NCBI GenBank assembly: GCA_018240785.1
Contig: JAFEFC010000010.1
Coordinates: forward strand, 39,365 to 103,364
Length of the DNA: 64,000 nt
Source of the DNA: Pseudomonadota bacterium
GTDB lineage: Bacteria; Pseudomonadota; Gammaproteobacteria; Burkholderiales; Rhodocyclaceae
Direction: 5' to 3'
Part shown: positions 1 through 64,000 of the stretch, in pieces
Numbering within the stretch: position 1 is the first letter of the stretch
How the letters are laid out: every line of letters starts with the position of its first letter
Made by a program: the position numbers and the translations under genes
Notes under the pieces: generated by a model
The model's input: the letters and a program-made list of their open reading frames with translations, nothing else
Told to the model about the DNA's origin: nothing
Database searches by the model: none

Positions 1-1196
1 GCATGGTGCTGTTCTTCGCTGCGCTGGCGACGCTCACCGTGCTGATCGAGAACGCCTGGCGCTTCGCCGCAGGCGGCCAGCCGGGCGATTTCCTGCAGGT
101 CGGCATCTTCTGCACCGGGTTCTTCGGCATCGCCGTGGTGTCGCGCCGGCTCGCGCTGCGCGCCCAGGCCAATGCCTCGCTGGCGGCCGAGCGCGGCGAG
201 GCGCTGGCGCGCCAGCAGGCGGTCAACGAGCGCATCATCCGCGACATGCATGACGGCGTGATCGTGGTGGGAGGCGACGGCCGTGCGCTGCAGGTCAATC
301 CGCAGGCGTCGGCCCTGCTGGGCGTGGTGCGGATCGAGGGGCGCCGGCTGGACGAGATCGACCCGGTCTTCGCCGAGGCGCTGGCCCGCGACGACGCGCA
401 GGAGCCGCGCGTGCTGAGGCTCGGGGCGGAAGGGCGGCTGATTCGCTGCCGCACGGTGCGCAGCGCGACCGACGGCGGCACGGGCGAGGCGCTGCTCTAC
501 CTGACCGATTTCGAGGATGTGGAGCGCCAGATGCAGCAGCTCAAGCTCGCCGCACTGGGCCGCCTGACCGCCAGCATGGCGCACGAGATCCGCAACCCCT
601 TGTCGGCCGTCACCCAGGCGGCGGAGCTGCTGTGCGAGGAAAAGCGCGCCGACATGCAGGCGCGCCTCGCCCGCATCATCAACGACAACGCCCATCGCAT
701 CGAACGCATGATCCGCGACGTGCTGGCGCTGGGGCGTCGCGAGCATGCCGTGCCTGAGGCGCTGCCGCTTGCCGTCTTCGTCGGCGAGGTGATCGATGCG
801 CGCGTGCTGACCAACGACACCGAGCGCCGCGTCTATGCGCTGGAGATCGGTGACGAGATCACCCTGGGCGTCGATCGCGCGCATCTGCACCAGATCCTCG
901 ACAACCTGCTCGCCAACGCCCGCCGCTACTGCAGCGGCCGGCCCGGCTCGGTGCGCCTGCGCGCCGAAGCCCTGCCCGGTGGCCGTGTCGCGCTGCACGT
1001 CATCGACGACGGCCCCGGGCTCGATGCGGCGACGCGCAGCCATCTCTTCGAACCCTTTTTCACCACGCACGCCAAGGGCACCGGGCTCGGGCTGTACATC
1101 GCCCGCGAACTGGCCGAGGCCAACGACGCCACGCTGGAATTGCAGGGCGAAGGCATCGGTGCCGACTTCGTGCTGACCGGACGGAGTCGACCATGA
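1..1196 (+). CDS. pilS: PilS-like sensor histidine kinase, 5' end cut by window edge
   Basis: The first 397 visible codons encode the C-terminal part of a membrane histidine kinase. Two hydrophobic segments (about residues 1-18 and 30-46) are followed by a coiled linker, a PAS-like domain (about 78-170), and HisKA with the phospho-acceptor in MAHEIRNPLSAV (His about 194). The ATPase part shows N-box LDNLLANARRY, DDGPGLD and GTGLGLYIAREL. Family members have about 530 residues and six membrane helices, so the real start lies upstream of the window. Its stop overlaps the next start (ATGA), and the partner is a PilR-type regulator. The likely role is sensing for type IV pilus gene control. PrsK, the kinase of PEP-CTERM systems, was considered, but the PAS architecture fits PilS better. 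Confidence 0.85.
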   Translation, partial: MVLFFAALATLTVLIENAWRFAAGGQPGDFLQVGIFCTGFFGIAVVSRRLALRAQANASLAAERGEALARQQAVNERIIRDMHDGVIVVGGDGRALQVNPQASALLGVVRIEGRRLDEIDPVFAEALARDDAQEPRVLRLGAEGRLIRCRTVRSATDGGTGEALLYLTDFEDVERQMQQLKLAALGRLTASMAHEIRNPLSAVTQAAELLCEEKRADMQARLARIINDNAHRIERMIRDVLALGRREHAVPEALPLAVFVGEVIDARVLTNDTERRVYALEIGDEITLGVDRAHLHQILDNLLANARRYCSGRPGSVRLRAEALPGGRVALHVIDDGPGLDAATRSHLFEPFFTTHAKGTGLGLYIARELAEANDATLELQGEGIGADFVLTGRSRP

Positions 1197-2560
1197 GTGT
1201 CATCGAGCGCCGCAACCGCCCAGAAAGCATCGACGTCCTCATCGTCGACGACGAGGAGGACATCCGCGAACTGCTCGAGCTGTCGTTGCTGCGCATGGGG
1301 CTGGCCTGCGACACCGCGGGCAGCGTCGCCGAGGCGCGCGAGCGGCTCGCCCAGCGCCGCTATCGCCTGTGCCTGACCGACATGCGCCTGCCCGATGGCG
1401 ACGGTCTCGAGCTCGTCGAATCCATCCAGAGCCAACTGCCCGGCCTGCCGGTGGCGGTGATCACCGCCTACGGCAGCATCGAGACGGCCATCCGTGCGCT
1501 CAAGCTGGGCGCGTTCGACTTCGTCACCAAGCCGGTCGAACTCAAGGCACTGCGCGAACTGGTGAGCCACGCGTTGAAGCTCGAGCCCAGGATCGCCCCG
1601 CTGGTGGCCGGGCGCAGCCTGATCGGCCATTCGCCGGCATTCGAGCAACTGCGCGCGCAGATCGAGAAGCTCGCGCGCAACCAGGCGCCTGTTTTCATCC
1701 GCGGCGAATCCGGAACCGGCAAGGAAGTCATCGCGCGCCTGATCCACGGTCTGGGCGCGCGCGCGGCCGGCCCCTTCGTGCCGGTCAACTGCGGCGCCAT
1801 CTCGCCCGAGCTGATGGAAAGCGAGTTTTTCGGCCACCGCAAGGGCAGCTTCACCGGCGCAACGGCAGACAAGGAGGGCCTGTTCCAGGCGGCGCGCGGC
1901 GGCACGCTGTTCCTCGACGAAGTGGGCGAGTTGCCGCTGGCCATGCAGGTCAAGCTGTTGCGCGCGATCCAGGAGCGGGCGGTGCGTCCCGTCGGCGCGC
2001 ATGCCGAGGAGCCGGTCGACGTGCGCATCCTGTCCGCCTCGCACCAGGACCTGTCGCGCCTGGTGGCCGAAGGCAAGTTCCGCCAGGACCTCTATTTCCG
2101 CATCAACGTCATCACCCTGCGCGTGCCGCCGCTGCGCGAGCGCGTCGAGGACATTCCCGAACTGGCCGAGCACATCCTGGCGAAGCTCGCCGATCGCGAG
2201 GGGGGCGCGCCGCGCAGGTTGTCGACCGCGGCGCTGGCTGCACTGCAGGCCCATGCCTTTCCCGGCAACGTGCGCGAGCTGGAGAACCTGCTCGAGCGTG
2301 CCTGTGCGCTGTGCGAGGGCGAGGTCATCGACGTGGCCGACATCGACCTGCAGCCGGCCTGCCTCGCCATGCCGCTCGCCGATCCCGTCACAGCTGCCGA
2401 GGCGGCGGCCGGCGAGGCTGCCGACGACAGCGACGACGAGCGCCGTCGCATCCTGCGCGCGCTCGACGAGACACGCTGGAACCGCTCGGCCGCCGCGCGC
2501 AAGCTCGGCATGACGCTGCGCCAGTTGCGCTACCGGCTGCAGAAGTGGGGGCTGGAGTAA
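1193..2560 (+). CDS. pilR: PilR-like sigma-54-dependent response regulator
   Basis: A 455-residue NtrC-family activator. The receiver domain (about 14-125) has the acidic pair DD at 19-20 and phospho-acceptor Asp63 in LTDMRLPDGDG. The AAA+ domain has Walker A GESGTGKE (about 170-177), the sigma-54 contact loop GSFTGA (about 217-222) and Walker B FLDEVGEL. The C-terminal Fis-type helix-turn-helix (about 420-455) contains NRSAAARKLGMTLRQLRYRL. GSFTGA in place of GAFTGA is found in many PilR proteins. The gene is translationally coupled to the kinase by a 4-bp overlap. It should activate sigma-54 promoters after phosphorylation. Whether it also controls the exopolysaccharide genes downstream cannot be told from this sequence. 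Confidence 0.88.
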   Translation: MSVIERRNRPESIDVLIVDDEEDIRELLELSLLRMGLACDTAGSVAEARERLAQRRYRLCLTDMRLPDGDGLELVESIQSQLPGLPVAVITAYGSIETAIRALKLGAFDFVTKPVELKALRELVSHALKLEPRIAPLVAGRSLIGHSPAFEQLRAQIEKLARNQAPVFIRGESGTGKEVIARLIHGLGARAAGPFVPVNCGAISPELMESEFFGHRKGSFTGATADKEGLFQAARGGTLFLDEVGELPLAMQVKLLRAIQERAVRPVGAHAEEPVDVRILSASHQDLSRLVAEGKFRQDLYFRINVITLRVPPLRERVEDIPELAEHILAKLADREGGAPRRLSTAALAALQAHAFPGNVRELENLLERACALCEGEVIDVADIDLQPACLAMPLADPVTAAEAAAGEAADDSDDERRRILRALDETRWNRSAAARKLGMTLRQLRYRLQKWGLE

Positions 2561-2578
2561 GCGGGCCAGGCTGCGCCG

Positions 2579-3988
2579 TCAGACGACCACGCTCACCCGC
2601 CCGCCGCTCGCGCGCGCCAGGTGCTCGGCGAAGGCCTGGCGCGTGGCGTCCTCGCCATGAACCAGCCGCACTTCCTCGGGCAGGTGGCGCATACGCAGGA
2701 TGAAGCGGGTGAGGTCGTCGCGGTCGGCGTGTGCCGAATAGCCGGACAGCGTGTGGATGCCGGCGCGGATGTCGATGCGCTCGCCATCGAGTTCCACATG
2801 ACCGCCGCGCGGCCCGTAGTTCTGGATGGCCGCGCCCGGCGTTCCGCGCGCCTGGTAGCCGACGAAGACCACGTTGTGGCGCGCGTCGCCGAGCATCGCC
2901 TTGAGATAGTTGACCACTCGCCCGCCGGCGCACATGCCGCTGGCGGCGATGACGATGGCAGGCTCGCCGCTGCGCGCCAGGCGCCGCACGTTGGCCAGGT
3001 GCGCCTCGTGGTCGCTGATCGCCACCAACTGGTCGAAGCCCAGCGGCTTGCGTCCGGCGCGCACGCGGGCGAGCGCCTCGGCATCCCAGTAGGGCTGCAG
3101 TTCGCGGTACAGCTCGGTGAAGCGGCCGGCGAGCGGGGAGTCGAGGTAGATCGGCAATGCTGCCCAGCGCTCCGCCTTGCGCCCGGGCCGTACGCGCTGC
3201 CGATGCAGGATGTCCTCGAACTCATACAACAGCTCCTGCGTGCGGCCGATGCTGAAGGCCGGGATGATCACCGTGCCGCCATCGGCCAGCGCCTGTTCGA
3301 CCACCTTCTGCAGGCGTTCGCGCCGGCTGCGCCGATCCTCATGTGCGCGGTCGCCGTAGGTCGTCTCCAGCACCACCACGTCGGCATGCCAGGGTGGCCG
3401 CGGTGCCGGCAGCAGCGGCGCGTGCGGCGCGCCGAGATCGCCGGAGAACAGCACGCGCCGTCCCTGCGGCCACGCCGGGCCGGAGAAATCGCATTCGACA
3501 TAGGCCGAGCCGAGGATGTGGCCGGCGCGCTGCAGCCGGATGCGCAAGGTCGTCTGCGCGCTCGAGTACACCGTGCGCCACTCGCGATAGGGCAGCGGCC
3601 GCAGGCGTGCCTCGACCATCTTCAGGTAGCGCTCGACCAGCGCCTTGTTGCGCGTGACGCCCATCTCGAAGGCATCGGCCAGGACCGTCGGCAGCAGCCG
3701 GGCCGAAGGCTCGCTGCACAGGATCGGCCCCTTGAAGCCGGCCGCCAGCAGCCAGGGCAGCCGGCCGCAGTGGTCGATGTGTACATGCGTCAGCACCAGC
3801 GCGCCGATCTTGTCGACGGGGAAGGGAATGTCCAGCCGGTCGGCGGCGGCGCTGCCGTCGGGGGCGGTTTCCGCGCCCTGGAACAGTCCGCAGTCGATCA
3901 GCAGGCTGTCGTCGCCTTCGACGAAAAGCTGGTGGCACGAGCCGGTCACGCCATGGCGCGCACCGTGATGGATGATGGTCGGGTTCAT
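2579..3988 (-). CDS. MBL-fold/beta-CASP metallohydrolase (RNase-like)
   Basis: A 469-residue metallo-beta-lactamase/beta-CASP protein of the CPSF73-like 'RNA specificity domain' family. Seen directly: zinc motif HVHIDH at residues 68-73, the later ligand region LFSGDLG, the beta-CASP motif TTYGDR, and the C-terminal SGMCAGGRVVNYL and SGYSAHADR typical of the RMMBL part. It has no signal peptide, so it is cytoplasmic. Related proteins are exo/endoribonucleases or uncharacterised hydrolases. It converges on pilR (18 bp between stops), which suggests an independent transcript. A possible promoter lies in the 56 bp before its start (TATAGAAT about 20 bp upstream of ATG, reading minus). It is not obviously linked to polysaccharide synthesis. 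Confidence 0.85.
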   Translation of the reverse strand: MNPTIIHHGARHGVTGSCHQLFVEGDDSLLIDCGLFQGAETAPDGSAAADRLDIPFPVDKIGALVLTHVHIDHCGRLPWLLAAGFKGPILCSEPSARLLPTVLADAFEMGVTRNKALVERYLKMVEARLRPLPYREWRTVYSSAQTTLRIRLQRAGHILGSAYVECDFSGPAWPQGRRVLFSGDLGAPHAPLLPAPRPPWHADVVVLETTYGDRAHEDRRSRRERLQKVVEQALADGGTVIIPAFSIGRTQELLYEFEDILHRQRVRPGRKAERWAALPIYLDSPLAGRFTELYRELQPYWDAEALARVRAGRKPLGFDQLVAISDHEAHLANVRRLARSGEPAIVIAASGMCAGGRVVNYLKAMLGDARHNVVFVGYQARGTPGAAIQNYGPRGGHVELDGERIDIRAGIHTLSGYSAHADRDDLTRFILRMRHLPEEVRLVHGEDATRQAFAEHLARASGGRVSVVV

Positions 3989-4044
3989 GGGAATCGCATT
4001 CTATATGTCATGAATGACGATCCCAAGAGAATAAACGCAGGCAC

Positions 4045-4842
4045 TCATTCGATCTTGCGCAGGTACTCCCGGGTGAACATGCGCTCGGGAAGGTCGCGCA
4101 CCGCCATGCTGTCGTAGGTCAGCACCGACACGTCGCCCTTCTTCAGCGCGTCTTCCATCACCAGCCGGGTGGGGCGCACGCGTCCGGCCATCTCGCGGAA
4201 CTCCTCGTAGCGGCAGCTCTTCAGCAGGCGGCCCGACAAGGCATAGAACTCGGCCTTCACCGGGCGGCTGTCCTTCTCGCTCACCCAGTACTTCACCTTC
4301 GCATAGGTCACGCTGCGATCGACCGCAGTGAGGTCGAGCACCAGGGTGGGCTGGCCATTGATCGTCTCGCGCCCGATGACGCGCGGCGAATAATCGCCGG
4401 CGAAGTTGGCGCGCGCCAGATCGCCGTTGGCCACCTGGCCGGTCAGGCGCTGGGCCAGCGACAGGCGCACCGGTTGCGACACGGTGGGCATGAAGATCCA
4501 CAGGTCGCGGCCGCGCATCAACAAGGTCTGGCCGCGGTCGGTGGCCGGTTCCAGCGTCATCACGATGGTGTTCTCGTTGCCACGCGACAGCACGCGGAAC
4601 TTGCGCTCGTCGGTCGTCTGCCCCTCGCTGCTGCTCTTGACGAGGATGTCCGTCTGGAAGCTCTCGCGCGGAAAACGGATCTCGTCGGCGCGTGCCACGG
4701 CGCGCACCGCGGCTTCGTCGACTTCAGCCGCTGCCACCGGGCTGTCCTCGGCGCGCGCCAGGCCGGCGGCCCAGCCCGGCACCAGCAGGCTACCGGCCAG
4801 GCCCGCGAGGAAGGTGCGGCGGGATCGTGTGCTCAGGCTCAT
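4045..4842 (-). CDS. Outer membrane lipoprotein-sorting (LolA-like) family protein
   Basis: A 265-residue secreted protein of the COG2834 outer-membrane lipoprotein-sorting family. The N-terminus SRRTFLAGLAGSLLVPG carries twin arginines before a hydrophobic core and an Ala-rich cleavage region, so Tat or Sec export to the periplasm is likely. The mature part has the beta-rich pattern of the LolA/LolB fold (for example LSRGNENTIVMTLEPATDRG and LWIFMPTVSQPVRLS). The start at 4842 is preferred because AAGGA stands about 9 bases upstream. The open frame continues much further upstream, but only antisense to the ABC gene. It is divergent by 45 bp from the ABC ATPase gene. In related genomes this family is encoded with an ABC transporter and a DUF1302 outer-membrane protein, as here. 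Confidence 0.82.
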   Translation of the reverse strand: MSLSTRSRRTFLAGLAGSLLVPGWAAGLARAEDSPVAAAEVDEAAVRAVARADEIRFPRESFQTDILVKSSSEGQTTDERKFRVLSRGNENTIVMTLEPATDRGQTLLMRGRDLWIFMPTVSQPVRLSLAQRLTGQVANGDLARANFAGDYSPRVIGRETINGQPTLVLDLTAVDRSVTYAKVKYWVSEKDSRPVKAEFYALSGRLLKSCRYEEFREMAGRVRPTRLVMEDALKKGDVSVLTYDSMAVRDLPERMFTREYLRKIE

Positions 4843-4887
4843 GGATGCTATCCTTATTGCGTTTTTCATCATGGATTGGCTGCCTCG

Positions 4888-5637
4888 ATGCCGATTGTCC
4901 AGGTCGAACATGTCAGCAAGCATTATCGCCTCGGCGATCAGGACGTGCAGGCGCTCACCGATATCACGCTGTCGATCGAGCCTGGCGTGTTCCTGGCCAT
5001 CGCCGGCCCGTCGGGCAGCGGCAAATCGACGCTGCTGAACATCATCGGCTGCATCGATACGCCGAGCGAGGGCAGGGTGATCATCGATGGCCACGATGTC
5101 TCGGGCCGCACGCCTGACCAACTGGCCGATCTTCGTGCACGTACTATCGGCTTCATTTTCCAGACCTTCAATCTGTTGCCGGTGCTGTCGGCGGAAGAGA
5201 ACGTCGAATATCCGCTGCTGCAATTGCGCGAACTGTCGAAGGCGGAACGCCGCGAGCGCGTCCGCCACTACCTCGACATGGTGGGTCTGACGAAATACGC
5301 CGGCCACCGGCCGAACCAGCTCTCGGGCGGCCAGCGGCAGCGCGTCGCGATCGCCCGCGCGCTGGCCACGCACTCCAAGGTCGTGCTGGCCGACGAGCCC
5401 ACCGCAAACCTCGACAGCAAGACCGGCACCAGCATCCTGAAGCTGATGCGGGAGATCAACCGCAAGTCGGGCACCACCTTCGTCTTTTCCACTCATGATC
5501 GCAAGGTCATGAACATGGCGGACCGTCTGGTGCGCATCGCCGACGGCCAGATCACCGCGCTCGGCATGCGCTCGGACAATCGCTGGGTGTTCGTCCAGGA
5601 TCGCCGCCCCGCGGGCGAGGACGATCCGGAAATCTAG
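4888..5637 (+). CDS. ABC transporter ATP-binding protein (MacB/LolD type)
   Basis: A 249-residue ATPase with Walker A GPSGSGKST (40-48), signature LSGGQRQR, Walker B VVLADEPTANLD and the switch His in STHD. The LSGGQRQRVAIARALA block and short length place it in the MacB/LolD/FtsE group, which works with FtsX-type permeases at the inner membrane on substrates of the periplasm or outer membrane. The ATG at 4888 begins the conserved MPIVQVEHVSKHY. The next gene starts 13 bp downstream and codes for an outer-membrane barrel. No FtsX/MacB permease is found in the window, so the partner is either elsewhere or lost. The divergent LolA-like gene supports a role in moving lipid or lipoprotein to the outer membrane. 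Confidence 0.88.
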   Translation: MPIVQVEHVSKHYRLGDQDVQALTDITLSIEPGVFLAIAGPSGSGKSTLLNIIGCIDTPSEGRVIIDGHDVSGRTPDQLADLRARTIGFIFQTFNLLPVLSAEENVEYPLLQLRELSKAERRERVRHYLDMVGLTKYAGHRPNQLSGGQRQRVAIARALATHSKVVLADEPTANLDSKTGTSILKLMREINRKSGTTFVFSTHDRKVMNMADRLVRIADGQITALGMRSDNRWVFVQDRRPAGEDDPEI

Positions 5638-5650
5638 GGAGTTCGTTTCA

Positions 5651-6982
5651 ATGGGTTTGATCAAGACGACCTTCATGGTCGCCCTCTGCGGCTGTGCGGT
5701 CACCGCGAACGCGGCCGACAGTGACATGGACGATGCGGCGATCGATGCCCTGCTCAGGCCTGCTGCGGGCGCAGCGGTCGAGCAGGGCGGGGCCTCGGCC
5801 GTGAAGCTGTCGGGCTATGCCGAATTCGGTGGCGCCTACACCTGGCCGGAGCCGGATCACTGGTCCAAGCTGCGTGCGCGGGCCGAAGTCGGTGCGAGCG
5901 GGCGCCTGAGCGAGGTGGTGAAATGGAAGTTCTCCGCCCGCGCCGATGCCGACGGCGCCTACGATCTCGAACGCGACCATTACCCCGCTGACGTCCGCCG
6001 CAACCAGCGCAGCGATGCGTCCATCCGCGAGGCCTATGTGGATGTCGGCGCTGGAGACCTTGAGTTCCGGCTCGGGCGGCAGCAGATCGTCTGGGGCGAG
6101 ATGGTCGGCTTCTTCTTCGCGGACGTCGTTTCGGCTCGCGACCTGCGCGAATTCCTGCTGCCCGAACTCGAGAGCATACGCATCGCCCAGTGGGCGGCGC
6201 GTGCCGAATACTACGCGGGCGAAACCCATCTCGAGGCGCTGTGGATTCCGGTAGCGAGCTACGACCGCATCGGCAAGCCCGGGAGCGACTTCTTCCCCTA
6301 TCCGCTGCCGCCGGGGACGCCGCTGCGCGAGCGAACCGCGGAACGCAACGGCGCAAACGGCAACTGGGGCCTGCGCGCCTCGCGCCTGATCGGCGGCTGG
6401 GATTTATCGGCTTTCTACTACGACAGCCTCGACGTTTCGCCAACGCTCAGCTTCAACCCCGCTACCAGTGGCTTCGAGCTGCGTCATGACCGCATCCGCC
6501 AGGCAGGCGGCACCTTCAGCAAGGACATGGGCAGCTTCGTGCTGAAAGGCGAGGCGGTCCATACGAGCGGCCGTGGCATCAACACGCTCGATCCCGATGG
6601 GCGTCTGGGTGTCGTGAAGACCGGCATGATCGACTATGCGATTGGCGTCGACATACCGGTCGATGATGTCTGGCGCTTCAACGTCCAGTACTTCGCGCGC
6701 GTGCTCGATGAGCATCGCCCCGGCATGCAGACGGACAAGGAAGAGCGCGGTGCCACTTTCCAGGTGGTGCGTGACCTGGGGCACCAGCTCGAAGGCGAAT
6801 TCCTCGCCGCATCGAGCCTGAACCGACACGACCTGATGCTGCGGCCCAAGCTCACCTGGAAGTTCGCGCCGGCGTGGCGCGGCATATTGGGGGCCGATAT
6901 CTTCGAGGGGCGGCCGAACGGCATGTTTGGTCGCTTCGATGATCGCGACCGGGTCTACGTGGAAGTCAGGCGCTGGTTCTGA
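5651..6982 (+). CDS. DUF1302-like outer-membrane beta-barrel protein
   Basis: A 443-residue protein with a Sec signal peptide (KTTFMVALCGCAVTANAA, cleavage near 22), then alternating amphipathic strands and a terminal aromatic residue (EVRRWF), the usual mark of a beta-barrel handled by BamA. The stretch LEFRLGRQQIVWGE is characteristic of DUF1302/alginate-export-like porins. A good ribosome site (GGGAG) lies about 10 bases before the ATG. It follows the ABC ATPase by 13 bp and is probably cotranscribed with it. The likely role is the outer-membrane component of a transport group with the ATPase and the LolA-like protein. The substrate is unknown. Confidence 0.78.
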   Translation: MGLIKTTFMVALCGCAVTANAADSDMDDAAIDALLRPAAGAAVEQGGASAVKLSGYAEFGGAYTWPEPDHWSKLRARAEVGASGRLSEVVKWKFSARADADGAYDLERDHYPADVRRNQRSDASIREAYVDVGAGDLEFRLGRQQIVWGEMVGFFFADVVSARDLREFLLPELESIRIAQWAARAEYYAGETHLEALWIPVASYDRIGKPGSDFFPYPLPPGTPLRERTAERNGANGNWGLRASRLIGGWDLSAFYYDSLDVSPTLSFNPATSGFELRHDRIRQAGGTFSKDMGSFVLKGEAVHTSGRGINTLDPDGRLGVVKTGMIDYAIGVDIPVDDVWRFNVQYFARVLDEHRPGMQTDKEERGATFQVVRDLGHQLEGEFLAASSLNRHDLMLRPKLTWKFAPAWRGILGADIFEGRPNGMFGRFDDRDRVYVEVRRWF

Positions 6983-7017
6983 GGACAGGTTCGCCGTGTT
7001 GCGCGATGTCGCAGGGA

Positions 7018-7803
7018 TCAGAAGCTGAGCAGGGCCCGATGAAGTTCGGTGAGGACGGACGGGGTAGGGAACAGCCTGTAGAAACTTCGCGTCGTGCTGT
7101 CGGCACCGCCAGCGAATCGTTGCACGAGTGCGTCGAGCTTCTTGCCGCAAAGGTGCAGCAGCACGGCGGGGGCGCCCACCCTGGGGCACGTCCGTTCCTG
7201 GCCGACGAGTTCATACCCGAGGAGGCGCTGGTAATAGCCGGCATGCCGCGGGTGAACTTCGATGAAGATGTCGGTCGTCTTGTGCACCATGCTGACGAGG
7301 ATGTAGAGGATCTGCACCATCCCGGCGAGGGCCTCCTGCGAACCTCGTTCCGGATCCATCGCAAGTCGCGTGATTTCGCACACCTTGCCGCCGCGCCGGC
7401 GAACCGCATCGATCTCCTTCTTGTAAAGCGTGTCGGCAAGCAGACCGGTACCGGTGTCGACGCCCAGGGTCATCGTCCCGACGAGATGTTCGCCGCGGGA
7501 AGCCACGATGGTCGTCAGCCGTTCATCGATGTCAGGGGCGGGGCGGTATGCCTGCAGTCCACGGGAGACATACATGCGTTCGATGAGCCACGCCGTCTGC
7601 GTCTTCAGTGCATGTTCGCCATCGACGATGCGGATCTCGAACCCGTGCCGAAAGAGGACGAAGTCCGGATTGAAACGGAACAGACCGCCTTTATCCTTCG
7701 GATCGTCGAATTCCCGTCTTGCCTGCGCCCGATCTTCCCCGAAGGAAAGATGAGCCGGAAAAGCCGGGGGCGAGGTGCGACTTGGGGACATGGATGCATG
7801 CAT
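7018..7803 (-). CDS. FeeM-like N-acyl amino acid synthase
   Basis: A 261-residue protein of the GNAT-fold N-acyl amino acid synthase (FeeM) group, related to acyl-homoserine lactone synthases. Visible features are the conserved MYVSRGL near residue 80, LVGTMTLGVDTGTGL, the CEITRLAMDP strand-helix motif, and a C-terminal IFIEVHPRHAGYYQRLLGYE like the acetyltransferase motif-B region. FeeM joins acyl chains from acyl carrier protein to an amino acid such as tyrosine. Relatives of this fold are recurrent neighbours of exosortase loci. The gene is divergent (209 bp apart) from the exopolysaccharide export gene, suggesting shared control. AAGGGG lies about 12 bases upstream of the ATG. Substrate and product are not known. 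Confidence 0.75.
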   Translation of the reverse strand: MHASMSPSRTSPPAFPAHLSFGEDRAQARREFDDPKDKGGLFRFNPDFVLFRHGFEIRIVDGEHALKTQTAWLIERMYVSRGLQAYRPAPDIDERLTTIVASRGEHLVGTMTLGVDTGTGLLADTLYKKEIDAVRRRGGKVCEITRLAMDPERGSQEALAGMVQILYILVSMVHKTTDIFIEVHPRHAGYYQRLLGYELVGQERTCPRVGAPAVLLHLCGKKLDALVQRFAGGADSTTRSFYRLFPTPSVLTELHRALLSF

Positions 7804-8012
7804 TCGTAAACCACCCCTTCCTTGGCCGTGAGGTTGCGTCGAATCAATCGTGAAAAATCAGCGCGACTCTAAACGCCCACTCTGATACTGGGCAGGCACG
7901 CAGTGTAAGCGTTTGTGTATTTGTTCCTGTAACCAGGGATCACCCTGTCCGTAGCATGTCATCAATTTTCTGGGCGTATCATAGCGCCCGTTTGCAATCT
8001 GAGGGTTTGAGC
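7804..8012. promoter_or_regulatory. Divergent intergenic region between feeM-like gene and XrtA locus
   Basis: A 209-bp region that must hold the start signals for both directions. TATCAT at 7977-7982 could be a -10 for the plus strand, but there is no good -35 at 16-18 bp. A sigma-54 -24/-12 element with correct spacing was searched for by eye and not found. GAGGG at 8001-8005 is the ribosome site for the export gene. Confidence 0.35.
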
Positions 8013-8639
8013 ATGAGCAAAACCTTGTTGAACTGGTGGCAGAAGTTTCGTGGCCTGTTTGCCATCGTGGTGGCGGCTGGCGTGTTGTCCGCATGCGCGA
8101 CGCCCTATCCGCCCGCGCCTGCGCTGGCTGCGGATCCGGACTGGAACTGGGTGATCGGGCCGGGTGACACGGTCAATATCCAGGTCTGGCGCAACCCCGA
8201 GCTTTCTTCATCGGCGACGGTGCGGCCGGACGGCAAGATCACCGTGCCGCTGGTCGAGGACCTGCCGGCCATGGGTAAGGACGGCACGACGCTGGCGCGC
8301 GACATGGAGAAGGTGCTGGGCAAGTATGTGCGTGACCCCATCGTGACGGTGATGGCCAACGGCGTTGGCCCCTACAGCGAGCAGATCCGCGTGGTGGGCG
8401 AGGCGGCCAATCCGCAGGCGCTGGCCTACAAGCAGAAGATGACGCTGCTGGACGTGATGATCGCGGTGGGCGGCATCACCCAGTTCGCCGATGGCAACGG
8501 CGCATCCATCCTGCGCACTGCCGAGGGCAACAAGCAATACGGCGTGCGCATCCGCGACCTGATCAAGCGCGGCGACGTGTCGGCCAACGTCGAGATGCGG
8601 CCGGGCGACGTGCTGATCATTCCGCAGAGCTGGTTCTGA
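8013..8639 (+). CDS. XrtA-system polysaccharide export lipoprotein (Wza-like)
   Basis: A 208-residue outer-membrane export protein of the Wza family, PEP-CTERM type. The signal peptide ends in lipobox LSAC (lipidated Cys28). It is followed by the polysaccharide-export domain beginning GPGDTVNIQVWRNPELS and a SLBB-like second domain (IRVVGEAANPQALAYKQ). It is much shorter than E. coli Wza (about 380), as is normal in this family. An in-frame ATG at 7956 would add 19 residues before the signal peptide. The start at 8013 is chosen for its GAGGG site and sensible n-region. First gene of the XrtA exopolysaccharide operon. It should form the outer-membrane channel with the Wzz-like protein downstream. 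Confidence 0.92.
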   Translation: MSKTLLNWWQKFRGLFAIVVAAGVLSACATPYPPAPALAADPDWNWVIGPGDTVNIQVWRNPELSSSATVRPDGKITVPLVEDLPAMGKDGTTLARDMEKVLGKYVRDPIVTVMANGVGPYSEQIRVVGEAANPQALAYKQKMTLLDVMIAVGGITQFADGNGASILRTAEGNKQYGVRIRDLIKRGDVSANVEMRPGDVLIIPQSWF

Positions 8640-8713
8640 TTTCCCTCTCGTTTCTTCACCTTCGCGGCGCTGGACGGCAGTCCGGCGCGCGCGGCCCTGA
8701 GCGGTACTGATTC

Positions 8714-10264
8714 ATGGAAGAACTCGTAACACAGTTGGTCGGCTACCTGCGCGGCATGTGGCGCTTTCGCTGGTGGGGGCTCGCGCTGTCGTGGGTGGTC
8801 GGCATTGCCGGCAGCGTCGTCGTCTACCTGATGCCCGACAAGTACGAATCCAGCGCACGCATCTTCGTCGACACCCAGTCGGTGCTGCGGCCGCTGATGT
8901 CCGGCCTTGCCGTGCAGCCCAACATCGACCAGCAGGTCGCCATCCTGAGCCGTACGCTGATCAGCCGCCCCAATGTCGAGAAGCTCATCACCATGGCCGA
9001 CCTCGACCTTGGCGTGCGCTCGCAGAAGGACCGCGAAGCGCTCATCGACTCACTCAGCAACAGCCTGCAGATCCGTCCGGCCGACCGCGGCAGCAACAAC
9101 CTGTTCCTGCTCGCTTATGCCGATACGCAGCCGGCGCGCGCGCAGCGGGTGGTGCAGTCCCTGGTATCGCTCTTCGTCGAATCCGGCCTGGGCAGCAAGC
9201 GTCAGGACAGCGATGCGGCACGGCGCTTCATCGAAGAGCAGATCAAGAGCTACGAGCAGAAGCTGACCGAGGCCGAGAACCGCCTGAAGGAGTTCCGCCT
9301 CAAGAACATGGCGCTGCTCGGCAGCAGCACCGGGGACTTTCTCGGTCAGATCGGCAAGCTGCAGGAGCAGCTCGAGCAGGCCAGGCTGGAGCTCCGCGAA
9401 GCGGAGAATTCGCGCGACGCGATGAAGCAGCAGCTTCTGGGCGAGCCTTCCTCCCAGGACATGGCGCCGCCTGCGGCCGCGATGGCCACGCCGGAAATCG
9501 ACGCCCGCATCGACGCGCTCAAGCGCAACCTCGACGACATGATGCAGCGCTACACCGACCAGCACCCCGACGTCATTGGCGCGCGGCGCGTGATCGCCCA
9601 GCTCGAACAGCAGAAGCGCGAGCAGATCGCGCAGATGCAGCAGGCGGCGGTCGGCGCCCCAATGAGCGTGATGGGAGCGAACCCGGCCTTCCAGCAGCTC
9701 AAGCTGGCGCTGGCCGAAGCCGATGCGCGGGTTGCCTCGATGCGCGCGCGCGTCGGCGAATACGAGAGCCGCATCCAGCAACTGAGCGGCTCGGCGAAGA
9801 TGGTGCCGGAGCTCGAAGCCGAAATGGCGCAGCTCAATCGCGACTATGCGGTCAACAAGAGCAATTACGACCAGCTCGTGTCGCGGCGCGAATCGGCCAA
9901 TATCGGCGTCGAGATGAGCGCGCAGTCCGGCATCGCCGAATTCCGCCTGATCGATCCGCCCACGCTGCCGAACAAGCCGTCGGCGCCCAATCGCCTGCTG
10001 CTGCTGCCGCTCGTCGGCCTGGCGGCCCTCGCGGCCGGTGCGGCGCTGACCTTCCTCATCAGCCAGTTGCGTCCTGCCTTCAGCGATGGTCGTGGGCTGC
10101 GCGAGGCCACCGGCCTGCCGGTCCTGGGGATCGTCTCCATGCTGTCGACCCCGGAGCGCATTCGCTCGCGCCGCCGTGGTCTGCTCGCCTTCTCGGGCGG
10201 CCTAGCGTCCTTCGTGGGGGCGATCGTGCTGGCAACGGTCGCGCTCATGGTGATCCAGCGTTGA
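8714..10264 (+). CDS. XrtA-system polysaccharide chain-length determinant (Wzz-like)
   Basis: A 516-residue inner-membrane co-polymerase. The first helix lies at about residues 18-40 (WWGLALSWVVGIAGSVVVYLM), followed by the Wzz motif YESSARIFVDTQSVL. A long periplasmic coiled coil (about 165-400, rich in Glu/Gln/Arg) precedes the Pro-rich segment PPTLPNKPSAPNR and the second helix (about 435-455). A third hydrophobic segment is at the C-terminus (about 485-513). The Wzz family sets glycan chain length and bridges the synthase/flippase to the exporter. The kinase domain is not fused but encoded next, 13 bp downstream. Length and order match the TIGR03007 family. Confidence 0.92.
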   Translation: MEELVTQLVGYLRGMWRFRWWGLALSWVVGIAGSVVVYLMPDKYESSARIFVDTQSVLRPLMSGLAVQPNIDQQVAILSRTLISRPNVEKLITMADLDLGVRSQKDREALIDSLSNSLQIRPADRGSNNLFLLAYADTQPARAQRVVQSLVSLFVESGLGSKRQDSDAARRFIEEQIKSYEQKLTEAENRLKEFRLKNMALLGSSTGDFLGQIGKLQEQLEQARLELREAENSRDAMKQQLLGEPSSQDMAPPAAAMATPEIDARIDALKRNLDDMMQRYTDQHPDVIGARRVIAQLEQQKREQIAQMQQAAVGAPMSVMGANPAFQQLKLALAEADARVASMRARVGEYESRIQQLSGSAKMVPELEAEMAQLNRDYAVNKSNYDQLVSRRESANIGVEMSAQSGIAEFRLIDPPTLPNKPSAPNRLLLLPLVGLAALAAGAALTFLISQLRPAFSDGRGLREATGLPVLGIVSMLSTPERIRSRRRGLLAFSGGLASFVGAIVLATVALMVIQR

Positions 10265-10277
10265 ACGGAATAGAACA

Positions 10278-11222
10278 ATGAGCCTGATCGAAAAAGCAGC
10301 ACAACGCCTGGAGAAGCTCAAGCAGGCCGCGGGTGAAGACATCGACACCCTGGAGCCGGTGGCGCCCGTCGCGCCGCGTGCGGCCGAGCAGGAGCCGGCG
10401 CCCGCCATGCAGTCTTCTGCCGTGCCGCGTTCGGCGCCGATACCCACGAATCCGATCGTCTCGCGCAGCGTGACGATCGACCTCGAGCGCCTGCATCACA
10501 TCGGCATGGTCACGCCGGAGCATTCGCGCAGCCCGCTCGCGGAAGAGTTTCGCGTCATCAAGCGTCCGCTGCTGCACAATGCGACGGCAGGCGGTCCGGC
10601 CGCCGTCGTCAATGGCAACCTGATCATGGTGACCAGCGCGCTGCCGGGCGAGGGCAAGTCCTTCACTGCGATCAACCTCGCGGTCAGCATCGCGATGGAG
10701 CTCGACCACACCGTGCTGCTCGTCGATGCCGACGTGTCGCGTCCGTCGGTCCTGCGCCACCTCGGTCTGGCCCCCGAGCGCGGGCTGATGGACGTGCTGA
10801 CCGGCGACGTCGATGACCTGGGCGACGTGCTGCTGCGCACCAACATCGAGAAGCTCTCCATTCTTCCCGCCGGCATGCCGCATCCGCGCGCGACCGAGCT
10901 GCTGGCGTCGGACAGCATGAACCAGTTGCTGGAGCAGATCGCCAAGCGCTACCCCGACCGTATCGTCGTGTTCGATTCGCCGCCGCTGCTGGTGACGACC
11001 GAGGCGCGCGTGCTCGCCACGCACATGGGCCAGATCATCGTCGTGGTCGAGGCCGAGCGCACCACCCAGGGTTCGGTGAAGCAGGCGCTGGCGACGATCG
11101 ACGCCTGCCCGATCAAGCTGATGGTGCTGAACAAGTCGCGCCGCGCGGGGGCCGGCTCCTATTACGGTTATGGATATGGTTACGGATATGGCGCTGAAGC
11201 GAGTCCGCCGCAAGCGGCCTGA
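10278..11222 (+). CDS. XrtA-associated tyrosine autokinase (BY-kinase)
   Basis: A 314-residue cytoplasmic bacterial tyrosine kinase. Walker A is SALPGEGKSFT (about 120-130), Walker A' is VLLVDADVSRPS, and Walker B is IVVFDSPP. The C-terminus carries the autophosphorylation cluster YYGYGYGYGYG, with six tyrosines alternating with glycine. The N-terminal 75 residues are Pro/Ala-rich and disordered-looking. BY-kinases act with the Wzz-like activator to cycle phosphorylation during polymer assembly and export. Its 3' end overlaps the next gene by about 35 bp, and the tyrosine-tail codons also serve as the start region of that gene. Confidence 0.92.
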   Translation: MSLIEKAAQRLEKLKQAAGEDIDTLEPVAPVAPRAAEQEPAPAMQSSAVPRSAPIPTNPIVSRSVTIDLERLHHIGMVTPEHSRSPLAEEFRVIKRPLLHNATAGGPAAVVNGNLIMVTSALPGEGKSFTAINLAVSIAMELDHTVLLVDADVSRPSVLRHLGLAPERGLMDVLTGDVDDLGDVLLRTNIEKLSILPAGMPHPRATELLASDSMNQLLEQIAKRYPDRIVVFDSPPLLVTTEARVLATHMGQIIVVVEAERTTQGSVKQALATIDACPIKLMVLNKSRRAGAGSYYGYGYGYGYGAEASPPQAA

Positions 11223-12828
11223 AGGCGGCCGGCTGCCTGCGCCGTCTCTGCTTGCGCTGGCGATGATGCTGGGCGCCGGCAGCGTGGCGGCGCAGACCAC
11301 TGTCGTCAGCCCGACACTGAACGCCAGCCTCACCTGGACGGACAACGCCGGCAGCTCCGGCATCGGCGGTTTTGGCGGCATCGGCGGCGGAGGCTTCGGT
11401 GGTGGCCGTCGCGGCGGCGAGGACTTCATCCTCGAGCTGTCGCCGGGCGTCTCGATGTCGCGCGACAGCGGGCGGCTCAGCGGCACGCTGAGCGCGAGCT
11501 TCCGCAACCTGATGTACGCGAGCAACAGCGATTCGAACACGTCCTTCCTCGCGCTCACGGGCGCGGGCCAGTACGAGGCGGTCAAGGACATGTTCTTCAT
11601 CGACGCCGACGCGTCGATCAGCCGCAGCAATCTGTCAGTGTTCTCCACGCGCGGGCCGAACGACAGCCTCGACGTCAATTCGAACAACGAGACGCGCGTC
11701 TTCTCGCTGTCGCCGCGCTTCAAGTTCCGCATCGGCGACAACACCCAGGGCCAGTTGCTCTACCGCTACCGCTGGACCGACTCGGGCAACACCGGCCTCG
11801 CCAACCAGAGTGCGGGGCAGTGGTCGGCGCAGATCTCCAACACCCAGATCACCGGCATCTTCGGCCTCGGGCTGGACTACCAGCGCACCGAGGGCAACTA
11901 TGGAAACACCTCCGGCTTTGGTGGCGGCGGGATCGGATCGGGCTCCGGCTCCGGGCTGAGCGGTGGCAAGTCGCAGGAGATCACGCGCGCCACGCTGTAT
12001 GCCAAGGTCACGCCTGAATTCCGCCTGCGCGGCATTGTCGGTCGCGAATCGAACGACTACGGTACCCGCGGCAAGCAGAGCACCGTGGTGACGGGCGGCG
12101 GTTTCGACTGGAATCCGACCGAGCGCACCACGATTGCCGGCACCGTCGAACGTCGCATCTTCGGTCGCGGCTACAACCTGAGCGCCCAGCACCGGTTTGC
12201 GCGCACCGCCGTGTTCGCGACCTTCTCGCGCGACATCCGGTCCTCGCTGGATCTGATCGCCGGAGGCGGCCTGCTCGATCCGACCTTCCTGGCGCTCTAC
12301 AACAACCCGTTCTTCGTCCAGTTGATCCCCGACCCCATCGCGCGTCGGGACTGGCTGCTGGGACAACTGCGGCTAGGCAGTGCCTATGCGCTGACCAATG
12401 CCTACTATGTCTCACGCAGTGCCTCGGGCGGCTTTACCTACAGCCTGCCGCGTGGTGTGCTGTCGCTGACGCTCAGCCATACGGACAACTCGCGCCTGGG
12501 TTCCGCCGATCAACTCAGCACGATCGACGACTTCCGTAACTTCAACGCGGTGAAGTCCAAGTCGGCGAGCTTGTCGTACAGCCACAGTCTCACGCCGACG
12601 ACCTCGCTCAACACCTCGCTGACCCGGACCAATTCCAGCGGCACCGGGCTCAATGCCGCCGACACGCGGCGCACGGCGTTCGTGGTCGGCCTCAGTTCCA
12701 GCCTGGGCCCGCACACCACCGGCCTGCTTCAGTATCGCCACCAGCGTTCCGATGGCGACAGCTTCGGCGGTGGCAACAACAATTTCTCCGAGAACGCAGT
12801 CACCGCATCGGTCGGCATGCGCTTCTAA
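11188..12828 (+). CDS. XrtA/PEP-CTERM-associated outer-membrane beta-barrel protein
   Basis: About 546 residues. A basic n-region (KRVRRKRPEGG), hydrophobic core and AQ cleavage site give a Sec signal peptide. Then come a Gly-rich low-complexity stretch (about residues 48-72) and a long series of amphipathic beta strands ending in Phe (ASVGMRF), the BamA signal. Length and place match the TIGR03016 outer-membrane family of exosortase A loci, a presumed export or surface partner for the polymer. The start is uncertain: ATGs at 11170, 11176 and 11188 are in frame and all overlap the kinase gene. 11188 is preferred because it gives a compact signal peptide. Confidence 0.82.
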   Translation: MALKRVRRKRPEGGRLPAPSLLALAMMLGAGSVAAQTTVVSPTLNASLTWTDNAGSSGIGGFGGIGGGGFGGGRRGGEDFILELSPGVSMSRDSGRLSGTLSASFRNLMYASNSDSNTSFLALTGAGQYEAVKDMFFIDADASISRSNLSVFSTRGPNDSLDVNSNNETRVFSLSPRFKFRIGDNTQGQLLYRYRWTDSGNTGLANQSAGQWSAQISNTQITGIFGLGLDYQRTEGNYGNTSGFGGGGIGSGSGSGLSGGKSQEITRATLYAKVTPEFRLRGIVGRESNDYGTRGKQSTVVTGGGFDWNPTERTTIAGTVERRIFGRGYNLSAQHRFARTAVFATFSRDIRSSLDLIAGGGLLDPTFLALYNNPFFVQLIPDPIARRDWLLGQLRLGSAYALTNAYYVSRSASGGFTYSLPRGVLSLTLSHTDNSRLGSADQLSTIDDFRNFNAVKSKSASLSYSHSLTPTTSLNTSLTRTNSSGTGLNAADTRRTAFVVGLSSSLGPHTTGLLQYRHQRSDGDSFGGGNNNFSENAVTASVGMRF

Positions 12829-12840
12829 GACAGGCAGCAG

Positions 12841-13944
12841 ATGTACGAATCCTTCTTCAAGCTTCGCGGCAAGCCCTTCCAGCTCAACCCGGACCCCGCC
12901 TTCTTCTACGGCAGCCGCGGCCATCGGCGGGCGATGGCCTATCTCGAGTACGGCCTGCACCAGAGCGAGGGCTTCATCGTCATCACCGGCGAGATCGGCG
13001 CCGGCAAGACGACCATCGTCCGCAGCCTGCTCGAACACCTCGATCCCGACAAGGTCGTTGCCGCGAATCTCGTCAGCACCCAGGTGGATTCCAAGGACAT
13101 CCTGCGCATGGTGGCGGCCGCCTTCGGCCTGCCCAACCGCGCGCTGGACAAGGCAGGCCTGCTGCTGGCGCTGGAAACCTTCCTCGTCTCGGTCACCGCG
13201 GCCGGCAAGCGGGCGCTGCTGATCGTCGACGAGGCGCAGAACCTCGGCGCCGACGCGGTCGAGGAACTGCGCATGCTGTCGAACTTCCAGCTCGAGGACC
13301 ACGCGCTGCTGCAGAGCTTCCTCGTCGGGCAGCCGGAATTCCGCGACATGATGCAGGGCGCGGAAATGCAGCAACTGCGCCAGCGGGTCATCGCGTCGTA
13401 CCATCTGGGCCCGCTCGATGCGGAAGAGACGCGCGGCTACATCGAACACCGGCTGAGCCACGTCGGCTGGGAGGGCGACCCGATCTTCTCGCCCGCGGCG
13501 TTCACCACCATCTACGGCCACTCCGGCGGCATTCCGCGGCGCATCAACACCTTGTGCGACCGTCTGATGCTCGCGGCTTTCCTCACCGAGCGCCATTCCA
13601 TCGACGAGGGCGATGTGCGCACCGTCATCGAGGAGCTCAACGAAGAGTTCGCGGCGCGGGGAGGCAAAGTGGAGGCGCGCCCCATCCTGCGCGACGCAGT
13701 GGGCGGCGCGGGCGCCGGCCTGGGGGTGAGCGAGATCCGTTTCGACCAGCTCGCGCTCGATCGCCTCAAGGTTTCGCCCGAGGTCGCCGAGCAGGTCGCC
13801 GGCATGGCGGCAAGTTTCGATGTGCAGCGCATCGAGGCGCGCCTGGCCGGGCTGGAGCAGTCCATGTCCGCGACGCTGGGCGTGCTCAATCAGTTGCTGC
13901 TGGCAGTGCGCCGCGACGGCCCGGTCGAGGAAGAGCCGCAATGA
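12841..13944 (+). CDS. XrtA-associated AAA ATPase (ExeA/GspA-like)
   Basis: A 367-residue ATPase that opens with MYESFFKLRGKPFQLNPDP, shared by ExeA-type general-secretion ATPases and the TIGR03015 family. Walker A is GEIGAGKTT (50-58), Walker B LLIVDEAQNL (about 124-133), and the sensor/arginine region GIPRRINTLCDRL. The C-terminal 90 residues are not AAA and end in a short coiled region. ExeA relatives couple ATP hydrolysis to peptidoglycan remodelling or secretin assembly. The family is always beside exosortase A exopolysaccharide genes, but its exact step is unproven. Starts 12 bp after the barrel gene, and its stop overlaps wecB by ATGA. Confidence 0.9.
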   Translation: MYESFFKLRGKPFQLNPDPAFFYGSRGHRRAMAYLEYGLHQSEGFIVITGEIGAGKTTIVRSLLEHLDPDKVVAANLVSTQVDSKDILRMVAAAFGLPNRALDKAGLLLALETFLVSVTAAGKRALLIVDEAQNLGADAVEELRMLSNFQLEDHALLQSFLVGQPEFRDMMQGAEMQQLRQRVIASYHLGPLDAEETRGYIEHRLSHVGWEGDPIFSPAAFTTIYGHSGGIPRRINTLCDRLMLAAFLTERHSIDEGDVRTVIEELNEEFAARGGKVEARPILRDAVGGAGAGLGVSEIRFDQLALDRLKVSPEVAEQVAGMAASFDVQRIEARLAGLEQSMSATLGVLNQLLLAVRRDGPVEEEPQ

Positions 13945-15098
13945 ACGCTCCCTCTGGCGCTGCTGCGCCGATCCTGTGCGTGGTCGGCGCGCGCCCCAAC
14001 TACATGAAGGTGGCGCCCATCATCCGCGCGCTCGCCGCGCATCAGCCGCCGCTGCGCACGCTGCTGGTGCACACCGGCCAGCACTACGACCCGGCGATGA
14101 AGGACCGGCTGTTCGCCGACCTCGGCCTGCCCGAGCCCGACGTCAACCTCGCCGTCGGCTCCGGTTCGCATGCGGTGCAGACGGCCGAAGTCATGAAGCG
14201 CTTCGAGCCGGTCATCGACGAGCACGGCGCGCGTGCGGTGCTCGTCGTCGGTGATGTGAATTCCACGCTCGCCTGCGCACTGGTCGCAGCCAAGCGCCAC
14301 GTGCCGGTGGTCCACGTGGAATCCGGCCTGCGCAGCGACGACCGCCGCATGCCCGAAGAGATCAACCGCGTGCTCACCGACCAGATCTCCGACCTGCTCT
14401 ACACCACCGAGCGCAGCGCCCACGACAACCTCGCGCGCGAGGGCATCCCCGCCGAACGCGCGGTCTTCGTCGGTAATGTCATGATCGACAGCCTGCTCGC
14501 CAGCCTGCCCAAGGCGGTGCCGCCGGCCGAGCTGCTCGCCGGCGCCGGCCTGGACGCGAGCCGCATCGCTGGCGGATATGGCGTGGTGACGCTGCACCGG
14601 CCGTCCAACGTCGATCACCCCGATACGCTGGGTCCGATCATCGACGCGCTGCGCCACATCAGCGCACGCCTGCCGCTGGTGTTCGCGCTGCATCCGCGCA
14701 CCCGCAACAACCTCGAGCGCTTCGGCCTGCTTGCCAGGCTGGATTCGTCCGGCTTTCTCGTGCTGCCGCCGCAGGGTTACCTGGAAATGCTCGGCCTGAT
14801 GTCGGGCGCCACCATGGTGCTCACCGACTCCGGTGGCATCCAGGAGGAAACCACCGCGCTCGGCGTGCCCTGCGTGACCATCCGCGAGAACACCGAGCGG
14901 CCGATCACGGTGGAGCAGGGCACCAACACCCTGGTCGGCATCTCGCCGCAGGCCATCATCGACGCGGCCGACGTCATCCTCGCCGGCAGCGGCAAGCGCG
15001 GGCGCGTGCCCGAGCTGTGGGACGGCCGCACTGCCCAGCGCATTGCCGCGCACCTTTCCGCCTGGCTGGAAACGCACGAACGCGCTGCAGGTGTCTGA
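13941..15098 (+). CDS. wecB: UDP-N-acetylglucosamine 2-epimerase (non-hydrolysing)
   Basis: A 385-residue cytoplasmic GT-B-fold epimerase that interconverts UDP-GlcNAc and UDP-ManNAc. Diagnostic motifs are VVGARPNYMKVAPI at the N-terminus, HTGQHYD, VHVESGLRSDDRRMPEEINR, GNVMIDS, and the UDP-binding LTDSGGIQEE near 300. Full length for the family (about 370-390). ATG overlaps the upstream ATPase stop by 4 bp. It supplies ManNAc-type precursor to the exopolysaccharide and implies that the repeat unit or linker contains ManNAc or a derivative. No WecC dehydrogenase was seen nearby. Confidence 0.94.
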   Translation: MNAPSGAAAPILCVVGARPNYMKVAPIIRALAAHQPPLRTLLVHTGQHYDPAMKDRLFADLGLPEPDVNLAVGSGSHAVQTAEVMKRFEPVIDEHGARAVLVVGDVNSTLACALVAAKRHVPVVHVESGLRSDDRRMPEEINRVLTDQISDLLYTTERSAHDNLAREGIPAERAVFVGNVMIDSLLASLPKAVPPAELLAGAGLDASRIAGGYGVVTLHRPSNVDHPDTLGPIIDALRHISARLPLVFALHPRTRNNLERFGLLARLDSSGFLVLPPQGYLEMLGLMSGATMVLTDSGGIQEETTALGVPCVTIRENTERPITVEQGTNTLVGISPQAIIDAADVILAGSGKRGRVPELWDGRTAQRIAAHLSAWLETHERAAGV

Positions 15099-15099
15099 C

Positions 15100-15939
15100 A
15101 TGGCCGAGCGCATCACCAACGCCTTCACCTGCGACGTCGAGGACTACTTCCAGGTCTCGGCGCTGGCGCCGCATTTTCCGCGCCACACCTGGGAGAACGT
15201 GCCCTGCCGGGTGGAGCGCAACGTCGAGCGCATCCTGCAGATGCTCGACGACCACGGCGCGCGCGGCACCTTCTTCACGCTGGGCTGGATCGCCGAGCGC
15301 TTCCCGCAGCTCGTGCGCCGCATCGCTGCGGCCGGCCATGAGGTTGCCAGCCATGGCTATGCCCACGAGCGCGCCAGCGCGCTGACGCCCGAGGCCTTCA
15401 AGGCCGACATCGCCCTCGCCAAGGCGGTGCTCGAGGACATCACCGGGCGCCTCATCACCGGCTACCGCGCGCCGAGCTTCTCCATCGGCAAGGCCAACCT
15501 GTGGGCGCACGACTGCATCGCGGAGGCGGGCTACCGCTACAGCTCCAGCGTCTATCCGGTCAAGCACGACCACTACGGCATTCCCGACGCACCGCGCTTC
15601 CCGTGGCGCCTGGAAAACGGCCTGGTGGAAGTGCCGGTCACCACGCTGCGAGCCTTTGGCCGCAACTGGCCGGCTGGCGGCGGCGGCTTTTTCCGCCTGC
15701 TGCCCTACGGCGTGTCGCGCTGGCAGATCGCCCGCGTCAATGCGCAGGACCACCAGCCGGCGATCTTCTACTTCCACCCATGGGAGATCGACCCCGAGCA
15801 GCCGCGCGTGCGCGAAGCCACTGCCCGCACCCGCTTCCGCCACTACGTCAATCTCGAGCGCACCGCATCGCGGCTCGAGCGCCTGCTTGCCGATTTCTCC
15901 TGGGGGCGCGCGGACGAAGTCTTCCGCGACGCCGCCTGA
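15100..15939 (+). CDS. XrtA-system polysaccharide deacetylase (NodB + DUF3473)
   Basis: A 279-residue protein with the NodB deacetylase core. TCDVEDYFQ provides the first catalytic Asp region, GTFFTLGWIAERFP follows, then the zinc-binding SHGYAH and the RAPSFSIG motif. The C-terminal DUF3473 has YFHPWEIDPEQPR. There is no signal peptide or membrane helix, which suits the TIGR03006 family. It removes acetyl from N-acetylhexosamine units, presumably of the polymer or its lipid-linked intermediate. Starts two bases after the wecB stop. The in-frame ATG at 15043 lies inside wecB and lacks the conserved N-terminus, so 15100 is chosen. Confidence 0.91.
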   Translation: MAERITNAFTCDVEDYFQVSALAPHFPRHTWENVPCRVERNVERILQMLDDHGARGTFFTLGWIAERFPQLVRRIAAAGHEVASHGYAHERASALTPEAFKADIALAKAVLEDITGRLITGYRAPSFSIGKANLWAHDCIAEAGYRYSSSVYPVKHDHYGIPDAPRFPWRLENGLVEVPVTTLRAFGRNWPAGGGGFFRLLPYGVSRWQIARVNAQDHQPAIFYFHPWEIDPEQPRVREATARTRFRHYVNLERTASRLERLLADFSWGRADEVFRDAA

Positions 15940-15961
15940 ACCCACGCTGCCACCCCCGCCC

Positions 15962-17020
15962 ATGGACAGACTGCCCGTGATCGTGAAGACGCTGGCGCCC
16001 GATGCGCCGGAAGCCGCCGCGCGCTGGGACGCCTTCGTGCGCGCCTGCCCGCAGGCCACCTTCTTCCACCTGTCGGCCTGGCAGGGCATCATCGAAGGCG
16101 TCTTCCGCCACCGCACGCATTTCCTGTATGCCGAGCGCGCCGGCGAGATCGTCGCCGTGCTGCCGCTGGCCGAGGTCAAGAGCCGGCTGTTCGGCCACGC
16201 GCTTACCTCGCTGCCGTTCTGCGTCTATGGCGGCATCGCCGCCGATGCCGAATGCGAGGCCGATGCCGTCGCCGCGCTCGAGGCCGAAGCCGACCGAATC
16301 GCCCGCCAGCGCGGCGTGCAGCACCTGGAATACCGCAACCTTGCACCGCGCCACGCCGACTGGCCGCGGCAGGAGCTCTACGTCACCTTCCGCAAGGCCA
16401 TCCTGCCCGAGGTCGAGGACAACATGCTCGCCATCCCGCGCAAGCAGCGCGCGATGGTGCGCAAGGGCATCAAGAACGGCCTGCTCGGCCATATCGACCC
16501 CAGCGTGGACCGCTTCTTTGCGCTCTACTCGGACAACGTGCTGCGCCACGGGACGCCGGCCTTGCCGAAGCGCTTCTTCGCGACGCTCAAGCAGGTGTTC
16601 GGCGATGCCTGCGAGGTGCTCACCGTCACCGATCCCGCCGGCAAGCCGCTCTCCAGCGTGCTCAGCTTCTACTTCCGCGACGAGGTGCTGCCGTACTACG
16701 CCGGCGACGACGTCGCCGCGCGCGATCTGGCCGCCAACGACTTCAAGTACTGGGACCTGATGCGCCGCGCCTGCGAGCGCGGCTGCAAGGTGTTCGACTA
16801 CGGCCGCAGCAAGGTCGGCACCGGGCCGTGGAGCTTCAAGAAGAACTGGGGCTTCGAGCCCCAGCCGCTGTCCTACGAATACCGCCTGTACAAGCGCGAC
16901 AGCGTGCCGCAGAACAACCCGATGAACCCCAAGTACCGCGCCTTCATCGCCTTGTGGAAGCGCCTGCCGCTCGGCGTGGCCAACGCCCTCGGCCCGCACA
17001 TCGTGCGCAACCTGGGGTGA
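15962..17020 (+). CDS. FemAB-family XrtA-associated protein
   Basis: A 352-residue double-GNAT-fold protein of the FemAB/TIGR03019 type. Recognisable blocks are FFHLSAWQGIIEGVFRHRTH near the start, PRKQRAMVRKGIKNGL in the middle and FDYGRSKVGTGPWSFKKNWG near 280. FemAB proteins transfer amino acids from aminoacyl-tRNA to peptidoglycan or other acceptors. In exosortase loci the acceptor is unknown, but an amino-acyl decoration on an amino sugar (perhaps one freed by the deacetylase just upstream) is a reasonable inference. Starts 22 bp after the deacetylase and is followed 4 bp later by a GT4 gene. Confidence 0.88.
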   Translation: MDRLPVIVKTLAPDAPEAAARWDAFVRACPQATFFHLSAWQGIIEGVFRHRTHFLYAERAGEIVAVLPLAEVKSRLFGHALTSLPFCVYGGIAADAECEADAVAALEAEADRIARQRGVQHLEYRNLAPRHADWPRQELYVTFRKAILPEVEDNMLAIPRKQRAMVRKGIKNGLLGHIDPSVDRFFALYSDNVLRHGTPALPKRFFATLKQVFGDACEVLTVTDPAGKPLSSVLSFYFRDEVLPYYAGDDVAARDLAANDFKYWDLMRRACERGCKVFDYGRSKVGTGPWSFKKNWGFEPQPLSYEYRLYKRDSVPQNNPMNPKYRAFIALWKRLPLGVANALGPHIVRNLG

Positions 17021-17024
17021 GGCG

Positions 17025-18341
17025 ATGGACAAGGATCGTGCGGCGCGACCGCCGCTGCTCTATCTCGTCCATCGCATCCCGTACCCGCCCAACAAGGGCG
17101 ACAAGGTGCGCTCGTTCAACATCCTGCGCCAGCTCGCCCGGCGCCACCGGGTGTTCCTCGGCACCTTCGTCGATCACCCCGACGACCTGCGCCATGTCGA
17201 GGCGCTGTCGCAGTGGTGCGAGGACGTCCATGCGGTACCCATCGACCCGCGCCGCGCGCGGATCGCCAGCCTGCGCGGGCTGATCACCGGCGAAGCGCTC
17301 AGCCTGCCGTACTACCGCAACGCCAGCCTGGCCGCGTGGGTGCGCGACACAGTGGCGCGGCACCGCATCCGCGACGCGGTCGCCTTTTCCGGGCCGATGG
17401 CGCAATACCTCGATGCGCCCGGCCTGACGCGGCGCATCGTCGATTTCTGCGACGTCGATTCGGCCAAGTGGACGCAATACGCCGCGGATCGTCCGTGGCC
17501 GATGTCCTGGCTGTACCGGCGTGAAGGCGCGCGCCTGCTCGCCTTCGAGCGTCGCGCCGCCGCCGCCACCGAAGCCAGCCTGTTCGTCACCGCGGCCGAA
17601 GCCGATCTCTTCCGCCGCGCCGCGCCGGAGGTGGCCGCCAAGGTGAGCGCGATGCAGAACGGCGTCGATGCCGAATACTTCTCGCCGTCGCACCGCTTCG
17701 ATTCGCCCTTTCCGCCGGGTGGGCCGGTGCTGGTGTTCACCGGCGCCATGGACTACTGGCCCAATGTCGACGCGGTGACCTGGTTCGCCGCCGACATCCT
17801 CCCCGCCATCCGCGCGCGGGTGCCCGGCGTGCGCTTCTGGGTCGTCGGCATGAATCCGGCGCCCGCGGTGCACGCGCTCGCCGATGAGGCGGAGGGCGGC
17901 TGTATCCGCGTGACCGGCACGGTACCCGACGTTCGCCCTTACCTGGCGCACGCCGACGTGGTGGTCGCGCCGCTGCGCATCGCCCGCGGCATCCAGAACA
18001 AGGTGCTCGAGGCGATGGCCATGGGTCGCCCGGTGGTGCTGTCCGCCGCGCCCGCCGTCGGCCTTGCCGCGCAGGACGGGCGCGACTGCGCCATCGCGGC
18101 AGACGCCGCCAGCTTTGCCGACAAGGTCGTCGAACTCCTCGGCCAGCCCGATCGTGGCGGCGACATGGGCCGCTCCGGCCGCGAGGCGGTGCTGCGCGGC
18201 TACAGTTGGTCGGCCCATCTCGCCCAGCTCGAGCGCCTGTTCGCCCTGCGCCGCGCCGACGATCCGCCGGCGTGCGAGCCGCCCGCGTTCGAGCCGCCAG
18301 CCACCGTCATCCACACCCCGGCCAGCGCCGCCCCGCGATGA
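17025..18341 (+). CDS. XrtA-system GT4 glycosyltransferase (TIGR03087 type)
   Basis: A 438-residue GT-B glycosyltransferase. The N-terminal half begins LLYLVHRIPYPPNKGDKVRSFN, diagnostic for the sugar transferase next to exosortase A. The C-terminal half has MDYWPNVDAV, a nucleotide-sugar site around RIARGIQNKVLEAMAMGRPV, and a 50-residue Pro/Ala-rich tail with no obvious fold. Cytoplasmic; it should add one sugar to the lipid-linked repeat unit. The stop overlaps the next GT start (ATGA). Confidence 0.9.
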   Translation: MDKDRAARPPLLYLVHRIPYPPNKGDKVRSFNILRQLARRHRVFLGTFVDHPDDLRHVEALSQWCEDVHAVPIDPRRARIASLRGLITGEALSLPYYRNASLAAWVRDTVARHRIRDAVAFSGPMAQYLDAPGLTRRIVDFCDVDSAKWTQYAADRPWPMSWLYRREGARLLAFERRAAAATEASLFVTAAEADLFRRAAPEVAAKVSAMQNGVDAEYFSPSHRFDSPFPPGGPVLVFTGAMDYWPNVDAVTWFAADILPAIRARVPGVRFWVVGMNPAPAVHALADEAEGGCIRVTGTVPDVRPYLAHADVVVAPLRIARGIQNKVLEAMAMGRPVVLSAAPAVGLAAQDGRDCAIAADAASFADKVVELLGQPDRGGDMGRSGREAVLRGYSWSAHLAQLERLFALRRADDPPACEPPAFEPPATVIHTPASAAPR

Positions 18342-19483
18342 GCGATCCGCGCCCGCTGGTGATGCACCTCGTCTACAGCTTCGACGTCGGCGGGCTGGAG
18401 AACGGCGTCGTCAACCTGATCAACCGCATGCCGCCGGAGCGCTTCCGCCACATGGTGGTCGCGCTCACCCAATGCGCGCCGGCCTTCTGCGCCCGCATCA
18501 CGCGGCCGGACGTCGAGTTCCTGTCGCTGGAGAAGCCGCCGGGGCAGGGCTACAAGCTCTATCCGAAGCTCTACCGCCTGTTCCGCCGCTACCGTCCGAC
18601 GATCCTGCACAGCCGTAACCTCGCCGCGCTCGAAGCCGTCGTGCCCGCGCGCGCGGCCGGGGTGCCGGTGCGCATCCACGGCGAGCACGGCTGGGAGGAG
18701 TCCGACCCGCGCGGCACGCGGCGCAAGTTCCGACTGCTACGGCGCGTGTACCAGCCTTTCGTCACCCACTACATCGCGCTGTCGGGCGACCTCGAGCGCT
18801 ACCTCGTCGATCGCGTCGGCGTGCCGGCGGCGCGCGTCACCCGCATCTGCAACGGCGTGGACACCGCGCGCTTCCATCCCGCCGACGGCCTTCGCCCGAG
18901 CATCGCAGGCTGCCCGTTCGCATCGCCGGATAACGTGCTCATCGGCACCGTCGGCCGCCTGCAGGCGGTCAAGGACCAGCTCACCCTGGTGCGCGCCTTC
19001 GCTCGCCTGGTGGCGCAGCGCAGCCCGGCGAGCGAGCGGGCCCGCCTCGTCATCGCCGGCGATGGACCGCTGCGTCCGCAGGTCGAAGCCGAGATCCGTG
19101 CCTCCGGTTGCGCCGACCGCATCTGGCTCGCCGGCGAGCGCAAGGACGTGCCGGAGTTCATGCGGGGGCTCGACCTCTTCGTGCTACCGTCCCTCTCCGA
19201 AGGCATCTCCAACACCATCCTCGAAGCCATGGCCAGCGGCCTGCCGGTCGTCGCCACCGACGTCGGCGGCAACGGCGAGCTGGTCGTCGTCGGCGCAACC
19301 GGCACCCTCGTGCCCGCGGCGGACCCCGCTGCAATGGCCGACGCACTGATGTGCTACGCTGCCGATGCTGCGCCGCGGCAAAGTCACGGCGCGGCGGGGC
19401 GGAAGTGGGTGGAAGCCGAGTTCAGCCTGGATGGGATGGTGGAGCGGTATTGCGGTCTATATCGGCGGTTGCTGGATGCATGA
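18338..19483 (+). CDS. XrtA-system GT4 glycosyltransferase (TIGR03088 type)
   Basis: A 381-residue GT-B retaining glycosyltransferase. HLVYSFDVGGLENGVVNLIN at the N-terminus is the family hallmark. The C-terminal domain has GTVGRLQAVKDQ, the donor site PSLSEGISNTILEAMASGLP and VVATDVGGNGELV. It is coupled to the upstream GT4 by a 4-bp overlap, so the two are very likely made together and act in sequence on the exopolysaccharide repeat. The cluster is interrupted directly after this gene by the repeat-flanked DUF559 unit. Confidence 0.9.
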   Translation: MSDPRPLVMHLVYSFDVGGLENGVVNLINRMPPERFRHMVVALTQCAPAFCARITRPDVEFLSLEKPPGQGYKLYPKLYRLFRRYRPTILHSRNLAALEAVVPARAAGVPVRIHGEHGWEESDPRGTRRKFRLLRRVYQPFVTHYIALSGDLERYLVDRVGVPAARVTRICNGVDTARFHPADGLRPSIAGCPFASPDNVLIGTVGRLQAVKDQLTLVRAFARLVAQRSPASERARLVIAGDGPLRPQVEAEIRASGCADRIWLAGERKDVPEFMRGLDLFVLPSLSEGISNTILEAMASGLPVVATDVGGNGELVVVGATGTLVPAADPAAMADALMCYAADAAPRQSHGAAGRKWVEAEFSLDGMVERYCGLYRRLLDA

Positions 19484-19513
19484 CGCCACCAAGCCTGTTG
19501 AGGCTCGAATACT

Positions 19514-19553
19514 CCTCCCCCTTCAAGGGGGAGGTTGGGAGGGGGATGGGGTT
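19514..19553. repeat. Left palindromic repeat flanking DUF559 gene
   Basis: A perfect 10-bp stem palindrome (CCTCCCCCTT, one base, AAGGGGGAGG at 19514-19534) is followed by a G-rich arm TTGGGAGGGGGATGGGGTTA. The same element lies in inverted orientation at 19970-20009, so the two bracket the DUF559 gene. Confidence 0.85.
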
Positions 19554-19588
19554 ATGTGTTGGATGACGTCGTTTGGTCAGTCGATGCG

Positions 19589-20017
19589 ATGAGAGGCCAA
19601 ACCAACGTTTCCATTCTCGATAACGGTCTGCAAAGACGGTTACGGAACAACATGACTGACGCAGAGGCGGCGCTTTGGAGACGTCTGCGGGGCCGGCAAC
19701 TTGGCGGCAACAAGTTTCGGCGCCAACACCCCTTCCTGGACTACGTGCTTGATTTTGTTTGCGTTGAAAGGGGGCTGGTTGTCGAGGTCGATGGTGGACA
19801 GCACCTGGATAGCCCAGACGACCGACGGCGTGATGAGCGTTTGCTTGCAGCAGGTTTTCGAGTGCTGCGGTTCTGGAACCATGAAGTATTGATTGAGACA
19901 GACGCAGTTTTGAGGGCGATCTGGTCTGCATTGAATGAAAGTGGGGATGGCTTGGCGCCAGCGAAGCCGTTACCCCATCCCCACCCCAGCCCTCCCCTTG
20001 AAGGGGAGGGAGTTTAG
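19589..20017 (+). CDS. DUF559 endonuclease-domain protein in a repeat-flanked unit
   Basis: A 142-residue protein of the DUF559 family, which has the restriction-endonuclease-like fold related to the Vsr mismatch endonuclease. Seen: LRRRLRNNMTDAEAALW-type start (here LQRRLRNNMTDAEAALW), LRGRQLGGNKFRRQHP, the Asp/Glu-x-Asp site VVEVDGGQH, and ERLLAAGFRVLRFWNHEVL. The last 15 residues (LPHPHPSPPLEGEGV) are read from the flanking repeat itself. The gene is AT-richer than its neighbours and splits two exopolysaccharide genes, so it probably arrived as a mobile unit. The start at 19589 avoids translating the left repeat; an upstream in-frame ATG exists at 19535. Biological role unknown. Confidence 0.82.
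   Translation: MRGQTNVSILDNGLQRRLRNNMTDAEAALWRRLRGRQLGGNKFRRQHPFLDYVLDFVCVERGLVVEVDGGQHLDSPDDRRRDERLLAAGFRVLRFWNHEVLIETDAVLRAIWSALNESGDGLAPAKPLPHPHPSPPLEGEGV
19970..20009. repeat. Right palindromic repeat flanking DUF559 gene
   Basis: Inverted partner of the 19514-19553 element: TTACCCCATCCCCACCCCAGC followed by the palindrome CCTCCCCTT, G, AAGGGGAGG at 19991-20009. Stem length is 9 bp versus 10 in the left copy. It overlaps the 3' end of the DUF559 reading frame and ends about 30 bp before asnB. Confidence 0.85.
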
Positions 20018-20039
20018 TCAGGACGAGGAATCACCCACG

Positions 20040-21992
20040 ATGTGCGGAATCGCCGGCCTCTTCGACACCCGCGGCAAGCGCGACTTCGATCGCGAGCTGA
20101 TGCGCCGCATGAACGACGTGCAGCATCACCGCGGGCCGGATGAAGGCGGCTACCACTTCGAGCCGGGCGTGGCGCTGGCGCACCGGCGCCTGTCCATCAT
20201 CGACATCGCCACCGGCCAGCAGCCGCTGTTCAACGAGGACGGCTCGGTCGCCGTCGTGTTCAACGGCGAGATCTACAACTTCCAGGAACTCGTGCCCGAA
20301 CTGGAAGCGCTCGGCCACGTCTTCCACACCCGCAGCGACACCGAAGTCATCGTGCACGCTTGGGAAGCCTGGGGCGAGGACTGCGTGCAGCGCTTCCGCG
20401 GCATGTTCGCCTTCGCGCTGCACGACCGTAACCGCGACACCTTCTTCATGGCGCGCGACCGCCTGGCGGTGAAGCCGATGTTCTACGCGCTGCTGCCCGA
20501 CGCCACGCTCGCCTTCGGCTCCGAGCTCAAGGTGCTGATGCAGCACCCGGCGCTGGATCGCCGCATCGACCCGCACGCGGTCGAGGAGTACTTCGCGCTC
20601 GGCTACGTCGCCGAGCCGCGCACCATCTTCTTCGGCGCGAAGAAGCTCGGCCCTGGCGAATCGCTGTGCATCCGCCGCGGCCAGCCCATTCCCGAGCCGA
20701 AGCGATACTGGGACGTCGATTTCACCCTCGACAACAACATCGGCCTGGCCGACGCCACCGCCGAACTCACCGAGCGCCTGCGTGAATCCGTGCGCCTGCG
20801 CATGATCGCCGAAGTGCCGCTGGGCGCCTTCCTGTCGGGCGGTGTCGACTCCAGCGCGGTGGTCGCGACCATGGCCGGGCTGTCGGACGAGCCGGTCAAC
20901 ACCTGCTCCATCGCCTTCGACGACCCCAAGTTCAACGAGTCCGAGTTCGCGCAGAAGGTGGCGGACCGATACCGCACCAATCACTTAGTCGAAACGGTGA
21001 AGTCCGACGACTTCGACCTCATCGACACGCTCGCCGCGCTGTACGACGAGCCCTACGCCGACAGCTCCGCCATCCCCACCTACCGTGTGTGCCAGTTGGC
21101 GCGCAAGAAGGTCACCGTGGCGCTGTCGGGCGACGGCGGGGACGAGAGCTTCGGCGGCTACCGCCGCTACCGTCTGCACCTGATGGAAGAGAAGATGCGC
21201 GCGGCGATGCCGCTGGGCGTGCGCCAGCCGGTGTTCGGCCTGCTCGGCCGCGTCTATCCGAAGGCCGACTGGGCGCCGCGCGTGCTCCGCGCCAAGACCA
21301 CCTTCCAGGCGCTTGCGCGCGACTCCACCGAGGCCTACTTCCACTCGGTGTCGCTGATGCGCGACGACATGCGCCGCAGCCTGTTCACCCCGGGTTTCCG
21401 CAAGCAGTTGGCCGGCTACAACGCCATAGACGTGTTCCGCCGCCACGCCGCCAACGTGAACACCGACGACCCGTTGGCCTTGATCCAGTACCTCGACCTC
21501 AAGACCTATCTCGTCGGCGACATCAACACCAAGGTCGACCGCGCCAGCATGGCTCACTCGCTGGAAGTGCGCGAACCGCTGATGGACCACAAGCTGGTCG
21601 AATGGCTCGCCACGCTGCCCTCCGGCCTCAAGATCAAGGGCAACGAAGGCAAGTACCTGTTCAAGAAGGCGATGGAGCCGCTGCTGCCCGACGACGTGCT
21701 GTATCGCCCCAAGATGGGCTTTGCCGTGCCGCTCGCGCGCTGGTTCCGCGGCCCGCTCAAGCAGCGCGTGCGCGACGCGGTGCTGGGCGACACCCTGGCC
21801 GCCACCGGCATCTTCAACCGCGACTACCTGCACCACTTGGTCGACGCCCACCAGTCCGGCGCGCGCGACTACAGCTCGCCGCTGTGGACGCTGCTGATGT
21901 TCGAGGCCTTCCTGCGCAACGTCGGCCAAGCGGCCCAGCCAATCGCGCCGACCGAACCTGTAGGAGCGGGCTTGACCGCGACCAGCGCATGA
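20040..21992 (+). CDS. asnB: XrtA-system amidotransferase, asparagine synthetase-like
   Basis: A 650-residue two-domain enzyme. The N-terminal class II glutamine amidotransferase starts MCGIAGLFDTRG with nucleophile Cys2 intact and has HRRLSIIDIA and NGEIYN. The synthetase domain has the PP-loop LSGGVDSSAVVA and SGDGGDESFGGYRRYR. It matches the exosortase A amidotransferase family (TIGR03108), which presumably amidates a carboxyl group on the glycan or a precursor. Homologues are needed for floc formation in Zoogloea. The last codons (PVGAGLTATSA) come from a REP palindrome in which the stop codon lies, so the natural C-terminus was probably altered by repeat insertion. Confidence 0.92.
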   Translation: MCGIAGLFDTRGKRDFDRELMRRMNDVQHHRGPDEGGYHFEPGVALAHRRLSIIDIATGQQPLFNEDGSVAVVFNGEIYNFQELVPELEALGHVFHTRSDTEVIVHAWEAWGEDCVQRFRGMFAFALHDRNRDTFFMARDRLAVKPMFYALLPDATLAFGSELKVLMQHPALDRRIDPHAVEEYFALGYVAEPRTIFFGAKKLGPGESLCIRRGQPIPEPKRYWDVDFTLDNNIGLADATAELTERLRESVRLRMIAEVPLGAFLSGGVDSSAVVATMAGLSDEPVNTCSIAFDDPKFNESEFAQKVADRYRTNHLVETVKSDDFDLIDTLAALYDEPYADSSAIPTYRVCQLARKKVTVALSGDGGDESFGGYRRYRLHLMEEKMRAAMPLGVRQPVFGLLGRVYPKADWAPRVLRAKTTFQALARDSTEAYFHSVSLMRDDMRRSLFTPGFRKQLAGYNAIDVFRRHAANVNTDDPLALIQYLDLKTYLVGDINTKVDRASMAHSLEVREPLMDHKLVEWLATLPSGLKIKGNEGKYLFKKAMEPLLPDDVLYRPKMGFAVPLARWFRGPLKQRVRDAVLGDTLAATGIFNRDYLHHLVDAHQSGARDYSSPLWTLLMFEAFLRNVGQAAQPIAPTEPVGAGLTATSA

Positions 21993-22016
21993 AATCGCGG
22001 TCAAGCCCGCTCCTAC
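21960..22016. repeat. REP-like palindrome with 22-bp perfect arms
   Basis: Arms at 21960-21981 and 21995-22016 are perfect inverted copies with core GGAGCGGGCTTGACCGCG and a 13-bp spacer. The asnB stop (21990-21992) is in the spacer. Related copies occur at 22044-22067, 62162-62208 and 63905-63962. It could also act as a transcription terminator or mRNA stabiliser. Confidence 0.9.
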
Positions 22017-22043
22017 GAGTCCGCTTTACAGCCAGCGTGCCGT

Positions 22044-22067
22044 GTAGGAGCGCGCTCGAGCGCGACC
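22044..22067. repeat. REP-like half element, variant arm
   Basis: GTAGGAGCGCG followed by CTCGAGCGCGACC; the centre CGCGCTCGAGCGCG is a 14-bp perfect palindrome. This variant arm recurs inverted at 63939-63962. Confidence 0.8.
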
Positions 22068-22086
22068 ACTACTGCTCCGGCACCTG

Positions 22087-22115
22087 TTGCATGTAACGAT
22101 GTCGATGGCTATGCT
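22087..22115 (+). promoter_or_regulatory. Predicted sigma-70 promoter of the DUF3018/MazF module
   Basis: TTGCAT (22087-22092), 17 bp, TATGCT (22110-22115). Two direct copies of ATGTAACG (22091-22098 and 22123-22130) overlap and follow the promoter and may be the antitoxin operator. Confidence 0.55.
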
Positions 22116-22148
22116 GGGTAACATGTAACGGATCGATTGAGAAGAACC

Positions 22149-22361
22149 ATGGCCACATCGGTTTCTGAACGCGTCGGACGCTATCGCACCAACCTGCGCG
22201 AGGCAGGCCTGCGTCCGGTGCAGATCTGGGTACCCGATACCCGCCGGCCCGGCTTTGCCGACGAGTGCCGCAGGCAGTCGAGCCTGCTCAAGGGCGACCC
22301 ACTTGAACGGGATGTGCTCGACTGGATCGAGCAGGCAGCCGATACGGACGGCTGGGTGTGA
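22149..22361 (+). CDS. DUF3018 / MazE-family antitoxin
   Basis: A 70-residue acidic-to-neutral protein of the DUF3018 family, annotated as a MazE-type antitoxin. Diagnostic are SERVGRYRTNLREAGLRPVQ and WVPDTRRPGFADECRRQ, followed by the C-terminal DWIEQAADTDGW that would bind the toxin. It should neutralise the MazF-like ribonuclease next door and repress its own promoter. The stop and the toxin start overlap by one base (TGATG). This gene pair sits between asnB and a GT4 gene of the exopolysaccharide operon, just after a REP element. Confidence 0.85.
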   Translation: MATSVSERVGRYRTNLREAGLRPVQIWVPDTRRPGFADECRRQSSLLKGDPLERDVLDWIEQAADTDGWV

Positions 22362-22681
22362 TGCGCGGCACGCTGGTCACCGTGGCCCTGCAAGGCGACT
22401 ACGGAAAGCCCCGGCCTGCCGTCGTCATCCAGTCCGATCTGTTCGACGAACACCCGTCCGTCACCGTCCTGCCCCTGACCACCGAACTACGCGACACGCC
22501 GCTTTTCCGCATCGACGTGGAGCCTTCGCCAGACAACGGATTGCAGAAACGCTCCCAGATCATGATCGACAAGATCCACACCGTTCCGCGAAGCAAGCTC
22601 GGCAGCATGCTCGGCAAGCTGTCCGACGATGAGCAGATTGCGGTCAATCGGTCCCTCATGCTGTTCCTGGGACTGGCCTGA
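22361..22681 (+). CDS. MazF/PemK-family toxin (mRNA interferase)
   Basis: A 106-residue PemK/MazF-fold protein. Visible: MRGTLVTVALQGDYGKPRPAVVIQ with the conserved GD-x-GKPRP loop, SVTVLPLTTEL, then LQKRSQIMIDKIHTVPRSKLG, where the QIMIDKI strand supplies the active-site region, and a helical tail. MazF toxins cut single-stranded mRNA at short motifs. A GTG at 22358 gives one extra residue and a GTGA overlap with the antitoxin; ATG 22361 is preferred. Cotranscribed with the DUF3018 antitoxin. A GT4 gene begins 12 bp downstream and may share transcription. Confidence 0.88.
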   Translation: MRGTLVTVALQGDYGKPRPAVVIQSDLFDEHPSVTVLPLTTELRDTPLFRIDVEPSPDNGLQKRSQIMIDKIHTVPRSKLGSMLGKLSDDEQIAVNRSLMLFLGLA

Positions 22682-22693
22682 GCAGGATTTTCC

Positions 22694-23902
22694 ATGCGCA
22701 TCCTCCACATCCTCGACCATTCCATCCCGCTGCACAGCGGCTACACCTTCCGCACTGCGGCCATCCTGCGTGAGCAGCGGGCGCTGGGGTGGGAAACCTT
22801 TCACCTCACCTCGCCCAAGCAGGGCAAGACCGCGGCCGACGTCGAAGACGTCGACGGCCTGCGCTTCTACCGCAGCCCGGCGCTGGAGCCGGGCAGGGCG
22901 GGGCTCAACGAATGGCGCCAGATCCGCACCGTGGAGGCGCGGCTCGAACAGCTCGCGCGCGAGTTGAAGCCCGACGTGCTGCACGCGCATTCGCCGGTGC
23001 TCAACGCCATCCCGGCGATCCGCGTCGGCAAGAAGCTCGGCATCCCGGTCGTGTATGAGATCCGCGCCTTCTGGGAGGACGCCGCCGTCGACCATGGCAC
23101 CACCAGCGAAGGCAGCCTGCGCTACCGCGCGACCAAGGCGCTGGAAACCTGGGCGCTCAAGCGCATCGACCACGTCTTCACCATCTGCGAAGGCCTGCGG
23201 CGCGACATCGTCGGCCGCGGCATTCCGGAATCCAGGGTCACGGTCATCCCCAACGCGGTGGACATCGAAGGCTTCCAGCTCTCCGGCGACGCCGATCCCA
23301 TACTGCGCCGCAAGCTCGGCCTCGAAGGCGCCACCGTGCTCGGCTTCGTCGGCTCGTTCTACGCCTACGAAGGGCTCGATCTGCTGCTCGACGCCTTCCC
23401 CAAGCTGCTCGCCCAGCGCCCCGAGCTGCGCATCCTCCTCGTCGGCGGCGGCCCGCAGGACGCCAACCTCAAGGCCCAGGCGCAGCGCCTCGGCATCGCC
23501 GACAAGATCGTGTTCACCGGCCGCGTGCCGCACAGCGAAGTCAGCCGCTACTACGACCAGATCGACCTGCTCGCCTACCCGCGCCACTCCATGCGCCTCA
23601 CCGAGCTCGTCACGCCCTTGAAGCCGCTCGAGGCGATGGCGCAGGGCCGGCTCTTCGTCGCGTCCGACGTCGGCGGCCACCACGAACTCATCCGCGACGG
23701 CGAGACCGGCAAGCTCTTCAAGGCCGGCAGCGCCGACGCGCTTGCCGACGCCATCCTCGACATGCTCGCTCACCGCGACCGCTGGCCCGCCATGCGCGCT
23801 GCCGGGCGGCACTTCGTCGAGGAAGTGCGCAACTGGAAGAACAGCGTCGCCAACTACGCGCCGGTGTATCGCCGCCTGACTGAAACGAAAAAGGCGGCAT
23901 GA
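22694..23902 (+). CDS. XrtA-system GT4 glycosyltransferase (TIGR04063 type)
   Basis: A 402-residue GT-B glycosyltransferase of the PEP-CTERM/exosortase A-associated, Daro_2409-like family. The start MRILHILDHSIPLHSGYTFR is diagnostic. It continues with VYEIRAFWEDAAVDHGT, then the C-terminal domain FVGSFYAYEGLDLLLDA, and the donor site LTELVTPLKPLEAMAQGR. Cytoplasmic; adds a sugar to the repeat unit. It follows the MazF gene by 12 bp, with a weak site (AGCAGGA) before the ATG. It was probably continuous with asnB before the toxin-antitoxin pair moved in. Confidence 0.9.
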   Translation: MRILHILDHSIPLHSGYTFRTAAILREQRALGWETFHLTSPKQGKTAADVEDVDGLRFYRSPALEPGRAGLNEWRQIRTVEARLEQLARELKPDVLHAHSPVLNAIPAIRVGKKLGIPVVYEIRAFWEDAAVDHGTTSEGSLRYRATKALETWALKRIDHVFTICEGLRRDIVGRGIPESRVTVIPNAVDIEGFQLSGDADPILRRKLGLEGATVLGFVGSFYAYEGLDLLLDAFPKLLAQRPELRILLVGGGPQDANLKAQAQRLGIADKIVFTGRVPHSEVSRYYDQIDLLAYPRHSMRLTELVTPLKPLEAMAQGRLFVASDVGGHHELIRDGETGKLFKAGSADALADAILDMLAHRDRWPAMRAAGRHFVEEVRNWKNSVANYAPVYRRLTETKKAA

Positions 23903-23911
23903 TTGGTATGT

Positions 23912-23940
23912 TTGTCAGGCTGATGTCCGGACATTATCAT
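23912..23940 (+). promoter_or_regulatory. Predicted promoter with embedded palindromic operator for the DUF1778/GNAT module
   Basis: TTGTCA (23912-23917), 17 bp, TATCAT (23935-23940). The spacer contains the 12-bp perfect palindrome ATGTCCGGACAT (23923-23934). A repressor bound there would block RNA polymerase, as expected for an autoregulated ribbon-helix-helix antitoxin. Confidence 0.65.
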
Positions 23941-23966
23941 GTCGTCTTAGCCAGCCCGAGGTGACC

Positions 23967-24245
23967 ATGTCTTTATCAAACCTGTCGAAATCGGAACGAA
24001 TCGACGTCCGCACCAGCGGCCCGGTCAAGCAGTTGCTGCAGGACGCTGCGCGCTCCGTGCACAAGAACGTCAGCGAATTCCTGCTCGACGCTGGCGTCAC
24101 CGCGGCCAACCTCGCGCTGGCCGAGCGGCGTCATTTCGTGCTCGACGACGCGCAATGGAGTGCCTTCGAAGAGGCCCTCGATCGGCCCGTCCAGCCCAAG
24201 CCCCGGCTCGCGAAGCTACTGTCCGAGCCCGGGGTGCTGGATTGA
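23967..24245 (+). CDS. DUF1778 antitoxin (TacA-like, ribbon-helix-helix)
   Basis: A 92-residue DUF1778 protein. The N-terminal ribbon-helix-helix is ERIDVRTSGPVKQLLQDAA followed by KNVSEFLLDAG. The C-terminal part, LDDAQWSAFEEALDRPVQP, is the flexible toxin-binding segment typical of TacA/AtaR. It binds and inhibits the GNAT toxin and represses the operon. ATG 23967 has GAGGTGA close upstream; a GTG at 23961 adds two residues. The stop overlaps the toxin start (TTGA). Confidence 0.9.
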   Translation: MSLSNLSKSERIDVRTSGPVKQLLQDAARSVHKNVSEFLLDAGVTAANLALAERRHFVLDDAQWSAFEEALDRPVQPKPRLAKLLSEPGVLD

Positions 24246-24745
24246 GCTCGATTTACGAGCCGATCCGCAAACTTGAAGCTGCCGACGCCGTCGAAGGTTT
24301 CGACTGCGGCCAGCCAGCGCTGAACCAGTACCTGCATCGGTACGCGCTGCTCAACCAGCGCGCAAGCAGCGCACAAACCTATGTGTGCTGCAGCGCCGGG
24401 GCGGTAGCCGGCTTCTACAGCCTCGCCGTGGGCAGCGCAGCGCCTGAGTCGGCGCCGCCGCGGGTCACCAAGGGCCTGGCGCGCCATGCGGTGCCGGTGA
24501 TGCTCCTCGCGCGGTTGGCTGTGGACAAGGATCATCAAGGCAAGGGTCTGGGCAAGGCGCTGCTCAAGGACGCGCTCCTGCGCACGGCGCAGGCCGCCGA
24601 CATCGCCGGCATCCGCTGCCTGCTGGTGCACGCCAAGGACGCCACCGCCCAGCAGTGGTATCAGTCATGGGAATTCGAGCCTAGCCCGACGGACCCCTAT
24701 CACCTCTTTTTGATGTTGAAGGATCTCAATGCCTTGCTGTCGTAG
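24242..24745 (+). CDS. GNAT-family toxin (TacT/AtaT-like acetyltransferase)
   Basis: A 167-residue GNAT acetyltransferase of the toxin type. It shows the N-terminal FDCGQPALNQYLHRYA signature of toxin GNATs, then LARLAVDKDHQGKGLGKALL with the acetyl-CoA pyrophosphate loop Q-G-K-G-L-G, and YQSWEFEPSP with the late Tyr/Trp strand. Such toxins acetylate the amino group of charged tRNAs and stop translation. The start is TTG at 24242, overlapping the antitoxin stop, which is normal for this pair; no ATG is available before the conserved block. A weak hairpin (GGCAG...CTGCC, 24746-24763) follows. Confidence 0.88.
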   Translation: MSSIYEPIRKLEAADAVEGFDCGQPALNQYLHRYALLNQRASSAQTYVCCSAGAVAGFYSLAVGSAAPESAPPRVTKGLARHAVPVMLLARLAVDKDHQGKGLGKALLKDALLRTAQAADIAGIRCLLVHAKDATAQQWYQSWEFEPSPTDPYHLFLMLKDLNALLS

Positions 24746-24775
24746 GGCAGGCTTCAGTCTGCCAAGGGGCCTCAA

Positions 24776-25879
24776 TTGAGCTTCCCCACCCTTCGCCTCC
24801 TCCTCGTCGGCCCGCTGCCGCCGCCTGCCGGTGGCATGGCCAACCAGACGCGCCAGCTTGCCGAGTTGCTGCGCGGGGAGGGCGTGCAGGTCGAGGTCGC
24901 GCAAGTCAACGCGCCCTACCGTCCCGCCTGGGCTGGCCGCATCCAGGGGCTGCGGGCGCTGTTCCGCCTCATGCCCTACCTGCTGGCGCTGTGGCGCGGC
25001 TGCGGGCGGGCCGATCTCGTCCATGTGATGGCCAACTCGGGCTGGTCCTGGCACCTGTTCGCCGCGCCGGCGGTGTGGATCGCCTGGTTGCGCGGCACGC
25101 CGGTGGTGGTCAATTACCGCGGTGGCGAGGCGGATCCCTTCCTCACCAGGGCGGGCAAGTGGGTGCGACCCACCATGCGGCGAGCGGCGGCGCTGGTGCT
25201 GCCATCCAGCTTCCTGCTCGAAGTGTTCGCACGCCACCGCATGCCCGGACGCGTCGTGCCCAACATCATCGATCTCGAGCGCTTCCGCCCGGCAGCCGTG
25301 CCGAGCGAGGTGGGCGATGGGCCACACATCGTCGTCGCCCGCAACCTCGAGGCCATCTACGGCAACGACGTGGCGCTGCATGCTTTCGCCCGCATCCTGG
25401 AGCACTTCCCCAAGGCGCACCTGTCCGTTGCAGGCGCCGGCCCGGAAGCCGCGTCACTGGCCGAGCTAGCACAAAAGCTGAATATTGCCGGGCGCGTGCG
25501 CTTCACGGGGCGGCTCGATCGCGAACAAATGGCTACGCTCTACCGTGAAGCACATCTCATGCTCAACGCCAGCAGAGTGGATAACATGCCCAACGCAATC
25601 CTCGAAGCGCTGGCGAGCGGCGTGCCCGTCGTCAGCACCGCCGTGGGCGGCATCCCGCACATCGTGCGCGATCGCCACACCGCGATGCTGGTGCCGTGCG
25701 ACGATGCGCCGGCCCTCGCCGACGCGGCGCTCGACGTGCTGCGCGACGCCGGGCTGCGCGCCCGGCTCGTCGCCAGCGGCCTCGCCGAGGTGCGCCAATA
25801 CCGCTGGGAGTCGGTGCGAACCATCCTTGCCACCGCCTATGAAGATGCAATGCGGGACGTGCGCCCGCAGCTGACTTGA
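24776..25879 (+). CDS. GT4-family glycosyltransferase
   Basis: A 367-residue GT-B glycosyltransferase. The acceptor domain starts LRLLLVGPLPPPAGGMANQT. The donor domain has LSVAGAGPEAASLAELA, LNASRVDNMPNAILEALASG and the conserved Glu/Gly-rich switch VVSTAVGGIPHIV. The start codon is TTG (24776), supported by AAGGGG 7 bases upstream; there is no ATG before the conserved N-terminus. Located right before the exosortase gene, whose start region overlaps or nearly touches its stop, so it belongs to the XrtA operon. Donor and acceptor unknown. Confidence 0.88.
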   Translation: MSFPTLRLLLVGPLPPPAGGMANQTRQLAELLRGEGVQVEVAQVNAPYRPAWAGRIQGLRALFRLMPYLLALWRGCGRADLVHVMANSGWSWHLFAAPAVWIAWLRGTPVVVNYRGGEADPFLTRAGKWVRPTMRRAAALVLPSSFLLEVFARHRMPGRVVPNIIDLERFRPAAVPSEVGDGPHIVVARNLEAIYGNDVALHAFARILEHFPKAHLSVAGAGPEAASLAELAQKLNIAGRVRFTGRLDREQMATLYREAHLMLNASRVDNMPNAILEALASGVPVVSTAVGGIPHIVRDRHTAMLVPCDDAPALADAALDVLRDAGLRARLVASGLAEVRQYRWESVRTILATAYEDAMRDVRPQLT

Positions 25880-25896
25880 ATGACATGAAGGATCCG

Positions 25897-27525
25897 ATGC
25901 GCGCCCCGACCAGCCACACAGATTCCCTCGAGCCCGTCGGCCCGGCCGGCGGGGGAGGGAGCATGGCTCCCGCCGGCAGCCCGGCGATGCCCGTCCCGCA
26001 GGATGCCGCCCGCGCGGCCCGCAGCCTGCACCTCGCCGTGCTCGGCATCGCGCTCGCCTGGCTGCTGTTCTGGTACCGCGACACGCTGATGTCCATCATC
26101 CACATCTGGGAGCGGTCCGACACCTACGCCCATGGCTACCTGGTGGCGCCCATCTCGCTGTGGCTGGTGTGGCGGCACCGCGAGCACATCAAGGGCGTGC
26201 CCCTCGCACCCTCGCTGCTCGGTGTGCTGGCCGGCGCGGTCGCCGGTTTCGGCTGGCTGCTGGGCGAGCTCACCAGCGTGGCCAGCGTGTCACAGTTCGC
26301 CCTCGTGGGCATGATCATCGGCCTCATCTGGGCGGTAATGGGCACGGCGGTGCTGCGCGCCTACGCCTTCCCCATCTTCTTCCTCGTCTTCCTCGTGCCC
26401 TTCGGCGAGTTCCTGTTCCCGACCATGATGGACTGGACCACCGAGTTCGTGATCGGCGGACTGCGCGCCTCGGGGATCCCGGTCTACGCCGAAGGCCGCA
26501 GCCTCGTCATCCCGTCGGGCAACTGGCAGGTCGTCGAAGGCTGCAGTGGCGTGCGTTACCTCATCGCCTCGGTGGTCGTGGGAAGCCTGTACGCCTACCT
26601 CAATTACCGATCCACCACCCGCCGGGTCGTGTTCACCGCCGTGTCGGTGGTGCTGCCGGTGCTGGCGAACTGGGTGCGCGCCTGGGGCATCGTCATGCTC
26701 GGCCACCTCAGCGACAACAGGATCGCCACCGGCGTCGATCACCTCGTCTATGGCTGGGTCTTCTTCGGCATCATCATGCTCGGGCTGTTCTGGATCGGCG
26801 CCCGCTGGCAGGAAGACGAAGCGCCGGCGCCGGTATTGTCTGCGGCGGCGAAGAAGGAGGCCGGCACGATGCGCAGATCCAGCTTCGTCTGGTTCGCCGT
26901 GGCGCTGCTGGCCGTGCTGGCATGGAAGCCGCTGCTCGCCGACCTCGACCGTCGCGGCAATCACGGGCCGGTGCAGTTCGCGGCCATCAGTGTTCCCGGC
27001 TGGCAGCAGGCGTCGAATGACACGCTTCAGCCCTGGACCCCGCGCTATCACGGCATGCGCGGTGAGCAGCGACTCGCCTTCACCGACGCCAATGGCAGCA
27101 CCGTCGGCCTGCATATCGTCTACTACCGGGATCAGGAGCAGGACGCCGAGCTCATCAACTCCGAGAACCGCATCCTGATGAACAAGGATCCGGCGTGGAC
27201 CTTTGCCGGTTATGGCAGCAAGGCGACCAGCTTCGGGCAGCAGACGGTCGAAGTGCGCTCCACCGAGATTCGCAACCCGGAGCACCGTGTGCTGGTCTGG
27301 CACTGGTACTGGATCGGTGGGCGGTGGACGTCGAGCGACTACGTGGGCAAGGCCTACCTGGCCCTCGCCCAGTTGATGGGGCAGGGCGACGATTCGGCCA
27401 TGGTCGCCGTTTTCACGTCGTCAGTGGCGGATCATCGCGAGGTCGCCGAAGAGAAGCTGTCCCGATTCGTCCAGGCCGCCGCGCCGCAGATCGGTAGTGC
27501 GCTGCAGCAGACCCGGGAGCGCTGA
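25897..27525 (+). CDS. xrtA: Exosortase A fused to EpsI domain
   Basis: About 542 residues: a polytopic exosortase (about eight helices, residues 40-305) fused to a C-terminal EpsI/DUF3485 domain after a new helix at about 325-345. The catalytic triad of exosortases is intact: Cys216 in VEGCSGVRYL, Arg261 in NWVRAWG and His282 in VDHLVYGW. Exosortase A cleaves the C-terminal PEP-CTERM signal of exported proteins and is thought to pass them to an extracellular glycan. Fusion to EpsI is normal for XrtA. ATG 25897 has AAGGA 4 bases upstream; TTG 25876 and ATG 25885 are alternatives. No PEP-CTERM substrate is encoded in this window. Confidence 0.95.
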   Translation: MRAPTSHTDSLEPVGPAGGGGSMAPAGSPAMPVPQDAARAARSLHLAVLGIALAWLLFWYRDTLMSIIHIWERSDTYAHGYLVAPISLWLVWRHREHIKGVPLAPSLLGVLAGAVAGFGWLLGELTSVASVSQFALVGMIIGLIWAVMGTAVLRAYAFPIFFLVFLVPFGEFLFPTMMDWTTEFVIGGLRASGIPVYAEGRSLVIPSGNWQVVEGCSGVRYLIASVVVGSLYAYLNYRSTTRRVVFTAVSVVLPVLANWVRAWGIVMLGHLSDNRIATGVDHLVYGWVFFGIIMLGLFWIGARWQEDEAPAPVLSAAAKKEAGTMRRSSFVWFAVALLAVLAWKPLLADLDRRGNHGPVQFAAISVPGWQQASNDTLQPWTPRYHGMRGEQRLAFTDANGSTVGLHIVYYRDQEQDAELINSENRILMNKDPAWTFAGYGSKATSFGQQTVEVRSTEIRNPEHRVLVWHWYWIGGRWTSSDYVGKAYLALAQLMGQGDDSAMVAVFTSSVADHREVAEEKLSRFVQAAAPQIGSALQQTRER

Positions 27526-27529
27526 AGCC

Positions 27530-28909
27530 GTGCTGCCTTCGCTGGCCCGTTCCATCTACCGCGCCCAGGAAGCCGCCCTCGGGCGGCCCACGTTCGACTA
27601 CTGGCAGGAACTCGAGCACAGCCAGTGGCTGTCGCGCGATGCCGTCGAAGCCCTGCAGGCGCGCAAACTCAACGTCCTGCTGGGGCATGCGCTGGCGCAC
27701 AGCCCCTGGCACGCAGACCGTATCCGTGCCGCCGGCCTGGATGAAGCGGTGCGATCCGGCCGCATGGGCATCGCTGACCTGGCTCGCCTGCCCACCATGG
27801 GCAAGCTCGACGCGCGCGCGAACCTCGATCGCCTCGTCTGGCGCGATGCGCCCGGCGGTGTCTTCAAGTACAACACCGGCGGCTCCAGTGGCGAACCGCT
27901 CATCTTCCACTTCGGTCGCAGCCGCCAGGCTTCCGACGCCGCGGGGCGCATGCGTGCGCGCAACTGGTGGGGCGTGGCCCCCGGCGACCGCGAGGCCTAT
28001 CTGTGGGGCGCGCCGGTCGAGCTCAACAAGACGGACCGCGTCAAGACGCTGCGCGACCGCCTGGTGAACCAGCTCGTCCTCAACGCCTTCGCCATGTCGC
28101 CCGAGCGCATGGACGCCTATCTCGACACGCTCAAGGCCTGGCAGCCCAAATGCCTGTATGGCTACGCCTCCAGCGTTGCGCTGCTTGCCGCGCATGCCGA
28201 GGCGCGCGGCGTCGATCCGGGCCTGAAGCAGCTCAGGGTGGTGTGCACCACTGGCGAGCCGCTGTATCCGCACCAGCGCGAGCTGATCGGCCGCGTGTTC
28301 GGCGCTCCCATCGCCAACGAGTTCGGCAGCCGCGACATCGGCTTCACCGCGCACGAAGCCCCCGGCGGCCAGATGCTGCTGCTGAGCGAAAGCCACATCG
28401 TCGAAGTGCTCGACGCGACGGGCGCGCCTGTCGCGCCGGGCGAAACCGGCGAGGCGGTCATCACCGGCCTCACCTCGGAAGCGCAGCCTTTCATCCGCTA
28501 CCGCACCGGCGACACCCTGCGTCTTGCCAGCGAGTCCGCCACGGGCGGGCAGGGCCTGCACGTCATCGCCGAGGTCAGCGGCCGCCAGACCGATTTCGTC
28601 GTCGCACGGGACGGCCGGGTGATGCATGCGCTCGCCGTCATCTATGTGCTGCGTGCAGCGCCGGGCGTGGCCCAGTTCAAGTGCATCCAGCATGCCATCG
28701 ACCGCATGGAAGTGCAGGTGGTCGCCGGCCCGGAATGGACCGACGCCAGCCGCAGCGCCATCGAAACCGGCCTGCAGGCACGCCTTGGCACCTCGCTGCG
28801 CATCGACCTGCGCCTGCTGGACGAAATCCCGCCGGAAGCGTCCGGCAAGCACCGTTATGTCGTCAGTCACGTGCCCCTGGCGGGCGGTCTGCAGCAGGCC
28901 GCCGCGTGA
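27530..28909 (+). CDS. CapK/phenylacetate-CoA ligase-like adenylating enzyme
   Basis: A 459-residue member of the adenylate-forming phenylacetate-CoA ligase/CapK group. The ATP loop YNTGGSSGEPLIF is present, as are CTTGEPLYPHQRELI, EFGSRDIGFTAHEAPGGQ, the hinge Asp in YRTGDTLRL, and RQTDFVVARDGR in the C-terminal lid. It should activate a carboxylic acid as an acyl-adenylate, perhaps for acylating the glycan. GTG at 27530 is the only good start. It follows xrtA by 4 bp. The usual exosortase A acyl-CoA ligase, PLP decarboxylase and hydrolase genes are absent, and this cassette may take their place. Substrate unknown. Confidence 0.82.
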   Translation: MLPSLARSIYRAQEAALGRPTFDYWQELEHSQWLSRDAVEALQARKLNVLLGHALAHSPWHADRIRAAGLDEAVRSGRMGIADLARLPTMGKLDARANLDRLVWRDAPGGVFKYNTGGSSGEPLIFHFGRSRQASDAAGRMRARNWWGVAPGDREAYLWGAPVELNKTDRVKTLRDRLVNQLVLNAFAMSPERMDAYLDTLKAWQPKCLYGYASSVALLAAHAEARGVDPGLKQLRVVCTTGEPLYPHQRELIGRVFGAPIANEFGSRDIGFTAHEAPGGQMLLLSESHIVEVLDATGAPVAPGETGEAVITGLTSEAQPFIRYRTGDTLRLASESATGGQGLHVIAEVSGRQTDFVVARDGRVMHALAVIYVLRAAPGVAQFKCIQHAIDRMEVQVVAGPEWTDASRSAIETGLQARLGTSLRIDLRLLDEIPPEASGKHRYVVSHVPLAGGLQQAAA

Positions 28910-28928
28910 CAATCAATCGAATCCGCCC

Positions 28929-30143
28929 ATGAATCCTTCCTCGCTCCTCGAACTCCCCCTCCGCTACAAGCCCTGGCGCGGGCGCCACCTGCGCCTGTTG
29001 ATGCGCGACCTGGCTGGTGCTGCGCGCCAGCCGGAGCGGGACCACCGCGTCCATCTGCGAGGTGCCATCGACTGGCTGTGCCGCGCACAGGACGTGCGCA
29101 GCAACCGTCCGGATGCCGGCGGCGTCGCCGCAGGCTGGAGCTTCGAGGACGGCTGGCTGCCGTCCTACCCGGAAACCACCGGCTACATCATCGAAACCTT
29201 CATCGCGGCGGCCGAACAGCTCGGCCGGCCCGAACTCATCCAGCGCGCACAGCGCATGATCGACTGGGAACTGTCCCTGCAGGCGCCCGACGGCGCCTTC
29301 CCCGGCCATTTCGGCGAGCCCGGCAGCCATCCGGTCATCTTCAACCAGGGCCAGATCATGCACGGCCTGGTCGCCGGCCATGTGCAACTGGGCCGCAAGG
29401 ACTGTCTCGAGGCCGGTGTGCGAGCCGGTCACTGGCTTGTTGCCCAGCAGGACGAAGACGGCTGCTACCGGCGCTTCGAGCACAACGGCGTGCCACACGT
29501 GTACAACACCCGCGCCATCTGGGCGCTTGCGGCGATGGGCGTGGTGGCCGACGAGCCCAGCTTCACCAAGGCCGCGCGGCGCAACCTCGACTGGGCGCTG
29601 ATGCAGCAGACCAGCAGCGGCTGGTTCGGCACCAACGCCTTCGTGCCCACGCGCGACCCGTTCACCCACACCATCGCCTATGCCATCCGTGGCTTCATCG
29701 AGGTCGGCGTGCTGCTGGGCGAGGAGCGCTACCTGCGGGCGGCCGAATCGGCCGCGCGCGGCATCATGGCCAGACAGCGTGGAGACGGCTGGCTTGCCGG
29801 CACCTACGCTGACGACTGGCAGCCGACCGCCGGCTACGCCTGCGTCACCGGCGTCGCGCAGATGGCGCTGTGCTGGCTGCGCCTTGCCCAGATCACCGGC
29901 AAGGCGGATTTCCGCGAAGCGGCGCGCAAGGCCATCGCCTACGTCAAGCGCACACAGAGCCTGGACGACAGCGACCTCATCGTGCGCGGCGCCATTCCCG
30001 GCTCGGCACCGATCTGGGGTGCCTACTCGCGCTTCGAATTCCCCAACTGGGCCGCCAAGTTCTTCGCCGACGCGTTGCTGATGGACATGGCCGGCATCGC
30101 CGTACCCCCGGTTCCCGTTGCCGCCGGGGGATCGCCGAAATGA
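28929..30143 (+). CDS. Alpha/alpha-toroid protein of the polysaccharide locus (function unknown)
   Basis: A 404-residue soluble protein built of repeated helix pairs with Gly/Trp/aromatic turns (DGAFPGHFG, NQGQIMHGLVAGHVQLG, EDGCYRRFEHNGV, NTRAIWALAAMG, GWFGTNAF), the pattern of an (alpha/alpha)6 toroid as in terpene cyclases, polysaccharide lyases and GH-type enzymes. There is no signal peptide, so it acts in the cytoplasm. A similar fold occurs in VpsJ-like polysaccharide-synthesis proteins; that link is a guess. Downstream it overlaps the formyltransferase (ATGA), and upstream it follows the CapK-like gene by 19 bp, so the three probably work together. No catalytic residue can be assigned. 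Confidence 0.6.
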   Translation: MNPSSLLELPLRYKPWRGRHLRLLMRDLAGAARQPERDHRVHLRGAIDWLCRAQDVRSNRPDAGGVAAGWSFEDGWLPSYPETTGYIIETFIAAAEQLGRPELIQRAQRMIDWELSLQAPDGAFPGHFGEPGSHPVIFNQGQIMHGLVAGHVQLGRKDCLEAGVRAGHWLVAQQDEDGCYRRFEHNGVPHVYNTRAIWALAAMGVVADEPSFTKAARRNLDWALMQQTSSGWFGTNAFVPTRDPFTHTIAYAIRGFIEVGVLLGEERYLRAAESAARGIMARQRGDGWLAGTYADDWQPTAGYACVTGVAQMALCWLRLAQITGKADFREAARKAIAYVKRTQSLDDSDLIVRGAIPGSAPIWGAYSRFEFPNWAAKFFADALLMDMAGIAVPPVPVAAGGSPK

Positions 30144-30967
30144 GCAAGCTGCGGCTGATGATCCTGTGCGGCCGCAGCGCGCGGCACCTGCACGTCGCCA
30201 ACCGCCTGTGCCAGGCCGGCGAGGCCGTCGCCATCGTGCAGGAGACCGGCACCGAGTGGAACCTGCGCAAGACGCTCAGGAAGCTGCGCCCGGACAATCT
30301 TGCGCGCAAGGCCTGGCGCTGGCTGCGCGACCGCAGGCGCTATACCGGCAATCCGGAGGCGAAGTTCTTCTTCCCCGGCGGCAATCCCCGGCTCGACCGG
30401 CCGGAGCTCGTGCGCGAAGTACCGCACATCAACCACCCCGACGTCCTGAAGCTCGCACGCGAACTCAAGCCGGATCTGATCTGCGTTTTCGGCACCTCGT
30501 TGATCCGTGGCGAGCTGCTGAAGGAAGGCCGCCTCGGCATCGTCAACCTGCACGGCGGCCTGTCGCCCGAATACCGCGGCGCCGATTGCACCTTCTGGGC
30601 CCTGTATAACGGCGAGCCGGAGAAGGTCGGCTGCACGCTGCATTACATCGACGCGGGCATCGACACCGGTCGCCTCATCGCCCATGTCTCGCCCGAGGTG
30701 AAGGAGGGCGACAGCGAACTGGTGCTGTTCTGGCGCGCAGTGCGCGACAGCGCGGAGGTGTACGCGGAAGCCGTCGAACGCCTGGGTCGTGGGGAATCCC
30801 TGGGCGTGGCGCAGCCCGGCAAGGGCAGGCTGTACCAGGTCAAGGATCGCGGCCTCGCGCATGAAAGGTCGTTGGCCAGCCGCCTGCCGGACATGCTGGG
30901 TGGGTTGGCCTTGCCTCGTCGCGTCGAGTGGTTCGTAAGGACTGCCGTTCAGGAAAAACGCGCATGA
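30140..30967 (+). CDS. Formyltransferase-family protein
   Basis: A 275-residue protein with the formyl_trans_N fold. The catalytic triad region is clear: Asn and His in NLHGGLSPEYRGADCTFW, and Asp in HYIDAGIDTGRLI. Family members use N10-formyl-tetrahydrofolate to formylate an amino group of tRNA, GAR or a sugar nucleotide (ArnA, WbkC, VioF). There is no C-terminal Fmt OB domain, which fits a sugar-specific enzyme. The first 90 residues are Arg-rich and unlike Fmt. Overlaps its neighbours on both sides by ATGA, so it is tightly coupled to the toroid protein and the ligase/polymerase. The likely substrate is an amino sugar of the exopolysaccharide. Confidence 0.83.
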   Translation: MSKLRLMILCGRSARHLHVANRLCQAGEAVAIVQETGTEWNLRKTLRKLRPDNLARKAWRWLRDRRRYTGNPEAKFFFPGGNPRLDRPELVREVPHINHPDVLKLARELKPDLICVFGTSLIRGELLKEGRLGIVNLHGGLSPEYRGADCTFWALYNGEPEKVGCTLHYIDAGIDTGRLIAHVSPEVKEGDSELVLFWRAVRDSAEVYAEAVERLGRGESLGVAQPGKGRLYQVKDRGLAHERSLASRLPDMLGGLALPRRVEWFVRTAVQEKRA

Positions 30968-32298
30968 GGGACATCGCCGTAACGCTGGCCGTATTCGGTT
31001 CGTTGCCGTTCATCCTCAAACGGCCATGGATCGGCATCCTGGTCTGGACCTGGCTCGGCTTCATGAATCCGCACCGCATGGCGTGGGGATTCAGCACGAC
31101 CATGCCGTTTGCTTACATCGTCGCGCTGACGACCTTTGCGTCGATGCTCATGCACCGGGTACCGAAGCGCATACCATGGGAACGGGAAACCGTCGTTCTC
31201 GCGCTGTTCATCGGCTGGATGCTGATCACGACGATCAACGCGCTCTTCCCCGCCTATGCCTGGGAGCAGTTCGAGAAGATCATCAAGATTCAGGTGATGA
31301 TCTTCGTGGCGATGATGCTGATCACGACCGAAGACCGGCTGAAGTGGCTGGTGTGGGTCATCGCCATATCGATTGGTGTCTATGGCCTCAAGGGGGGGAT
31401 CTTCACCATCATCCACGGGGGGGCTTTCCGGGTGCAGGGGCCACCAGGGACCTTCATTGAGGGCAACAACGAACTCGGCCTCGCCGTCGCCATGACCGTG
31501 CCTCTGCTTTACTTCCTCGCGCGCAATGCGACGCCCCTTTCCTTGCGCCCCGCTGTGTATGCGATCACGGTCCTCAACGCCATCGGAGCAATCGGCACGC
31601 AGTCGCGGGGCGCGATGGTCGGCATGGCGATCATGGGCTTGGTGTTCTGGTTCAAGTCACGTCAGAAGTTCATGGTGGCGATCCTCGGCGCCCTCTCCGT
31701 CCTGGTCATCGCACAGATCATGCCCGAGGAATGGTACGACCGCATGAACTCGATCAAAACCTACCAGGATGACGGCTCGGCGCAAGGGCGCATCAATGCA
31801 TGGTGGACAGCCTTCAATGTGGCCAAGGCCCGCATCACCGGCGGTGGCTTCGAAACCTTCCAGCCGATGGTGTTTCAGTTCTACGCACCGAATCCCAATG
31901 ATGTGCACGACGTGCACAGCATCTATTTCGAGGCGCTGGGCGAGCATGGTTTTCCCGGACTTTTCCTTTTCCTTCTCCTTGCGATGATGACCTGGCGCTC
32001 GGCATCAAGCATCCGCAGGGCGGTTAAGGGTATTCCGGAGCGGGCTTGGTGGGCCGAACTGGCGACGATGGTTCAGGTGAGCCTCGTGGCCTATCTGGTT
32101 GCGGGCGCCTTTCTGGGCATGGCGTATTTCGACTACTACTACAACCTCGTGCTGATCGTGGTCGTCATGAAAGTCATGCTGCGCAGAGAGGGATTGCTCG
32201 GAGATCGTGGGCGCGTCGCTGTTGCCCCTGCGGCGAGCGCAGCGCTCGGCACATCTGCATCGTTGTCACCGAGCCCCAGGCGGGGGGCAATTCGCTGA
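30964..32298 (+). CDS. O-antigen ligase/Wzy-like membrane protein, exosortase A-associated
   Basis: A 444-residue polytopic protein (about ten helices) of the O-antigen ligase/polymerase superfamily, closest in features to the TIGR03097 'O-glycosylation ligase, exosortase A-associated' family. The N-terminus MRDIAVTLAVFGSLPFILKRP and the large periplasmic loop with NPNDVHDVHSIYFEALGEHG (His pair implicated in transfer) are typical. Either it polymerises the repeat units as Wzy, or it ligates glycan to PEP-CTERM proteins. Last gene of the run, overlapping the formyltransferase by 4 bp and followed by a hairpin. The tail after about 405 is low-complexity. Confidence 0.87.
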   Translation: MRDIAVTLAVFGSLPFILKRPWIGILVWTWLGFMNPHRMAWGFSTTMPFAYIVALTTFASMLMHRVPKRIPWERETVVLALFIGWMLITTINALFPAYAWEQFEKIIKIQVMIFVAMMLITTEDRLKWLVWVIAISIGVYGLKGGIFTIIHGGAFRVQGPPGTFIEGNNELGLAVAMTVPLLYFLARNATPLSLRPAVYAITVLNAIGAIGTQSRGAMVGMAIMGLVFWFKSRQKFMVAILGALSVLVIAQIMPEEWYDRMNSIKTYQDDGSAQGRINAWWTAFNVAKARITGGGFETFQPMVFQFYAPNPNDVHDVHSIYFEALGEHGFPGLFLFLLLAMMTWRSASSIRRAVKGIPERAWWAELATMVQVSLVAYLVAGAFLGMAYFDYYYNLVLIVVVMKVMLRREGLLGDRGRVAVAPAASAALGTSASLSPSPRRGAIR

Positions 32299-32333
32299 AA
32301 GGGGCCGAAGCCGCAGGCCACGGCTTCCCCCTT
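32298..32333. terminator. Hairpin between converging genes, probable bidirectional terminator
   Basis: AAGGGG, CC bulge, GAAGCCG (32307-32313), seven-base loop, CGGCTTC (32321-32327), CCCCTT. The stem totals 13 pairs and ends in short A/T runs on either side. It lies between the plus-strand ligase and the minus-strand asparagine-synthetase-like gene. Confidence 0.6.
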
Positions 32334-32357
32334 GATGCGTTGTAGAGCGCGGCGAAG

Positions 32358-34196
32358 TCAGTTCTGCTGCAACCAGAGCTCCAATTGCACCAGCACCCAG
32401 AGCATCACGCCGTAGTAGCTGGCATGTTCCGTCGCGTGCTCCTTGCGTAGCTTTTCCAGATACGATGCGCGCACGATGCCGCGTTGAGCGAGACTCGAAA
32501 GCGCCTCACGCGTCAGCGTCTGCAGCGCGCCATGGGTGTTCAGCCACACCCCGAACGGCAACCCAAATCCGTGCTTTGACTTGGCGATCGTTTCGTCCGG
32601 CAGGAAGCCGCGTAGCGCATCCTTGAACAGAACGCGCAGTCGGCCGCTGCTCACTTTCTGCCCCGTGCTGAGCGTCCCGGAGAACGCCACCAGATCGTCG
32701 TCGAGGAAGGGATAGCGGACTTCGATGCCTGCCGCTTCGCACATGCGGCTGACCTTGCGCAGATCGTTGTCGGCGAGCGTGAATTTGTGGTCCAGATGCA
32801 TCATGCGCTCCACCGGTTCGGGTGAGGCGCAACGGAAATAGGCCTCGCGCATCAGCGCAAGCGGGCGGTCCGCATCGATCTCGCCGAGGAAGGCGGGCTC
32901 GAAGATTTCCGCGAGCGGATCGCGGTGCAGGAAGTTGTAGGTTTCCAGACGGTCCGGCAAGGGAATGCGGGCCTGGCGCACATAGCTTTGCGCCTTGCGC
33001 ACCGGCCACAGCGACGAGCCCAGCGGAAAGTTCAGGATCATGGGCTCGACCACGCGGCGCAGGGCGGGGGGGAGGGCATGGTAGTGCTCAAAGATCCCCT
33101 GCTTGGCATAGCGCGCGTTGCCACCGAAGAACTCATCTCCGCCGTCACCGGCCAGCACCACCTCCATGCCGCTCTTCTTCGCGAGCTTCGCGCAGAAGTA
33201 GGTGGGCGCGGCCGACGCATTGCCAAAGGGCTCGTCGTAGGCCGACGCGATCAGCGGGATCGCCTCGGCGACGTCATCGGGTGTGACGTAGTACTCGTGA
33301 GGGCGGGTGCCGAAGTGCGTCGACGTGATGCGCGCGTAGTCGAGTTCGTCGAAGCCCTGCGCATCGAAACCGATCGAGAAGGTTTCTGCTGGCCTGCCAG
33401 TCACCCGCCCGAGCATGCCGCTCACGGTGGAACTGTCGGTTCCGCCCGACAGAAAGGCTCCAGTCGGTCGGATGTCGTTCTGCCGCGCAACAGCCCGCTC
33501 GACCAGTTCGATGAACCTGCGCTTGCGTCCGGCTTCGTCCGCAGCGGCCGATTCGTCATAGGCGAGCTGCCAATAGAAGTCTCGCCTGACATTCGCTCCG
33601 TCAAGTTGCAGACGTTCTGCGGGCAGCAGTTTTTCCACGCCGGCAAAGGCGGTGTCGGGGCTCGGTACCATGTGGCAATAGAGGTACTCGAACAACGCCT
33701 GGCGATTGAGTGGCGCCTGAACTCGGGGGTGCCTGGCCACGGCGCGCGCGCTGGTCGAGAACACCAGCAACGGCCCGACGCGCGAAAAGCACAGCCTCTC
33801 AGTGCCGGTGCGGTCCACCGCCAGCAACAAGCGCCGGTTGCGCCCGTCGATCAGCGCCAATGCGAAATTGCCATGGATGCGCTGCAGACAGTCGGCGCCG
33901 TACTTCCGATACAGCGCAACCGCGGCCGCAGCCTGGCCACGCAATGCGGCCAGTTCGGATACGTCCGCGTCCAGCCAGCGAGGGCGCCCCAGCACGGCGG
34001 CGATGCAGCCCGACTCCGCATCCTGAACGATCGAGGTGCCCACCTTCCCGACCCCGATCAGCCCCACTGCGGACGACTCGAACTGCGCATCCTGGAGTGA
34101 CAGGCCTTCGGCAGCCAGCATCGCCTCCAGCGCATCCGCGGATACGAACTCACCGCCGAAATTCACCCAACCGCCAAGTATTCGTCGTGTGTTCAT
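32358..34196 (-). CDS. Asparagine synthetase-like protein with inactive glutaminase domain
   Basis: A 612-residue homologue of AsnB. The synthetase half is intact: PP-loop GAFLSGGTDSSTVSG, then VVLAGDGGDEFFGGNARY and KSKHGFGLPFGVW. The N-terminal half is degenerate: it starts MNTRRILGGWVNFGGE, where the nucleophile of MCGIAGWVNF-type proteins is replaced by Arg, and the HRRLSIID, NGEIYN and RGPD blocks are missing. It cannot hydrolyse glutamine and would need free ammonia or another amine, or it catalyses another adenylation-transfer. The start at 34196 is chosen from the similarity of GGWVNF to the family N-terminus; the open frame further upstream is antisense. Lies alone on the minus strand, convergent with the ligase and divergent from a deacetylase-like gene. 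Confidence 0.85.
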   Translation of the reverse strand: MNTRRILGGWVNFGGEFVSADALEAMLAAEGLSLQDAQFESSAVGLIGVGKVGTSIVQDAESGCIAAVLGRPRWLDADVSELAALRGQAAAAVALYRKYGADCLQRIHGNFALALIDGRNRRLLLAVDRTGTERLCFSRVGPLLVFSTSARAVARHPRVQAPLNRQALFEYLYCHMVPSPDTAFAGVEKLLPAERLQLDGANVRRDFYWQLAYDESAAADEAGRKRRFIELVERAVARQNDIRPTGAFLSGGTDSSTVSGMLGRVTGRPAETFSIGFDAQGFDELDYARITSTHFGTRPHEYYVTPDDVAEAIPLIASAYDEPFGNASAAPTYFCAKLAKKSGMEVVLAGDGGDEFFGGNARYAKQGIFEHYHALPPALRRVVEPMILNFPLGSSLWPVRKAQSYVRQARIPLPDRLETYNFLHRDPLAEIFEPAFLGEIDADRPLALMREAYFRCASPEPVERMMHLDHKFTLADNDLRKVSRMCEAAGIEVRYPFLDDDLVAFSGTLSTGQKVSSGRLRVLFKDALRGFLPDETIAKSKHGFGLPFGVWLNTHGALQTLTREALSSLAQRGIVRASYLEKLRKEHATEHASYYGVMLWVLVQLELWLQQN

Positions 34197-34354
34197 CACT
34201 TTAGAATGGCAAAGTCCATCGGAACGGCGGCAATGGTAGCCCACGTTCATGAATGGACGTGCATGGCTTGTCACGGTCAGCGTGCATTGGGCATGCGTTT
34301 GTGCGCACCTTGCTCCATCGAAACCTCCCCGCCGGGATTCGCCCAACACCCCCG

Positions 34355-35578
34355 ATGACCTCCACGTTCCTGATCCTGCTCCTTGTCTGGGTGTGCGTTT
34401 CCTTGACATTCCTTCTTGCCCGCCACGGACGCACGCTGCGAGCCCTGTGGCTGGAGCCGACGCTCGGCCGCCCGGTGATCATCATTGAAAGCGACGACTG
34501 GGGCGTTGGGCCTCGGAGCGATGCCCACATGCTCACCAGCATTGCAGCCACGCTGGCCGGAGTTCACGACGCTGATGGCCGGGCACCGGTAATGACGCTT
34601 GGCCTGGTCGTCGGACATCCTGATGGGCCTGCCATTCTGGCTTCCGGGCTTGCCAAGTACCGTCGGCGAGTGCTGGATGAGCCTTCATTTGCACCGATCG
34701 TCACAGCGATACGTGCAGGATGCGATGCGGGCGTGTTCGCGTTGCAGTGGCATGGGCTCGAGCACTGCTGGCCCGATTCGCTTGTTGCGTGCGCACGTCG
34801 CAGCGACGAACTTAAGCGTTGGCTTGCGGATCCGTCGGCGCGAAGCGAAGCCCTGCCGCCAGCGCTCCAAACTCGCTGGCTCGATACGTCCGAACTGCCG
34901 AGTCGGCCATTGGAGCGCGGCCAGATCGACGACGCTGTCGGCGAGGAGGCCGCGGTGCTGGCGCGCGTGTTCGGCCGGGTTCCTAAAGTAGCCGTGCCCA
35001 ACACCTTCGTCTGGAACGACGATGTCGAGCGCGCCTGGTGCAAGGCGGGCGTCACCTGCATCGTCACGCCCGGCCGGCGCTTCGAGGGCCGCGATGCGAG
35101 CGGTGCGCTGGCGCAATCCACGCGCACCATCCGCAACGGAGACCGCTCCGCCGGCGGCGCCGTCTACGTCGTCCGCGACGACTACTTCGAGCCGAACCGC
35201 GGCCACCGAGCGGAACAGGTCTGGCAGGCCGTTGCGAAAAAGCGCCTCCTTGGTCGCCCGGCCTTGTTCGAAACGCATCGCGAAAACTTCATCGCTGCGC
35301 CCGAAACAGCCAGCGCTGCGTTGGCTGAGCTGGAGCGCGCGCTTCGCGGGCTGATCGAGCGACACCCGAATGGGCGCTTCATGTCGACTGCGGAACTCGC
35401 CGTTCACCTTAGCGATCCGGCGTCTCCACTCCGGGAGCGGTCGGTAGGCGCCAGACTGCGGGTTTTCCTCCGCCGCATCGCCCATGAGGCGAGCTGTGCC
35501 CGTTTCCTGAAGTACAGCGGCCTGGGCATGGCCTTGCGCCTCCTCCTGTGGGCTCCCCACTCCGGTATCCGCGTGTGA
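34355..35578 (+). CDS. Membrane-anchored polysaccharide deacetylase-like protein
   Basis: A 407-residue protein with a single N-terminal helix (TFLILLLVWVCVSLTFLLA) and a divergent NodB-like catalytic domain. The paired Asp in IIIESDDWGVG and a HG...EH pair in LQWHGLEHCW could form the metal site; further conserved-looking pieces are PNTFVWNDDVERAW and FETHRENF. It probably faces the periplasm or sits at the inner membrane surface. The start is unsure: an in-frame ATG at 34253 adds 34 residues without domain character, while 34355 begins right at the helix. Divergent from the asparagine-synthetase-like gene across 158 bp. Substrate unknown. Confidence 0.65.
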   Translation: MTSTFLILLLVWVCVSLTFLLARHGRTLRALWLEPTLGRPVIIIESDDWGVGPRSDAHMLTSIAATLAGVHDADGRAPVMTLGLVVGHPDGPAILASGLAKYRRRVLDEPSFAPIVTAIRAGCDAGVFALQWHGLEHCWPDSLVACARRSDELKRWLADPSARSEALPPALQTRWLDTSELPSRPLERGQIDDAVGEEAAVLARVFGRVPKVAVPNTFVWNDDVERAWCKAGVTCIVTPGRRFEGRDASGALAQSTRTIRNGDRSAGGAVYVVRDDYFEPNRGHRAEQVWQAVAKKRLLGRPALFETHRENFIAAPETASAALAELERALRGLIERHPNGRFMSTAELAVHLSDPASPLRERSVGARLRVFLRRIAHEASCARFLKYSGLGMALRLLLWAPHSGIRV

Positions 35579-35642
35579 CGCAAGCCCGCATCCACACGGG
35601 GGCCGGGTGTTAGGATCGCCGGCGGCAAAAGGGAATCGCGCA

Positions 35643-36785
35643 ATGCACAATCGTTATCTGGTCCTCACCGAACTGTTCCTGCCCACCAAGGGCGGCACGG
35701 CCGTCTGGTTCGATGAGGTGTATCGACGCCTCGGTGGCAAGGAGATTCACATCGTCACCGCGGACGTGCCGGGCGCGCATGAATACGATGTCGGCCATCC
35801 CAACAATGTGCATCGGCTGAACCTGAAGCGTGTGCCCTGGCTCCGTCCAGAGTCGCTGGCCATGTACCTCAAGTTCTTTGCCAAGTCTCTATGGCTGGCC
35901 CTTACCAACCGCTTCGACGCCATTCATGCCGGCCGCGCGCTTCCCGAGGGCCTGGTTGCCTGGCTCGTCGCGCGCCTCACCGGCCGTCCGGTGGCCATCT
36001 ATGCGCACGGCGAGGAACTCACCGGCTGGGGCAAGGGCAAAAAATACAAGGCGATGTGCTTCGCGCTTCGGCATGCGGACAGGGTGATCGCCAACAGCGA
36101 CTTCACACGCGACACGCTTGTGGGCATGGGCGTGAAACCGGAGCGCATCGATCTCATTCACCCCGGGGTGGACATCGCCCGCTTCCGCCCCGGCCTGCCA
36201 TTTCAGGACTTGCGCGACAGTCTCTCCCTTGGAGCAGGAGCGAAGCTGATCCTGTCGGTCGGCCGGCTCAGTCGCCGCAAGGGGTTCGATACCGTGATCC
36301 GGTGTTTGCCGGATTTGACCAAATCCGGTCTGAATGTGCATTACGCGATCGTCGGTATCGGCGAGGACGAGGCTTATCTCGACGCCCTGGCCCGAGAGGT
36401 CGGCGTTGCCGAGCGGGTTCACCGCCTGGGGCATGTTCCCATGGACGATCTGCCGCGTTGGTACAACGCCTGCGATGTGTTCGTGCTGGCGAATCGCGAT
36501 GTAGGCGGAGATACCGAAGGGTTCGGGATAGTGTTTCTGGAGGCTGCTGCCTGTGGCAAGCCGGCCATCGCGGGGCGGGCTGGCGGTACGGGATCGGCCG
36601 TGCTGGACGGTGTGACTGGCGTTCGAGTCGACGCCTCATCGTCGGCGGAGTTGCTTCAAGCGTTTTCCAGTATTCTCAACGACGAAGATACGCGCAAACG
36701 TCTTGGGGCCGCAGGCCTTGCCCGGACAACCCAATCCCTGAGTTGGCAGGCCGTCGCCGAACGTACCCGGCTCTTGAAGGTTTGA
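35643..36785 (+). CDS. GT4-family glycosyltransferase
   Basis: A 380-residue GT-B glycosyltransferase resembling PimB-like mannosyltransferases. The acceptor domain begins YLVLTELFLPTKGGTAVWF, followed by IYAHGEELTGW and VIANSDFTRDTL. The donor domain has LSVGRLSRRKGFDTVI, NRDVGGDTEGFGIVFLEAAA and the GRAGGTGSAV switch. AAGGGA lies about 8 bases before ATG 35643. It lacks membrane helices and is probably peripheral. It stands 65 bp after the deacetylase-like gene and 22 bp before a secreted TPR-like protein. Confidence 0.88.
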   Translation: MHNRYLVLTELFLPTKGGTAVWFDEVYRRLGGKEIHIVTADVPGAHEYDVGHPNNVHRLNLKRVPWLRPESLAMYLKFFAKSLWLALTNRFDAIHAGRALPEGLVAWLVARLTGRPVAIYAHGEELTGWGKGKKYKAMCFALRHADRVIANSDFTRDTLVGMGVKPERIDLIHPGVDIARFRPGLPFQDLRDSLSLGAGAKLILSVGRLSRRKGFDTVIRCLPDLTKSGLNVHYAIVGIGEDEAYLDALAREVGVAERVHRLGHVPMDDLPRWYNACDVFVLANRDVGGDTEGFGIVFLEAAACGKPAIAGRAGGTGSAVLDGVTGVRVDASSSAELLQAFSSILNDEDTRKRLGAAGLARTTQSLSWQAVAERTRLLKV

Positions 36786-36807
36786 TGCGCACAACGCGGA
36801 GACTACG

Positions 36808-37617
36808 ATGACAAAATTTCTCATTGGTGCGCTTTTGGGCATTACTGCGCTCTCAGTGCAAGCTGCGCAACCATACGGACCAACCGACAACGAGATCTCA
36901 GCGCTTCCAGAGTTATGCGCAGTCAAATTGCGCCAGGCCAACACGCCGCAAGAAAAAGCTTATGCAACGAAGTACGGAGTCAATTGGCTTCATATGCACC
37001 ATTACTGCTTCGCCCTGAACTTTCTTAACAGGGGTCGAATGAGTGGTAATCAGAAGGACATCAGGGCTAGCCTCGATACGGCCAGCCGGGAATTCGGCTA
37101 CGTATTGACCCACGTCGAGAAGACGTTCTGGATGCGGCCCCAGATCAGTGTCGAGGCTGGCCGGGTCAGCATGCGGATGAAAGATTCTGCCAGTGCAAGT
37201 CGCCTGTTTCTCGAGGCGATTGCGCAGAACCCTGCGTACGAGTCCGCATATCAAGGGCTGATCGAGGTGCATAGGCAGACCGGTGATAAGGCGGGAGTCC
37301 TCGAACTGGCAACGTCTGGCCTTCGTTATCTGCCAAACTCGGCGATGCTGCAGAAAGCCTATCTCGACGCTGGCGGCAAGAAGCCTTTCCCTGAACCGAT
37401 CGCGAAACCCAACCAGCAGGAGAAACCTGCGGATGAGGAGTTGCGGGCTGAACCTGCTAGCGGTGGAGAGAGGGCGCAATCGTCTGCAAGAACGGACGCG
37501 CCGTCTGACGCAGATGCAAGCCGAGCGGATGTGGTGGAGCGTGGTTGCCGCTTCTGCCCTCCGGAAGAGATCCAGCGGAAGTGGCGCGAATCCTTTGGCG
37601 AACCTCCCACGAAGTGA
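36808..37617 (+). CDS. Secreted TPR-like protein of unknown function
   Basis: A 269-residue protein with a clear Sec signal peptide (MTKFLIGALLGITALSVQA, cleaved near 20) and helical repeats that look like two or three degenerate TPRs (about residues 85-190: ASREFGYVLTHVEKTFW, ASASRLFLEAIAQNPAYESA, GVLELATSGLRYLPNSAM). The C-terminal 80 residues are charged, Pro/Ala/Glu-rich and probably disordered, ending with a Cys pair CRFC. GGAG precedes the ATG. Base composition drops in GC from here to about 40.2 kb. It may be a periplasmic scaffold for glycan assembly; no function can be assigned. Confidence 0.7.
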   Translation: MTKFLIGALLGITALSVQAAQPYGPTDNEISALPELCAVKLRQANTPQEKAYATKYGVNWLHMHHYCFALNFLNRGRMSGNQKDIRASLDTASREFGYVLTHVEKTFWMRPQISVEAGRVSMRMKDSASASRLFLEAIAQNPAYESAYQGLIEVHRQTGDKAGVLELATSGLRYLPNSAMLQKAYLDAGGKKPFPEPIAKPNQQEKPADEELRAEPASGGERAQSSARTDAPSDADASRADVVERGCRFCPPEEIQRKWRESFGEPPTK

Positions 37618-37629
37618 AGGAGTATCGAC

Positions 37630-38550
37630 TTGTCAGTGCGTCTGTCCGTTGTCGTTCCAGTGTATCGCTCGCAAGCGACGCTCCCTGAATTGCACCGACG
37701 TCTGGTGCAAGCGCTTGAGCCCGTCGAGCCGTCATTCGAGATCATCCTCGTCGAGGACTGCGGCGGCGACGACTCATGGCGCATCATCAACGAGATCGCG
37801 GCGCGTGACCCTAGGGTTCGCGGGATACAGCTCAGCCGCAATTTCGGCCAACATGCTGCGACGATTTGTGGGTTTTCGCAGGCGAGGGGCGACTGGATCG
37901 CCACCCTGGATGACGATCTTGAGCAGGCGCCCGAGTCATTGCCCCATCTCTTTCGCAAGGTACTCGAAGGGCACGACCTCGTGTATGGCGTCTATCCGCA
38001 GCGCAGCCACAAGGCTTGGCGCAACATAACCTCGGCGACGGCGCGCTGGCTCTTTCGCAAGGCCATTCCTTCACTAAATTATGAATACACCAGTTTTCGG
38101 GTAATTCGGGGTGATCTTGCACGTGAATTGCAGCGGTTCGATTCGCCTTTCCCCTTTGTGGATGGCTACCTTTCGTGGCTCACGAATCGCTGCGCGTCTG
38201 TCGAGGTTCCGCACGGCGTGCGTGCAAGCGGTAGCAGTAACTACACGCTGAAAAAGTTGGTAACGCACACGGTCAACATCTTCGTCACGTTTTCCGACCT
38301 ACCGCTGCGCATGGCGTCCTGGCTCGGGTTGCTGACTTTCCTGTTGGGCATGGGATGGCTCGCAGTCATCCTGTTGCGGTACCTCCTTGGCGGGATCTCC
38401 GTCTCGGGTTTCGCTTCAATCATGGCTGGCATCCTGCTTTTTGGCGGCGTGCAATTGCTCGTGCTGGGCATCTTCGGGGAGTACCTTGGGCGGATGAATT
38501 TCAAGAGTTCCCGGAAGCCACTTTTCCTAATTGGACGCACCACAGGTTGA
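37630..38550 (+). CDS. GtrB/ArnC/DPM1-like membrane GT2 glycosyltransferase
   Basis: A 306-residue GT2 enzyme that makes polyprenyl-phosphate sugars. The GT-A domain has RLSVVVPVYRSQATLPELH, the metal site TLDDDLEQAPE and RVIRGDLAREL. Two C-terminal helices (about 230-250 and 265-290) are followed by EYLGRMNFKSSRKPLFLI, as in ArnC/GtrB. AAGGAG lies 8 bases before the TTG start at 37630; GTG 37636 is an alternative. With the GtrA-like protein and two GT-C enzymes downstream it forms the parts of a Gtr-type system: sugar loaded on undecaprenyl phosphate, flipped, and transferred in the periplasm. Confidence 0.88.
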   Translation: MSVRLSVVVPVYRSQATLPELHRRLVQALEPVEPSFEIILVEDCGGDDSWRIINEIAARDPRVRGIQLSRNFGQHAATICGFSQARGDWIATLDDDLEQAPESLPHLFRKVLEGHDLVYGVYPQRSHKAWRNITSATARWLFRKAIPSLNYEYTSFRVIRGDLARELQRFDSPFPFVDGYLSWLTNRCASVEVPHGVRASGSSNYTLKKLVTHTVNIFVTFSDLPLRMASWLGLLTFLLGMGWLAVILLRYLLGGISVSGFASIMAGILLFGGVQLLVLGIFGEYLGRMNFKSSRKPLFLIGRTTG

Positions 38551-38570
38551 TTTGCCAGGATGCCAGTCAG

Positions 38571-39137
38571 ATGCGATTGTTGATCTATGGTTCGAGGGAG
38601 TTTGCGTCAACCGTCGCTGACCTCGTCAGGCATTGCGGCTACGAAGTTGCGGGCATGGTCGATGATTTCAATATAGGGGCGGGGATTGTGGGCAATCTGG
38701 ATGCCGCTGCGAAGATCTTTCCCCCGGGCGAATACGGGTTTGCCGTTGCTATTGGCTATTCGAACATTCCCGCGCGCTGGCAGGCTTGGGAGCGCATTCG
38801 CGCCGCCGGCTACAGAGCCCCGGCGCTAGTTCATCCGCGCGCTTATGTGGCGGATAACGCCGTGATTGGAGAGGGCTGCATGGTCATGGCCGGCGCTGTC
38901 GTCGACGTGCGCGCGCAACTGGGAGAACTTGTGGTCGTCTGGCCCGGTGCGTGTATTAATCATGACGTCGCAGTGGGGAAAAACACGTTCATTTCACCGA
39001 ATGCGACACTATGCGGTTCCGTGGTAATCGGGGCCGATACGTTCATCGGTGCGGCCTCGTCAGTTGCGGATCATTCACATGTGCCAGCTTCCAGTTTCAT
39101 AAAAATGAATTCCGTTTTCAAGGATAACCGGCAATGA
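38571..39137 (+). CDS. NeuD/PglD-like acyltransferase with left-handed beta-helix
   Basis: A 188-residue sugar O/N-acyltransferase of the NeuD/PglD group. The N-terminal Rossmann-like part is LLIYGSREFASTVADL with MVDD. The C-terminal hexapeptide repeats run from about residue 90 (VADNAVIGEGCMVMAGAVV, INHDVAVGKNTFISPNATL, VVIGADTFIGAASSV). PglD acetylates the 4-amino group of a UDP-sugar using acetyl-CoA; an aminotransferase that makes such a 4-amino sugar is encoded 1.1 kb downstream. The start at 38571 is chosen from the domain N-terminus. The stop overlaps the WbqC-like gene (ATGA). Confidence 0.83.
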   Translation: MRLLIYGSREFASTVADLVRHCGYEVAGMVDDFNIGAGIVGNLDAAAKIFPPGEYGFAVAIGYSNIPARWQAWERIRAAGYRAPALVHPRAYVADNAVIGEGCMVMAGAVVDVRAQLGELVVVWPGACINHDVAVGKNTFISPNATLCGSVVIGADTFIGAASSVADHSHVPASSFIKMNSVFKDNRQ

Positions 39138-39841
39138 AGTCAGTGGTGGTGCTCCAGTCGAATTATGTTCCCTGGAAAGGATATTTTGATCTTATCCACG
39201 ATGCCGACCTGTTCATTTTTTACGACGACCTTCAGTACACGAAGAGAGACTGGCGCAGTCGAAACAAAATCAAGGCGGCGGGAGGCTCCGAGTGGATCAC
39301 GATTCCGGCGGGATCGGATACTAATCGCCTGATCTGCGATGTGGAGCTCAAGGATGCAACGTGGCAGCAGAAGCATTGGAAGACCCTGGTGCAGAACTAT
39401 CGGAGTTGTCCGCACTTCGAGCGGTACCGACGTTTTCTTGAGGATTTCTATCTTGCTCGGCCATGGCCCAACCTTTCGGAGATGAATCAGTATCTGATCC
39501 GGAATATTGCCAAGGATTTTCTTGGCATCCGAACAGAATTCCGGGATTCGCGCGAATTCAGATTGTCCGGTCAGAAGCAGGGGCGGCTGCTTGAGGTTGT
39601 GACTAAGGCAGGTGCAGAGCGTTACATTTCGGGTCCGGCGGCAAAGTGCTATATTCAGCCGGAAAGATTTTCTGAGGTCGGGGTCGATCTCGTCTGGAAG
39701 GATTACGCAGGTTACCCGGAATATCCGCAGCGATTTCCGCCGTTTGAGCACGGCGTTTCCATACTGGATCTCCTGTTCAATGTGGGCCCGGACGCTCCTT
39801 GGTACATCTGGGGGTGGCGCGAGGGGCCGTTGGCCGCATGA
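39134..39841 (+). CDS. WbqC-family protein
   Basis: A 235-residue WbqC-like protein. The family start VVVLQSNYVPWKGYFDLIHD and YDDLQYTKRDWRSRNKIK are unmistakable, with ISGPAAKCYI and PPFEHGVSILDLLFN further on. WbqC proteins occur in O-antigen and surface-glycan clusters beside 4-amino-sugar aminotransferases. They are thought to attach an amino acid or acyl group to the amino sugar, but the reaction is poorly defined. ATGA overlaps tie it to the NeuD-like gene before it and the GtrA-like gene after it. Cytoplasmic, no membrane segment. GC is lower than in flanking genes. Confidence 0.88.
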   Translation: MKSVVVLQSNYVPWKGYFDLIHDADLFIFYDDLQYTKRDWRSRNKIKAAGGSEWITIPAGSDTNRLICDVELKDATWQQKHWKTLVQNYRSCPHFERYRRFLEDFYLARPWPNLSEMNQYLIRNIAKDFLGIRTEFRDSREFRLSGQKQGRLLEVVTKAGAERYISGPAAKCYIQPERFSEVGVDLVWKDYAGYPEYPQRFPPFEHGVSILDLLFNVGPDAPWYIWGWREGPLAA

Positions 39842-40251
39842 AGACGACGATCGGGCAGTTGATCCGGTATGGGATCGTCGGTGTTGCGTCAAATGCGGTG
39901 GGCTATCTCCTCTACCTCGGGATCACCGCGGCAGGCATGGAGCACAAGCTCGCGATGACCTTGCTCTACGCGATTGGTGTCGCGCAGACCTTCATATTCA
40001 ACAAGCGCTGGTCCTTTGGGCACGGCGGAGCACATGGGCCTGCGTTCGTACGCTACTGCCTTGCGTATTCGATTGGTTATCTTCTCAATCTTGCGGCGCT
40101 TTTTGTGCTCGTGGACAAACTCGGTTATCCGCACCAGATCGTGCAGGGTGCAATGATCCTTACGTTGGCTGTAATGCTTTTTCTGCTTCAGAAGTTTTGG
40201 GTTTTTCGTTCGCATCCTTCACTGCCGGCACAGAGCGGTCCGCGTCTATGA
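39838..40251 (+). CDS. GtrA-family membrane protein (polyprenyl-P-sugar flippase)
   Basis: A 137-residue protein with four membrane helices and the GtrA signatures QLIRYGIVGVASNAVGYLLY and FIFNKRWSF, ending LLQKFWVFR. GtrA proteins are believed to flip undecaprenyl-phosphate-linked sugar across the inner membrane for periplasmic transferases. Coupled by ATGA overlaps to WbqC before it and the aminotransferase after it. The GtrB-like enzyme 37630-38550 would supply its substrate. Confidence 0.9.
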   Translation: MKTTIGQLIRYGIVGVASNAVGYLLYLGITAAGMEHKLAMTLLYAIGVAQTFIFNKRWSFGHGGAHGPAFVRYCLAYSIGYLLNLAALFVLVDKLGYPHQIVQGAMILTLAVMLFLLQKFWVFRSHPSLPAQSGPRL

Positions 40252-41372
40252 ACATTCCATTCAATAAGCCCTACATGACGGGCAAGGAACTTTGGTACAT
40301 CGCTCAGGCGCATGCCAACGGGCATCTGGCCGGGGATGGCAGCTTCACAAAGAAATGCTCGCGCTGGCTGGAGGCGCGCACCGGGGCGGGCAAGGCGCTG
40401 CTGACGCACTCATGTACCGCGGGGTTGGAGATGGCGGCGATGCTCGTGGACCTCAAGCCGGGCGACGAAGTCATCATGCCGTCCTACACCTTCGTGTCGA
40501 CCGCCAACGCCTTCGTGCTGCGCGGCGCGGTGCCGGTGTTCGTGGACATCCGGCCCGACACGCTGAACATCGATGAGAGGCTGATCGAAGCGGCCATCAC
40601 CGAGCGCACGCGCGCGATCGTTCCCGTGCATTACGCCGGTGTCGGCTGCGAGATGGATACGATCATGGACATCGCGCGCCGGCACGACCTTCTGGTGATC
40701 GAGGACGCGGCACAGGCGGTGATGGCGAGCTACAAGGGCAGGCCGCTGGGCGGCATCGGCCACATGGGGGCGCTGTCCTTCCATGAGACGAAGAACATCA
40801 TTTCGGGCGAGGGCGGCGCGCTGCTGGTGAACGGCCCGGCCTTGGCGGTGCGCGCCGAGATCATCCGCGAGAAGGGCACGAACCGGTCACAGTTCTTCCG
40901 CGGACAGGTAGACAAGTACACCTGGGTGGACATCGGTTCGTCCTACCTTCCGGGCGAGTTGATTGCCGCCTTCCTGTGGGCGCAGATGGAAGAAGCAGAC
41001 AACATCACCCGCCGCCGGCTCGGCATCTGGAACATGTATCACCAGTGGTTCGCGGAAGCGGAGAAGGCCGGCAAGCTGCGCCGGCCGATCGTGCCGGCGC
41101 ACTGCGCGCACAATGCCCACATGTACTACCTGCTGCTGCCAGATCTGGACCGGCGCACCGCCTTCATCGACAAGCTTCGCAAGGTCGGCATCAACTGCGT
41201 GTTCCACTACATCCCCTTGCACAGCGGGCCGGCCGGGCAGCGCTTGGGGCGGACGCATGGAGACCTGAAGGTCACCGACGAAATGTCGGATCGGCTGGTG
41301 CGTCTGCCGCTGTGGTTGGGGCTGGAGGATGCTCAGGCCGAAGTGATCCAGCAGATATTGGCATCCCTCTAG
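40248..41372 (+). CDS. wecE: dTDP-4-amino-4,6-dideoxygalactose transaminase-like (WecE/RffA)
   Basis: A 374-residue PLP aminotransferase of the DegT/DnrJ/EryC1 family, closest by eye to WecE/RffA. Shown by IPFNKPYMTGKELWYI, HSCTAGLEMAAMLVDLKPGDEVI and PSYTFVSTANAF, with the PLP Lys in SFHETKNIISGEGGALL, and HYIPLHSGPAGQ. It transfers an amino group from glutamate to dTDP-4-keto-6-deoxyglucose, giving a dTDP-4-amino sugar (Fuc4N type). Precursor dTDP-4-keto-6-deoxyglucose would come from RfbA (encoded at the far end) and RfbB (not in window). GC rises again here compared with the preceding genes. Confidence 0.88.
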   Translation: MNIPFNKPYMTGKELWYIAQAHANGHLAGDGSFTKKCSRWLEARTGAGKALLTHSCTAGLEMAAMLVDLKPGDEVIMPSYTFVSTANAFVLRGAVPVFVDIRPDTLNIDERLIEAAITERTRAIVPVHYAGVGCEMDTIMDIARRHDLLVIEDAAQAVMASYKGRPLGGIGHMGALSFHETKNIISGEGGALLVNGPALAVRAEIIREKGTNRSQFFRGQVDKYTWVDIGSSYLPGELIAAFLWAQMEEADNITRRRLGIWNMYHQWFAEAEKAGKLRRPIVPAHCAHNAHMYYLLLPDLDRRTAFIDKLRKVGINCVFHYIPLHSGPAGQRLGRTHGDLKVTDEMSDRLVRLPLWLGLEDAQAEVIQQILASL

Positions 41373-41391
41373 CGCAAAGGCCCCTCACTCG

Positions 41392-43041
41392 ATGCAGAAA
41401 ATTGCACGTGGACACGCTGGGTTTGCGACTTGGCCGCATCTCGCTTTATGGGCCTTGATTGCCGTTCTGGTGATTCCGACGATTGGCGCAGGAGGGTTCT
41501 GGTGGACCGATGAAGCACGCCACGCCATGGGCGGCGTCTTCATTCTCGATTTCATCCGCGACCTGCCGCTGTCGGACCCTCTGGGCTATGCAATGCGCTA
41601 TTTCGCGCAATATCCGGCGCTAGCCTTGAATTGGTATCTGCCAGGCTTTTACGCGGCGGAGGCGGCTCTTTTTGGGCTCTTTGGCGCGAGTGAGGCTGCG
41701 GCCCATTGGACTGTCATCGCGTTCTGCGCGCTGGGTGCCAGCGTGTGGTTCGCATGGACGCGGGAAGGGTGGGGGCCGTTGCCTGCTCTCGTTGCGACGG
41801 CGAGCTTCCTTGCCGTGCCGGAATGGAACTTCTGGGCACGCAGTGTGATGCTAGAGGCGCCAGCCATCGCCATGTTCGTGCTGTCGGTGTGGTGCTTTGA
41901 GCGCTACCTTGATCGTCCGACATTCACCCGTGCGCTAGTGGCGGGGCTGGTGATCGCGCTGGCGCTGTCGATCAAGCAAACCGTGGCGTTGTTGCTGCCG
42001 GCACTTTTCGTTTATGGACTCTGGACGCCACGGCGGTCTGCTCTGTTGAGAGTTCAGGCGCTTCCCGCGTATCTGCTCGTGATCGTTGCGCTTGCAGTCG
42101 TTGCCTTGCATGCGATCAAGTTCGGTAGCCTGGGCCTGGCGGCAACCGTGGGTGACAATCGCGTCGACGTGGGACAGAGTGCCGGGCGCCTCTCGCTGGA
42201 GCGCTGGATGATGTATCCACATGCCCTGGTGAAGACTTGGGGTTGGCCGCTGCTCGTGCTGTCCGCGGTGGGTATAACGTGGCCATCCAGGAAGAGCGAG
42301 GCGAGACTGCCGCTGCTGTATGCCTGGCTGGGTTGCTGGTACCTGGCGATGACCCTGCTGCTCGGATCTGCGGGCAATGCGCCGCGTTACACCCTGTACG
42401 CGTTTCCCGCCCTGGCCATGTTTGCCGCGAGGCCACTGTTCCTGCTTCAGGATCGGCCTGCGCTGCGTAACGCGATGCTGGCGGCACTGTTGATCGTGCT
42501 CGGGTTCAATGTGTGGCGCTCGCTGAACCAAGCGGTTCCTTATGTGAATGGCTATCGCGAAGCGGCGGAGTTCATCCAGCAGAGCGAGACGCAAGGGCCA
42601 GTCCTGTTCGCCGGCAAGCATGATGGCAACTTCATCTTCCATCTGCGTCGACTGGACGATCGGCGGAACGACGTCGTCCTGCGTGCCGACAAGGTGCTCG
42701 TGTCCCTTGCCGTGCACAAGTACTTCGGCATGGAATCGCATGTGTCCAGCCTGGACGACATCCAGTCGCTGATCGATCGCTATGGGGTGGAATTCATCGC
42801 CGTCGAACAACCGGATATCGTGCGGGTCAAGGAATTCGGCATGTTGCACGAGTTGCTGCAGAGACCTGAATTCGAGCGCGTCGCGGTGCTGCCGGTGACG
42901 TCTGGCGGGCGCGCGGAGGCTCCTGATCGGATCGAAATCTACCGTTATCGCAATTACAAGCCGTCCCTGGACACCACCATCGTGATACCGCTGCCGCACA
43001 TGGGAACCGAGATCAGATTCGAGCGGGACGCGAGGCGCTGA
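41392..43041 (+). CDS. GT-C (GT39/ArnT-like) membrane glycosyltransferase
   Basis: A 549-residue integral membrane protein of about eleven helices followed by a periplasmic C-terminal domain (about 395-549), typical of PMT/ArnT-type GT-C enzymes. The first periplasmic loop has the acidic WWTDEARHAMGG, where the Asp/Glu pair binds the polyprenyl-phosphate sugar. Such enzymes take sugar from a lipid phosphate donor and put it on glycan, lipid A or protein outside the membrane. It lies 19 bp after the aminotransferase and directly before a second GT-C gene. The likely donor is the sugar made by the GtrB-like protein. Confidence 0.85.
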   Translation: MQKIARGHAGFATWPHLALWALIAVLVIPTIGAGGFWWTDEARHAMGGVFILDFIRDLPLSDPLGYAMRYFAQYPALALNWYLPGFYAAEAALFGLFGASEAAAHWTVIAFCALGASVWFAWTREGWGPLPALVATASFLAVPEWNFWARSVMLEAPAIAMFVLSVWCFERYLDRPTFTRALVAGLVIALALSIKQTVALLLPALFVYGLWTPRRSALLRVQALPAYLLVIVALAVVALHAIKFGSLGLAATVGDNRVDVGQSAGRLSLERWMMYPHALVKTWGWPLLVLSAVGITWPSRKSEARLPLLYAWLGCWYLAMTLLLGSAGNAPRYTLYAFPALAMFAARPLFLLQDRPALRNAMLAALLIVLGFNVWRSLNQAVPYVNGYREAAEFIQQSETQGPVLFAGKHDGNFIFHLRRLDDRRNDVVLRADKVLVSLAVHKYFGMESHVSSLDDIQSLIDRYGVEFIAVEQPDIVRVKEFGMLHELLQRPEFERVAVLPVTSGGRAEAPDRIEIYRYRNYKPSLDTTIVIPLPHMGTEIRFERDARR

Positions 43042-44643
43042 ATGAACTGTGTGGCCAGGGAGGAGGCACCCGCAAAGACGGCGCGTAAGGATGCATACAT
43101 TGCGGGGCTTGTCTTCCTGTTCGCCGCATGTTGGCTTCTGGTGTTCTCAGGTGGTACGCCAGATATCAATCCCGACGGTGCCAATGCGCTCCATATGGCA
43201 CGGAACGTTCTGTCGGGGGACGGAGTGAGCATGAGGGTGGTGCCGCTCGAGGATGCCGCGCCGAAGGTGTCCCCGATGATCACGAAGCCGCCCGTCTATT
43301 CCCTTTCAATCGCCGCTTTGACAAAGCTCGGTGTCGACGTCAGGCACGCTGCCTGGGGCATCGTGGTGGTGGCGTGGGCACTGGCGGTCACGATGCTGTA
43401 TTTGCTAGGGCGACAGGTTCTGCCTTTTCGCGTGGCGCTGCTCATCCCGCTCCTCTTTGCCGTCCAGGTGACGACCCTGCGTTGGGGCATCACGATCCAT
43501 GAGCAGTCGCTGCTCGTTTGCCTCAGCTACATCGTTCTGTGGCGCCTGACTCGCCTGGAGACCTGCAGCGCTTGTTCAAGCAGCGTAGCCATGGGCTTGA
43601 CAGGCGTCGCTACGGGCTTGGCGATGGCGACCAGCTACCAGGGGCTTCCCCTGCTGATCGTGGCGACGACCTTCGTCGCGTCGCTGGCCGCCAGCCTGAA
43701 GCGCTGGCACGCGTTCGTGGCTTACTGCGGTGGCGTCGCCCTGGTCGGTGCATGGCCATTGGCACGATTCATCGCCCTCTTGCACGATGGAGTCAGGCCT
43801 GCGTTCACCGGGTCGGAGTCCGCAACCCACTACAGGATTCTGGCGGGTATCGCCAGTGCATTCCAGAATGATTTCATGGGGCGACAGTTGGTCTGGCTTT
43901 ACGGTGAATCCTGGCTCCATCTGTTGCTCCTCGCGCTCTTCACATTGGCCGTATGCGGTGTTACCGCATATGTTGCGCGAGTCAATCGCGGGTGGCGCCC
44001 GCTGGCCCTGTTCCTGATCGTCTATCTGGCAATGCTCGTTGGCTTCCTGGGCGGAAGGGGTACGGGGGTTTATGAACCCCGTGTCGGAGTGGTTTCCAAC
44101 GGCCTCCTGCTACTTTTCCTTGTATTTCTCGTGCATCGAGCGATGGTGCGCTCGGGTATGAGTGGCGGAGCAAGGATTGCCGGTGGCGCCGCACTCGCGG
44201 CGCTGTTCCTCGGTGCGCAATACAGCCGCATGCCCGAATTGTCGGGTTCCAGGTCGGCGCTATGCCCCGCGCCCCAGACGATGAGCTGGCTGCGCGAGCA
44301 TCTGCCGAAGGATTCGCTGGTGGCAGTAACACAGTGCGGATATGAGCTGGTGGCTGACTCTGCCGATTACTGGATCGTATTCATCCCGCCCGCCGATAGT
44401 TATTCCATGAGCGTGGCACGCTGGGGGGCAGACGATTTTGCCCGCCTGTGTCACATGAGTGCGCGTCCCTGGGTCGTCATCCTGGATGGTGGAAAGGGAG
44501 GCATTCGTGACCCCCTGATCGATCGATGGGGGTATGGAGGTCTGGTCGATGGTCTCTTCCGTGGAGAAAGCGCCGCAGATATCCGCCTTGCTGCGCGTCT
44601 TGAAGACGGCTATGTCTATCGGGTGATGTGCGGAGGAAGCTGA
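43042..44643 (+). CDS. GT-C membrane glycosyltransferase, second of a pair
   Basis: A 533-residue polytopic protein with about ten helices and a short periplasmic C-terminal domain (about 400-533). The first loop carries GGTPDINPDGANALHMARN, with Asp residues in the place used by GT39/GT83 enzymes. The N-terminus is charged and cytoplasmic (about 1-20). The ATG follows the previous stop with no gap. Sequence similarity to the upstream GT-C is confined to the general architecture, so a second sugar or acceptor is likely. Last plus-strand gene; the next gene converges. Confidence 0.8.
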   Translation: MNCVAREEAPAKTARKDAYIAGLVFLFAACWLLVFSGGTPDINPDGANALHMARNVLSGDGVSMRVVPLEDAAPKVSPMITKPPVYSLSIAALTKLGVDVRHAAWGIVVVAWALAVTMLYLLGRQVLPFRVALLIPLLFAVQVTTLRWGITIHEQSLLVCLSYIVLWRLTRLETCSACSSSVAMGLTGVATGLAMATSYQGLPLLIVATTFVASLAASLKRWHAFVAYCGGVALVGAWPLARFIALLHDGVRPAFTGSESATHYRILAGIASAFQNDFMGRQLVWLYGESWLHLLLLALFTLAVCGVTAYVARVNRGWRPLALFLIVYLAMLVGFLGGRGTGVYEPRVGVVSNGLLLLFLVFLVHRAMVRSGMSGGARIAGGAALAALFLGAQYSRMPELSGSRSALCPAPQTMSWLREHLPKDSLVAVTQCGYELVADSADYWIVFIPPADSYSMSVARWGADDFARLCHMSARPWVVILDGGKGGIRDPLIDRWGYGGLVDGLFRGESAADIRLAARLEDGYVYRVMCGGS

Positions 44644-44688
44644 CCGCTTGGCGGCCATGACAGGAAGTTGCCGTCGGTGTGGTGGCGC

Positions 44689-44704
44689 CCCGTTCGGGAA
44701 CGGG
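44689..44704. terminator. Hairpin between converging genes, possible terminator
   Basis: CCCGTTC, GG, GAACGGG within the 69-bp gap between the plus-strand GT-C gene and the minus-strand GT2 gene. The stem is short and lacks a clear T run, so rho-independent function is uncertain. Confidence 0.4.
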
Positions 44705-44712
44705 TGTACGGG

Positions 44713-45717
44713 TCAGAATTCCAGTTGGTCCACGTTCGCGGAACCCATGTATCTAATCTGCGAATCGACGTACGTCTCCCTGTCGCGGACCCGGTCCCAG
44801 CGGCCTTGTAGGAATCCGTAGAGATTGACGACACGCACGAACTCCATCACGGCAAGGACTCGCAGGCGCGTACTCCAGTCGCGCGAAGCGGCCGACGCCT
44901 GGGGCCACAGGTGGGTGCGGACATGCCAGGCAAAAACGGCGAGACCTGCCAGCGGAAGAAGGGGGTGCGCCAAGCCGCCTGCGAGCAAGAGCAGCACCGT
45001 CGCGTGAATGTAGAGATTCTTCAGATAGCCTGACGTGCCGATTCCCACGCGGGCATTGCCGCGCGAGAAGTTGATCCGCTGTTTTGCAAGGGCGCGCCAG
45101 GTTTCCCTGGGGCGCCACAGCACGATGGCCTCCTTGCAGAAGACGAAGCGGCAGCCGACCTGCCGCAGGCGGATGTTGAAGAGCGTGTCCTCGGCGGCAT
45201 AGAGCCATTCCGGATACCCCCCCGCACGCTCCCAGGCGGCCTTTGAAAAAGCGACGGACCGGCTGGACGGGTAGTACTGAGCGGTCTCGCTTCCGTCGCG
45301 GCCGGGCTGGAAAGTCGCCAGCACCACGGCGTTCTCGAACGCCGAATGCACCTCGAAGCGGAAGTTGCCGGCGACGACGTCGGGACCCGGGCTGGCCTGG
45401 AAGCAGCGGACGATGTGTTCCAGCCAGTCGGCCGACACCTTGCATCCAGCGTCGGTAATCGCCAGATGGGTGGTGGTTGCCGCCGCGATGCCGAGATTGC
45501 GTCCCTGCGCGATGTTGCACGGCTTGGAAATGACCCGGATCTGCCCGCGCGATTGGTACTCGCGGAGAATCTGCAGGGTGCCGTCCGTGCTTTCACCATC
45601 GACGATGATGATCCCGTCCGGCTTGTGCGTCTGTGCCAGGAGAGAATCGACGAATGCTGCGATCGTGCCGGCCTCGTTTCGGACCGTCGCGACGATGGTG
45701 ATGCTGACTTCGCTCAT
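44713..45717 (-). CDS. GT2 glycosyltransferase with membrane-associated C-terminus
   Basis: A 334-residue GT-A glycosyltransferase. VSITIVATVRNEAGTIAAFV opens the fold, IIVDGESTDGTLQIL and LAITDAGCKVSADW give the nucleotide/metal region, and the ED acceptor base lies in LYAAEDTLFNIRLRQVG. A hydrophobic pair (about 245-280) probably anchors it to the inner membrane. The T-D-A-G sequence stands where D-x-D is usual, which occurs in some GT2 subfamilies. It is the last gene of the minus-strand operon, 15 bp after the GT8-like gene. Sugar specificity unknown. Confidence 0.85.
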   Translation of the reverse strand: MSEVSITIVATVRNEAGTIAAFVDSLLAQTHKPDGIIIVDGESTDGTLQILREYQSRGQIRVISKPCNIAQGRNLGIAAATTTHLAITDAGCKVSADWLEHIVRCFQASPGPDVVAGNFRFEVHSAFENAVVLATFQPGRDGSETAQYYPSSRSVAFSKAAWERAGGYPEWLYAAEDTLFNIRLRQVGCRFVFCKEAIVLWRPRETWRALAKQRINFSRGNARVGIGTSGYLKNLYIHATVLLLLAGGLAHPLLPLAGLAVFAWHVRTHLWPQASAASRDWSTRLRVLAVMEFVRVVNLYGFLQGRWDRVRDRETYVDSQIRYMGSANVDQLEF

Positions 45718-45732
45718 GTGACCAGAATTCCC

Positions 45733-46677
45733 TTACATCAGTGCGTCACGAACGCGATGCGTGTTTTCGAAAAAGCGGACCTTGATGCCGAAATGCGTCG
45801 CAGTGACGCTTTCATCGGTGTAGTTGAACGGATAGCTGTCGGGCAATGGCGCGCCGAGCTGAGGTTCGCGGGTGATCAGGTGGCGATAGGCCCATTGCTC
45901 GAAAGTCGGGGCGAGGTCCATCCGGTGCTTGTTTTCGCCGATCCACTGATCCAGCAGGCCGAGATCATAGGTTCCCGGCGCATTCAGGCAGATGAGCCCC
46001 GCATTGAAGGTGGCTTCCCTGCGCTCGAAAACGAATCGACCGAGCCAGTCGTGCCCGGGGATGAAGGTTTCGACGCTGTAGAGCGAGCGCTGGTCCGCGG
46101 GATCGTCGATCCAGTCCAGGATCTCTTTCGGCCGGCGGAAGAAGAGGATGTCCGCGTCCAGAAACATCCGCTTCGTCGCCTGGCTGTAGAAATTGAAGTC
46201 GAATAGCCGTACCGCGAAGATGTGCATGTTGTAGCCGGCATTTCGATGGTCGCTGTGCAGCTTGTTCGCATAGCGATAATCGTGGCAGTTGGGGTACGGC
46301 CGCAGCCTGGCGTCCATTTCCTCGTCTGCCGTCGCCTTGCGCACGATGCGCACGCCACGCAGGTGGTGTTCCAGCGCGGAGACGTCCGCCGGGGTGAGGC
46401 TGCCGTCCTCATGCAGCACGACGGCGAACCGACGGTCGCAGGCTTTCAGGAAGCTCTTGACTGCCCACAGCGCCATGCCGACATGGCGGTGGCCAAGCAG
46501 CATGTGGACCTCGAAATGAGGTGCGTCCTGCCCCGTGTCGACCGGGCGAGTGGCAAGCGCTTCACCGTCGCAGCGCTCGCGTAGCGTCTCTTCGCGTTTC
46601 CGTTTCAGGGCCTGACGATAGCGCCAGGGAATGAGGTGCTGCGCGGGTGCGGAGTCGAGGAGGGTTGCAGCGAACAT
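45733..46677 (-). CDS. GT8-like glycosyltransferase (DxD type)
   Basis: A 314-residue protein that looks like a GT-A/GT8-type transferase. HFEVHMLLGHRHVGMALWAVKSF begins a Rossmann-like domain, MFLDADILFFRRPKEIL carries the metal-binding D-x-D, and TFNAGLICLNAPGTYDL resembles the acceptor-side NAG motif of GT8 proteins. There is no signal peptide or helix. No experimentally known close family was recognised, so the sugar is unknown. Lies 12 bp downstream of the RmlD-like gene in the minus-strand operon. Confidence 0.65.
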   Translation of the reverse strand: MFAATLLDSAPAQHLIPWRYRQALKRKREETLRERCDGEALATRPVDTGQDAPHFEVHMLLGHRHVGMALWAVKSFLKACDRRFAVVLHEDGSLTPADVSALEHHLRGVRIVRKATADEEMDARLRPYPNCHDYRYANKLHSDHRNAGYNMHIFAVRLFDFNFYSQATKRMFLDADILFFRRPKEILDWIDDPADQRSLYSVETFIPGHDWLGRFVFERREATFNAGLICLNAPGTYDLGLLDQWIGENKHRMDLAPTFEQWAYRHLITREPQLGAPLPDSYPFNYTDESVTATHFGIKVRFFENTHRVRDALM

Positions 46678-46689
46678 GTCCAGTCCTCG

Positions 46690-47604
46690 TCAGCGATCGA
46701 GGTAACCTGCGTAGTAGTCGCGCAGGTACTCTTCGAGGGCGACGCGCCAGTCGCGCATGTGGTTCATGTCCCGCAGGTTGAGCTTGCGGTTGATCAGGCG
46801 TTCCGACGCCGGGCGTGCGGCGAAGTATTCCGCGGAGAAGAAGTTCGAGCTCACCGGCGTGACCGTGATGCGCTCGTTCTGGCCGAGCAGCCTGACGAGT
46901 TCCTGTGCCACTTCCAGACGGCCGGTTTCGCCGCCGCAGACCATGTTGTACAGGCCCCAGAGTTCGGCTTCGAGCAGCGCCTTGACGTTGCGGGCAAAGT
47001 CGTGGGTGTAGGTCGGCGTGCCGAGCTTGTCGTCGACGACGTTGAGTTCGGTCTTGCCGTCCTTGATCTGCTTCATCAGTTTCTGGATGAACTTCTTGTC
47101 CTTGCGCGGACCCGCACCCATCATCCAGCCGGCGCGGCAGACGAGATAGCGGTTTGCCGACTCGACCACGTAGCGTTCGCCCATGTACTTGGAGCGTGCG
47201 TAGACGCCGAGCGGGTTGGGCTGGTCCCAGTCGTCGTAGGTTTCCTGCTTGCCGTCGAAGATTCCGGCCGTGCTGATGTAAAGCAGCGGGATGTCGAGCT
47301 CGTTGGCGATCGAGACGGCGTTTTCCACCGACAAGGTGTTCGTCCGGTAAGCGTCGTCCGCTTCCTTCTCGCAAAACTCGAGATCGGTGTAGGCCCCCAG
47401 GTGGAAGAGGTAATCGGGCTTGAAGTCGCGGACATCTGCACGATAGGCAGCACGGTCGCGAAAATCGAGGAAGGACAGCCAGGATTCGTTGACGTCCTTG
47501 TCGGTGCAGCGAAGTTCATAATCGCTGCCGAACTGCTTGTAGAAGGCTTCGCCCAGCATTCCGCCGCAGCCGGCGATGTAGATCTTCTTCATCCTTGAAT
47601 CCAT
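46690..47604 (-). CDS. RmlD-like SDR sugar-nucleotide reductase
   Basis: A 304-residue extended SDR of the dTDP-4-dehydrorhamnose reductase type. The cofactor loop is YIAGCGGMLGEAF, and HLGAYTDLEFCEKE and LYISTAGIFDGKQ follow. The catalytic YxxxK is YARSKYMGE, with preceding Ser/Thr in ISTAG. It may complete dTDP-rhamnose synthesis with RfbA/RfbC, but the cofactor loop GCGGMLG and the FDGKQETYDDWD stretch differ from classic RmlD, so another keto-sugar is possible. The ATG at 47592 (MKKIYI) is an alternative start, but then AAGG lies directly against it; 47604 is given. Confidence 0.75.
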   Translation of the reverse strand: MDSRMKKIYIAGCGGMLGEAFYKQFGSDYELRCTDKDVNESWLSFLDFRDRAAYRADVRDFKPDYLFHLGAYTDLEFCEKEADDAYRTNTLSVENAVSIANELDIPLLYISTAGIFDGKQETYDDWDQPNPLGVYARSKYMGERYVVESANRYLVCRAGWMMGAGPRKDKKFIQKLMKQIKDGKTELNVVDDKLGTPTYTHDFARNVKALLEAELWGLYNMVCGGETGRLEVAQELVRLLGQNERITVTPVSSNFFSAEYFAARPASERLINRKLNLRDMNHMRDWRVALEEYLRDYYAGYLDR

Positions 47605-47689
47605 CCTGGTTGGTCTCTATCACTTACGGTGAATCATACAGGGCGAGCGACGGGCTCACCGGTGGTGGTGGTGCGGCCTGTGGAAGCAG

Positions 47690-48937
47690 TCACGACGGAT
47701 TCCTGTCGCGTCGTTCGCTTGCGGAAGTCGATTGTTGGGGCTTCGTGTTTGGAAACAGGCTATCCACGTCGCGGATCAGGCCAGACGGCCTGGATGCCAG
47801 GTCGGTGACGAGCTCCTGGTCTTCGATCAGCCATCGGTCCACGCTGGTCCGGGTCAGCAGATGGCCAAAGCCCGGACGATCGAGCAGGATCTGGTCGAGG
47901 ATCCGGTCGCCCAACGCCTTTTTGAAATGGCCTGCTTCCCAGTAGTACGCAAGCTGCGTCTGACGATCCCCGGGTGCAGGGATCGGTTCGGTCGTTTCCG
48001 CACTGATGCCGCTGAAATCCCAGACCTTGATGTCGGCATTCGTCGATCGTGCGTGCTCGGCAGCCGCCAGCACCGATGCCTTCCATTCCGTGAATAGCTG
48101 GCCGAGCCCGGCGCGTTCCATCATCAGCCGGATCTGCGCGTGGTATGGATAGATCACGACGTGAACGGTGGCACCCATCGTGGCGGCATCCTGGAGAAAC
48201 GCTTCCAGACCGGCGTATTCGACCGATTGATTTCCGTTGTCGGGATGGATTCGTGGCGATTTTCGCGTCCAGCTCCTGAGGTTCTCCTGCGCTCGCTGAC
48301 GGAACAGGCCGTAATGTCCGGTTTGTGCGACCTCAGGAATGTAATTGAGTAGCGGATTGAAACCGCGCGGGCTGAGGCTGGCCGGATGGCTGACATGCTG
48401 GATCGCGATCGTGTTCAGCGAATCCCGTAGCCCGGTGACGGAAAAGACCGTCTCGGCGAACACGCTGCCGTCGATGCGTGGCGCAGGCGGGATTGCAGGC
48501 GGTGGAACGCGCGCAGGCGGTGCACCGAGGAAATCAAAGAAATCCACGCCGACGATCACCTGCTTTGGCCTGCAGTCCGCATCGTCGAGCCAGTGCAACT
48601 GGCGCAACGCAATGTTGATCGGTGTGCCTGGAATCGCATGGTTGTAGGCGACAAGACCAAGCGTGGCGAAACCGGGATGTTCCGGGTCGAAGCCAATTTC
48701 CGCGCGCGAGTTCCCGAAGATGCCCGCTGTCGGGCAGAGCCTGTGCGCGGCTTGCCAGCGGGCAAGGTCGCGGTGGTGATCGAGATAGGGCTTGGTCGCG
48801 TTGAAGCCGGCAATACGCGGCGTTCCGAAGATGCCGAGCGGGTCCACCGCCACGTTGAATGCGCCGCAGAGCGCGACCGTGGCCAGCAGGGTCGCGAACA
48901 TCCAGCGCAGGTATCGAAGCCAGGGCGACATGGCCAT
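47690..48937 (-). CDS. SGNH-like protein paired with MBOAT acyltransferase
   Basis: A 415-residue protein with one N-terminal helix (about 10-30) and a periplasmic SGNH-like domain. The first block is TAGIFGNSRAEIGFDP, the middle VIVGVDFFDFLG, and the late block with His is YYWEAGHFKKALGDRI. The arrangement is that of DltD/AlgX/AlgJ-type partners of MBOAT proteins, which accept acyl groups from the MBOAT pore and place them on a polymer. The start overlaps the MBOAT stop by one base (TGATG). The polymer is probably the glycan made by this island. No enzyme activity has been assigned to close relatives that I recognise. Confidence 0.75.
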   Translation of the reverse strand: MAMSPWLRYLRWMFATLLATVALCGAFNVAVDPLGIFGTPRIAGFNATKPYLDHHRDLARWQAAHRLCPTAGIFGNSRAEIGFDPEHPGFATLGLVAYNHAIPGTPINIALRQLHWLDDADCRPKQVIVGVDFFDFLGAPPARVPPPAIPPAPRIDGSVFAETVFSVTGLRDSLNTIAIQHVSHPASLSPRGFNPLLNYIPEVAQTGHYGLFRQRAQENLRSWTRKSPRIHPDNGNQSVEYAGLEAFLQDAATMGATVHVVIYPYHAQIRLMMERAGLGQLFTEWKASVLAAAEHARSTNADIKVWDFSGISAETTEPIPAPGDRQTQLAYYWEAGHFKKALGDRILDQILLDRPGFGHLLTRTSVDRWLIEDQELVTDLASRPSGLIRDVDSLFPNTKPQQSTSASERRDRNPS

Positions 48938-50484
48938 CAGAACTGAAAGTAGAGAAACTCGGTCGGCCGGCTCAGCGCAAGCACCCCGAACGCAAACAGC
49001 AGCCCGACGAGCACGGCATCGCGGCGCCGTGGCTGCCAGGTGAAGAGCCGCGGCTGCCCAGCGTCCGCATCCTTGCCATGCATCGCGAGGGCTGGCTCGA
49101 AGCGCGACATGATCTCCTGGGTGTTGGGGCTGAGGAAGGCGATACCGGCGGCGAGCAGAACCCAACTCCAGGTCTCGACGAAAGCCCCGCCGCCGCCGAG
49201 ATGAGCCCTGACACCCATCCCCTGCATCACCGACCAGGCTGGGCCGAGTCGTGAGGCGATGGCGTCCGGCACGGCGGCGCCGTTTCCGCCCAGCATGCCA
49301 AGCACCACCTTGTGCGCAGTCGCCAGATCCGGCGCGCGAAAATACACCCATGCAAACACCACGCAAAGGAAGGTGAGACCGATACCGAGAAACGACGCCA
49401 GCGCAGGAGCCAAGCGGAATGGGATTTTCTGCGCCAGATCGCGCCAGACGTGGTTGACGACGAGAAATGCGCCGTGCAGTGCGCCCCAGATCACGAAGTT
49501 CCACCCTGCGCCGTGCCACAGGCCCCCCAGCACCATCGTCGTCAGCAGGTTGGCGTGCTGCCGGACCGGGCCGTGTCGGTTTCCGCCGAGCGGGATATAG
49601 AGGTAGTCGCGCAGGAAGCGCGACAAGGTCATGTGCCAGCGGCGCCAGAATTCGCTGATGTTCCAAGCCTTGTAGGGCGAATTGAAATTGAGCGGCAGCT
49701 TTACTCCGAACAGACGGGACAGGCCGATCGCCATGTCGGAGTAACCGGAAAAGTCGAAGTAGAGCTGGAAGGTATAGGCGAGGGCGCCGCCCCAGGCGAT
49801 CAGCAGCGATGGGTTTTCCGCCTGCGGGTGAAAGACGGGTGCTGCGTAGCCCGAGAGGTTGTCGGCAATGAGCACCTTCTTGGCGAGGCCGAGCGCAAAG
49901 ATCGACAGACCGATTGCGATGTTGGACAGGTCGAAACGGTAATTACGTTCGTCGTCGAACTGCGGCATCATTTCCTTGTGATGCAGCACCGGGCCCGCAA
50001 TCAGGTGCGGGAAATAGGTGACGAACAATACGTAATAGATGAAGCGGTATTCCGTCACCTTGCCGGCGTAGGCATCGGCAAGGAAGGCGATCTGCGTGAA
50101 CGTGAAGAAGGAAATGCCGATCGGCAGGATGATGCCGAGCAACGGCCATTCGGCGCCGGTTAAGGCATTCAGGCTCGAAAGGAAGAAGTCAGCGTATTTG
50201 TAATAGGCGAGCAGAAGCAGGTTGAGGCCGACTGCTCCGGCAAGTGCCTTCCTGCCGGCGCTGGTTCCGGCGTGGCGGGCGATGTAGCCACCGGCAAGAT
50301 AGTTGCCTGCGATCGAGCCCAGCAGCAGGGCAAGGTAGCGGTAGTCCCACCAGCCGTAAAAGAACAGTGAGCACGCTGCCAGCCAGGCGGCGCCGCTCCC
50401 CTTGCCGAAGCGCCCGAACAGGAAGAAGCCCGCGAGGGTGACGGGCAGATAGGCGAGCAGGAAGGCGTAGGAGTTGAAGAGCAT
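48937..50484 (-). CDS. MBOAT-family O-acyltransferase (AlgI/DltB-like)
   Basis: A 515-residue polytopic protein with family hallmarks: MLFNSYAFLLAYLPVTL start, YYKYADFF, DFSGYSDMAIGLSRLFG, FWRRWHMTLSRFLRDYLYIP, and the active His in GLWHGAGWNFVIWGALHG. It moves an acyl group, usually acetyl, across the inner membrane for O-acylation of exopolysaccharide. The SGNH-like protein encoded directly downstream would finish the transfer. Lies 15 bp after the membrane sulfatase-like gene, so acylation and that activity are probably coregulated. Confidence 0.92.
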   Translation of the reverse strand: MLFNSYAFLLAYLPVTLAGFFLFGRFGKGSGAAWLAACSLFFYGWWDYRYLALLLGSIAGNYLAGGYIARHAGTSAGRKALAGAVGLNLLLLAYYKYADFFLSSLNALTGAEWPLLGIILPIGISFFTFTQIAFLADAYAGKVTEYRFIYYVLFVTYFPHLIAGPVLHHKEMMPQFDDERNYRFDLSNIAIGLSIFALGLAKKVLIADNLSGYAAPVFHPQAENPSLLIAWGGALAYTFQLYFDFSGYSDMAIGLSRLFGVKLPLNFNSPYKAWNISEFWRRWHMTLSRFLRDYLYIPLGGNRHGPVRQHANLLTTMVLGGLWHGAGWNFVIWGALHGAFLVVNHVWRDLAQKIPFRLAPALASFLGIGLTFLCVVFAWVYFRAPDLATAHKVVLGMLGGNGAAVPDAIASRLGPAWSVMQGMGVRAHLGGGGAFVETWSWVLLAAGIAFLSPNTQEIMSRFEPALAMHGKDADAGQPRLFTWQPRRRDAVLVGLLFAFGVLALSRPTEFLYFQF

Positions 50485-50499
50485 CGATGTCGTCCGTCC

Positions 50500-52734
50500 T
50501 CAAGCCACGCTGCGTGCTTCTTCGTGCGCATGTTGGTCATTGTTCGACGGGAGGGTGTCGTCCTTAATCCATGCGTCGAGCTCGGCCCACAGTCGTGCGG
50601 TCTCTTCCGGGTAAAGCTCCGAGACATCACAATTGCATCCCGGGTCGCTGCTCAGGTTGTAGAGCGTCAGACGCTTGCCACTGGTCAGCGGCTGATAGAC
50701 CAGCTTCCAGTCGCCGTCACGAACCATGCGGTCCTTGGCAGCGAGGATCAGTTCGCGGAACTCGGTCTTGAGTGCGAGCGTGCCGCTGGCGTCGTCGGGT
50801 ACGTCGAGGAGCTCGAGCAGGCTCGGGTACTGGAGATGGCCCTCAGGCAGGCCTGGCGGGGGCGTGATCCACACGCCTGTCTCATTGAACGCCTTGAGCT
50901 GGAGATCGGAGGCCGGATCCTTCATGGCGGAAACGAGCGAGGTGCCGTCGCAGGCGACGGGGGGCGCTCCCAGCAGGTCCAGGATTGTCGGGAGGAAATC
51001 GATCGTCCGGGTGACGCTCTCGACCCGGGTTCCTATGGGCATGCCGGGAGCAGAGACGATCAGCGGCACGCGCGCGCTGAAATCGCCGAGGGCAGAGTTG
51101 CCCTGGCCCCACGTACCGTGTTCGAAGAACTCCATGCCGTGGTCGCTGTACAGGACGACGATCGTGTTTTCGGACAGGCCAAGGCTGTCCAGATGCTGCA
51201 TGATGCGCCCGACCTCGTCGTCGAACTGGGCGACGCAGCCGTCATAGAGGTCGAGGATCTGGTCGAGGTCGAACTCCTCGCGAGGCTCACCCTGGCGTCG
51301 GATGATTTCGAAAGGCTCCGTCAGGCGCGCCATGGCGAACTTCGATTCACCCTTGTAGTCCGCTTTTGCGTGACGAACGTAATACGGGTATTCGGATGCG
51401 AATGGTGGGTGTGTGGTCGAGTAGAAGACGTTGACGAGAAAGGGATCTTTCGTCGCCGCCAGGCGCGTGATCAGATGGCGGCTGCGCCTGCCGAGCTGAT
51501 AGGTCTGCGGTACGCCTCCGAGATAGTAGATCTCCGGCAGGACGAGGCGCCCGATGCGGTTTTGCGCGAAGAGCGAAATGAAGAGCCGAATGTCCTTGGG
51601 GCCCTGGCGGATGAGGTACTTGAGGTTCCACTGATCTTCCGGAAGCTGAAGTACGTCGAATCCGAAGGGAAACTTGCCGAGGTCGGCACCGCACCAGTCT
51701 GAAACCGCCGCCGTTCGATAGCCGCGTTCCCGCAGAACCTTGGGCAGCGTGTCGAAGTCCAGGTGCGCTTCCGCCTCGGAGACGAAGTTGTCGCGGACGC
51801 CGTGGCGATGGGGCCACAGGCCGGTCAGCAAGGAGATCAGGCTGGGGGCAGTGCGCGCACACGGCACATAGCAGGCAGTGAATTGCGTGCCGCGCGCCGC
51901 GAGTCGATCGATATTCGGCGTCAGGGAACGTCCATCGCGCTCAGCACCGATGCGGTCGGCGCGCAGCGTGTCCGAACCGATCATGACGATATTGGGGCGC
52001 TCGCTGCCTCTGGCCGGAGGGCTTTTGCCCTCGGGTTCCCACAGCGCGAAAGCGACGATCGCCCCATAGCCCAGGGTGGCGAACAGCAGCGCGAAGGCGT
52101 CGGAAAAGTCGCCGTGCATCGTTCGCAGGACAGCGAGCGCTGCAACTGCCGCCAGCCCGGTGAGCACGAGCGACTGCGCGATTAAACGCAAGCCCTTGGG
52201 GGTGAGCGCGCTCCATAGTCGGTGAACGCGGGCCGTCCGATACTGCCAGGACGCGACGATCAGGCCCGGATTGAGCAACAGTGCGCGACAGCCCGCGTAG
52301 ATGGTTGCCGCCAGCAGGCTCAGGGCCGCTGCAGCGAGCTTCACCCAGCAGGCAAAGTTGAGCTCGAGTGTGTCCGATACGGCGACGGCGATGACGGTGC
52401 CGGGTATGCTCCAGAACAGGGCCAGACCGAACGCCGCTGACGTGAGGCGGGCCAGTGCGTAGGCACCGTACCATCGATAGCGGCCGGTGATTTCCTTGCG
52501 TACTGCCGGTCCGGTGCGCGAGAAGTCGCGAATCGATTTGGCCAGCAACGCGCAACTCGCAAGCGCGGCGACGGCACAGGCTGGCGCGATCATCGCGACC
52601 GCCCAGTCCGGGGCCAGCAGGCCGGCCAGCAGCAGCATGCACGCGCCACTGGCGGCCAGCGCCCATGAAAGGATGTCCTCGAGGAGGAAGGGAAGCCTCT
52701 TCCCGGGTGTCTGTGCTTGCATATCGGTTTGCAC
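50500..52734 (-). CDS. Membrane sulfatase-superfamily enzyme with Thr at the nucleophile position
   Basis: A 744-residue protein: about five N-terminal helices (residues 20-235) and a periplasmic alkaline-phosphatase/sulfatase-fold domain. Metal ligands appear in IGSDTLRADRIG (Asp255) and YSDHGMEFFEHG. In the segment CARTAPSLISLLTG, alignment to the sulfatase C-x-P-S-R puts Thr295 at the formylglycine position and Leu299 at the Arg, so a formylglycine sulfatase is unlikely. Thr nucleophiles occur in LtaS- and EptA-type phosphotransferases, which also have N-terminal helices. Phosphoglycerol or phosphoethanolamine transfer to the glycan is therefore an option. Upstream of MBOAT in the same operon. 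Confidence 0.72.
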   Translation of the reverse strand: MQTDMQAQTPGKRLPFLLEDILSWALAASGACMLLLAGLLAPDWAVAMIAPACAVAALASCALLAKSIRDFSRTGPAVRKEITGRYRWYGAYALARLTSAAFGLALFWSIPGTVIAVAVSDTLELNFACWVKLAAAALSLLAATIYAGCRALLLNPGLIVASWQYRTARVHRLWSALTPKGLRLIAQSLVLTGLAAVAALAVLRTMHGDFSDAFALLFATLGYGAIVAFALWEPEGKSPPARGSERPNIVMIGSDTLRADRIGAERDGRSLTPNIDRLAARGTQFTACYVPCARTAPSLISLLTGLWPHRHGVRDNFVSEAEAHLDFDTLPKVLRERGYRTAAVSDWCGADLGKFPFGFDVLQLPEDQWNLKYLIRQGPKDIRLFISLFAQNRIGRLVLPEIYYLGGVPQTYQLGRRSRHLITRLAATKDPFLVNVFYSTTHPPFASEYPYYVRHAKADYKGESKFAMARLTEPFEIIRRQGEPREEFDLDQILDLYDGCVAQFDDEVGRIMQHLDSLGLSENTIVVLYSDHGMEFFEHGTWGQGNSALGDFSARVPLIVSAPGMPIGTRVESVTRTIDFLPTILDLLGAPPVACDGTSLVSAMKDPASDLQLKAFNETGVWITPPPGLPEGHLQYPSLLELLDVPDDASGTLALKTEFRELILAAKDRMVRDGDWKLVYQPLTSGKRLTLYNLSSDPGCNCDVSELYPEETARLWAELDAWIKDDTLPSNNDQHAHEEARSVA

Positions 52735-52820
52735 GGATTACCCGCGGCCGGCAGGCGGATGCAAATTCAATTGCGAAGGCGACGTTTGGCGGCTCGTCGC
52801 GTGAGGATCCGTCGTCGCTT

Positions 52821-53723
52821 TCATAGTGGGCGACCCGTCAGCACGGCAAGCGTGATTCCGGCAATCAGGCGCCCTCGACTCAGCGGCGCCAGCAGGAAGG
52901 CCCTGAACAGATCGGTGAGTGCGCCCGCCCGATCTCCGTCGCGCGTGGCCCATTTCGCGTAATCGCACAGGGTGCCCGCATAGAGCGCGCGCCAGAATGC
53001 GCCCCGCTTTTCGGCGGGCAGGAGGTCGCGATTCTTGCGCGTCATCGCGATGGCGCCCGCTCGCATGCGCAGCCGGTTACGGCTGACGCTGCCGGGGCGT
53101 TTCAGGACCACGACCAGAGGTTCGGCAATGCAGGCAAACCGGCCGCGTGCTGCTAGGCGGATCCACAGGTCGGTGTCTTCGGCGCCAAAGAGAGTCTCAT
53201 CGAAGCCACCGAGCGCCTGCACGAGTTCACGTCGGGCCAGCACGGAGGAGGCTCCCCCGGCAATGGTTGCGTGGCTTGCAAAGACGTCGGCCACGCTCGC
53301 GTCGCCGTTGCCGCTGCATGCCCAGGCGCCGACGACCTTGCCTTCCGGGTCTTCGAGCGTTGCGGTGGCGGCGCAGAAGGCAAGGTCGGGCTGCGCCGTC
53401 ATGAGGGCGACCTGCCGCGCGAGCTTGTCGGGCAGCCAGCGGTCGTCCGAATCCAGAAAGGCAACGTAGCGCCCGCGTGCCGCGCGAATCCCCGCGTTGC
53501 GCGCACTGCTCATGCCACCGTTGGCTTGCGACACCAGGTGCAGGGCGTTGCCGTATGAACGCAGGATGACTGCCGTATCGTCCGTGCTGCCGTCGTCGAC
53601 GACGATCAACTCGACATCGCGAAAGGTTTGCGCCAGCACGCTGTCCACCGCCCGGCGAATGCACCAGGCAGCGTTGTAGGCGGGAATGACGACGGTGACC
53701 GCAGGCTCAGTCATTCGGGTCAT
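52821..53723 (-). CDS. GT2 glycosyltransferase
   Basis: A 300-residue GT-A transferase. VTVVIPAYNAAWCIRRAVDS, LIVVDDGSTDDTAVIL, the D-x-D AFLDSDDRWLPDK and the acceptor-base ED in LFGAEDTDLWIRLA are all in place. A hydrophobic C-terminal segment (about 270-298) may lie on the membrane. The start at 53723 overlaps the sulfotransferase stop by 17 bp; ATG 53714 would shorten the overlap to 8 bp. It belongs to the same minus-strand run as the sulfotransferase. Confidence 0.87.
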   Translation of the reverse strand: MTRMTEPAVTVVIPAYNAAWCIRRAVDSVLAQTFRDVELIVVDDGSTDDTAVILRSYGNALHLVSQANGGMSSARNAGIRAARGRYVAFLDSDDRWLPDKLARQVALMTAQPDLAFCAATATLEDPEGKVVGAWACSGNGDASVADVFASHATIAGGASSVLARRELVQALGGFDETLFGAEDTDLWIRLAARGRFACIAEPLVVVLKRPGSVSRNRLRMRAGAIAMTRKNRDLLPAEKRGAFWRALYAGTLCDYAKWATRDGDRAGALTDLFRAFLLAPLSRGRLIAGITLAVLTGRPL

Positions 53724-54666
53724 AGCCCATCTCGCGCATCAGGGGCGCAATGGTCGGCAGGATGCGCTCGATGGCGGCGGGGTTGCTGTCCTTCCATTTG
53801 TGCTTCTTGGGCGTGCCTTTGACGATGCTGGTGGGGCGGCCGGCGAGGCCGGCGCAGCGAGCCTGCATCTTTTCATCGAACGGCACCCCGAGACGCTCGA
53901 ATACTTCTCGGAACATGTCGACTGGTCGCTCAAAGATCTCCTCGTAGCGCACCTGGATCCATTGTTCCGGGGGCAGGGCTCGCGCCGCGTCCAGCGCCAG
54001 GCGGTTGGCGCTGACCCACTGGAAGGCGCATACTTCCTCCAGCGAGGCATGGTTGTACTCGCGCCAGCCAGGCGGCAGGAAGAAGTGCCATTCACGGAAT
54101 TCGCCGCCATTGATTGCGACCGCTTCGGGCGAGGGACCGAAGAACTTCTCGAGGCCAAAGCCGCCGTCGGTGCGGCCAAGTCGCCAGCCGTCGATCATCG
54201 AGCTGATGTTGTCGCGCCCGTCGCGCTGGATGAAGACGAACTTCGCCTGCGGAAACAAGCGATGCAGGTAGCCGACGCGAAGCGTGTTGATGCAGGTCTT
54301 GTCGAGCACCGGGCCGGCACCGAGGCGGGCGTAAAAGTACGCCAGTGCGCGGTCGCGGTGTTCCGGGTGTGCATCGATTTCCGTCGCGGCTTCCGACTGC
54401 CAGCCGTTGTTCAGCGGCCCGATCAGGCTGTTCCAGAACTGTGGCAGCTCGTAGTCGAAGTGAAGAAAGTGCCCTGAGGCGGAAATCGTCTCGAAGGTGA
54501 CGGTCGTGCCTGATCGCGAGCAGCCGATCACGAACACCGGGTCGGGCATCTGTGGTCGCGCGATCGACCAGTAGATTTCACGGCCTCGGAGTCGCATCGC
54601 CTGCAAATTCTTGCGCAGGATCTCCGGGTCGCGGAGCTTCTGAAGCTTGCGGATGGTCGAGAGCAT
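53707..54666 (-). CDS. Sulfotransferase-family protein
   Basis: A 319-residue PAPS-dependent sulfotransferase-like protein. The 5'-phosphosulfate loop is FVIGCSRSGTTVTFETI (about 47-63), the 3'-phosphate region is KFVFIQRDGRDNISSMIDGW, and WIQVRYEEIFERPVDMF matches the late family motif. It would add sulfate to a glycan hydroxyl in the cytoplasm before export. No PAPS-synthesis genes are in the window. The stop overlaps the downstream GT2 start. A polymer with sulfate esters fits the other decorations (acyl, formyl) encoded here. Confidence 0.86.
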   Translation of the reverse strand: MLSTIRKLQKLRDPEILRKNLQAMRLRGREIYWSIARPQMPDPVFVIGCSRSGTTVTFETISASGHFLHFDYELPQFWNSLIGPLNNGWQSEAATEIDAHPEHRDRALAYFYARLGAGPVLDKTCINTLRVGYLHRLFPQAKFVFIQRDGRDNISSMIDGWRLGRTDGGFGLEKFFGPSPEAVAINGGEFREWHFFLPPGWREYNHASLEEVCAFQWVSANRLALDAARALPPEQWIQVRYEEIFERPVDMFREVFERLGVPFDEKMQARCAGLAGRPTSIVKGTPKKHKWKDSNPAAIERILPTIAPLMREMGYDPND

Positions 54667-54720
54667 GCTGAAAAACGCGATGCGCTGCCGGATGGGCCGC
54701 GCATTCCAGTAAGAGTCCGT

Positions 54721-55641
54721 TCAGGCCTGGCGTTGCCGATAGCCCACCATGCAGCCCAAGGTGTTTGCGGCAGTCATTGCCTGCCTCACCGCGCCGCCTC
54801 GTCCGACGAGGTTCATGAGCAGGGCCTTGAGCCCCTGGCGCAGAAATTGCACCATCATGAACGGTGGAATGCCGAGGATCGTTCGCTGAAACGTGGGGAA
54901 CTGATAGCGTCCGCGACGCACGCCGGCCTTGTAGTGCAAGCGGACGAAATACCGACGGCTCAGTCGCCATGGTTCGATCGCGTGCAGGACGTGCATGTCG
55001 GGGCGATAGCGTATGCGCGCTTTGCGTTCGACAAGCGTGCGGAACATGATCACGTCTTCGCCGCCGCCGATGTCTCCACCGGCGCGATTGTATCGGTCGT
55101 CGAAACGGAGCTTCGGGTCATCACGGAACAGGCGCATGTCGAAGGCGATGTTGGCCGTCCACAGCGGGGCGCTTTCATCCGTGAGCCAGCGCGGAGCATC
55201 ACCGTGATTGACCTCGGCCAGAAAGCCAAGCAGCTCGTCGCCGAGCCAACGGGGGCGCTCCAGGCCGGTGAAGTCGACCTCCACCTTGCCGCCCGCGCAT
55301 TGCGCTCCTTCGTTCAGGATGGCATCACAGGCAGCCTGAAGAAACCCGGGGCTGGGCAGCTCATCGTCGTCGATGAACACCAGGATGTCGCTGCCCAACG
55401 ACTCTTCCAGCGCACGATTCCGTGCCGGTACGATTCCCTGCCTCGTCTCGGTGACGAAGCGCAGAGGGACGCCGGGAAGTCTGGAGAGCGACTCCAGGAT
55501 GCTAGCTGTCGCGTCCTTGCTGTTGTTGTTTACGGCGAGAATCTCGAAGGGGATCGGACAGGCCTGCGCACGCATTTCGGCGATGAGCCGTTCCAGACGT
55601 GACGCACGGTTGTAGGTACAGAAGGCAAAGGTGAGCTTCAT
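54721..55641 (-). CDS. GT2 glycosyltransferase
   Basis: A 306-residue GT-A transferase. LTFAFCTYNRASRLERLIAE, ILAVNNNSKDATASIL, the metal site VFIDDDELPSPGFL and GGDIGGGEDVIMFRTLVER with the acceptor base are clear. Two C-terminal amphipathic or hydrophobic helices (about 255-295) suggest membrane contact. Located 33 bp after another GT2 gene. The N-N-N-S pattern after the first strand distinguishes it from the paralogous pair upstream. Confidence 0.87.
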   Translation of the reverse strand: MKLTFAFCTYNRASRLERLIAEMRAQACPIPFEILAVNNNSKDATASILESLSRLPGVPLRFVTETRQGIVPARNRALEESLGSDILVFIDDDELPSPGFLQAACDAILNEGAQCAGGKVEVDFTGLERPRWLGDELLGFLAEVNHGDAPRWLTDESAPLWTANIAFDMRLFRDDPKLRFDDRYNRAGGDIGGGEDVIMFRTLVERKARIRYRPDMHVLHAIEPWRLSRRYFVRLHYKAGVRRGRYQFPTFQRTILGIPPFMMVQFLRQGLKALLMNLVGRGGAVRQAMTAANTLGCMVGYRQRQA

Positions 55642-55674
55642 TATTGGCTGGGAAACGGCGCCCGCTTTCGGGCC

Positions 55675-56718
55675 CTAGCGACGACGCGAATCGATATATT
55701 GAAGCACACGCGCGTGAACGCACAGTGGCAGAAGACACGGAAGCATGTGAAGCCAGTCATTCGCGGTGCCGTAACCTTTTCTCATCACGACGCGGAAGAT
55801 GGCTCGCGCGGCAGGGAGGTCGCGCTGCCAGTATGCCAAATACCCCCGGCGCAGCAGTTCGCCAACAGTTAGCTGCCTCGTTTGATAGACGCTAATGCGA
55901 CGAGCGACTTCGGGGTGATGCTCGAGGAATTTGCCTTGCACCCGGAAATGGTTCAGGGCAACCCGGGAACGGTTGCGCGTGATCTGGTCGCCGTGGTGGT
56001 GGTGGTAGTAGGCGAGCACGGTGGGGACTCGTTGCAATTGCTGTTCAGTGCCGAGCCTGAGCCACAGATCGTAGTCCATGCATGAGCTGAGTGTTTCGTC
56101 GAAGCCGCCGCAGCCACGGATCAGCGGTGCCCGCGTCAGGGCCCCATGGATGGGCCAGCGGCATCCCTGAAGCAAGGCTTCCAGTTTCGCAGGAGTCTCG
56201 TAGTCGGGCGGGATGAAAGGCAGGCCTTGGCCGCCGGGCAATCCGACATTCCGCCAGCCGCAATAGGCGATTCCGGCGTCCGGATTGGCGTCGAGGGCGG
56301 CGCTCATGAGCTCGAGGAACCGAGGATCCCAGGTGTCGTCTGCATCGAGAAAGGCGATGAAGCGACCTCGTGCCGCCTTCAGCCCGCGGTTGCGCGCAGC
56401 GGCAGCGCCTGCATTCTGCTGGCGAAGCAGCACGATGCGTGAGTCGGCCGCGGACAGGGTTGCCAGCAAGGGCCAGGAGCTGTCCGTGGAACCGTCGTCG
56501 ACCACGATCAGTTCCCAGTCGCGCCGTGTTTGCGCCTGGACGCTGAGAATGCTCCGCTCGACGTGATCGGCCCCGTTGTAGCAGGGCATGATGATGGAGA
56601 TGGTGGGGGGCGGTTCGTGCTTCCGCAGCCGGTCAAGGCTCGGATTTTCCGGCGCGTTCGGGCGGAGTGCCGGCGGGGGCCGGGGCTCGGGGCGCTCTCT
56701 GAATTCGCTTGCTTTCAT
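55675..56718 (-). CDS. GT2 glycosyltransferase, member of a paralogous pair
   Basis: A 347-residue GT-A transferase with a 38-residue charged Pro-rich extension before ISIIMPCYNGADHVERSILS. Motifs: LIVVDDGSTDSSWPLL, FIAFLDADDTWDPRFLEL, AYCGWRNVGLPGG, and MDYDLWLRLG with the acceptor Asp. Segments such as YCGWxNVGxPGGxGxPFxPPxYETP are shared nearly word for word with the next GT2 gene (56904-57869), so the two arose by duplication. It is probably cytoplasmic. The 185 bp between them contain an AT-rich stretch. Confidence 0.88.
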   Translation of the reverse strand: MKASEFRERPEPRPPPALRPNAPENPSLDRLRKHEPPPTISIIMPCYNGADHVERSILSVQAQTRRDWELIVVDDGSTDSSWPLLATLSAADSRIVLLRQQNAGAAAARNRGLKAARGRFIAFLDADDTWDPRFLELMSAALDANPDAGIAYCGWRNVGLPGGQGLPFIPPDYETPAKLEALLQGCRWPIHGALTRAPLIRGCGGFDETLSSCMDYDLWLRLGTEQQLQRVPTVLAYYHHHHGDQITRNRSRVALNHFRVQGKFLEHHPEVARRISVYQTRQLTVGELLRRGYLAYWQRDLPAARAIFRVVMRKGYGTANDWLHMLPCLLPLCVHARVLQYIDSRRR

Positions 56719-56903
56719 TCATGCTCAGGCGAAGTGCGCAGCGTCCGCTGCATCCTTCGTCACAACTAAATTTGCATGAATATAAGGGATCTATGGATGA
56801 AATGCCATCCATATGGAATTGAGTTGCGGCCTCCAGGGCCCAAACATCGGGTCTGGCGGCGCCTGCGGCACCTGCGGCGCCAGGGTGGCGCGTCGGATGG
56901 CGG
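56719..56903. other. AT-richer spacer between paralogous GT2 genes
   Basis: 185 bp without a supported gene. It includes ATGAATATAAGGGATC (about 56776-56791) and near-palindromic ATGGATGAAATGCCATCCAT (56812-56831 area). It may hold a promoter for the downstream minus-strand genes; no clear -35/-10 pair was identified. Confidence 0.35.
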
Positions 56904-57869
56904 CTACGAACCTTGCATGTTGTGCTGGTCGTCATCTTCGAACAATCTGATCAGCCTGCTGTGCGCCGCGAGCGGGAGCAGGGCGGGCAGCATGTAGAGC
57001 CAGTCCCGTGGCGATCCGTATCGTGCGCGCATGGCGCGCCTGAAAATGGCGCGCGCGGCGACGAGCTCGCGCTTCCAGTAGCAGTCGAAACCGGCGCGCA
57101 ACACGTTGTCGTACATCAGCCTGCGGAGGCCCGCTCGGCCCACGCGCCTGGCAAAGTCGGGATGCGTTCGCACATAGGCTTGCTGCGCGGCAAGCAGGTG
57201 CTCCACTGCGCGCGGCTTGTTCGACGACGCTTGCCCCACCCCGTGAAAGTGATAATAGGCGAGCACTTCCGGGACCCTGACGATGGGTGCCTTTGCCGCG
57301 ATTTCCAGCCAGAGGGCATAGTCTTCGGCGTTCTTCAGTGTCCGATTGAATCCGCCCGCCGACGTGATGGCCAGCCGTCGGGCCATCGCAGCGTGAATGG
57401 GCCAGCGACATCCCGCGAACAGATTCTCCTCCTTGTCCGGTGTTTCGTACTCCGGGGGAACGAACGGCTGGCCGCGTCCGCCGGGGATTCCAACGTTTTG
57501 CCATCCGCAGTATGCGAGTGCGGCCTGAGGCTGAGCGGTGAGCGCAGCCAGCATCGTCGTGAGAAAGTTTGGTGCCCAGGTATCGTCGGCATCGAGAAAG
57601 GCGATGTACTCTCCCCGGGCGAGTGCGAGCCCTGCGTTCCGCGCGGCGCTGACGCCCTGGTTGGTCTGCTGCAGGACGACGAGGCGGTCGTCGTCTTGCG
57701 TCATCAGCCATTCATGCGAGCGATCTGTCGAGCCATCGTCGACCACGATCAGCTCCCAGTTGTCGAACGTCTGCGCAAGAACACTGGAAACGCTCATGGG
57801 CAAGTGAGCCAGCGAGTTGAAGCAGGGCATCACGATGGAGACTGCGGGCTGCGCCGCCGGCGTGTTCAT
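56904..57869 (-). CDS. GT2 glycosyltransferase, member of a paralogous pair
   Basis: A 321-residue GT-A transferase. VSIVMPCFNSLAHLPMSVSS, LIVVDDGSTDRSHEWL, YIAFLDADDTWAPNFLTT and the acceptor region NAEDYALWLEIAA are present. It shares long segments with the 55675-56718 gene, including the unusual C-terminal block ARAIFRRAMRARYGSPRDWL. The start at 57869 is the first codon of a sensible N-terminus and overlaps the deacetylase stop by 4 bp; the open frame upstream is antisense to that gene. It probably adds the same or a related sugar as its paralogue. Confidence 0.88.
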   Translation of the reverse strand: MNTPAAQPAVSIVMPCFNSLAHLPMSVSSVLAQTFDNWELIVVDDGSTDRSHEWLMTQDDDRLVVLQQTNQGVSAARNAGLALARGEYIAFLDADDTWAPNFLTTMLAALTAQPQAALAYCGWQNVGIPGGRGQPFVPPEYETPDKEENLFAGCRWPIHAAMARRLAITSAGGFNRTLKNAEDYALWLEIAAKAPIVRVPEVLAYYHFHGVGQASSNKPRAVEHLLAAQQAYVRTHPDFARRVGRAGLRRLMYDNVLRAGFDCYWKRELVAARAIFRRAMRARYGSPRDWLYMLPALLPLAAHSRLIRLFEDDDQHNMQGS

Positions 57870-58660
57870 TTGGCCAGGCCCAGACGGCGAAATGCGTAAC
57901 GCCCTACGTCCCCCCATGCGACGTCGTGGCTGCCGAAGACCAGCTTGCGGGCGAAACTCGACGTCGTGTCGGCGTTGGTGATGGTGAGGCGCCGCAACTG
58001 GTACGGGTCGCCATCCTTCAGCGCCCATCCGGTGCGCGTCGTGCATGCCGCCCCGTACCCGGCCGTCTTCACCGCCTTGGCGCAGCGCGCGTCCCAGGCG
58101 CCGTAAGGGTATGCAAAGCTTGACACCGGGCGTCCGGTGACTTCCTCCAGAAGCTCTCTGGACTCCCTCAGATCCCCGGCCAGTTGTTCGTCGGCGAGCG
58201 CAGGCAGGCGGTGGTGGTGCATCGAATGCGAGCCTATTTCCATGCCGGCCGCCTGCATCTGGCGCAATTCGTGCTGATTCAGGATTCTTCCAGCCGGGCG
58301 ACCATCTGCGGGCCAGCTTGGGGAACTGGCAAGCGATCCGGCGACGATGAACCACGTTGCCCGCATCCCACGCTTCTCGAGCGCCTCACATGCGGCAAGG
58401 TTGTCTGCGTAGCCGTCGTCGAAGGTAATCACAGCCGTGCGGCCCCGCCGTGTGGGCGTTGCGATCAGTTCCGCCATGGTCGGCGTTGCATAGCCCTCGG
58501 CCGCCAGAAAATCGAGCTGTGAGAGGAAACGGCGAAGGGAAACGGCCCAGGTCCAGGTTGGCACGGAGGCGCCCTGCTGCACGGAGTGGTACATCAGAAT
58601 GAGCGGGCCGTGTTCTCCGGCTCCCCGGTGCAGCGCGGCGGAAAGAGGGTCGATTCTCAT
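57866..58660 (-). CDS. Polysaccharide deacetylase (NodB family)
   Basis: A 264-residue NodB-fold enzyme with canonical motifs: MT1 VITFDDGYADN (catalytic and metal Asp), MT2 GSHSMHHHRL (zinc His), and MT3 FAYPYGAWD. There is no signal peptide, so it is cytoplasmic. It could remove an N-acetyl group from a lipid-linked sugar. It begins with LILMYHSVQ as in xylanase/chitin deacetylase relatives. Unlike the XrtA deacetylase (15100-15939) it has no DUF3473 domain, so it acts in the second glycan pathway. Overlaps the GT2 start by ATGA. Confidence 0.9.
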   Translation of the reverse strand: MRIDPLSAALHRGAGEHGPLILMYHSVQQGASVPTWTWAVSLRRFLSQLDFLAAEGYATPTMAELIATPTRRGRTAVITFDDGYADNLAACEALEKRGMRATWFIVAGSLASSPSWPADGRPAGRILNQHELRQMQAAGMEIGSHSMHHHRLPALADEQLAGDLRESRELLEEVTGRPVSSFAYPYGAWDARCAKAVKTAGYGAACTTRTGWALKDGDPYQLRRLTITNADTTSSFARKLVFGSHDVAWGDVGRYAFRRLGLAK

Positions 58661-58730
58661 TGGGATTCAGGACCAGCTTGTTGTCCGATCGAACTCTAAT
58701 GCACTGCCGGATGCGTCGATTTCCCAAGAA

Positions 58731-59822
58731 TCAGGAGGTTAGAAGTTCATCCCGAATGACCTCCAGCCAAGCGTGTCCCCACTTCTGATCCGGTTCGACA
58801 TAATTGCCTTCAGCCCATTCATTCCAGGCCTTGAGGAATACGATTCGCTCTTCACTGGGGCGGTCCTCCACCCGAAGGATTGCATCGTGCAGCACGCCCC
58901 GGAAAAGTTCTGGAGTGGCGTTGTGAAAGACGATTCCTCGCATTGCCGACCGAGGTGTGTTATCCCAATTCGGCAGTACCAGGGGGTAGTCCGTCCAGTC
59001 GACCTTGTTGCTACGCAGAAGAATGGGAACGATCTCTTCATAGTCCCAAATGGTCAGTTCGTGCTTGTTCCCTTCCAGCAGCAGCTTCAGCTTTGTAGAA
59101 AGATAACGGCGCGGAATCCGACCGTCACGACGTGGAAGGGCCTGCATCGTGCTGGCATCTAGACCGCGGATTCGGGGATCCCATGACTCGTCGCGATTCG
59201 AAACGCCAATCAGGTGCAGGCCGGGAAGACCGGCCTCCTGGGCACGTTTTCGCCAGAACTCGACAACGCGCTGAACGTCGGGGATGTCGTCCGGGCGATA
59301 GATGACAAAAATCGGCTTCCCATCGAGTTTCAGATAGCGCTTGTCGGTGAAGGCCCTCAGCAGCCAATCGAAGTGCGCGGCATGGTCGTCCCAGCCGGGA
59401 TAGGTCTGCTCGATGAGCATCTCGTTGGTACCCTGCCAGGCGGTATTCCAGCTATGGTTTGCCCAGCACAGGCAAAATGGAAAGTCCGGTTCGCCAGAGT
59501 CGAGGATTTCGTTGAACGGCCGCTCGAGAATCCTGCGTCCTCCGAACCAGTAATGATAGTAGCAAAAGCCTTCAACGCCATACTGCCGAGCAAGATCAGC
59601 CTGTGCCTGTCTCGCCTCGGGCAGCCGAAGGTCGTAAAACCCCAAATCGGCAGGAATGTGAGGCTGGTAGTGGCCTGGGAAAAGTGGCGTTGCCTTTGCC
59701 ACGTTCGTCCATTCCGTGAAGCCCTTTCCCCACCACTGGTCATTCTCCGGGGTGGGGTGAAACTGCGGCAAATGGAAGGCAATGATTCGCGCCTTCTTCT
59801 TATGGGAGGTTTCAGGTTCCAT
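58731..59822 (-). CDS. WbsX-like glycoside hydrolase family 99-like protein
   Basis: A 363-residue WbsX-family protein. The start ARIIAFHLPQFHPTPENDQWWG, GFTEWTNVAKATPLFPGHYQPH, EGFCYYHYWFGGRRILERP, and KAWNEWAEGNYVEPD are diagnostic. WbsX proteins occur in many O-antigen clusters and have a GH99-like (endo-mannanase) barrel. They may be glycosidases that trim or proof-read glycan, or transferases; the activity is not settled. No signal peptide. Composition is lower in GC than in the adjacent GT2 genes, a sign that this gene and the flippase were acquired together. Confidence 0.9.
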   Translation of the reverse strand: MEPETSHKKKARIIAFHLPQFHPTPENDQWWGKGFTEWTNVAKATPLFPGHYQPHIPADLGFYDLRLPEARQAQADLARQYGVEGFCYYHYWFGGRRILERPFNEILDSGEPDFPFCLCWANHSWNTAWQGTNEMLIEQTYPGWDDHAAHFDWLLRAFTDKRYLKLDGKPIFVIYRPDDIPDVQRVVEFWRKRAQEAGLPGLHLIGVSNRDESWDPRIRGLDASTMQALPRRDGRIPRRYLSTKLKLLLEGNKHELTIWDYEEIVPILLRSNKVDWTDYPLVLPNWDNTPRSAMRGIVFHNATPELFRGVLHDAILRVEDRPSEERIVFLKAWNEWAEGNYVEPDQKWGHAWLEVIRDELLTS

Positions 59823-59876
59823 CTTGTACGCTGCAAAACGTGAGGAAAGGGACGGGCAGCCAGCGAGGCGGTGCAG

Positions 59877-61355
59877 TCAGGATTGGCTCGGCGTCATGCG
59901 CCTTCTTGCAAGAAAGCGCCGGATACGCGCCGCTTCCGCTTGTGTTTCAGGAAACGGAAGATAAAAGAAGCACAACAGGTATGCGGCTGCTCCGGCTGAG
60001 CTCATGAGAGCGAGAAATGTCTTAGGTGCATCTGTCTTGAGCTCCGCGGGAAGCAGAAACTCCAATATGGCTAGCGTAAGAACGAGCGCAGAACAGAAAA
60101 TCAGTGGGGGCGCTATTGCGCGAAGCAGATCGCGCACGCGATTCGAAAAAGCTCTCTGCGCAATAAGATAGATATGAAGAGTGGAGTAGATTTGGCTGAT
60201 GATGATGGCGATCGAGATCCCGACTAGACCCCAATGGAGCCCGATAACGCAGCCTGAAGCAACAATTATCCATGTGATGGTGTGAACAACTGCCTCTCGT
60301 CCCAGTCGATTGGTTGCGGCAAGGACGGCGCCCGCTGGGTGGCCGATGCAGTACAGCAGTCCCAGCGGAGCAAGTAGCTGGAGGGCAATGGCGGATTCTC
60401 GCCAATGCTCGCCAAATACGGCGATGATGAATGGTTTTGCGAGCCACGATAGGCCGATATACAGCGGTGCCGTATACAGCATCAATAGCGTGATCATTTT
60501 GTAGAAGAGGTATTTTATTCTTTCCGGATTGTCCTGCTCGGCTGCCATTGTTCTGAAGACAGGTTGAAAGATAGGTCCGCTTATCGCAGTAAATGGCAAT
60601 TCAGCAAGGCTGCTGCCCTTGTTAAAGAGGCCGACCATATTTGCGTCGCCCAATTTTGCAATGATCAGGTTGCTGCTTTGTTTTCGAAAGTAGACAACGA
60701 AATCCTTTACTACCAATTTGATTCCATAGCTGCTGTGCGTGCGTGTAATTTCTCGATTACAGCGGAATCGTACGCGGAGGGGAGTGAGATGAGCGATCAT
60801 GAAATAGTTGGAAAGACTGCCAATGAGGCCGCCAAGAACGAGGCTCCATACGCCAAGGCCGTTTGCCGCCATTCCGATGCTGGCTATTCCGCTTATGGCG
60901 CCAGACAGGAATGTCTGGATGGAGAGATCCTTGAATCGCATCTCCCTTGTGAGCCAGTTGGTGTGGATCCCCATGAATGGGCGAAGAAGAAAACCCCAAG
61001 CAGAAACGCGTAGCAGATCTTTATAAAGAGGCTCGCTAAACCAGCTGGAAAACGCCGGCGCAATGAAGTAGAGCACTGTGAAAATGGTGAGGCACAGCAG
61101 GAACTGAAGTGTGAAAATTACTTGAAAATCAAGCTCGGACGCGTCCTTTGCCCGAACGAGAGCTTGTCCCATTCCGCCTGACGCGAGCATGCCAAGGACG
61201 CCGGTGAAAATCTGAATGGTTACAAGCATCCCGAAATCTGATGGGACAAGAAGGCGGGCCAGTGCAATCCCAATCGCAAACTGCAGGACTTGACTGAAGA
61301 CGTTACTGCCGATAAGCCATTTTGAGCTTTCGCGAATATCTTGCGCGAGTTTCAT
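59877..61355 (-). CDS. Wzx-like polysaccharide flippase (MOP superfamily)
   Basis: A 492-residue protein with 12-14 helices. QVLQFAIGIALARLLVPSDFGML is the typical first helix pair of the lipopolysaccharide-flippase (Wzx/WzxC, polysacc_synt_3) group, continued by LFNKGSSLAELPFTAIS. It flips undecaprenyl-pyrophosphate-linked repeat units to the periplasm. It is the only flippase-like protein recognised here, so it could serve either the XrtA polymer or the second glycan. GC content is visibly below that of the XrtA region. Confidence 0.9.
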   Translation of the reverse strand: MKLAQDIRESSKWLIGSNVFSQVLQFAIGIALARLLVPSDFGMLVTIQIFTGVLGMLASGGMGQALVRAKDASELDFQVIFTLQFLLCLTIFTVLYFIAPAFSSWFSEPLYKDLLRVSAWGFLLRPFMGIHTNWLTREMRFKDLSIQTFLSGAISGIASIGMAANGLGVWSLVLGGLIGSLSNYFMIAHLTPLRVRFRCNREITRTHSSYGIKLVVKDFVVYFRKQSSNLIIAKLGDANMVGLFNKGSSLAELPFTAISGPIFQPVFRTMAAEQDNPERIKYLFYKMITLLMLYTAPLYIGLSWLAKPFIIAVFGEHWRESAIALQLLAPLGLLYCIGHPAGAVLAATNRLGREAVVHTITWIIVASGCVIGLHWGLVGISIAIIISQIYSTLHIYLIAQRAFSNRVRDLLRAIAPPLIFCSALVLTLAILEFLLPAELKTDAPKTFLALMSSAGAAAYLLCFFYLPFPETQAEAARIRRFLARRRMTPSQS

Positions 61356-61445
61356 CTGTAGAGGCTATTTGCGCGTAGGTTGGTGCAGCATTGTTGGCGG
61401 CGTCAGGCTGGCTAAGGATGCACGAGCTGTGATCTGGGTAAGGCG

Positions 61446-61979
61446 TCAAGAAATCGCGCTTTGGAGATGGGGAAGGGATTGATCCTTTTTCGAAAGGACG
61501 GGGTTCTTGTATGGCCAATTGATACCGATGGCGGGATCGTCCCAGATGACGCCACCCTCGTCTTCGGGGTAGTAGAGCTCGGTGCACTTGTATTCGAAAT
61601 CGGCAATCTCGCTGAGCACGCAGAAGCCGTGCGCATAGCCCGGGGGAATCCAGAGTTGGCGGTGGTTGTCGTCGTTGAGTTCGACGCCAACGTAGCGCGC
61701 GAAGGTGGGCGACTTGGGGTCGATGTCGACCGCCACGTCATACACCGCGCCGCGGCTGACGCGCACCAGCTTGCCTTGTGGCTTCGTCTTCTGAAAATGC
61801 AGCCCGCGCAGCACGCCGCGTTGCGAGCGGGAGTGGTTGTCCTGCACGAAAGGCAGGGTGATGCCGGCCTCGCGATAGCGTTCGACCTGGAAGGTTTCGA
61901 CGAAGAAGCCGCGTGCGTCGCCGAAGACCTTGGGTTCGATGATCAGCACGCCGGGCAGGGCGGTTTCGATGACTTTCAT
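61446..61979 (-). CDS. rfbC: dTDP-4-dehydrorhamnose 3,5-epimerase
   Basis: A 177-residue cupin enzyme, full length for RmlC/RfbC. The sequence has IEPKVFGDARGFFVETF, QDNHSRSQRGVLRGLHFQ with the catalytic His of the RGLHFQ motif, GAVYDVAVDI with the second catalytic Asp region, and QLWIPPGYAHGFCVLSE. It converts dTDP-4-keto-6-deoxyglucose to dTDP-4-keto-rhamnose. With RfbA encoded 950 bp upstream it gives two of four dTDP-rhamnose steps; RfbB is not in view, and an RmlD-like reductase is at 46690-47604. The 66-bp gap after the Wzx start has no obvious terminator. Confidence 0.95.
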   Translation of the reverse strand: MKVIETALPGVLIIEPKVFGDARGFFVETFQVERYREAGITLPFVQDNHSRSQRGVLRGLHFQKTKPQGKLVRVSRGAVYDVAVDIDPKSPTFARYVGVELNDDNHRQLWIPPGYAHGFCVLSEIADFEYKCTELYYPEDEGGVIWDDPAIGINWPYKNPVLSKKDQSLPHLQSAIS

Positions 61980-62285
61980 GCGGGATTTCCAGTGCGGGGC
62001 GCGACGATTCTGCCGCGTGTGTGATGACGGCGCGGTGAATTATGGCACTGGTGCCGTGCGGTAGGCGCGGGCTTGAGTGAGGTGTGGAGGGGCGGGTGCG
62101 GTTGCGCCCGGTCCTACAGGGGGGCGCTGGTGCCGGATCCGGGCAATCTTCGGGGTGCCCCAGGAACGGGCTTGACCGCGATATTCAGCCCGGGGTCGCG
62201 GTCGAGCCAGGTCTTATGGCCGGCTGAGGTGTCACGGATACATCGCCCGATCTCGCGGATCGGGCGACGCCTTGAGGCCTGATGT
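61980..62285. repeat. Gene-free 306-bp stretch with degenerate REP-like repeats
   Basis: Between rfbC and mazF no gene is supported. The segment contains a degraded copy of the REP family (AGGAACGGGCTTGACCGCGA at 62162-62181, with partial inverted TCGCGGTCGAGCC at 62196-62208) and a weak half element near 62096-62118. A strong hairpin is at 62243-62267. The rest is high-GC and featureless. Confidence 0.65.
62243..62267 (-). terminator. Hairpin just downstream of mazF
   Basis: TCGCCCGATC, TCGCG loop, GATCGGGCGA: a perfect 10-bp stem about 20 bp after the mazF stop (minus strand). No T run follows, so it may be a weak terminator or RNA-stabilising structure. Confidence 0.5.
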
Positions 62286-62606
62286 TCAGGCGAGCATCTC
62301 CAGCAAGGTCGGCAGCCATACGGCCTTGTCGATCTCGCCGAGGCGACCGGCAAGCCGGGTCTTGTCCACACAGCGGATCTGGTCGAGCAGGATGCGGGCG
62401 CGCTTGCCATTGAAGACAAGTTCCGGACGACAGCCGAGCGCTTGGCCCTTGCTGGTGATGGGGGCCACGATGACCCGCGGAAGTGCGGCGTTCATGTCGT
62501 CCGGGGAGACGACGAGGGCGGGGCGCGTCTTCTTGATCTCCGTCCCGACCGTGGGATCGAGATTGACCCAATAGACGTCACCGCGCCGAACTTTCGTCTT
62601 CACCAT
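62286..62606 (-). CDS. mazF: MazF-type mRNA interferase toxin
   Basis: A 106-residue MazF/PemK ribonuclease. VRRGDVYWVNLDPTVGTEIKKTRP is the family N-terminus with the Arg/Thr active-site loop, followed by RPALVVSPDDMN and VIVAPITSKGQ; RILLDQIRCVDKTRL is the conserved strand before the last helix. It cleaves mRNA and is held by the AbrB-fold antitoxin. ATG 62606 overlaps the antitoxin gene by 7 bp; GTG 62612 is an alternative that adds two residues. The pair separates rfbC from rfbA and was probably inserted there. Confidence 0.92.
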   Translation of the reverse strand: MVKTKVRRGDVYWVNLDPTVGTEIKKTRPALVVSPDDMNAALPRVIVAPITSKGQALGCRPELVFNGKRARILLDQIRCVDKTRLAGRLGEIDKAVWLPTLLEMLA

Positions 62607-62836
62607 TCCCACTCCTCGCTGTCGGCATCAGGGAGAAGCTCTGCCCATGCGTCGGTGTCTCCCTGCTCAAGGTAGCCGTCAAACCAGCCCTTTCGAGAGG
62701 TGACCACGGGTTCGATGACAATGCGCTGGCCGTCGAGTTTCAGTTCGACGTCCTCGCCGATGCCACACTCTGCGAGCATCGTGGCGGGAATGAGCACTCC
62801 CCGGGAGTTCCCGATCTTTCGGATCGTGGTGCGCAT
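62600..62836 (-). CDS. mazE: MazE-type antitoxin (AbrB/SpoVT fold)
   Basis: A 78-residue protein. TTIRKIGNSRGVLIPATML is the swapped-hairpin AbrB DNA-binding domain, and the acidic, aromatic tail WAELLPDADSEEWEW binds the toxin. AAGGA is 8 bases before ATG 62836. It represses its own operon at the palindrome overlapping the promoter -10. The short acidic C-terminus and Trp residues are standard for degradable antitoxins. Confidence 0.93.
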   Translation of the reverse strand: MRTTIRKIGNSRGVLIPATMLAECGIGEDVELKLDGQRIVIEPVVTSRKGWFDGYLEQGDTDAWAELLPDADSEEWEW

Positions 62837-62851
62837 GATGGACGTCCTTGA

Positions 62852-62894
62852 GTAATAACAAAGTTATTACATCAGAGCGCTGGAGCCGAAGCAA
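62852..62894 (-). promoter_or_regulatory. mazEF promoter with palindromic operator
   Basis: Minus strand: TTGCTT (62889-62894), 17 bp, TGTAAT (62866-62871). The operator GTAATAAC, AAA/TTT centre, GTTATTAC (62852-62870) is a perfect 8-bp inverted repeat that overlaps the -10, in keeping with MazE autorepression. Confidence 0.7.
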
Positions 62895-62932
62895 GTTCGA
62901 CCGGAGTGGGGCTTGCTCGGTCGGGATCCGGG

Positions 62933-63811
62933 CTATCGCACAGATCCCTGCGTGAGCACGCGCTGCAGATACTTGCCGTAGCCCGTCTTGCTGAGCGCTT
63001 CGGCTTCGCGTGCGAGTTGCTCCGCCGACAGCCAGCCGTTGCGGTAGGCGATCTCTTCGAGGCAGGCCACCTTGAGGCCCTGGCGCGCTTCGATGGTCTG
63101 CACGAAGTGGCTGGCTTCCATGAGCGAGTCGTGGGTGCCGGTGTCGAGCCAGGCGAAGCCGCGGCCGAGGAGGCTGACGTGCAGGTCGCCGCGCTGCAGG
63201 TAGGCGTTGTTCACGTCGGTGATCTCGAGCTCGCCGCGCGGCGAGGGTTTCACCTGTCTGGCGATCTGTACGACGTCGTTGTCGTAGAAGTAGAGGCCGG
63301 TGACGGCGTAGTTCGACTTGGGTTGCCTGGGCTTTTCTTCGATCGAGAGCGCCTTGCCGGCGGCGTCGAACTCGACCACGCCGAAGCGCTCGGGGTCGTT
63401 GACGTGGTAGCCGAAGACGGTGGCGCCGATCGGGCGCGCGGCGGCTTCGTGCAGCATGGCGGTGAAGCCGTAGCCGTAGAAGATGTTGTCGCCGAGGATG
63501 AGGCAGACGTTGTCCTTGCCGATGAAGTCTTCACCGATGAGGAAGGCCTGGGCCAGGCCATCGGGCGAGGGCTGCTCGGCGTAGCTCAGTGCGATGCCGA
63601 AGTCGCTGCCGTCGCCCAGCAGCTTGCGGAAGTTGGGCAGGTCGTCGGGGGTGGAGATGACGAGGATGTCCCGGATGCCGGCGAGCATCAGCACCGACAG
63701 CGGGTAGTAGATCATCGGCTTGTCGTAGATGGGCAGGAGCTGTTTCGACACGCCGCGGGTGATCGGGTGCAGCCGCGTGCCGGACCCGCCGGCGAGGATG
63801 ATGCCTTTCAT
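62933..63811 (-). CDS. rfbA: Glucose-1-phosphate thymidylyltransferase
   Basis: A 292-residue RmlA/RfbA. The nucleotidyltransferase loop [64 protein letters not shown] and [10 protein letters not shown] are the hallmarks. It makes dTDP-glucose from dTTP and glucose-1-phosphate, the first step to dTDP-rhamnose and the dTDP-4-amino sugar implied by the WecE-like gene. GGAG is 7 bases before ATG 63811. Its operon partners rfbB/rfbD may lie beyond the window edge, across a REP element. Confidence 0.96.
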
Positions 63812-64000
63812 TGCTTGCTCCGGATGATGACGCGCCATTTTCGCCGTTCGGGGGCGACGGCGCCGCGCATTTTGACACTCGTCCATTACGGTGGGTGTGG
63901 TGTCGTAGGAGCGGGCTTGACCGCGATTCGCATGGGGCGGTCGCGCTCGAGCGCGCTCCTACACGGCAGGGCGGCGGTGTAGGGACGGGCTGAGATTGGC
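63812..64000. other. Intergenic region at the window end with a REP-like pair
   Basis: 189 bp with no gene. Positions 63905-63962 hold a REP palindrome whose arms are of two kinds: the left matches the 21960 arm type (core GGAGCGGGCTTGACCGCG), the right is the inverse of the 22044 variant. Reading minus it precedes rfbA. Confidence 0.75.
63905..63962. repeat. Mixed-arm REP-like element
   Basis: Left arm 63905-63926 and right arm 63939-63962 separated by 12 bp. The right arm is the exact inverse of the 22044-22067 half element. Confidence 0.85.

What the first reader, a model, noticed from the sequence alone, without database searches (positions are those of the whole stretch)
37630..44643. 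Compact Gtr-type module with 4-amino-sugar synthesis and acylation genes
In 7 kb there are a GtrB-like polyprenyl-P glycosyltransferase, NeuD/PglD-like acyltransferase, WbqC, GtrA flippase, WecE-like aminotransferase and two GT-C transferases, mostly joined by ATGA overlaps. Seen: families, order and overlaps. Known: GtrB/GtrA/GT-C make and use lipid-linked sugars in the periplasm, and WecE makes dTDP-4-amino sugars. Inferred: the module builds an acylated (perhaps amino-acylated) 4-amino sugar and adds it outside the inner membrane, with WbqC and the NeuD-like protein modifying the amino group. I do not recognise this combination beside an XrtA locus.
Basis: partly seen in the sequence, partly recalled or inferred. 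Interest (0 to 1): 0.72.

Follow-up and report, generated by a model that had tools for sequence, protein, structure and literature searches.

The report
Swappable cassette acylating a lipid-linked amino sugar
A bacterium related to Thauera carries a gene set that appears to make an unusual nitrogen-bearing sugar, decorate its nitrogen (probably with an amino acid) and add it to a surface polysaccharide; comparing relatives points to a likely job for WbqC, a protein of unknown function.

Summary
The genes are as described: ArnC/GtrB-type glycosyltransferase, NeuD-like acetyltransferase, WbqC, GtrA, a true WecE aminotransferase, two GT-C-like proteins (3 of 6 junctions are ATGA overlaps). It is not a chance neighbourhood. 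Around 81 sampled WecE genes, WbqC lies within 8 kb in 29, a WecD-like GNAT in 27, both in 0. Two genera each hold both versions, with NeuD-WbqC or one GNAT at the same place between GtrB and GtrA. There GtrB follows the acyl type (74-76% identity between families of one type, 46-48% within a genus across types), while WecE and GT4 follow the species. So the two modules probably make alternative N-acyl groups on dTDP-Fuc4N before GtrB loads it on the lipid. For the NeuD-WbqC group I propose N-acetyl-aminoacyl, probably N-acetylglycyl: E. coli O121, reported to carry N-acetylglycyl on Qui4N, encodes aminotransferase-WbqC-GNAT; 6 of 74 WbqC loci carry a formyltransferase, and the one tested is closest to PurN (glycinamide); the WbqC model weakly resembles nucleotidyltransferase-type folds and the amino-acid ligase BshC, without sequence support. 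An upstream gene without a Pfam match folds like ArnD. The amino-acid step is inferred, not assayed.

The parts
34355..35578 (+). NodB/ArnD-fold protein with an N-terminal helix, divergent polysaccharide-deacetylase type (ESDDWG and HGxxH invariant in 8 sequences), no Pfam or NCBIfam match
   Evidence: no match; alignment; model pLDDT 90.8; top Foldseek hit Salmonella ArnD 8t0j, E 1.9e-7, prob 1.00; homologues in L031, L032, L033, L048/L110, L076, L115, L153, with either acyl type
35643..36785 (+). GT4 glycosyltransferase that travels with the ArnD-fold gene
36808..37617 (+). small poorly conserved protein, no family match; the label TPR-like, exported is my own reading of the sequence
37630..38550 (+). 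GtrB/ArnC-type polyprenyl-phosphate glycosyltransferase (TTG start)
   Evidence: tracks acyl type
38571..39137 (+). NeuD/PglD-like hexapeptide-repeat acetyltransferase; the histidine aligned with solved relatives is kept (its catalytic role is recalled)
39134..39841 (+). WbqC protein, proposed aminoacyl ligase acting on the sugar amine
39838..40251 (+). GtrA/DPMS-type flippase
40248..41372 (+). WecE, dTDP-4-amino-4,6-dideoxygalactose transaminase
   Evidence: 511 bits to 4piw; HETKN kept, recalled as the PLP-lysine region
41392..43041 (+). GT-C (PMT_2) glycosyltransferase 1
   Evidence: 95% and 65% identical in L031 and L076
43042..44643 (+). GT-C-like membrane protein 2 (sub-threshold PMT_2)
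   Evidence: only L031 has a relative among L031-L089; 1 of 199 family genomes, the window's own

Best explanation
The locus makes, lipid-loads, flips and transfers an N-acylated 4-amino-4,6-dideoxygalactose (Fuc4N), built like the Arn (polymyxin-type) pathway but with exchangeable N-acylation. Steps: (1) WecE turns dTDP-4-keto-6-deoxyglucose into dTDP-Fuc4N (family assignment). (2) NeuD and WbqC together place a group on the 4-amino nitrogen; WbqC forms an amide between an amino acid (most likely glycine) and the sugar amine, and the NeuD-like enzyme acetylates the amino acid (inferred). Relatives put a WecD-like GNAT at the same place and would make plain Fuc4NAc. (3) GtrB moves the finished acyl sugar to undecaprenyl phosphate; it probably reads the acyl group, because it is exchanged with the acyl genes. 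(4) GtrA flips it. (5) GT-C proteins transfer it to a surface glycan, perhaps the neighbouring exopolysaccharide. The ArnD-fold protein may trim the acyl group on the lipid, as ArnD does. Shown here by sequence comparison: gene content, alternation of the acyl modules, GtrB tracking. Inferred: amino acid identity, order of NeuD and WbqC, acceptor, role of the ArnD-like protein.
For: True WecE. Of 81 sampled WecE loci: WbqC 29, WecD-like GNAT 27, both 0, neither 25; Fisher p 2.5e-7; one row per genus and pattern 0/21/19/23, p 9e-5; among 48 with GtrB 0/23/21/4, p 5.8e-10. Positional swap GtrB-{NeuD-WbqC or GNAT}-GtrA in two genera, window against L076 and L110 against L115: GtrB 48% and 46% across types within a genus, 76% and 74% within types between families, while WecE is 87/89 against 79/78, GT4 81/81 against 63/63, the ArnD-fold protein 60/66 against 45/46. 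Acyl type needs 5 changes on the GtrB tree and 8 on the WecE tree (67 labelled rows; lowest of 100 shuffles 13 on either). Three replacing GNATs tested (L076, L078, L079) have WecD as best NCBIfam match, below cut-off. Amino acid: the E. coli O121 cluster is rfbB-rfbA-DegT-WbqC-GNAT and a review passage lists N-acetylglycyl on Qui4N, citing the O121 structure paper; 9 of 9 residues invariant in A1 are kept in O121 WbqC at 52 of 211 identity. A formyltransferase sits in 6 of 74 WbqC loci, none with NeuD; the one tested (L113) is closest to PurN. WbqC model pLDDT 96.4; first PDB hit BshC. ArnD-fold neighbour.
Against: The BshC likeness is weak (Foldseek E 0.017, TM 0.43; no PDB hit at E 0.001), the lower hits include unrelated folds, and profile comparison with a two-sequence BshC profile gives 0.3% probability. 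WbqC shows no HIGH-type motif (motif recalled). WbqC and a GNAT coexist outside the WecE set (E. coli O121; L083), so alternation was seen beside WecE only, and my GNAT profile is not specific for WecD: it also hits the O121 GNAT. 32 of 74 WbqC loci have no NeuD, formyltransferase or GNAT within 6 kb, so a cap is not universal. GtrA follows neither species nor type (69/57 against 70/58). The tree has exceptions, such as L162 (GNAT) inside a WbqC clade, and WecE separates the types nearly as well (8 against 5 changes). N-acetylfucosamine in Thauera MZ1T EPS (passages) does not say which position bears nitrogen, and the passages mention no amino acid.
Confidence: 0.6

Rival explanations
1. NeuD alone acylates Fuc4N (simple acetylation, as PglD or VioB do) and WbqC does something else, such as modifying another position or delivering the substrate to GtrB.
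For: NeuD resembles PglD, perosamine N-acetyltransferase and VioB, named as acetyltransferases of 4-amino sugars. A paper passage calls WbqC functionally uncharacterised.
Against: WbqC occurs beside WecE without NeuD in 14 of 29 loci and none of the 29 has the GNAT; in O121 it lies between the aminotransferase and the acetyltransferase, in a cluster that needs two acyl bonds on Qui4N.
Confidence: 0.2
2. WbqC attaches a non-amino-acid acyl group (hydroxy or fatty acid) activated elsewhere, for example by the AMP-binding enzymes seen near some WbqC genes.
For: A cluster of ORFs whose one tested member is an AMP-binding enzyme lies within 6 kb in 7 of 74 WbqC loci; a hydroxybutyryl-alanyl group on Qui4N is listed in the passage.
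Against: None of the module's proteins matched an AMP-binding family; the O121 case and the PurN-like gene point to a glycinamide.
Confidence: 0.15
3. An unremarkable polysaccharide neighbourhood in which these families meet by chance.
For: DegT, GT2 and acyltransferase genes are common in such loci; a random place in the same WbqC loci lies within 4 kb of a true WecE in 16.9 of 39 cases against 25 observed.
Against: Alternation with GNAT, two positional swaps, GtrB within 2 kb in 23 of 39 against 10.6 expected and NeuD in 19 against 6.5.
Confidence: 0.05

Closest known systems
Arn pathway (ArnA-F, ArnT; UDP-Ara4N on lipid A; pathway recalled)
   Same: 4-amino-sugar aminotransferase, N-acylation of the amine, ArnC-type transfer to undecaprenyl phosphate, ArnD-fold enzyme, small flippase, GT-C transferase
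   Different: WecE instead of ArnB, so dTDP-Fuc4N is expected; NeuD-WbqC or GNAT instead of the ArnA formyltransferase; GtrA instead of ArnE/F; acceptor unknown
Gtr three-component glycosylation (GtrA, GtrB, GT-C)
   Same: same three parts and presumed topology
   Different: the donor is a made-to-order acylated amino sugar, and GtrB is exchanged together with the acyl genes
Enterobacterial common antigen WecE-WecD (dTDP-Fuc4NAc; pathway recalled)
   Same: WecE; relatives carry a WecD-like GNAT
   Different: NeuD-WbqC replaces WecD; lipid monophosphate route instead of growth on a lipid-PP oligosaccharide
E. coli O121 O-antigen (rfbBA, aminotransferase, WbqC, GNAT; Qui4N with N-acetylglycyl)
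   Same: 4-amino sugar, WbqC and one acetyltransferase side by side
   Different: an aminotransferase that does not pass the WecE models, GNAT instead of NeuD, Wzx/Wzy route
BshC (cysteine added to glucosaminyl-malate; function recalled)
   Same: proposed chemistry, amino acid joined to a sugar amine; weak fold likeness
   Different: no detectable sequence relationship; less than half the length

Membership tests
WecE | passes curated WecE models | tested here: met
   623.8 bits (cut-off 375) and 616.9 bits (cut-off 434.85)
WecE | acts on dTDP-4-keto-6-deoxyglucose to give dTDP-Fuc4N | not testable with these tools
   a true RmlB, the source of the substrate, is in the genome (519.7 bits against 365.1); no assay
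Gtr three-component system | GtrB-type GT2, GtrA-type flippase and GT-C transferase together | tested here: met
   GT-C2 is below the Pfam cut-off
Gtr three-component system | transfer of the flipped sugar to a periplasmic acceptor | not testable with these tools
   no assay
Arn pathway | ArnB and ArnC orthologues over curated cut-offs | tested here: not met
   ArnC model 156.3 bits against 529; ArnB model 199.5 against 631
Arn pathway | ArnD-type NodB-fold enzyme | tested here: met
   fold only: top PDB hit ArnD, E 1.9e-7; no Pfam match
WbqC family (PF08889) | passes Pfam gathering score | tested here: met
   248.9 bits against 21.3
BshC family | sequence or profile relationship | tested here: not met
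   hhalign probability 0.3% with a two-sequence BshC profile, low power; single and profile searches of PDB sequences listed no BshC
BshC family | shared fold | tested here: inconclusive
   Foldseek prob 0.90, E 0.017, TM 0.43
NeuD/PglD/VioB acetyltransferases | passes TIGR03570 | tested here: not met
   151.0 bits against 160.8, just below; PglD_N and Hexapep in Pfam are met

The most novel reading that the evidence does not exclude
WbqC is a family of aminoacyl (mostly glycyl) ligases that act on the amine of 4-amino sugars; with exchangeable caps (acetyl by NeuD or GNAT, formyl by PurN-like enzymes, perhaps methyl) it gives bacteria a modular way to put short peptide-like groups on surface sugars, and GtrB evolves with each group.
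Probability: 0.55. Interest if true: 0.75.

Novelty: new variant of a known kind. Interest (0 to 1): 0.63.

Why it matters
Amino-acid-bearing amino sugars are known in bacterial surface glycans (passage), but in the passages I read no enzyme is named that joins the amino acid to the sugar amine there, and one paper calls WbqC functionally uncharacterised (PMC5532660). The natural swaps give a specific, cheap test of WbqC function and of which GtrB residues read the acyl group. They also suggest that lipid-phosphate sugar addition works as an exchangeable cassette: change the acyl enzyme and GtrB, keep the rest.

Tried and rejected
Sequence homology of WbqC to solved structures: none. WbqC-BshC profile comparison: negative, so BshC is kept as an analogy only. 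Conservation of GT-C2: 1 hit in 199 family genomes, the window itself. DNA search for other WbqC alleles in E. coli: only the O121 allele, 13 of 5426 genomes, all at least 99% identical, so no second O-type with a known structure could be compared. Literature: 10 searches; a paper on S. dysenteriae 7 / E. coli O7 nucleotide sugars and an O-antigen review are not held, so earlier proposals for WbqC may exist outside the library. My crude gene caller was poor and was not used for counts. The ORF clusters include antisense ORFs; of the tail genes only representatives were checked in Pfam and only the L113 formyltransferase against solved structures. The idea that the flocculation gene tmz1t_3249 of Thauera MZ1T is the ArnD-like gene here was dropped: its annotated neighbours fit the other deacetylase at 57866-58660 better; not tested.

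Rows dropped and limits: E. coli locus L100 scored under the WbqC profile threshold and is not among the 74, so it counts among the 54 comparison loci although it has a WbqC; two pairs among the 74 are duplicates (L034/L072, L048/L110). The 74 are a mixed sample: 39 loci were found with this WbqC as query, the rest come from the WecE and family samples. Several of the 81 WecE loci are cut by contig ends (for example L118, L151), so absences there are weak. In the trees 4 of 71 rows, without WbqC or GNAT, were not counted, and for L115 the GtrB nearest WecE was used, not the one beside the GNAT (one search uses the latter). Score and distance thresholds were chosen by me. The formyltransferase at 29870-30967 of the window lies more than 6 kb from WbqC and is not in the counts.
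Full report
Observation. The seven genes at 37630-44643 are real, on one strand and in the order given. The aminotransferase passes both curated WecE models; WbqC, GtrA, the GT2 domain and GT-C1 pass Pfam; NeuD misses its NCBIfam cut-off narrowly; GT-C2 is only a weak PMT_2 match. ATGA overlaps join three of six junctions. The locus sits between a cluster of XrtA/PEP-CTERM-associated genes and a second, minus-strand polysaccharide cluster with RmlC, a MOP-flippase-like protein, MBOAT, sulfatase and sulfotransferase genes. The genome has a true RmlB elsewhere, so the WecE substrate can be made. The closest relatives found are named Thauera.

How widespread. WbqC is in 31 of 199 genomes of the family and WecE over its cut-off in 14 of 199, the window's own counted in both. 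Seven genomes have both, against 2.2 expected (hypergeometric p 0.002), and in all seven the two lie within about 7 kb (places). A scan of genome contigs with this WbqC returned 39 loci from many phyla; within 2 kb of WbqC a GtrB relative was found in 23 of 39 (10.6 expected for random places in the same loci), NeuD in 19 (6.5 expected), and a true WecE within 4 kb in 25 (16.9 expected). WbqC also occurs without WecE: of the 24 other family genomes with WbqC I read 7 loci, and 6 have a different DegT aminotransferase within 4 kb.

Alternation of acyl modules. To avoid starting from WbqC, I took WecE over its cut-off in samples of the family, order and class (14 of 199, 49 of 399 and 20 of 369 genomes, the window's own in each; 81 different loci) and read the neighbourhoods. 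WbqC lies within 8 kb in 29, a WecD-like GNAT in 27, both in none, neither in 25 (p 2.5e-7). Keeping one row per genus and pattern leaves 0/21/19/23 (p 9e-5); among 48 loci with a GtrB, 0/23/21/4 (p 5.8e-10). GtrB accompanies 23 of 29 WbqC loci, 21 of 27 GNAT loci and 4 of 25 others. NeuD accompanies 15 of 29, 1 of 27 and 1 of 25. The GNAT profile was grown from three seeds; those three have WecD as best NCBIfam match, below cut-off, and the profile also hits the GNAT of E. coli O121, so it is not specific for WecD.

Natural swap. In the same genus as the window, genome G103 (L076) carries the same locus, but between GtrB and GtrA it has one GNAT instead of NeuD and WbqC. A second genus (f43 g129) holds both versions too: G284 (L110) with NeuD-WbqC and G324 (L115) with the GNAT between GtrB and GtrA; the NeuD-WbqC order was read on L048, whose WbqC is identical to that of L110. 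L115 has a further GtrB relative between GtrA and WecE. Identities cross cleanly. Within a genus but across acyl types GtrB is 48% and 46% identical although WecE is 87% and 89% and GT4 81% and 81%. Between the two families but within an acyl type GtrB is 76% (NeuD-WbqC) and 74% (GNAT), WecE 79% and 78%, GT4 63% and 63%. The ArnD-fold protein follows the species (60/66 against 45/46); GtrA follows neither (69/57 against 70/58). On trees of 71 loci (67 with a label) the acyl type needs 5 changes for GtrB and 8 for WecE; the lowest of 100 shuffles needs 13 on either tree. The simplest reading is that GtrB recognises the acyl group, hence acylation comes before transfer to the lipid, and the two modules make different groups on the same dTDP-Fuc4N.

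What WbqC adds. The E. coli O121 O-antigen cluster is galF, tviB, epimerase, rfbB, rfbA, DegT aminotransferase, WbqC, GNAT, wzx, GT2, serine-O-acetyltransferase-like, wzy, asnB, two GT4, gnd (WbqC, GNAT and DegT families confirmed). A review passage (PMC3210612, passages read) lists N-acetylglycyl among N-acyl groups of 4-amino-4,6-dideoxyglucose and cites the O121 structure paper, which I have not seen. GalNAcAN in O121 (PMC7555982, passages read) can account for asnB. That leaves WbqC and the GNAT for glycine and acetyl; GNATs commonly use acetyl-CoA (recalled), so WbqC is the candidate for glycine. This is by elimination. Window and O121 WbqC share 52 of 211 residues and all nine positions invariant in the 50-sequence alignment.

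Independent hint. A formyltransferase occurs within 6 kb of WbqC in 6 of 74 WbqC loci and in 0 of 54 other loci (p 0.04; one of the 54 is the E. coli locus). The one I compared with solved structures (L113) has glycinamide ribonucleotide formyltransferases, PurN type, as its 17 best relatives, with ArnA far weaker. None of the six has NeuD (p 0.026). So acetyl and formyl may be alternative caps on a glycinamide. A methyltransferase is near WbqC in 25 of 74 loci and in 1 of 54 others.

Fold. The WbqC model is confident (mean pLDDT 96.4). No PDB match reaches E 0.001. Among the 50 listed, those with probability 0.5 or more are BshC (0.90, E 0.017), a CTP:glycerol-3-phosphate cytidylyltransferase (0.98), HldC (0.57), a flavin-binding protein of Thermotoga (0.54) and a Uba1-Ubc13 entry (0.51); the rest, which include unrelated folds, are lower. 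That the first four share a HUP-type nucleotide-binding fold is recalled. Profile comparison finds no WbqC-BshC relationship, with a weak two-sequence BshC profile. Four viral proteins without names match the model well (E 1.6e-15 to 7.5e-8). I use the fold only as a hint that WbqC could handle ATP and an amino acid.

Arn-like frame. The gene upstream at 34355-35578 has no Pfam or NCBIfam match, yet its model (pLDDT 90.8) has ArnD as first PDB hit (E 1.9e-7), followed by other polysaccharide deacetylases and GH57-type enzymes. Together with its GT4 neighbour it occurs with both acyl types. So this locus parallels ArnB (WecE), ArnC (GtrB), ArnD (this protein), a flippase (GtrA) and ArnT (GT-C). 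Whether the ArnD-like protein removes part of the acyl group, leaving a charged amine, is an open and testable idea.

Literature. In the open library 12 papers hold the word WbqC, several plainly on other subjects (listing). In the two that I searched, one calls the family functionally uncharacterised (PMC5532660, passage) and one lists a Bacteroides WbqC next to a DegT aminotransferase (PMC10434189, passage). Thauera aminoaromatica MZ1T exopolysaccharide contains N-acetyl fucosamine (PMC4784049, passages), compatible with but not proof of a Fuc4N product here.

Verdict.

Noticed in passing
window 34355-35578: Protein without any Pfam or NCBIfam match whose model's best PDB hit is ArnD; travels with a GT4 gene beside both acyl types.
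   Followed up: yes
L113:6756-7526; relatives in L035, L036, L046, L047, L058: Formyltransferase (PurN-like in L113) seen only beside WbqC, never with NeuD: possible N-formylglycyl sugars.
   Followed up: partly
25 of 74 WbqC loci, e.g. L132:5306-5980: A SAM methyltransferase strongly associated with WbqC loci (1 of 54 other loci).
   Followed up: partly
9 of 74 WbqC loci, e.g. L111:6558-7373: PhyH-type dioxygenase near WbqC (0 of 54 other loci).
   Followed up: no
WbqC model: Four unnamed viral proteins match the WbqC model well by fold (E 1.6e-15 to 7.5e-8): WbqC-like proteins appear to be carried by viruses.
   Followed up: no
window 29870-30967: Formyl_trans_N protein (66.6 bits) near the end of the XrtA cluster, far below the one curated family it matched.
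   Followed up: no
window 57866-58660 and 50500-61355 minus strand: Polysaccharide deacetylase, GT2s and sulfatase in an order that recalls the floc-deficient MZ1T gene tmz1t_3249 region described in PMC4784049.
   Followed up: no
window 47690-54666 minus strand: DltB/MBOAT-like acyltransferase, an unassigned 413-aa protein, sulfatase and sulfotransferase genes: a possibly acylated and sulfated polysaccharide.
   Followed up: no
L040 8482-10711: GtrB-NeuD-WbqC triad without a nearby WecE (only another DegT type at 19.4 kb): the triad seems to move as a block.
   Followed up: partly
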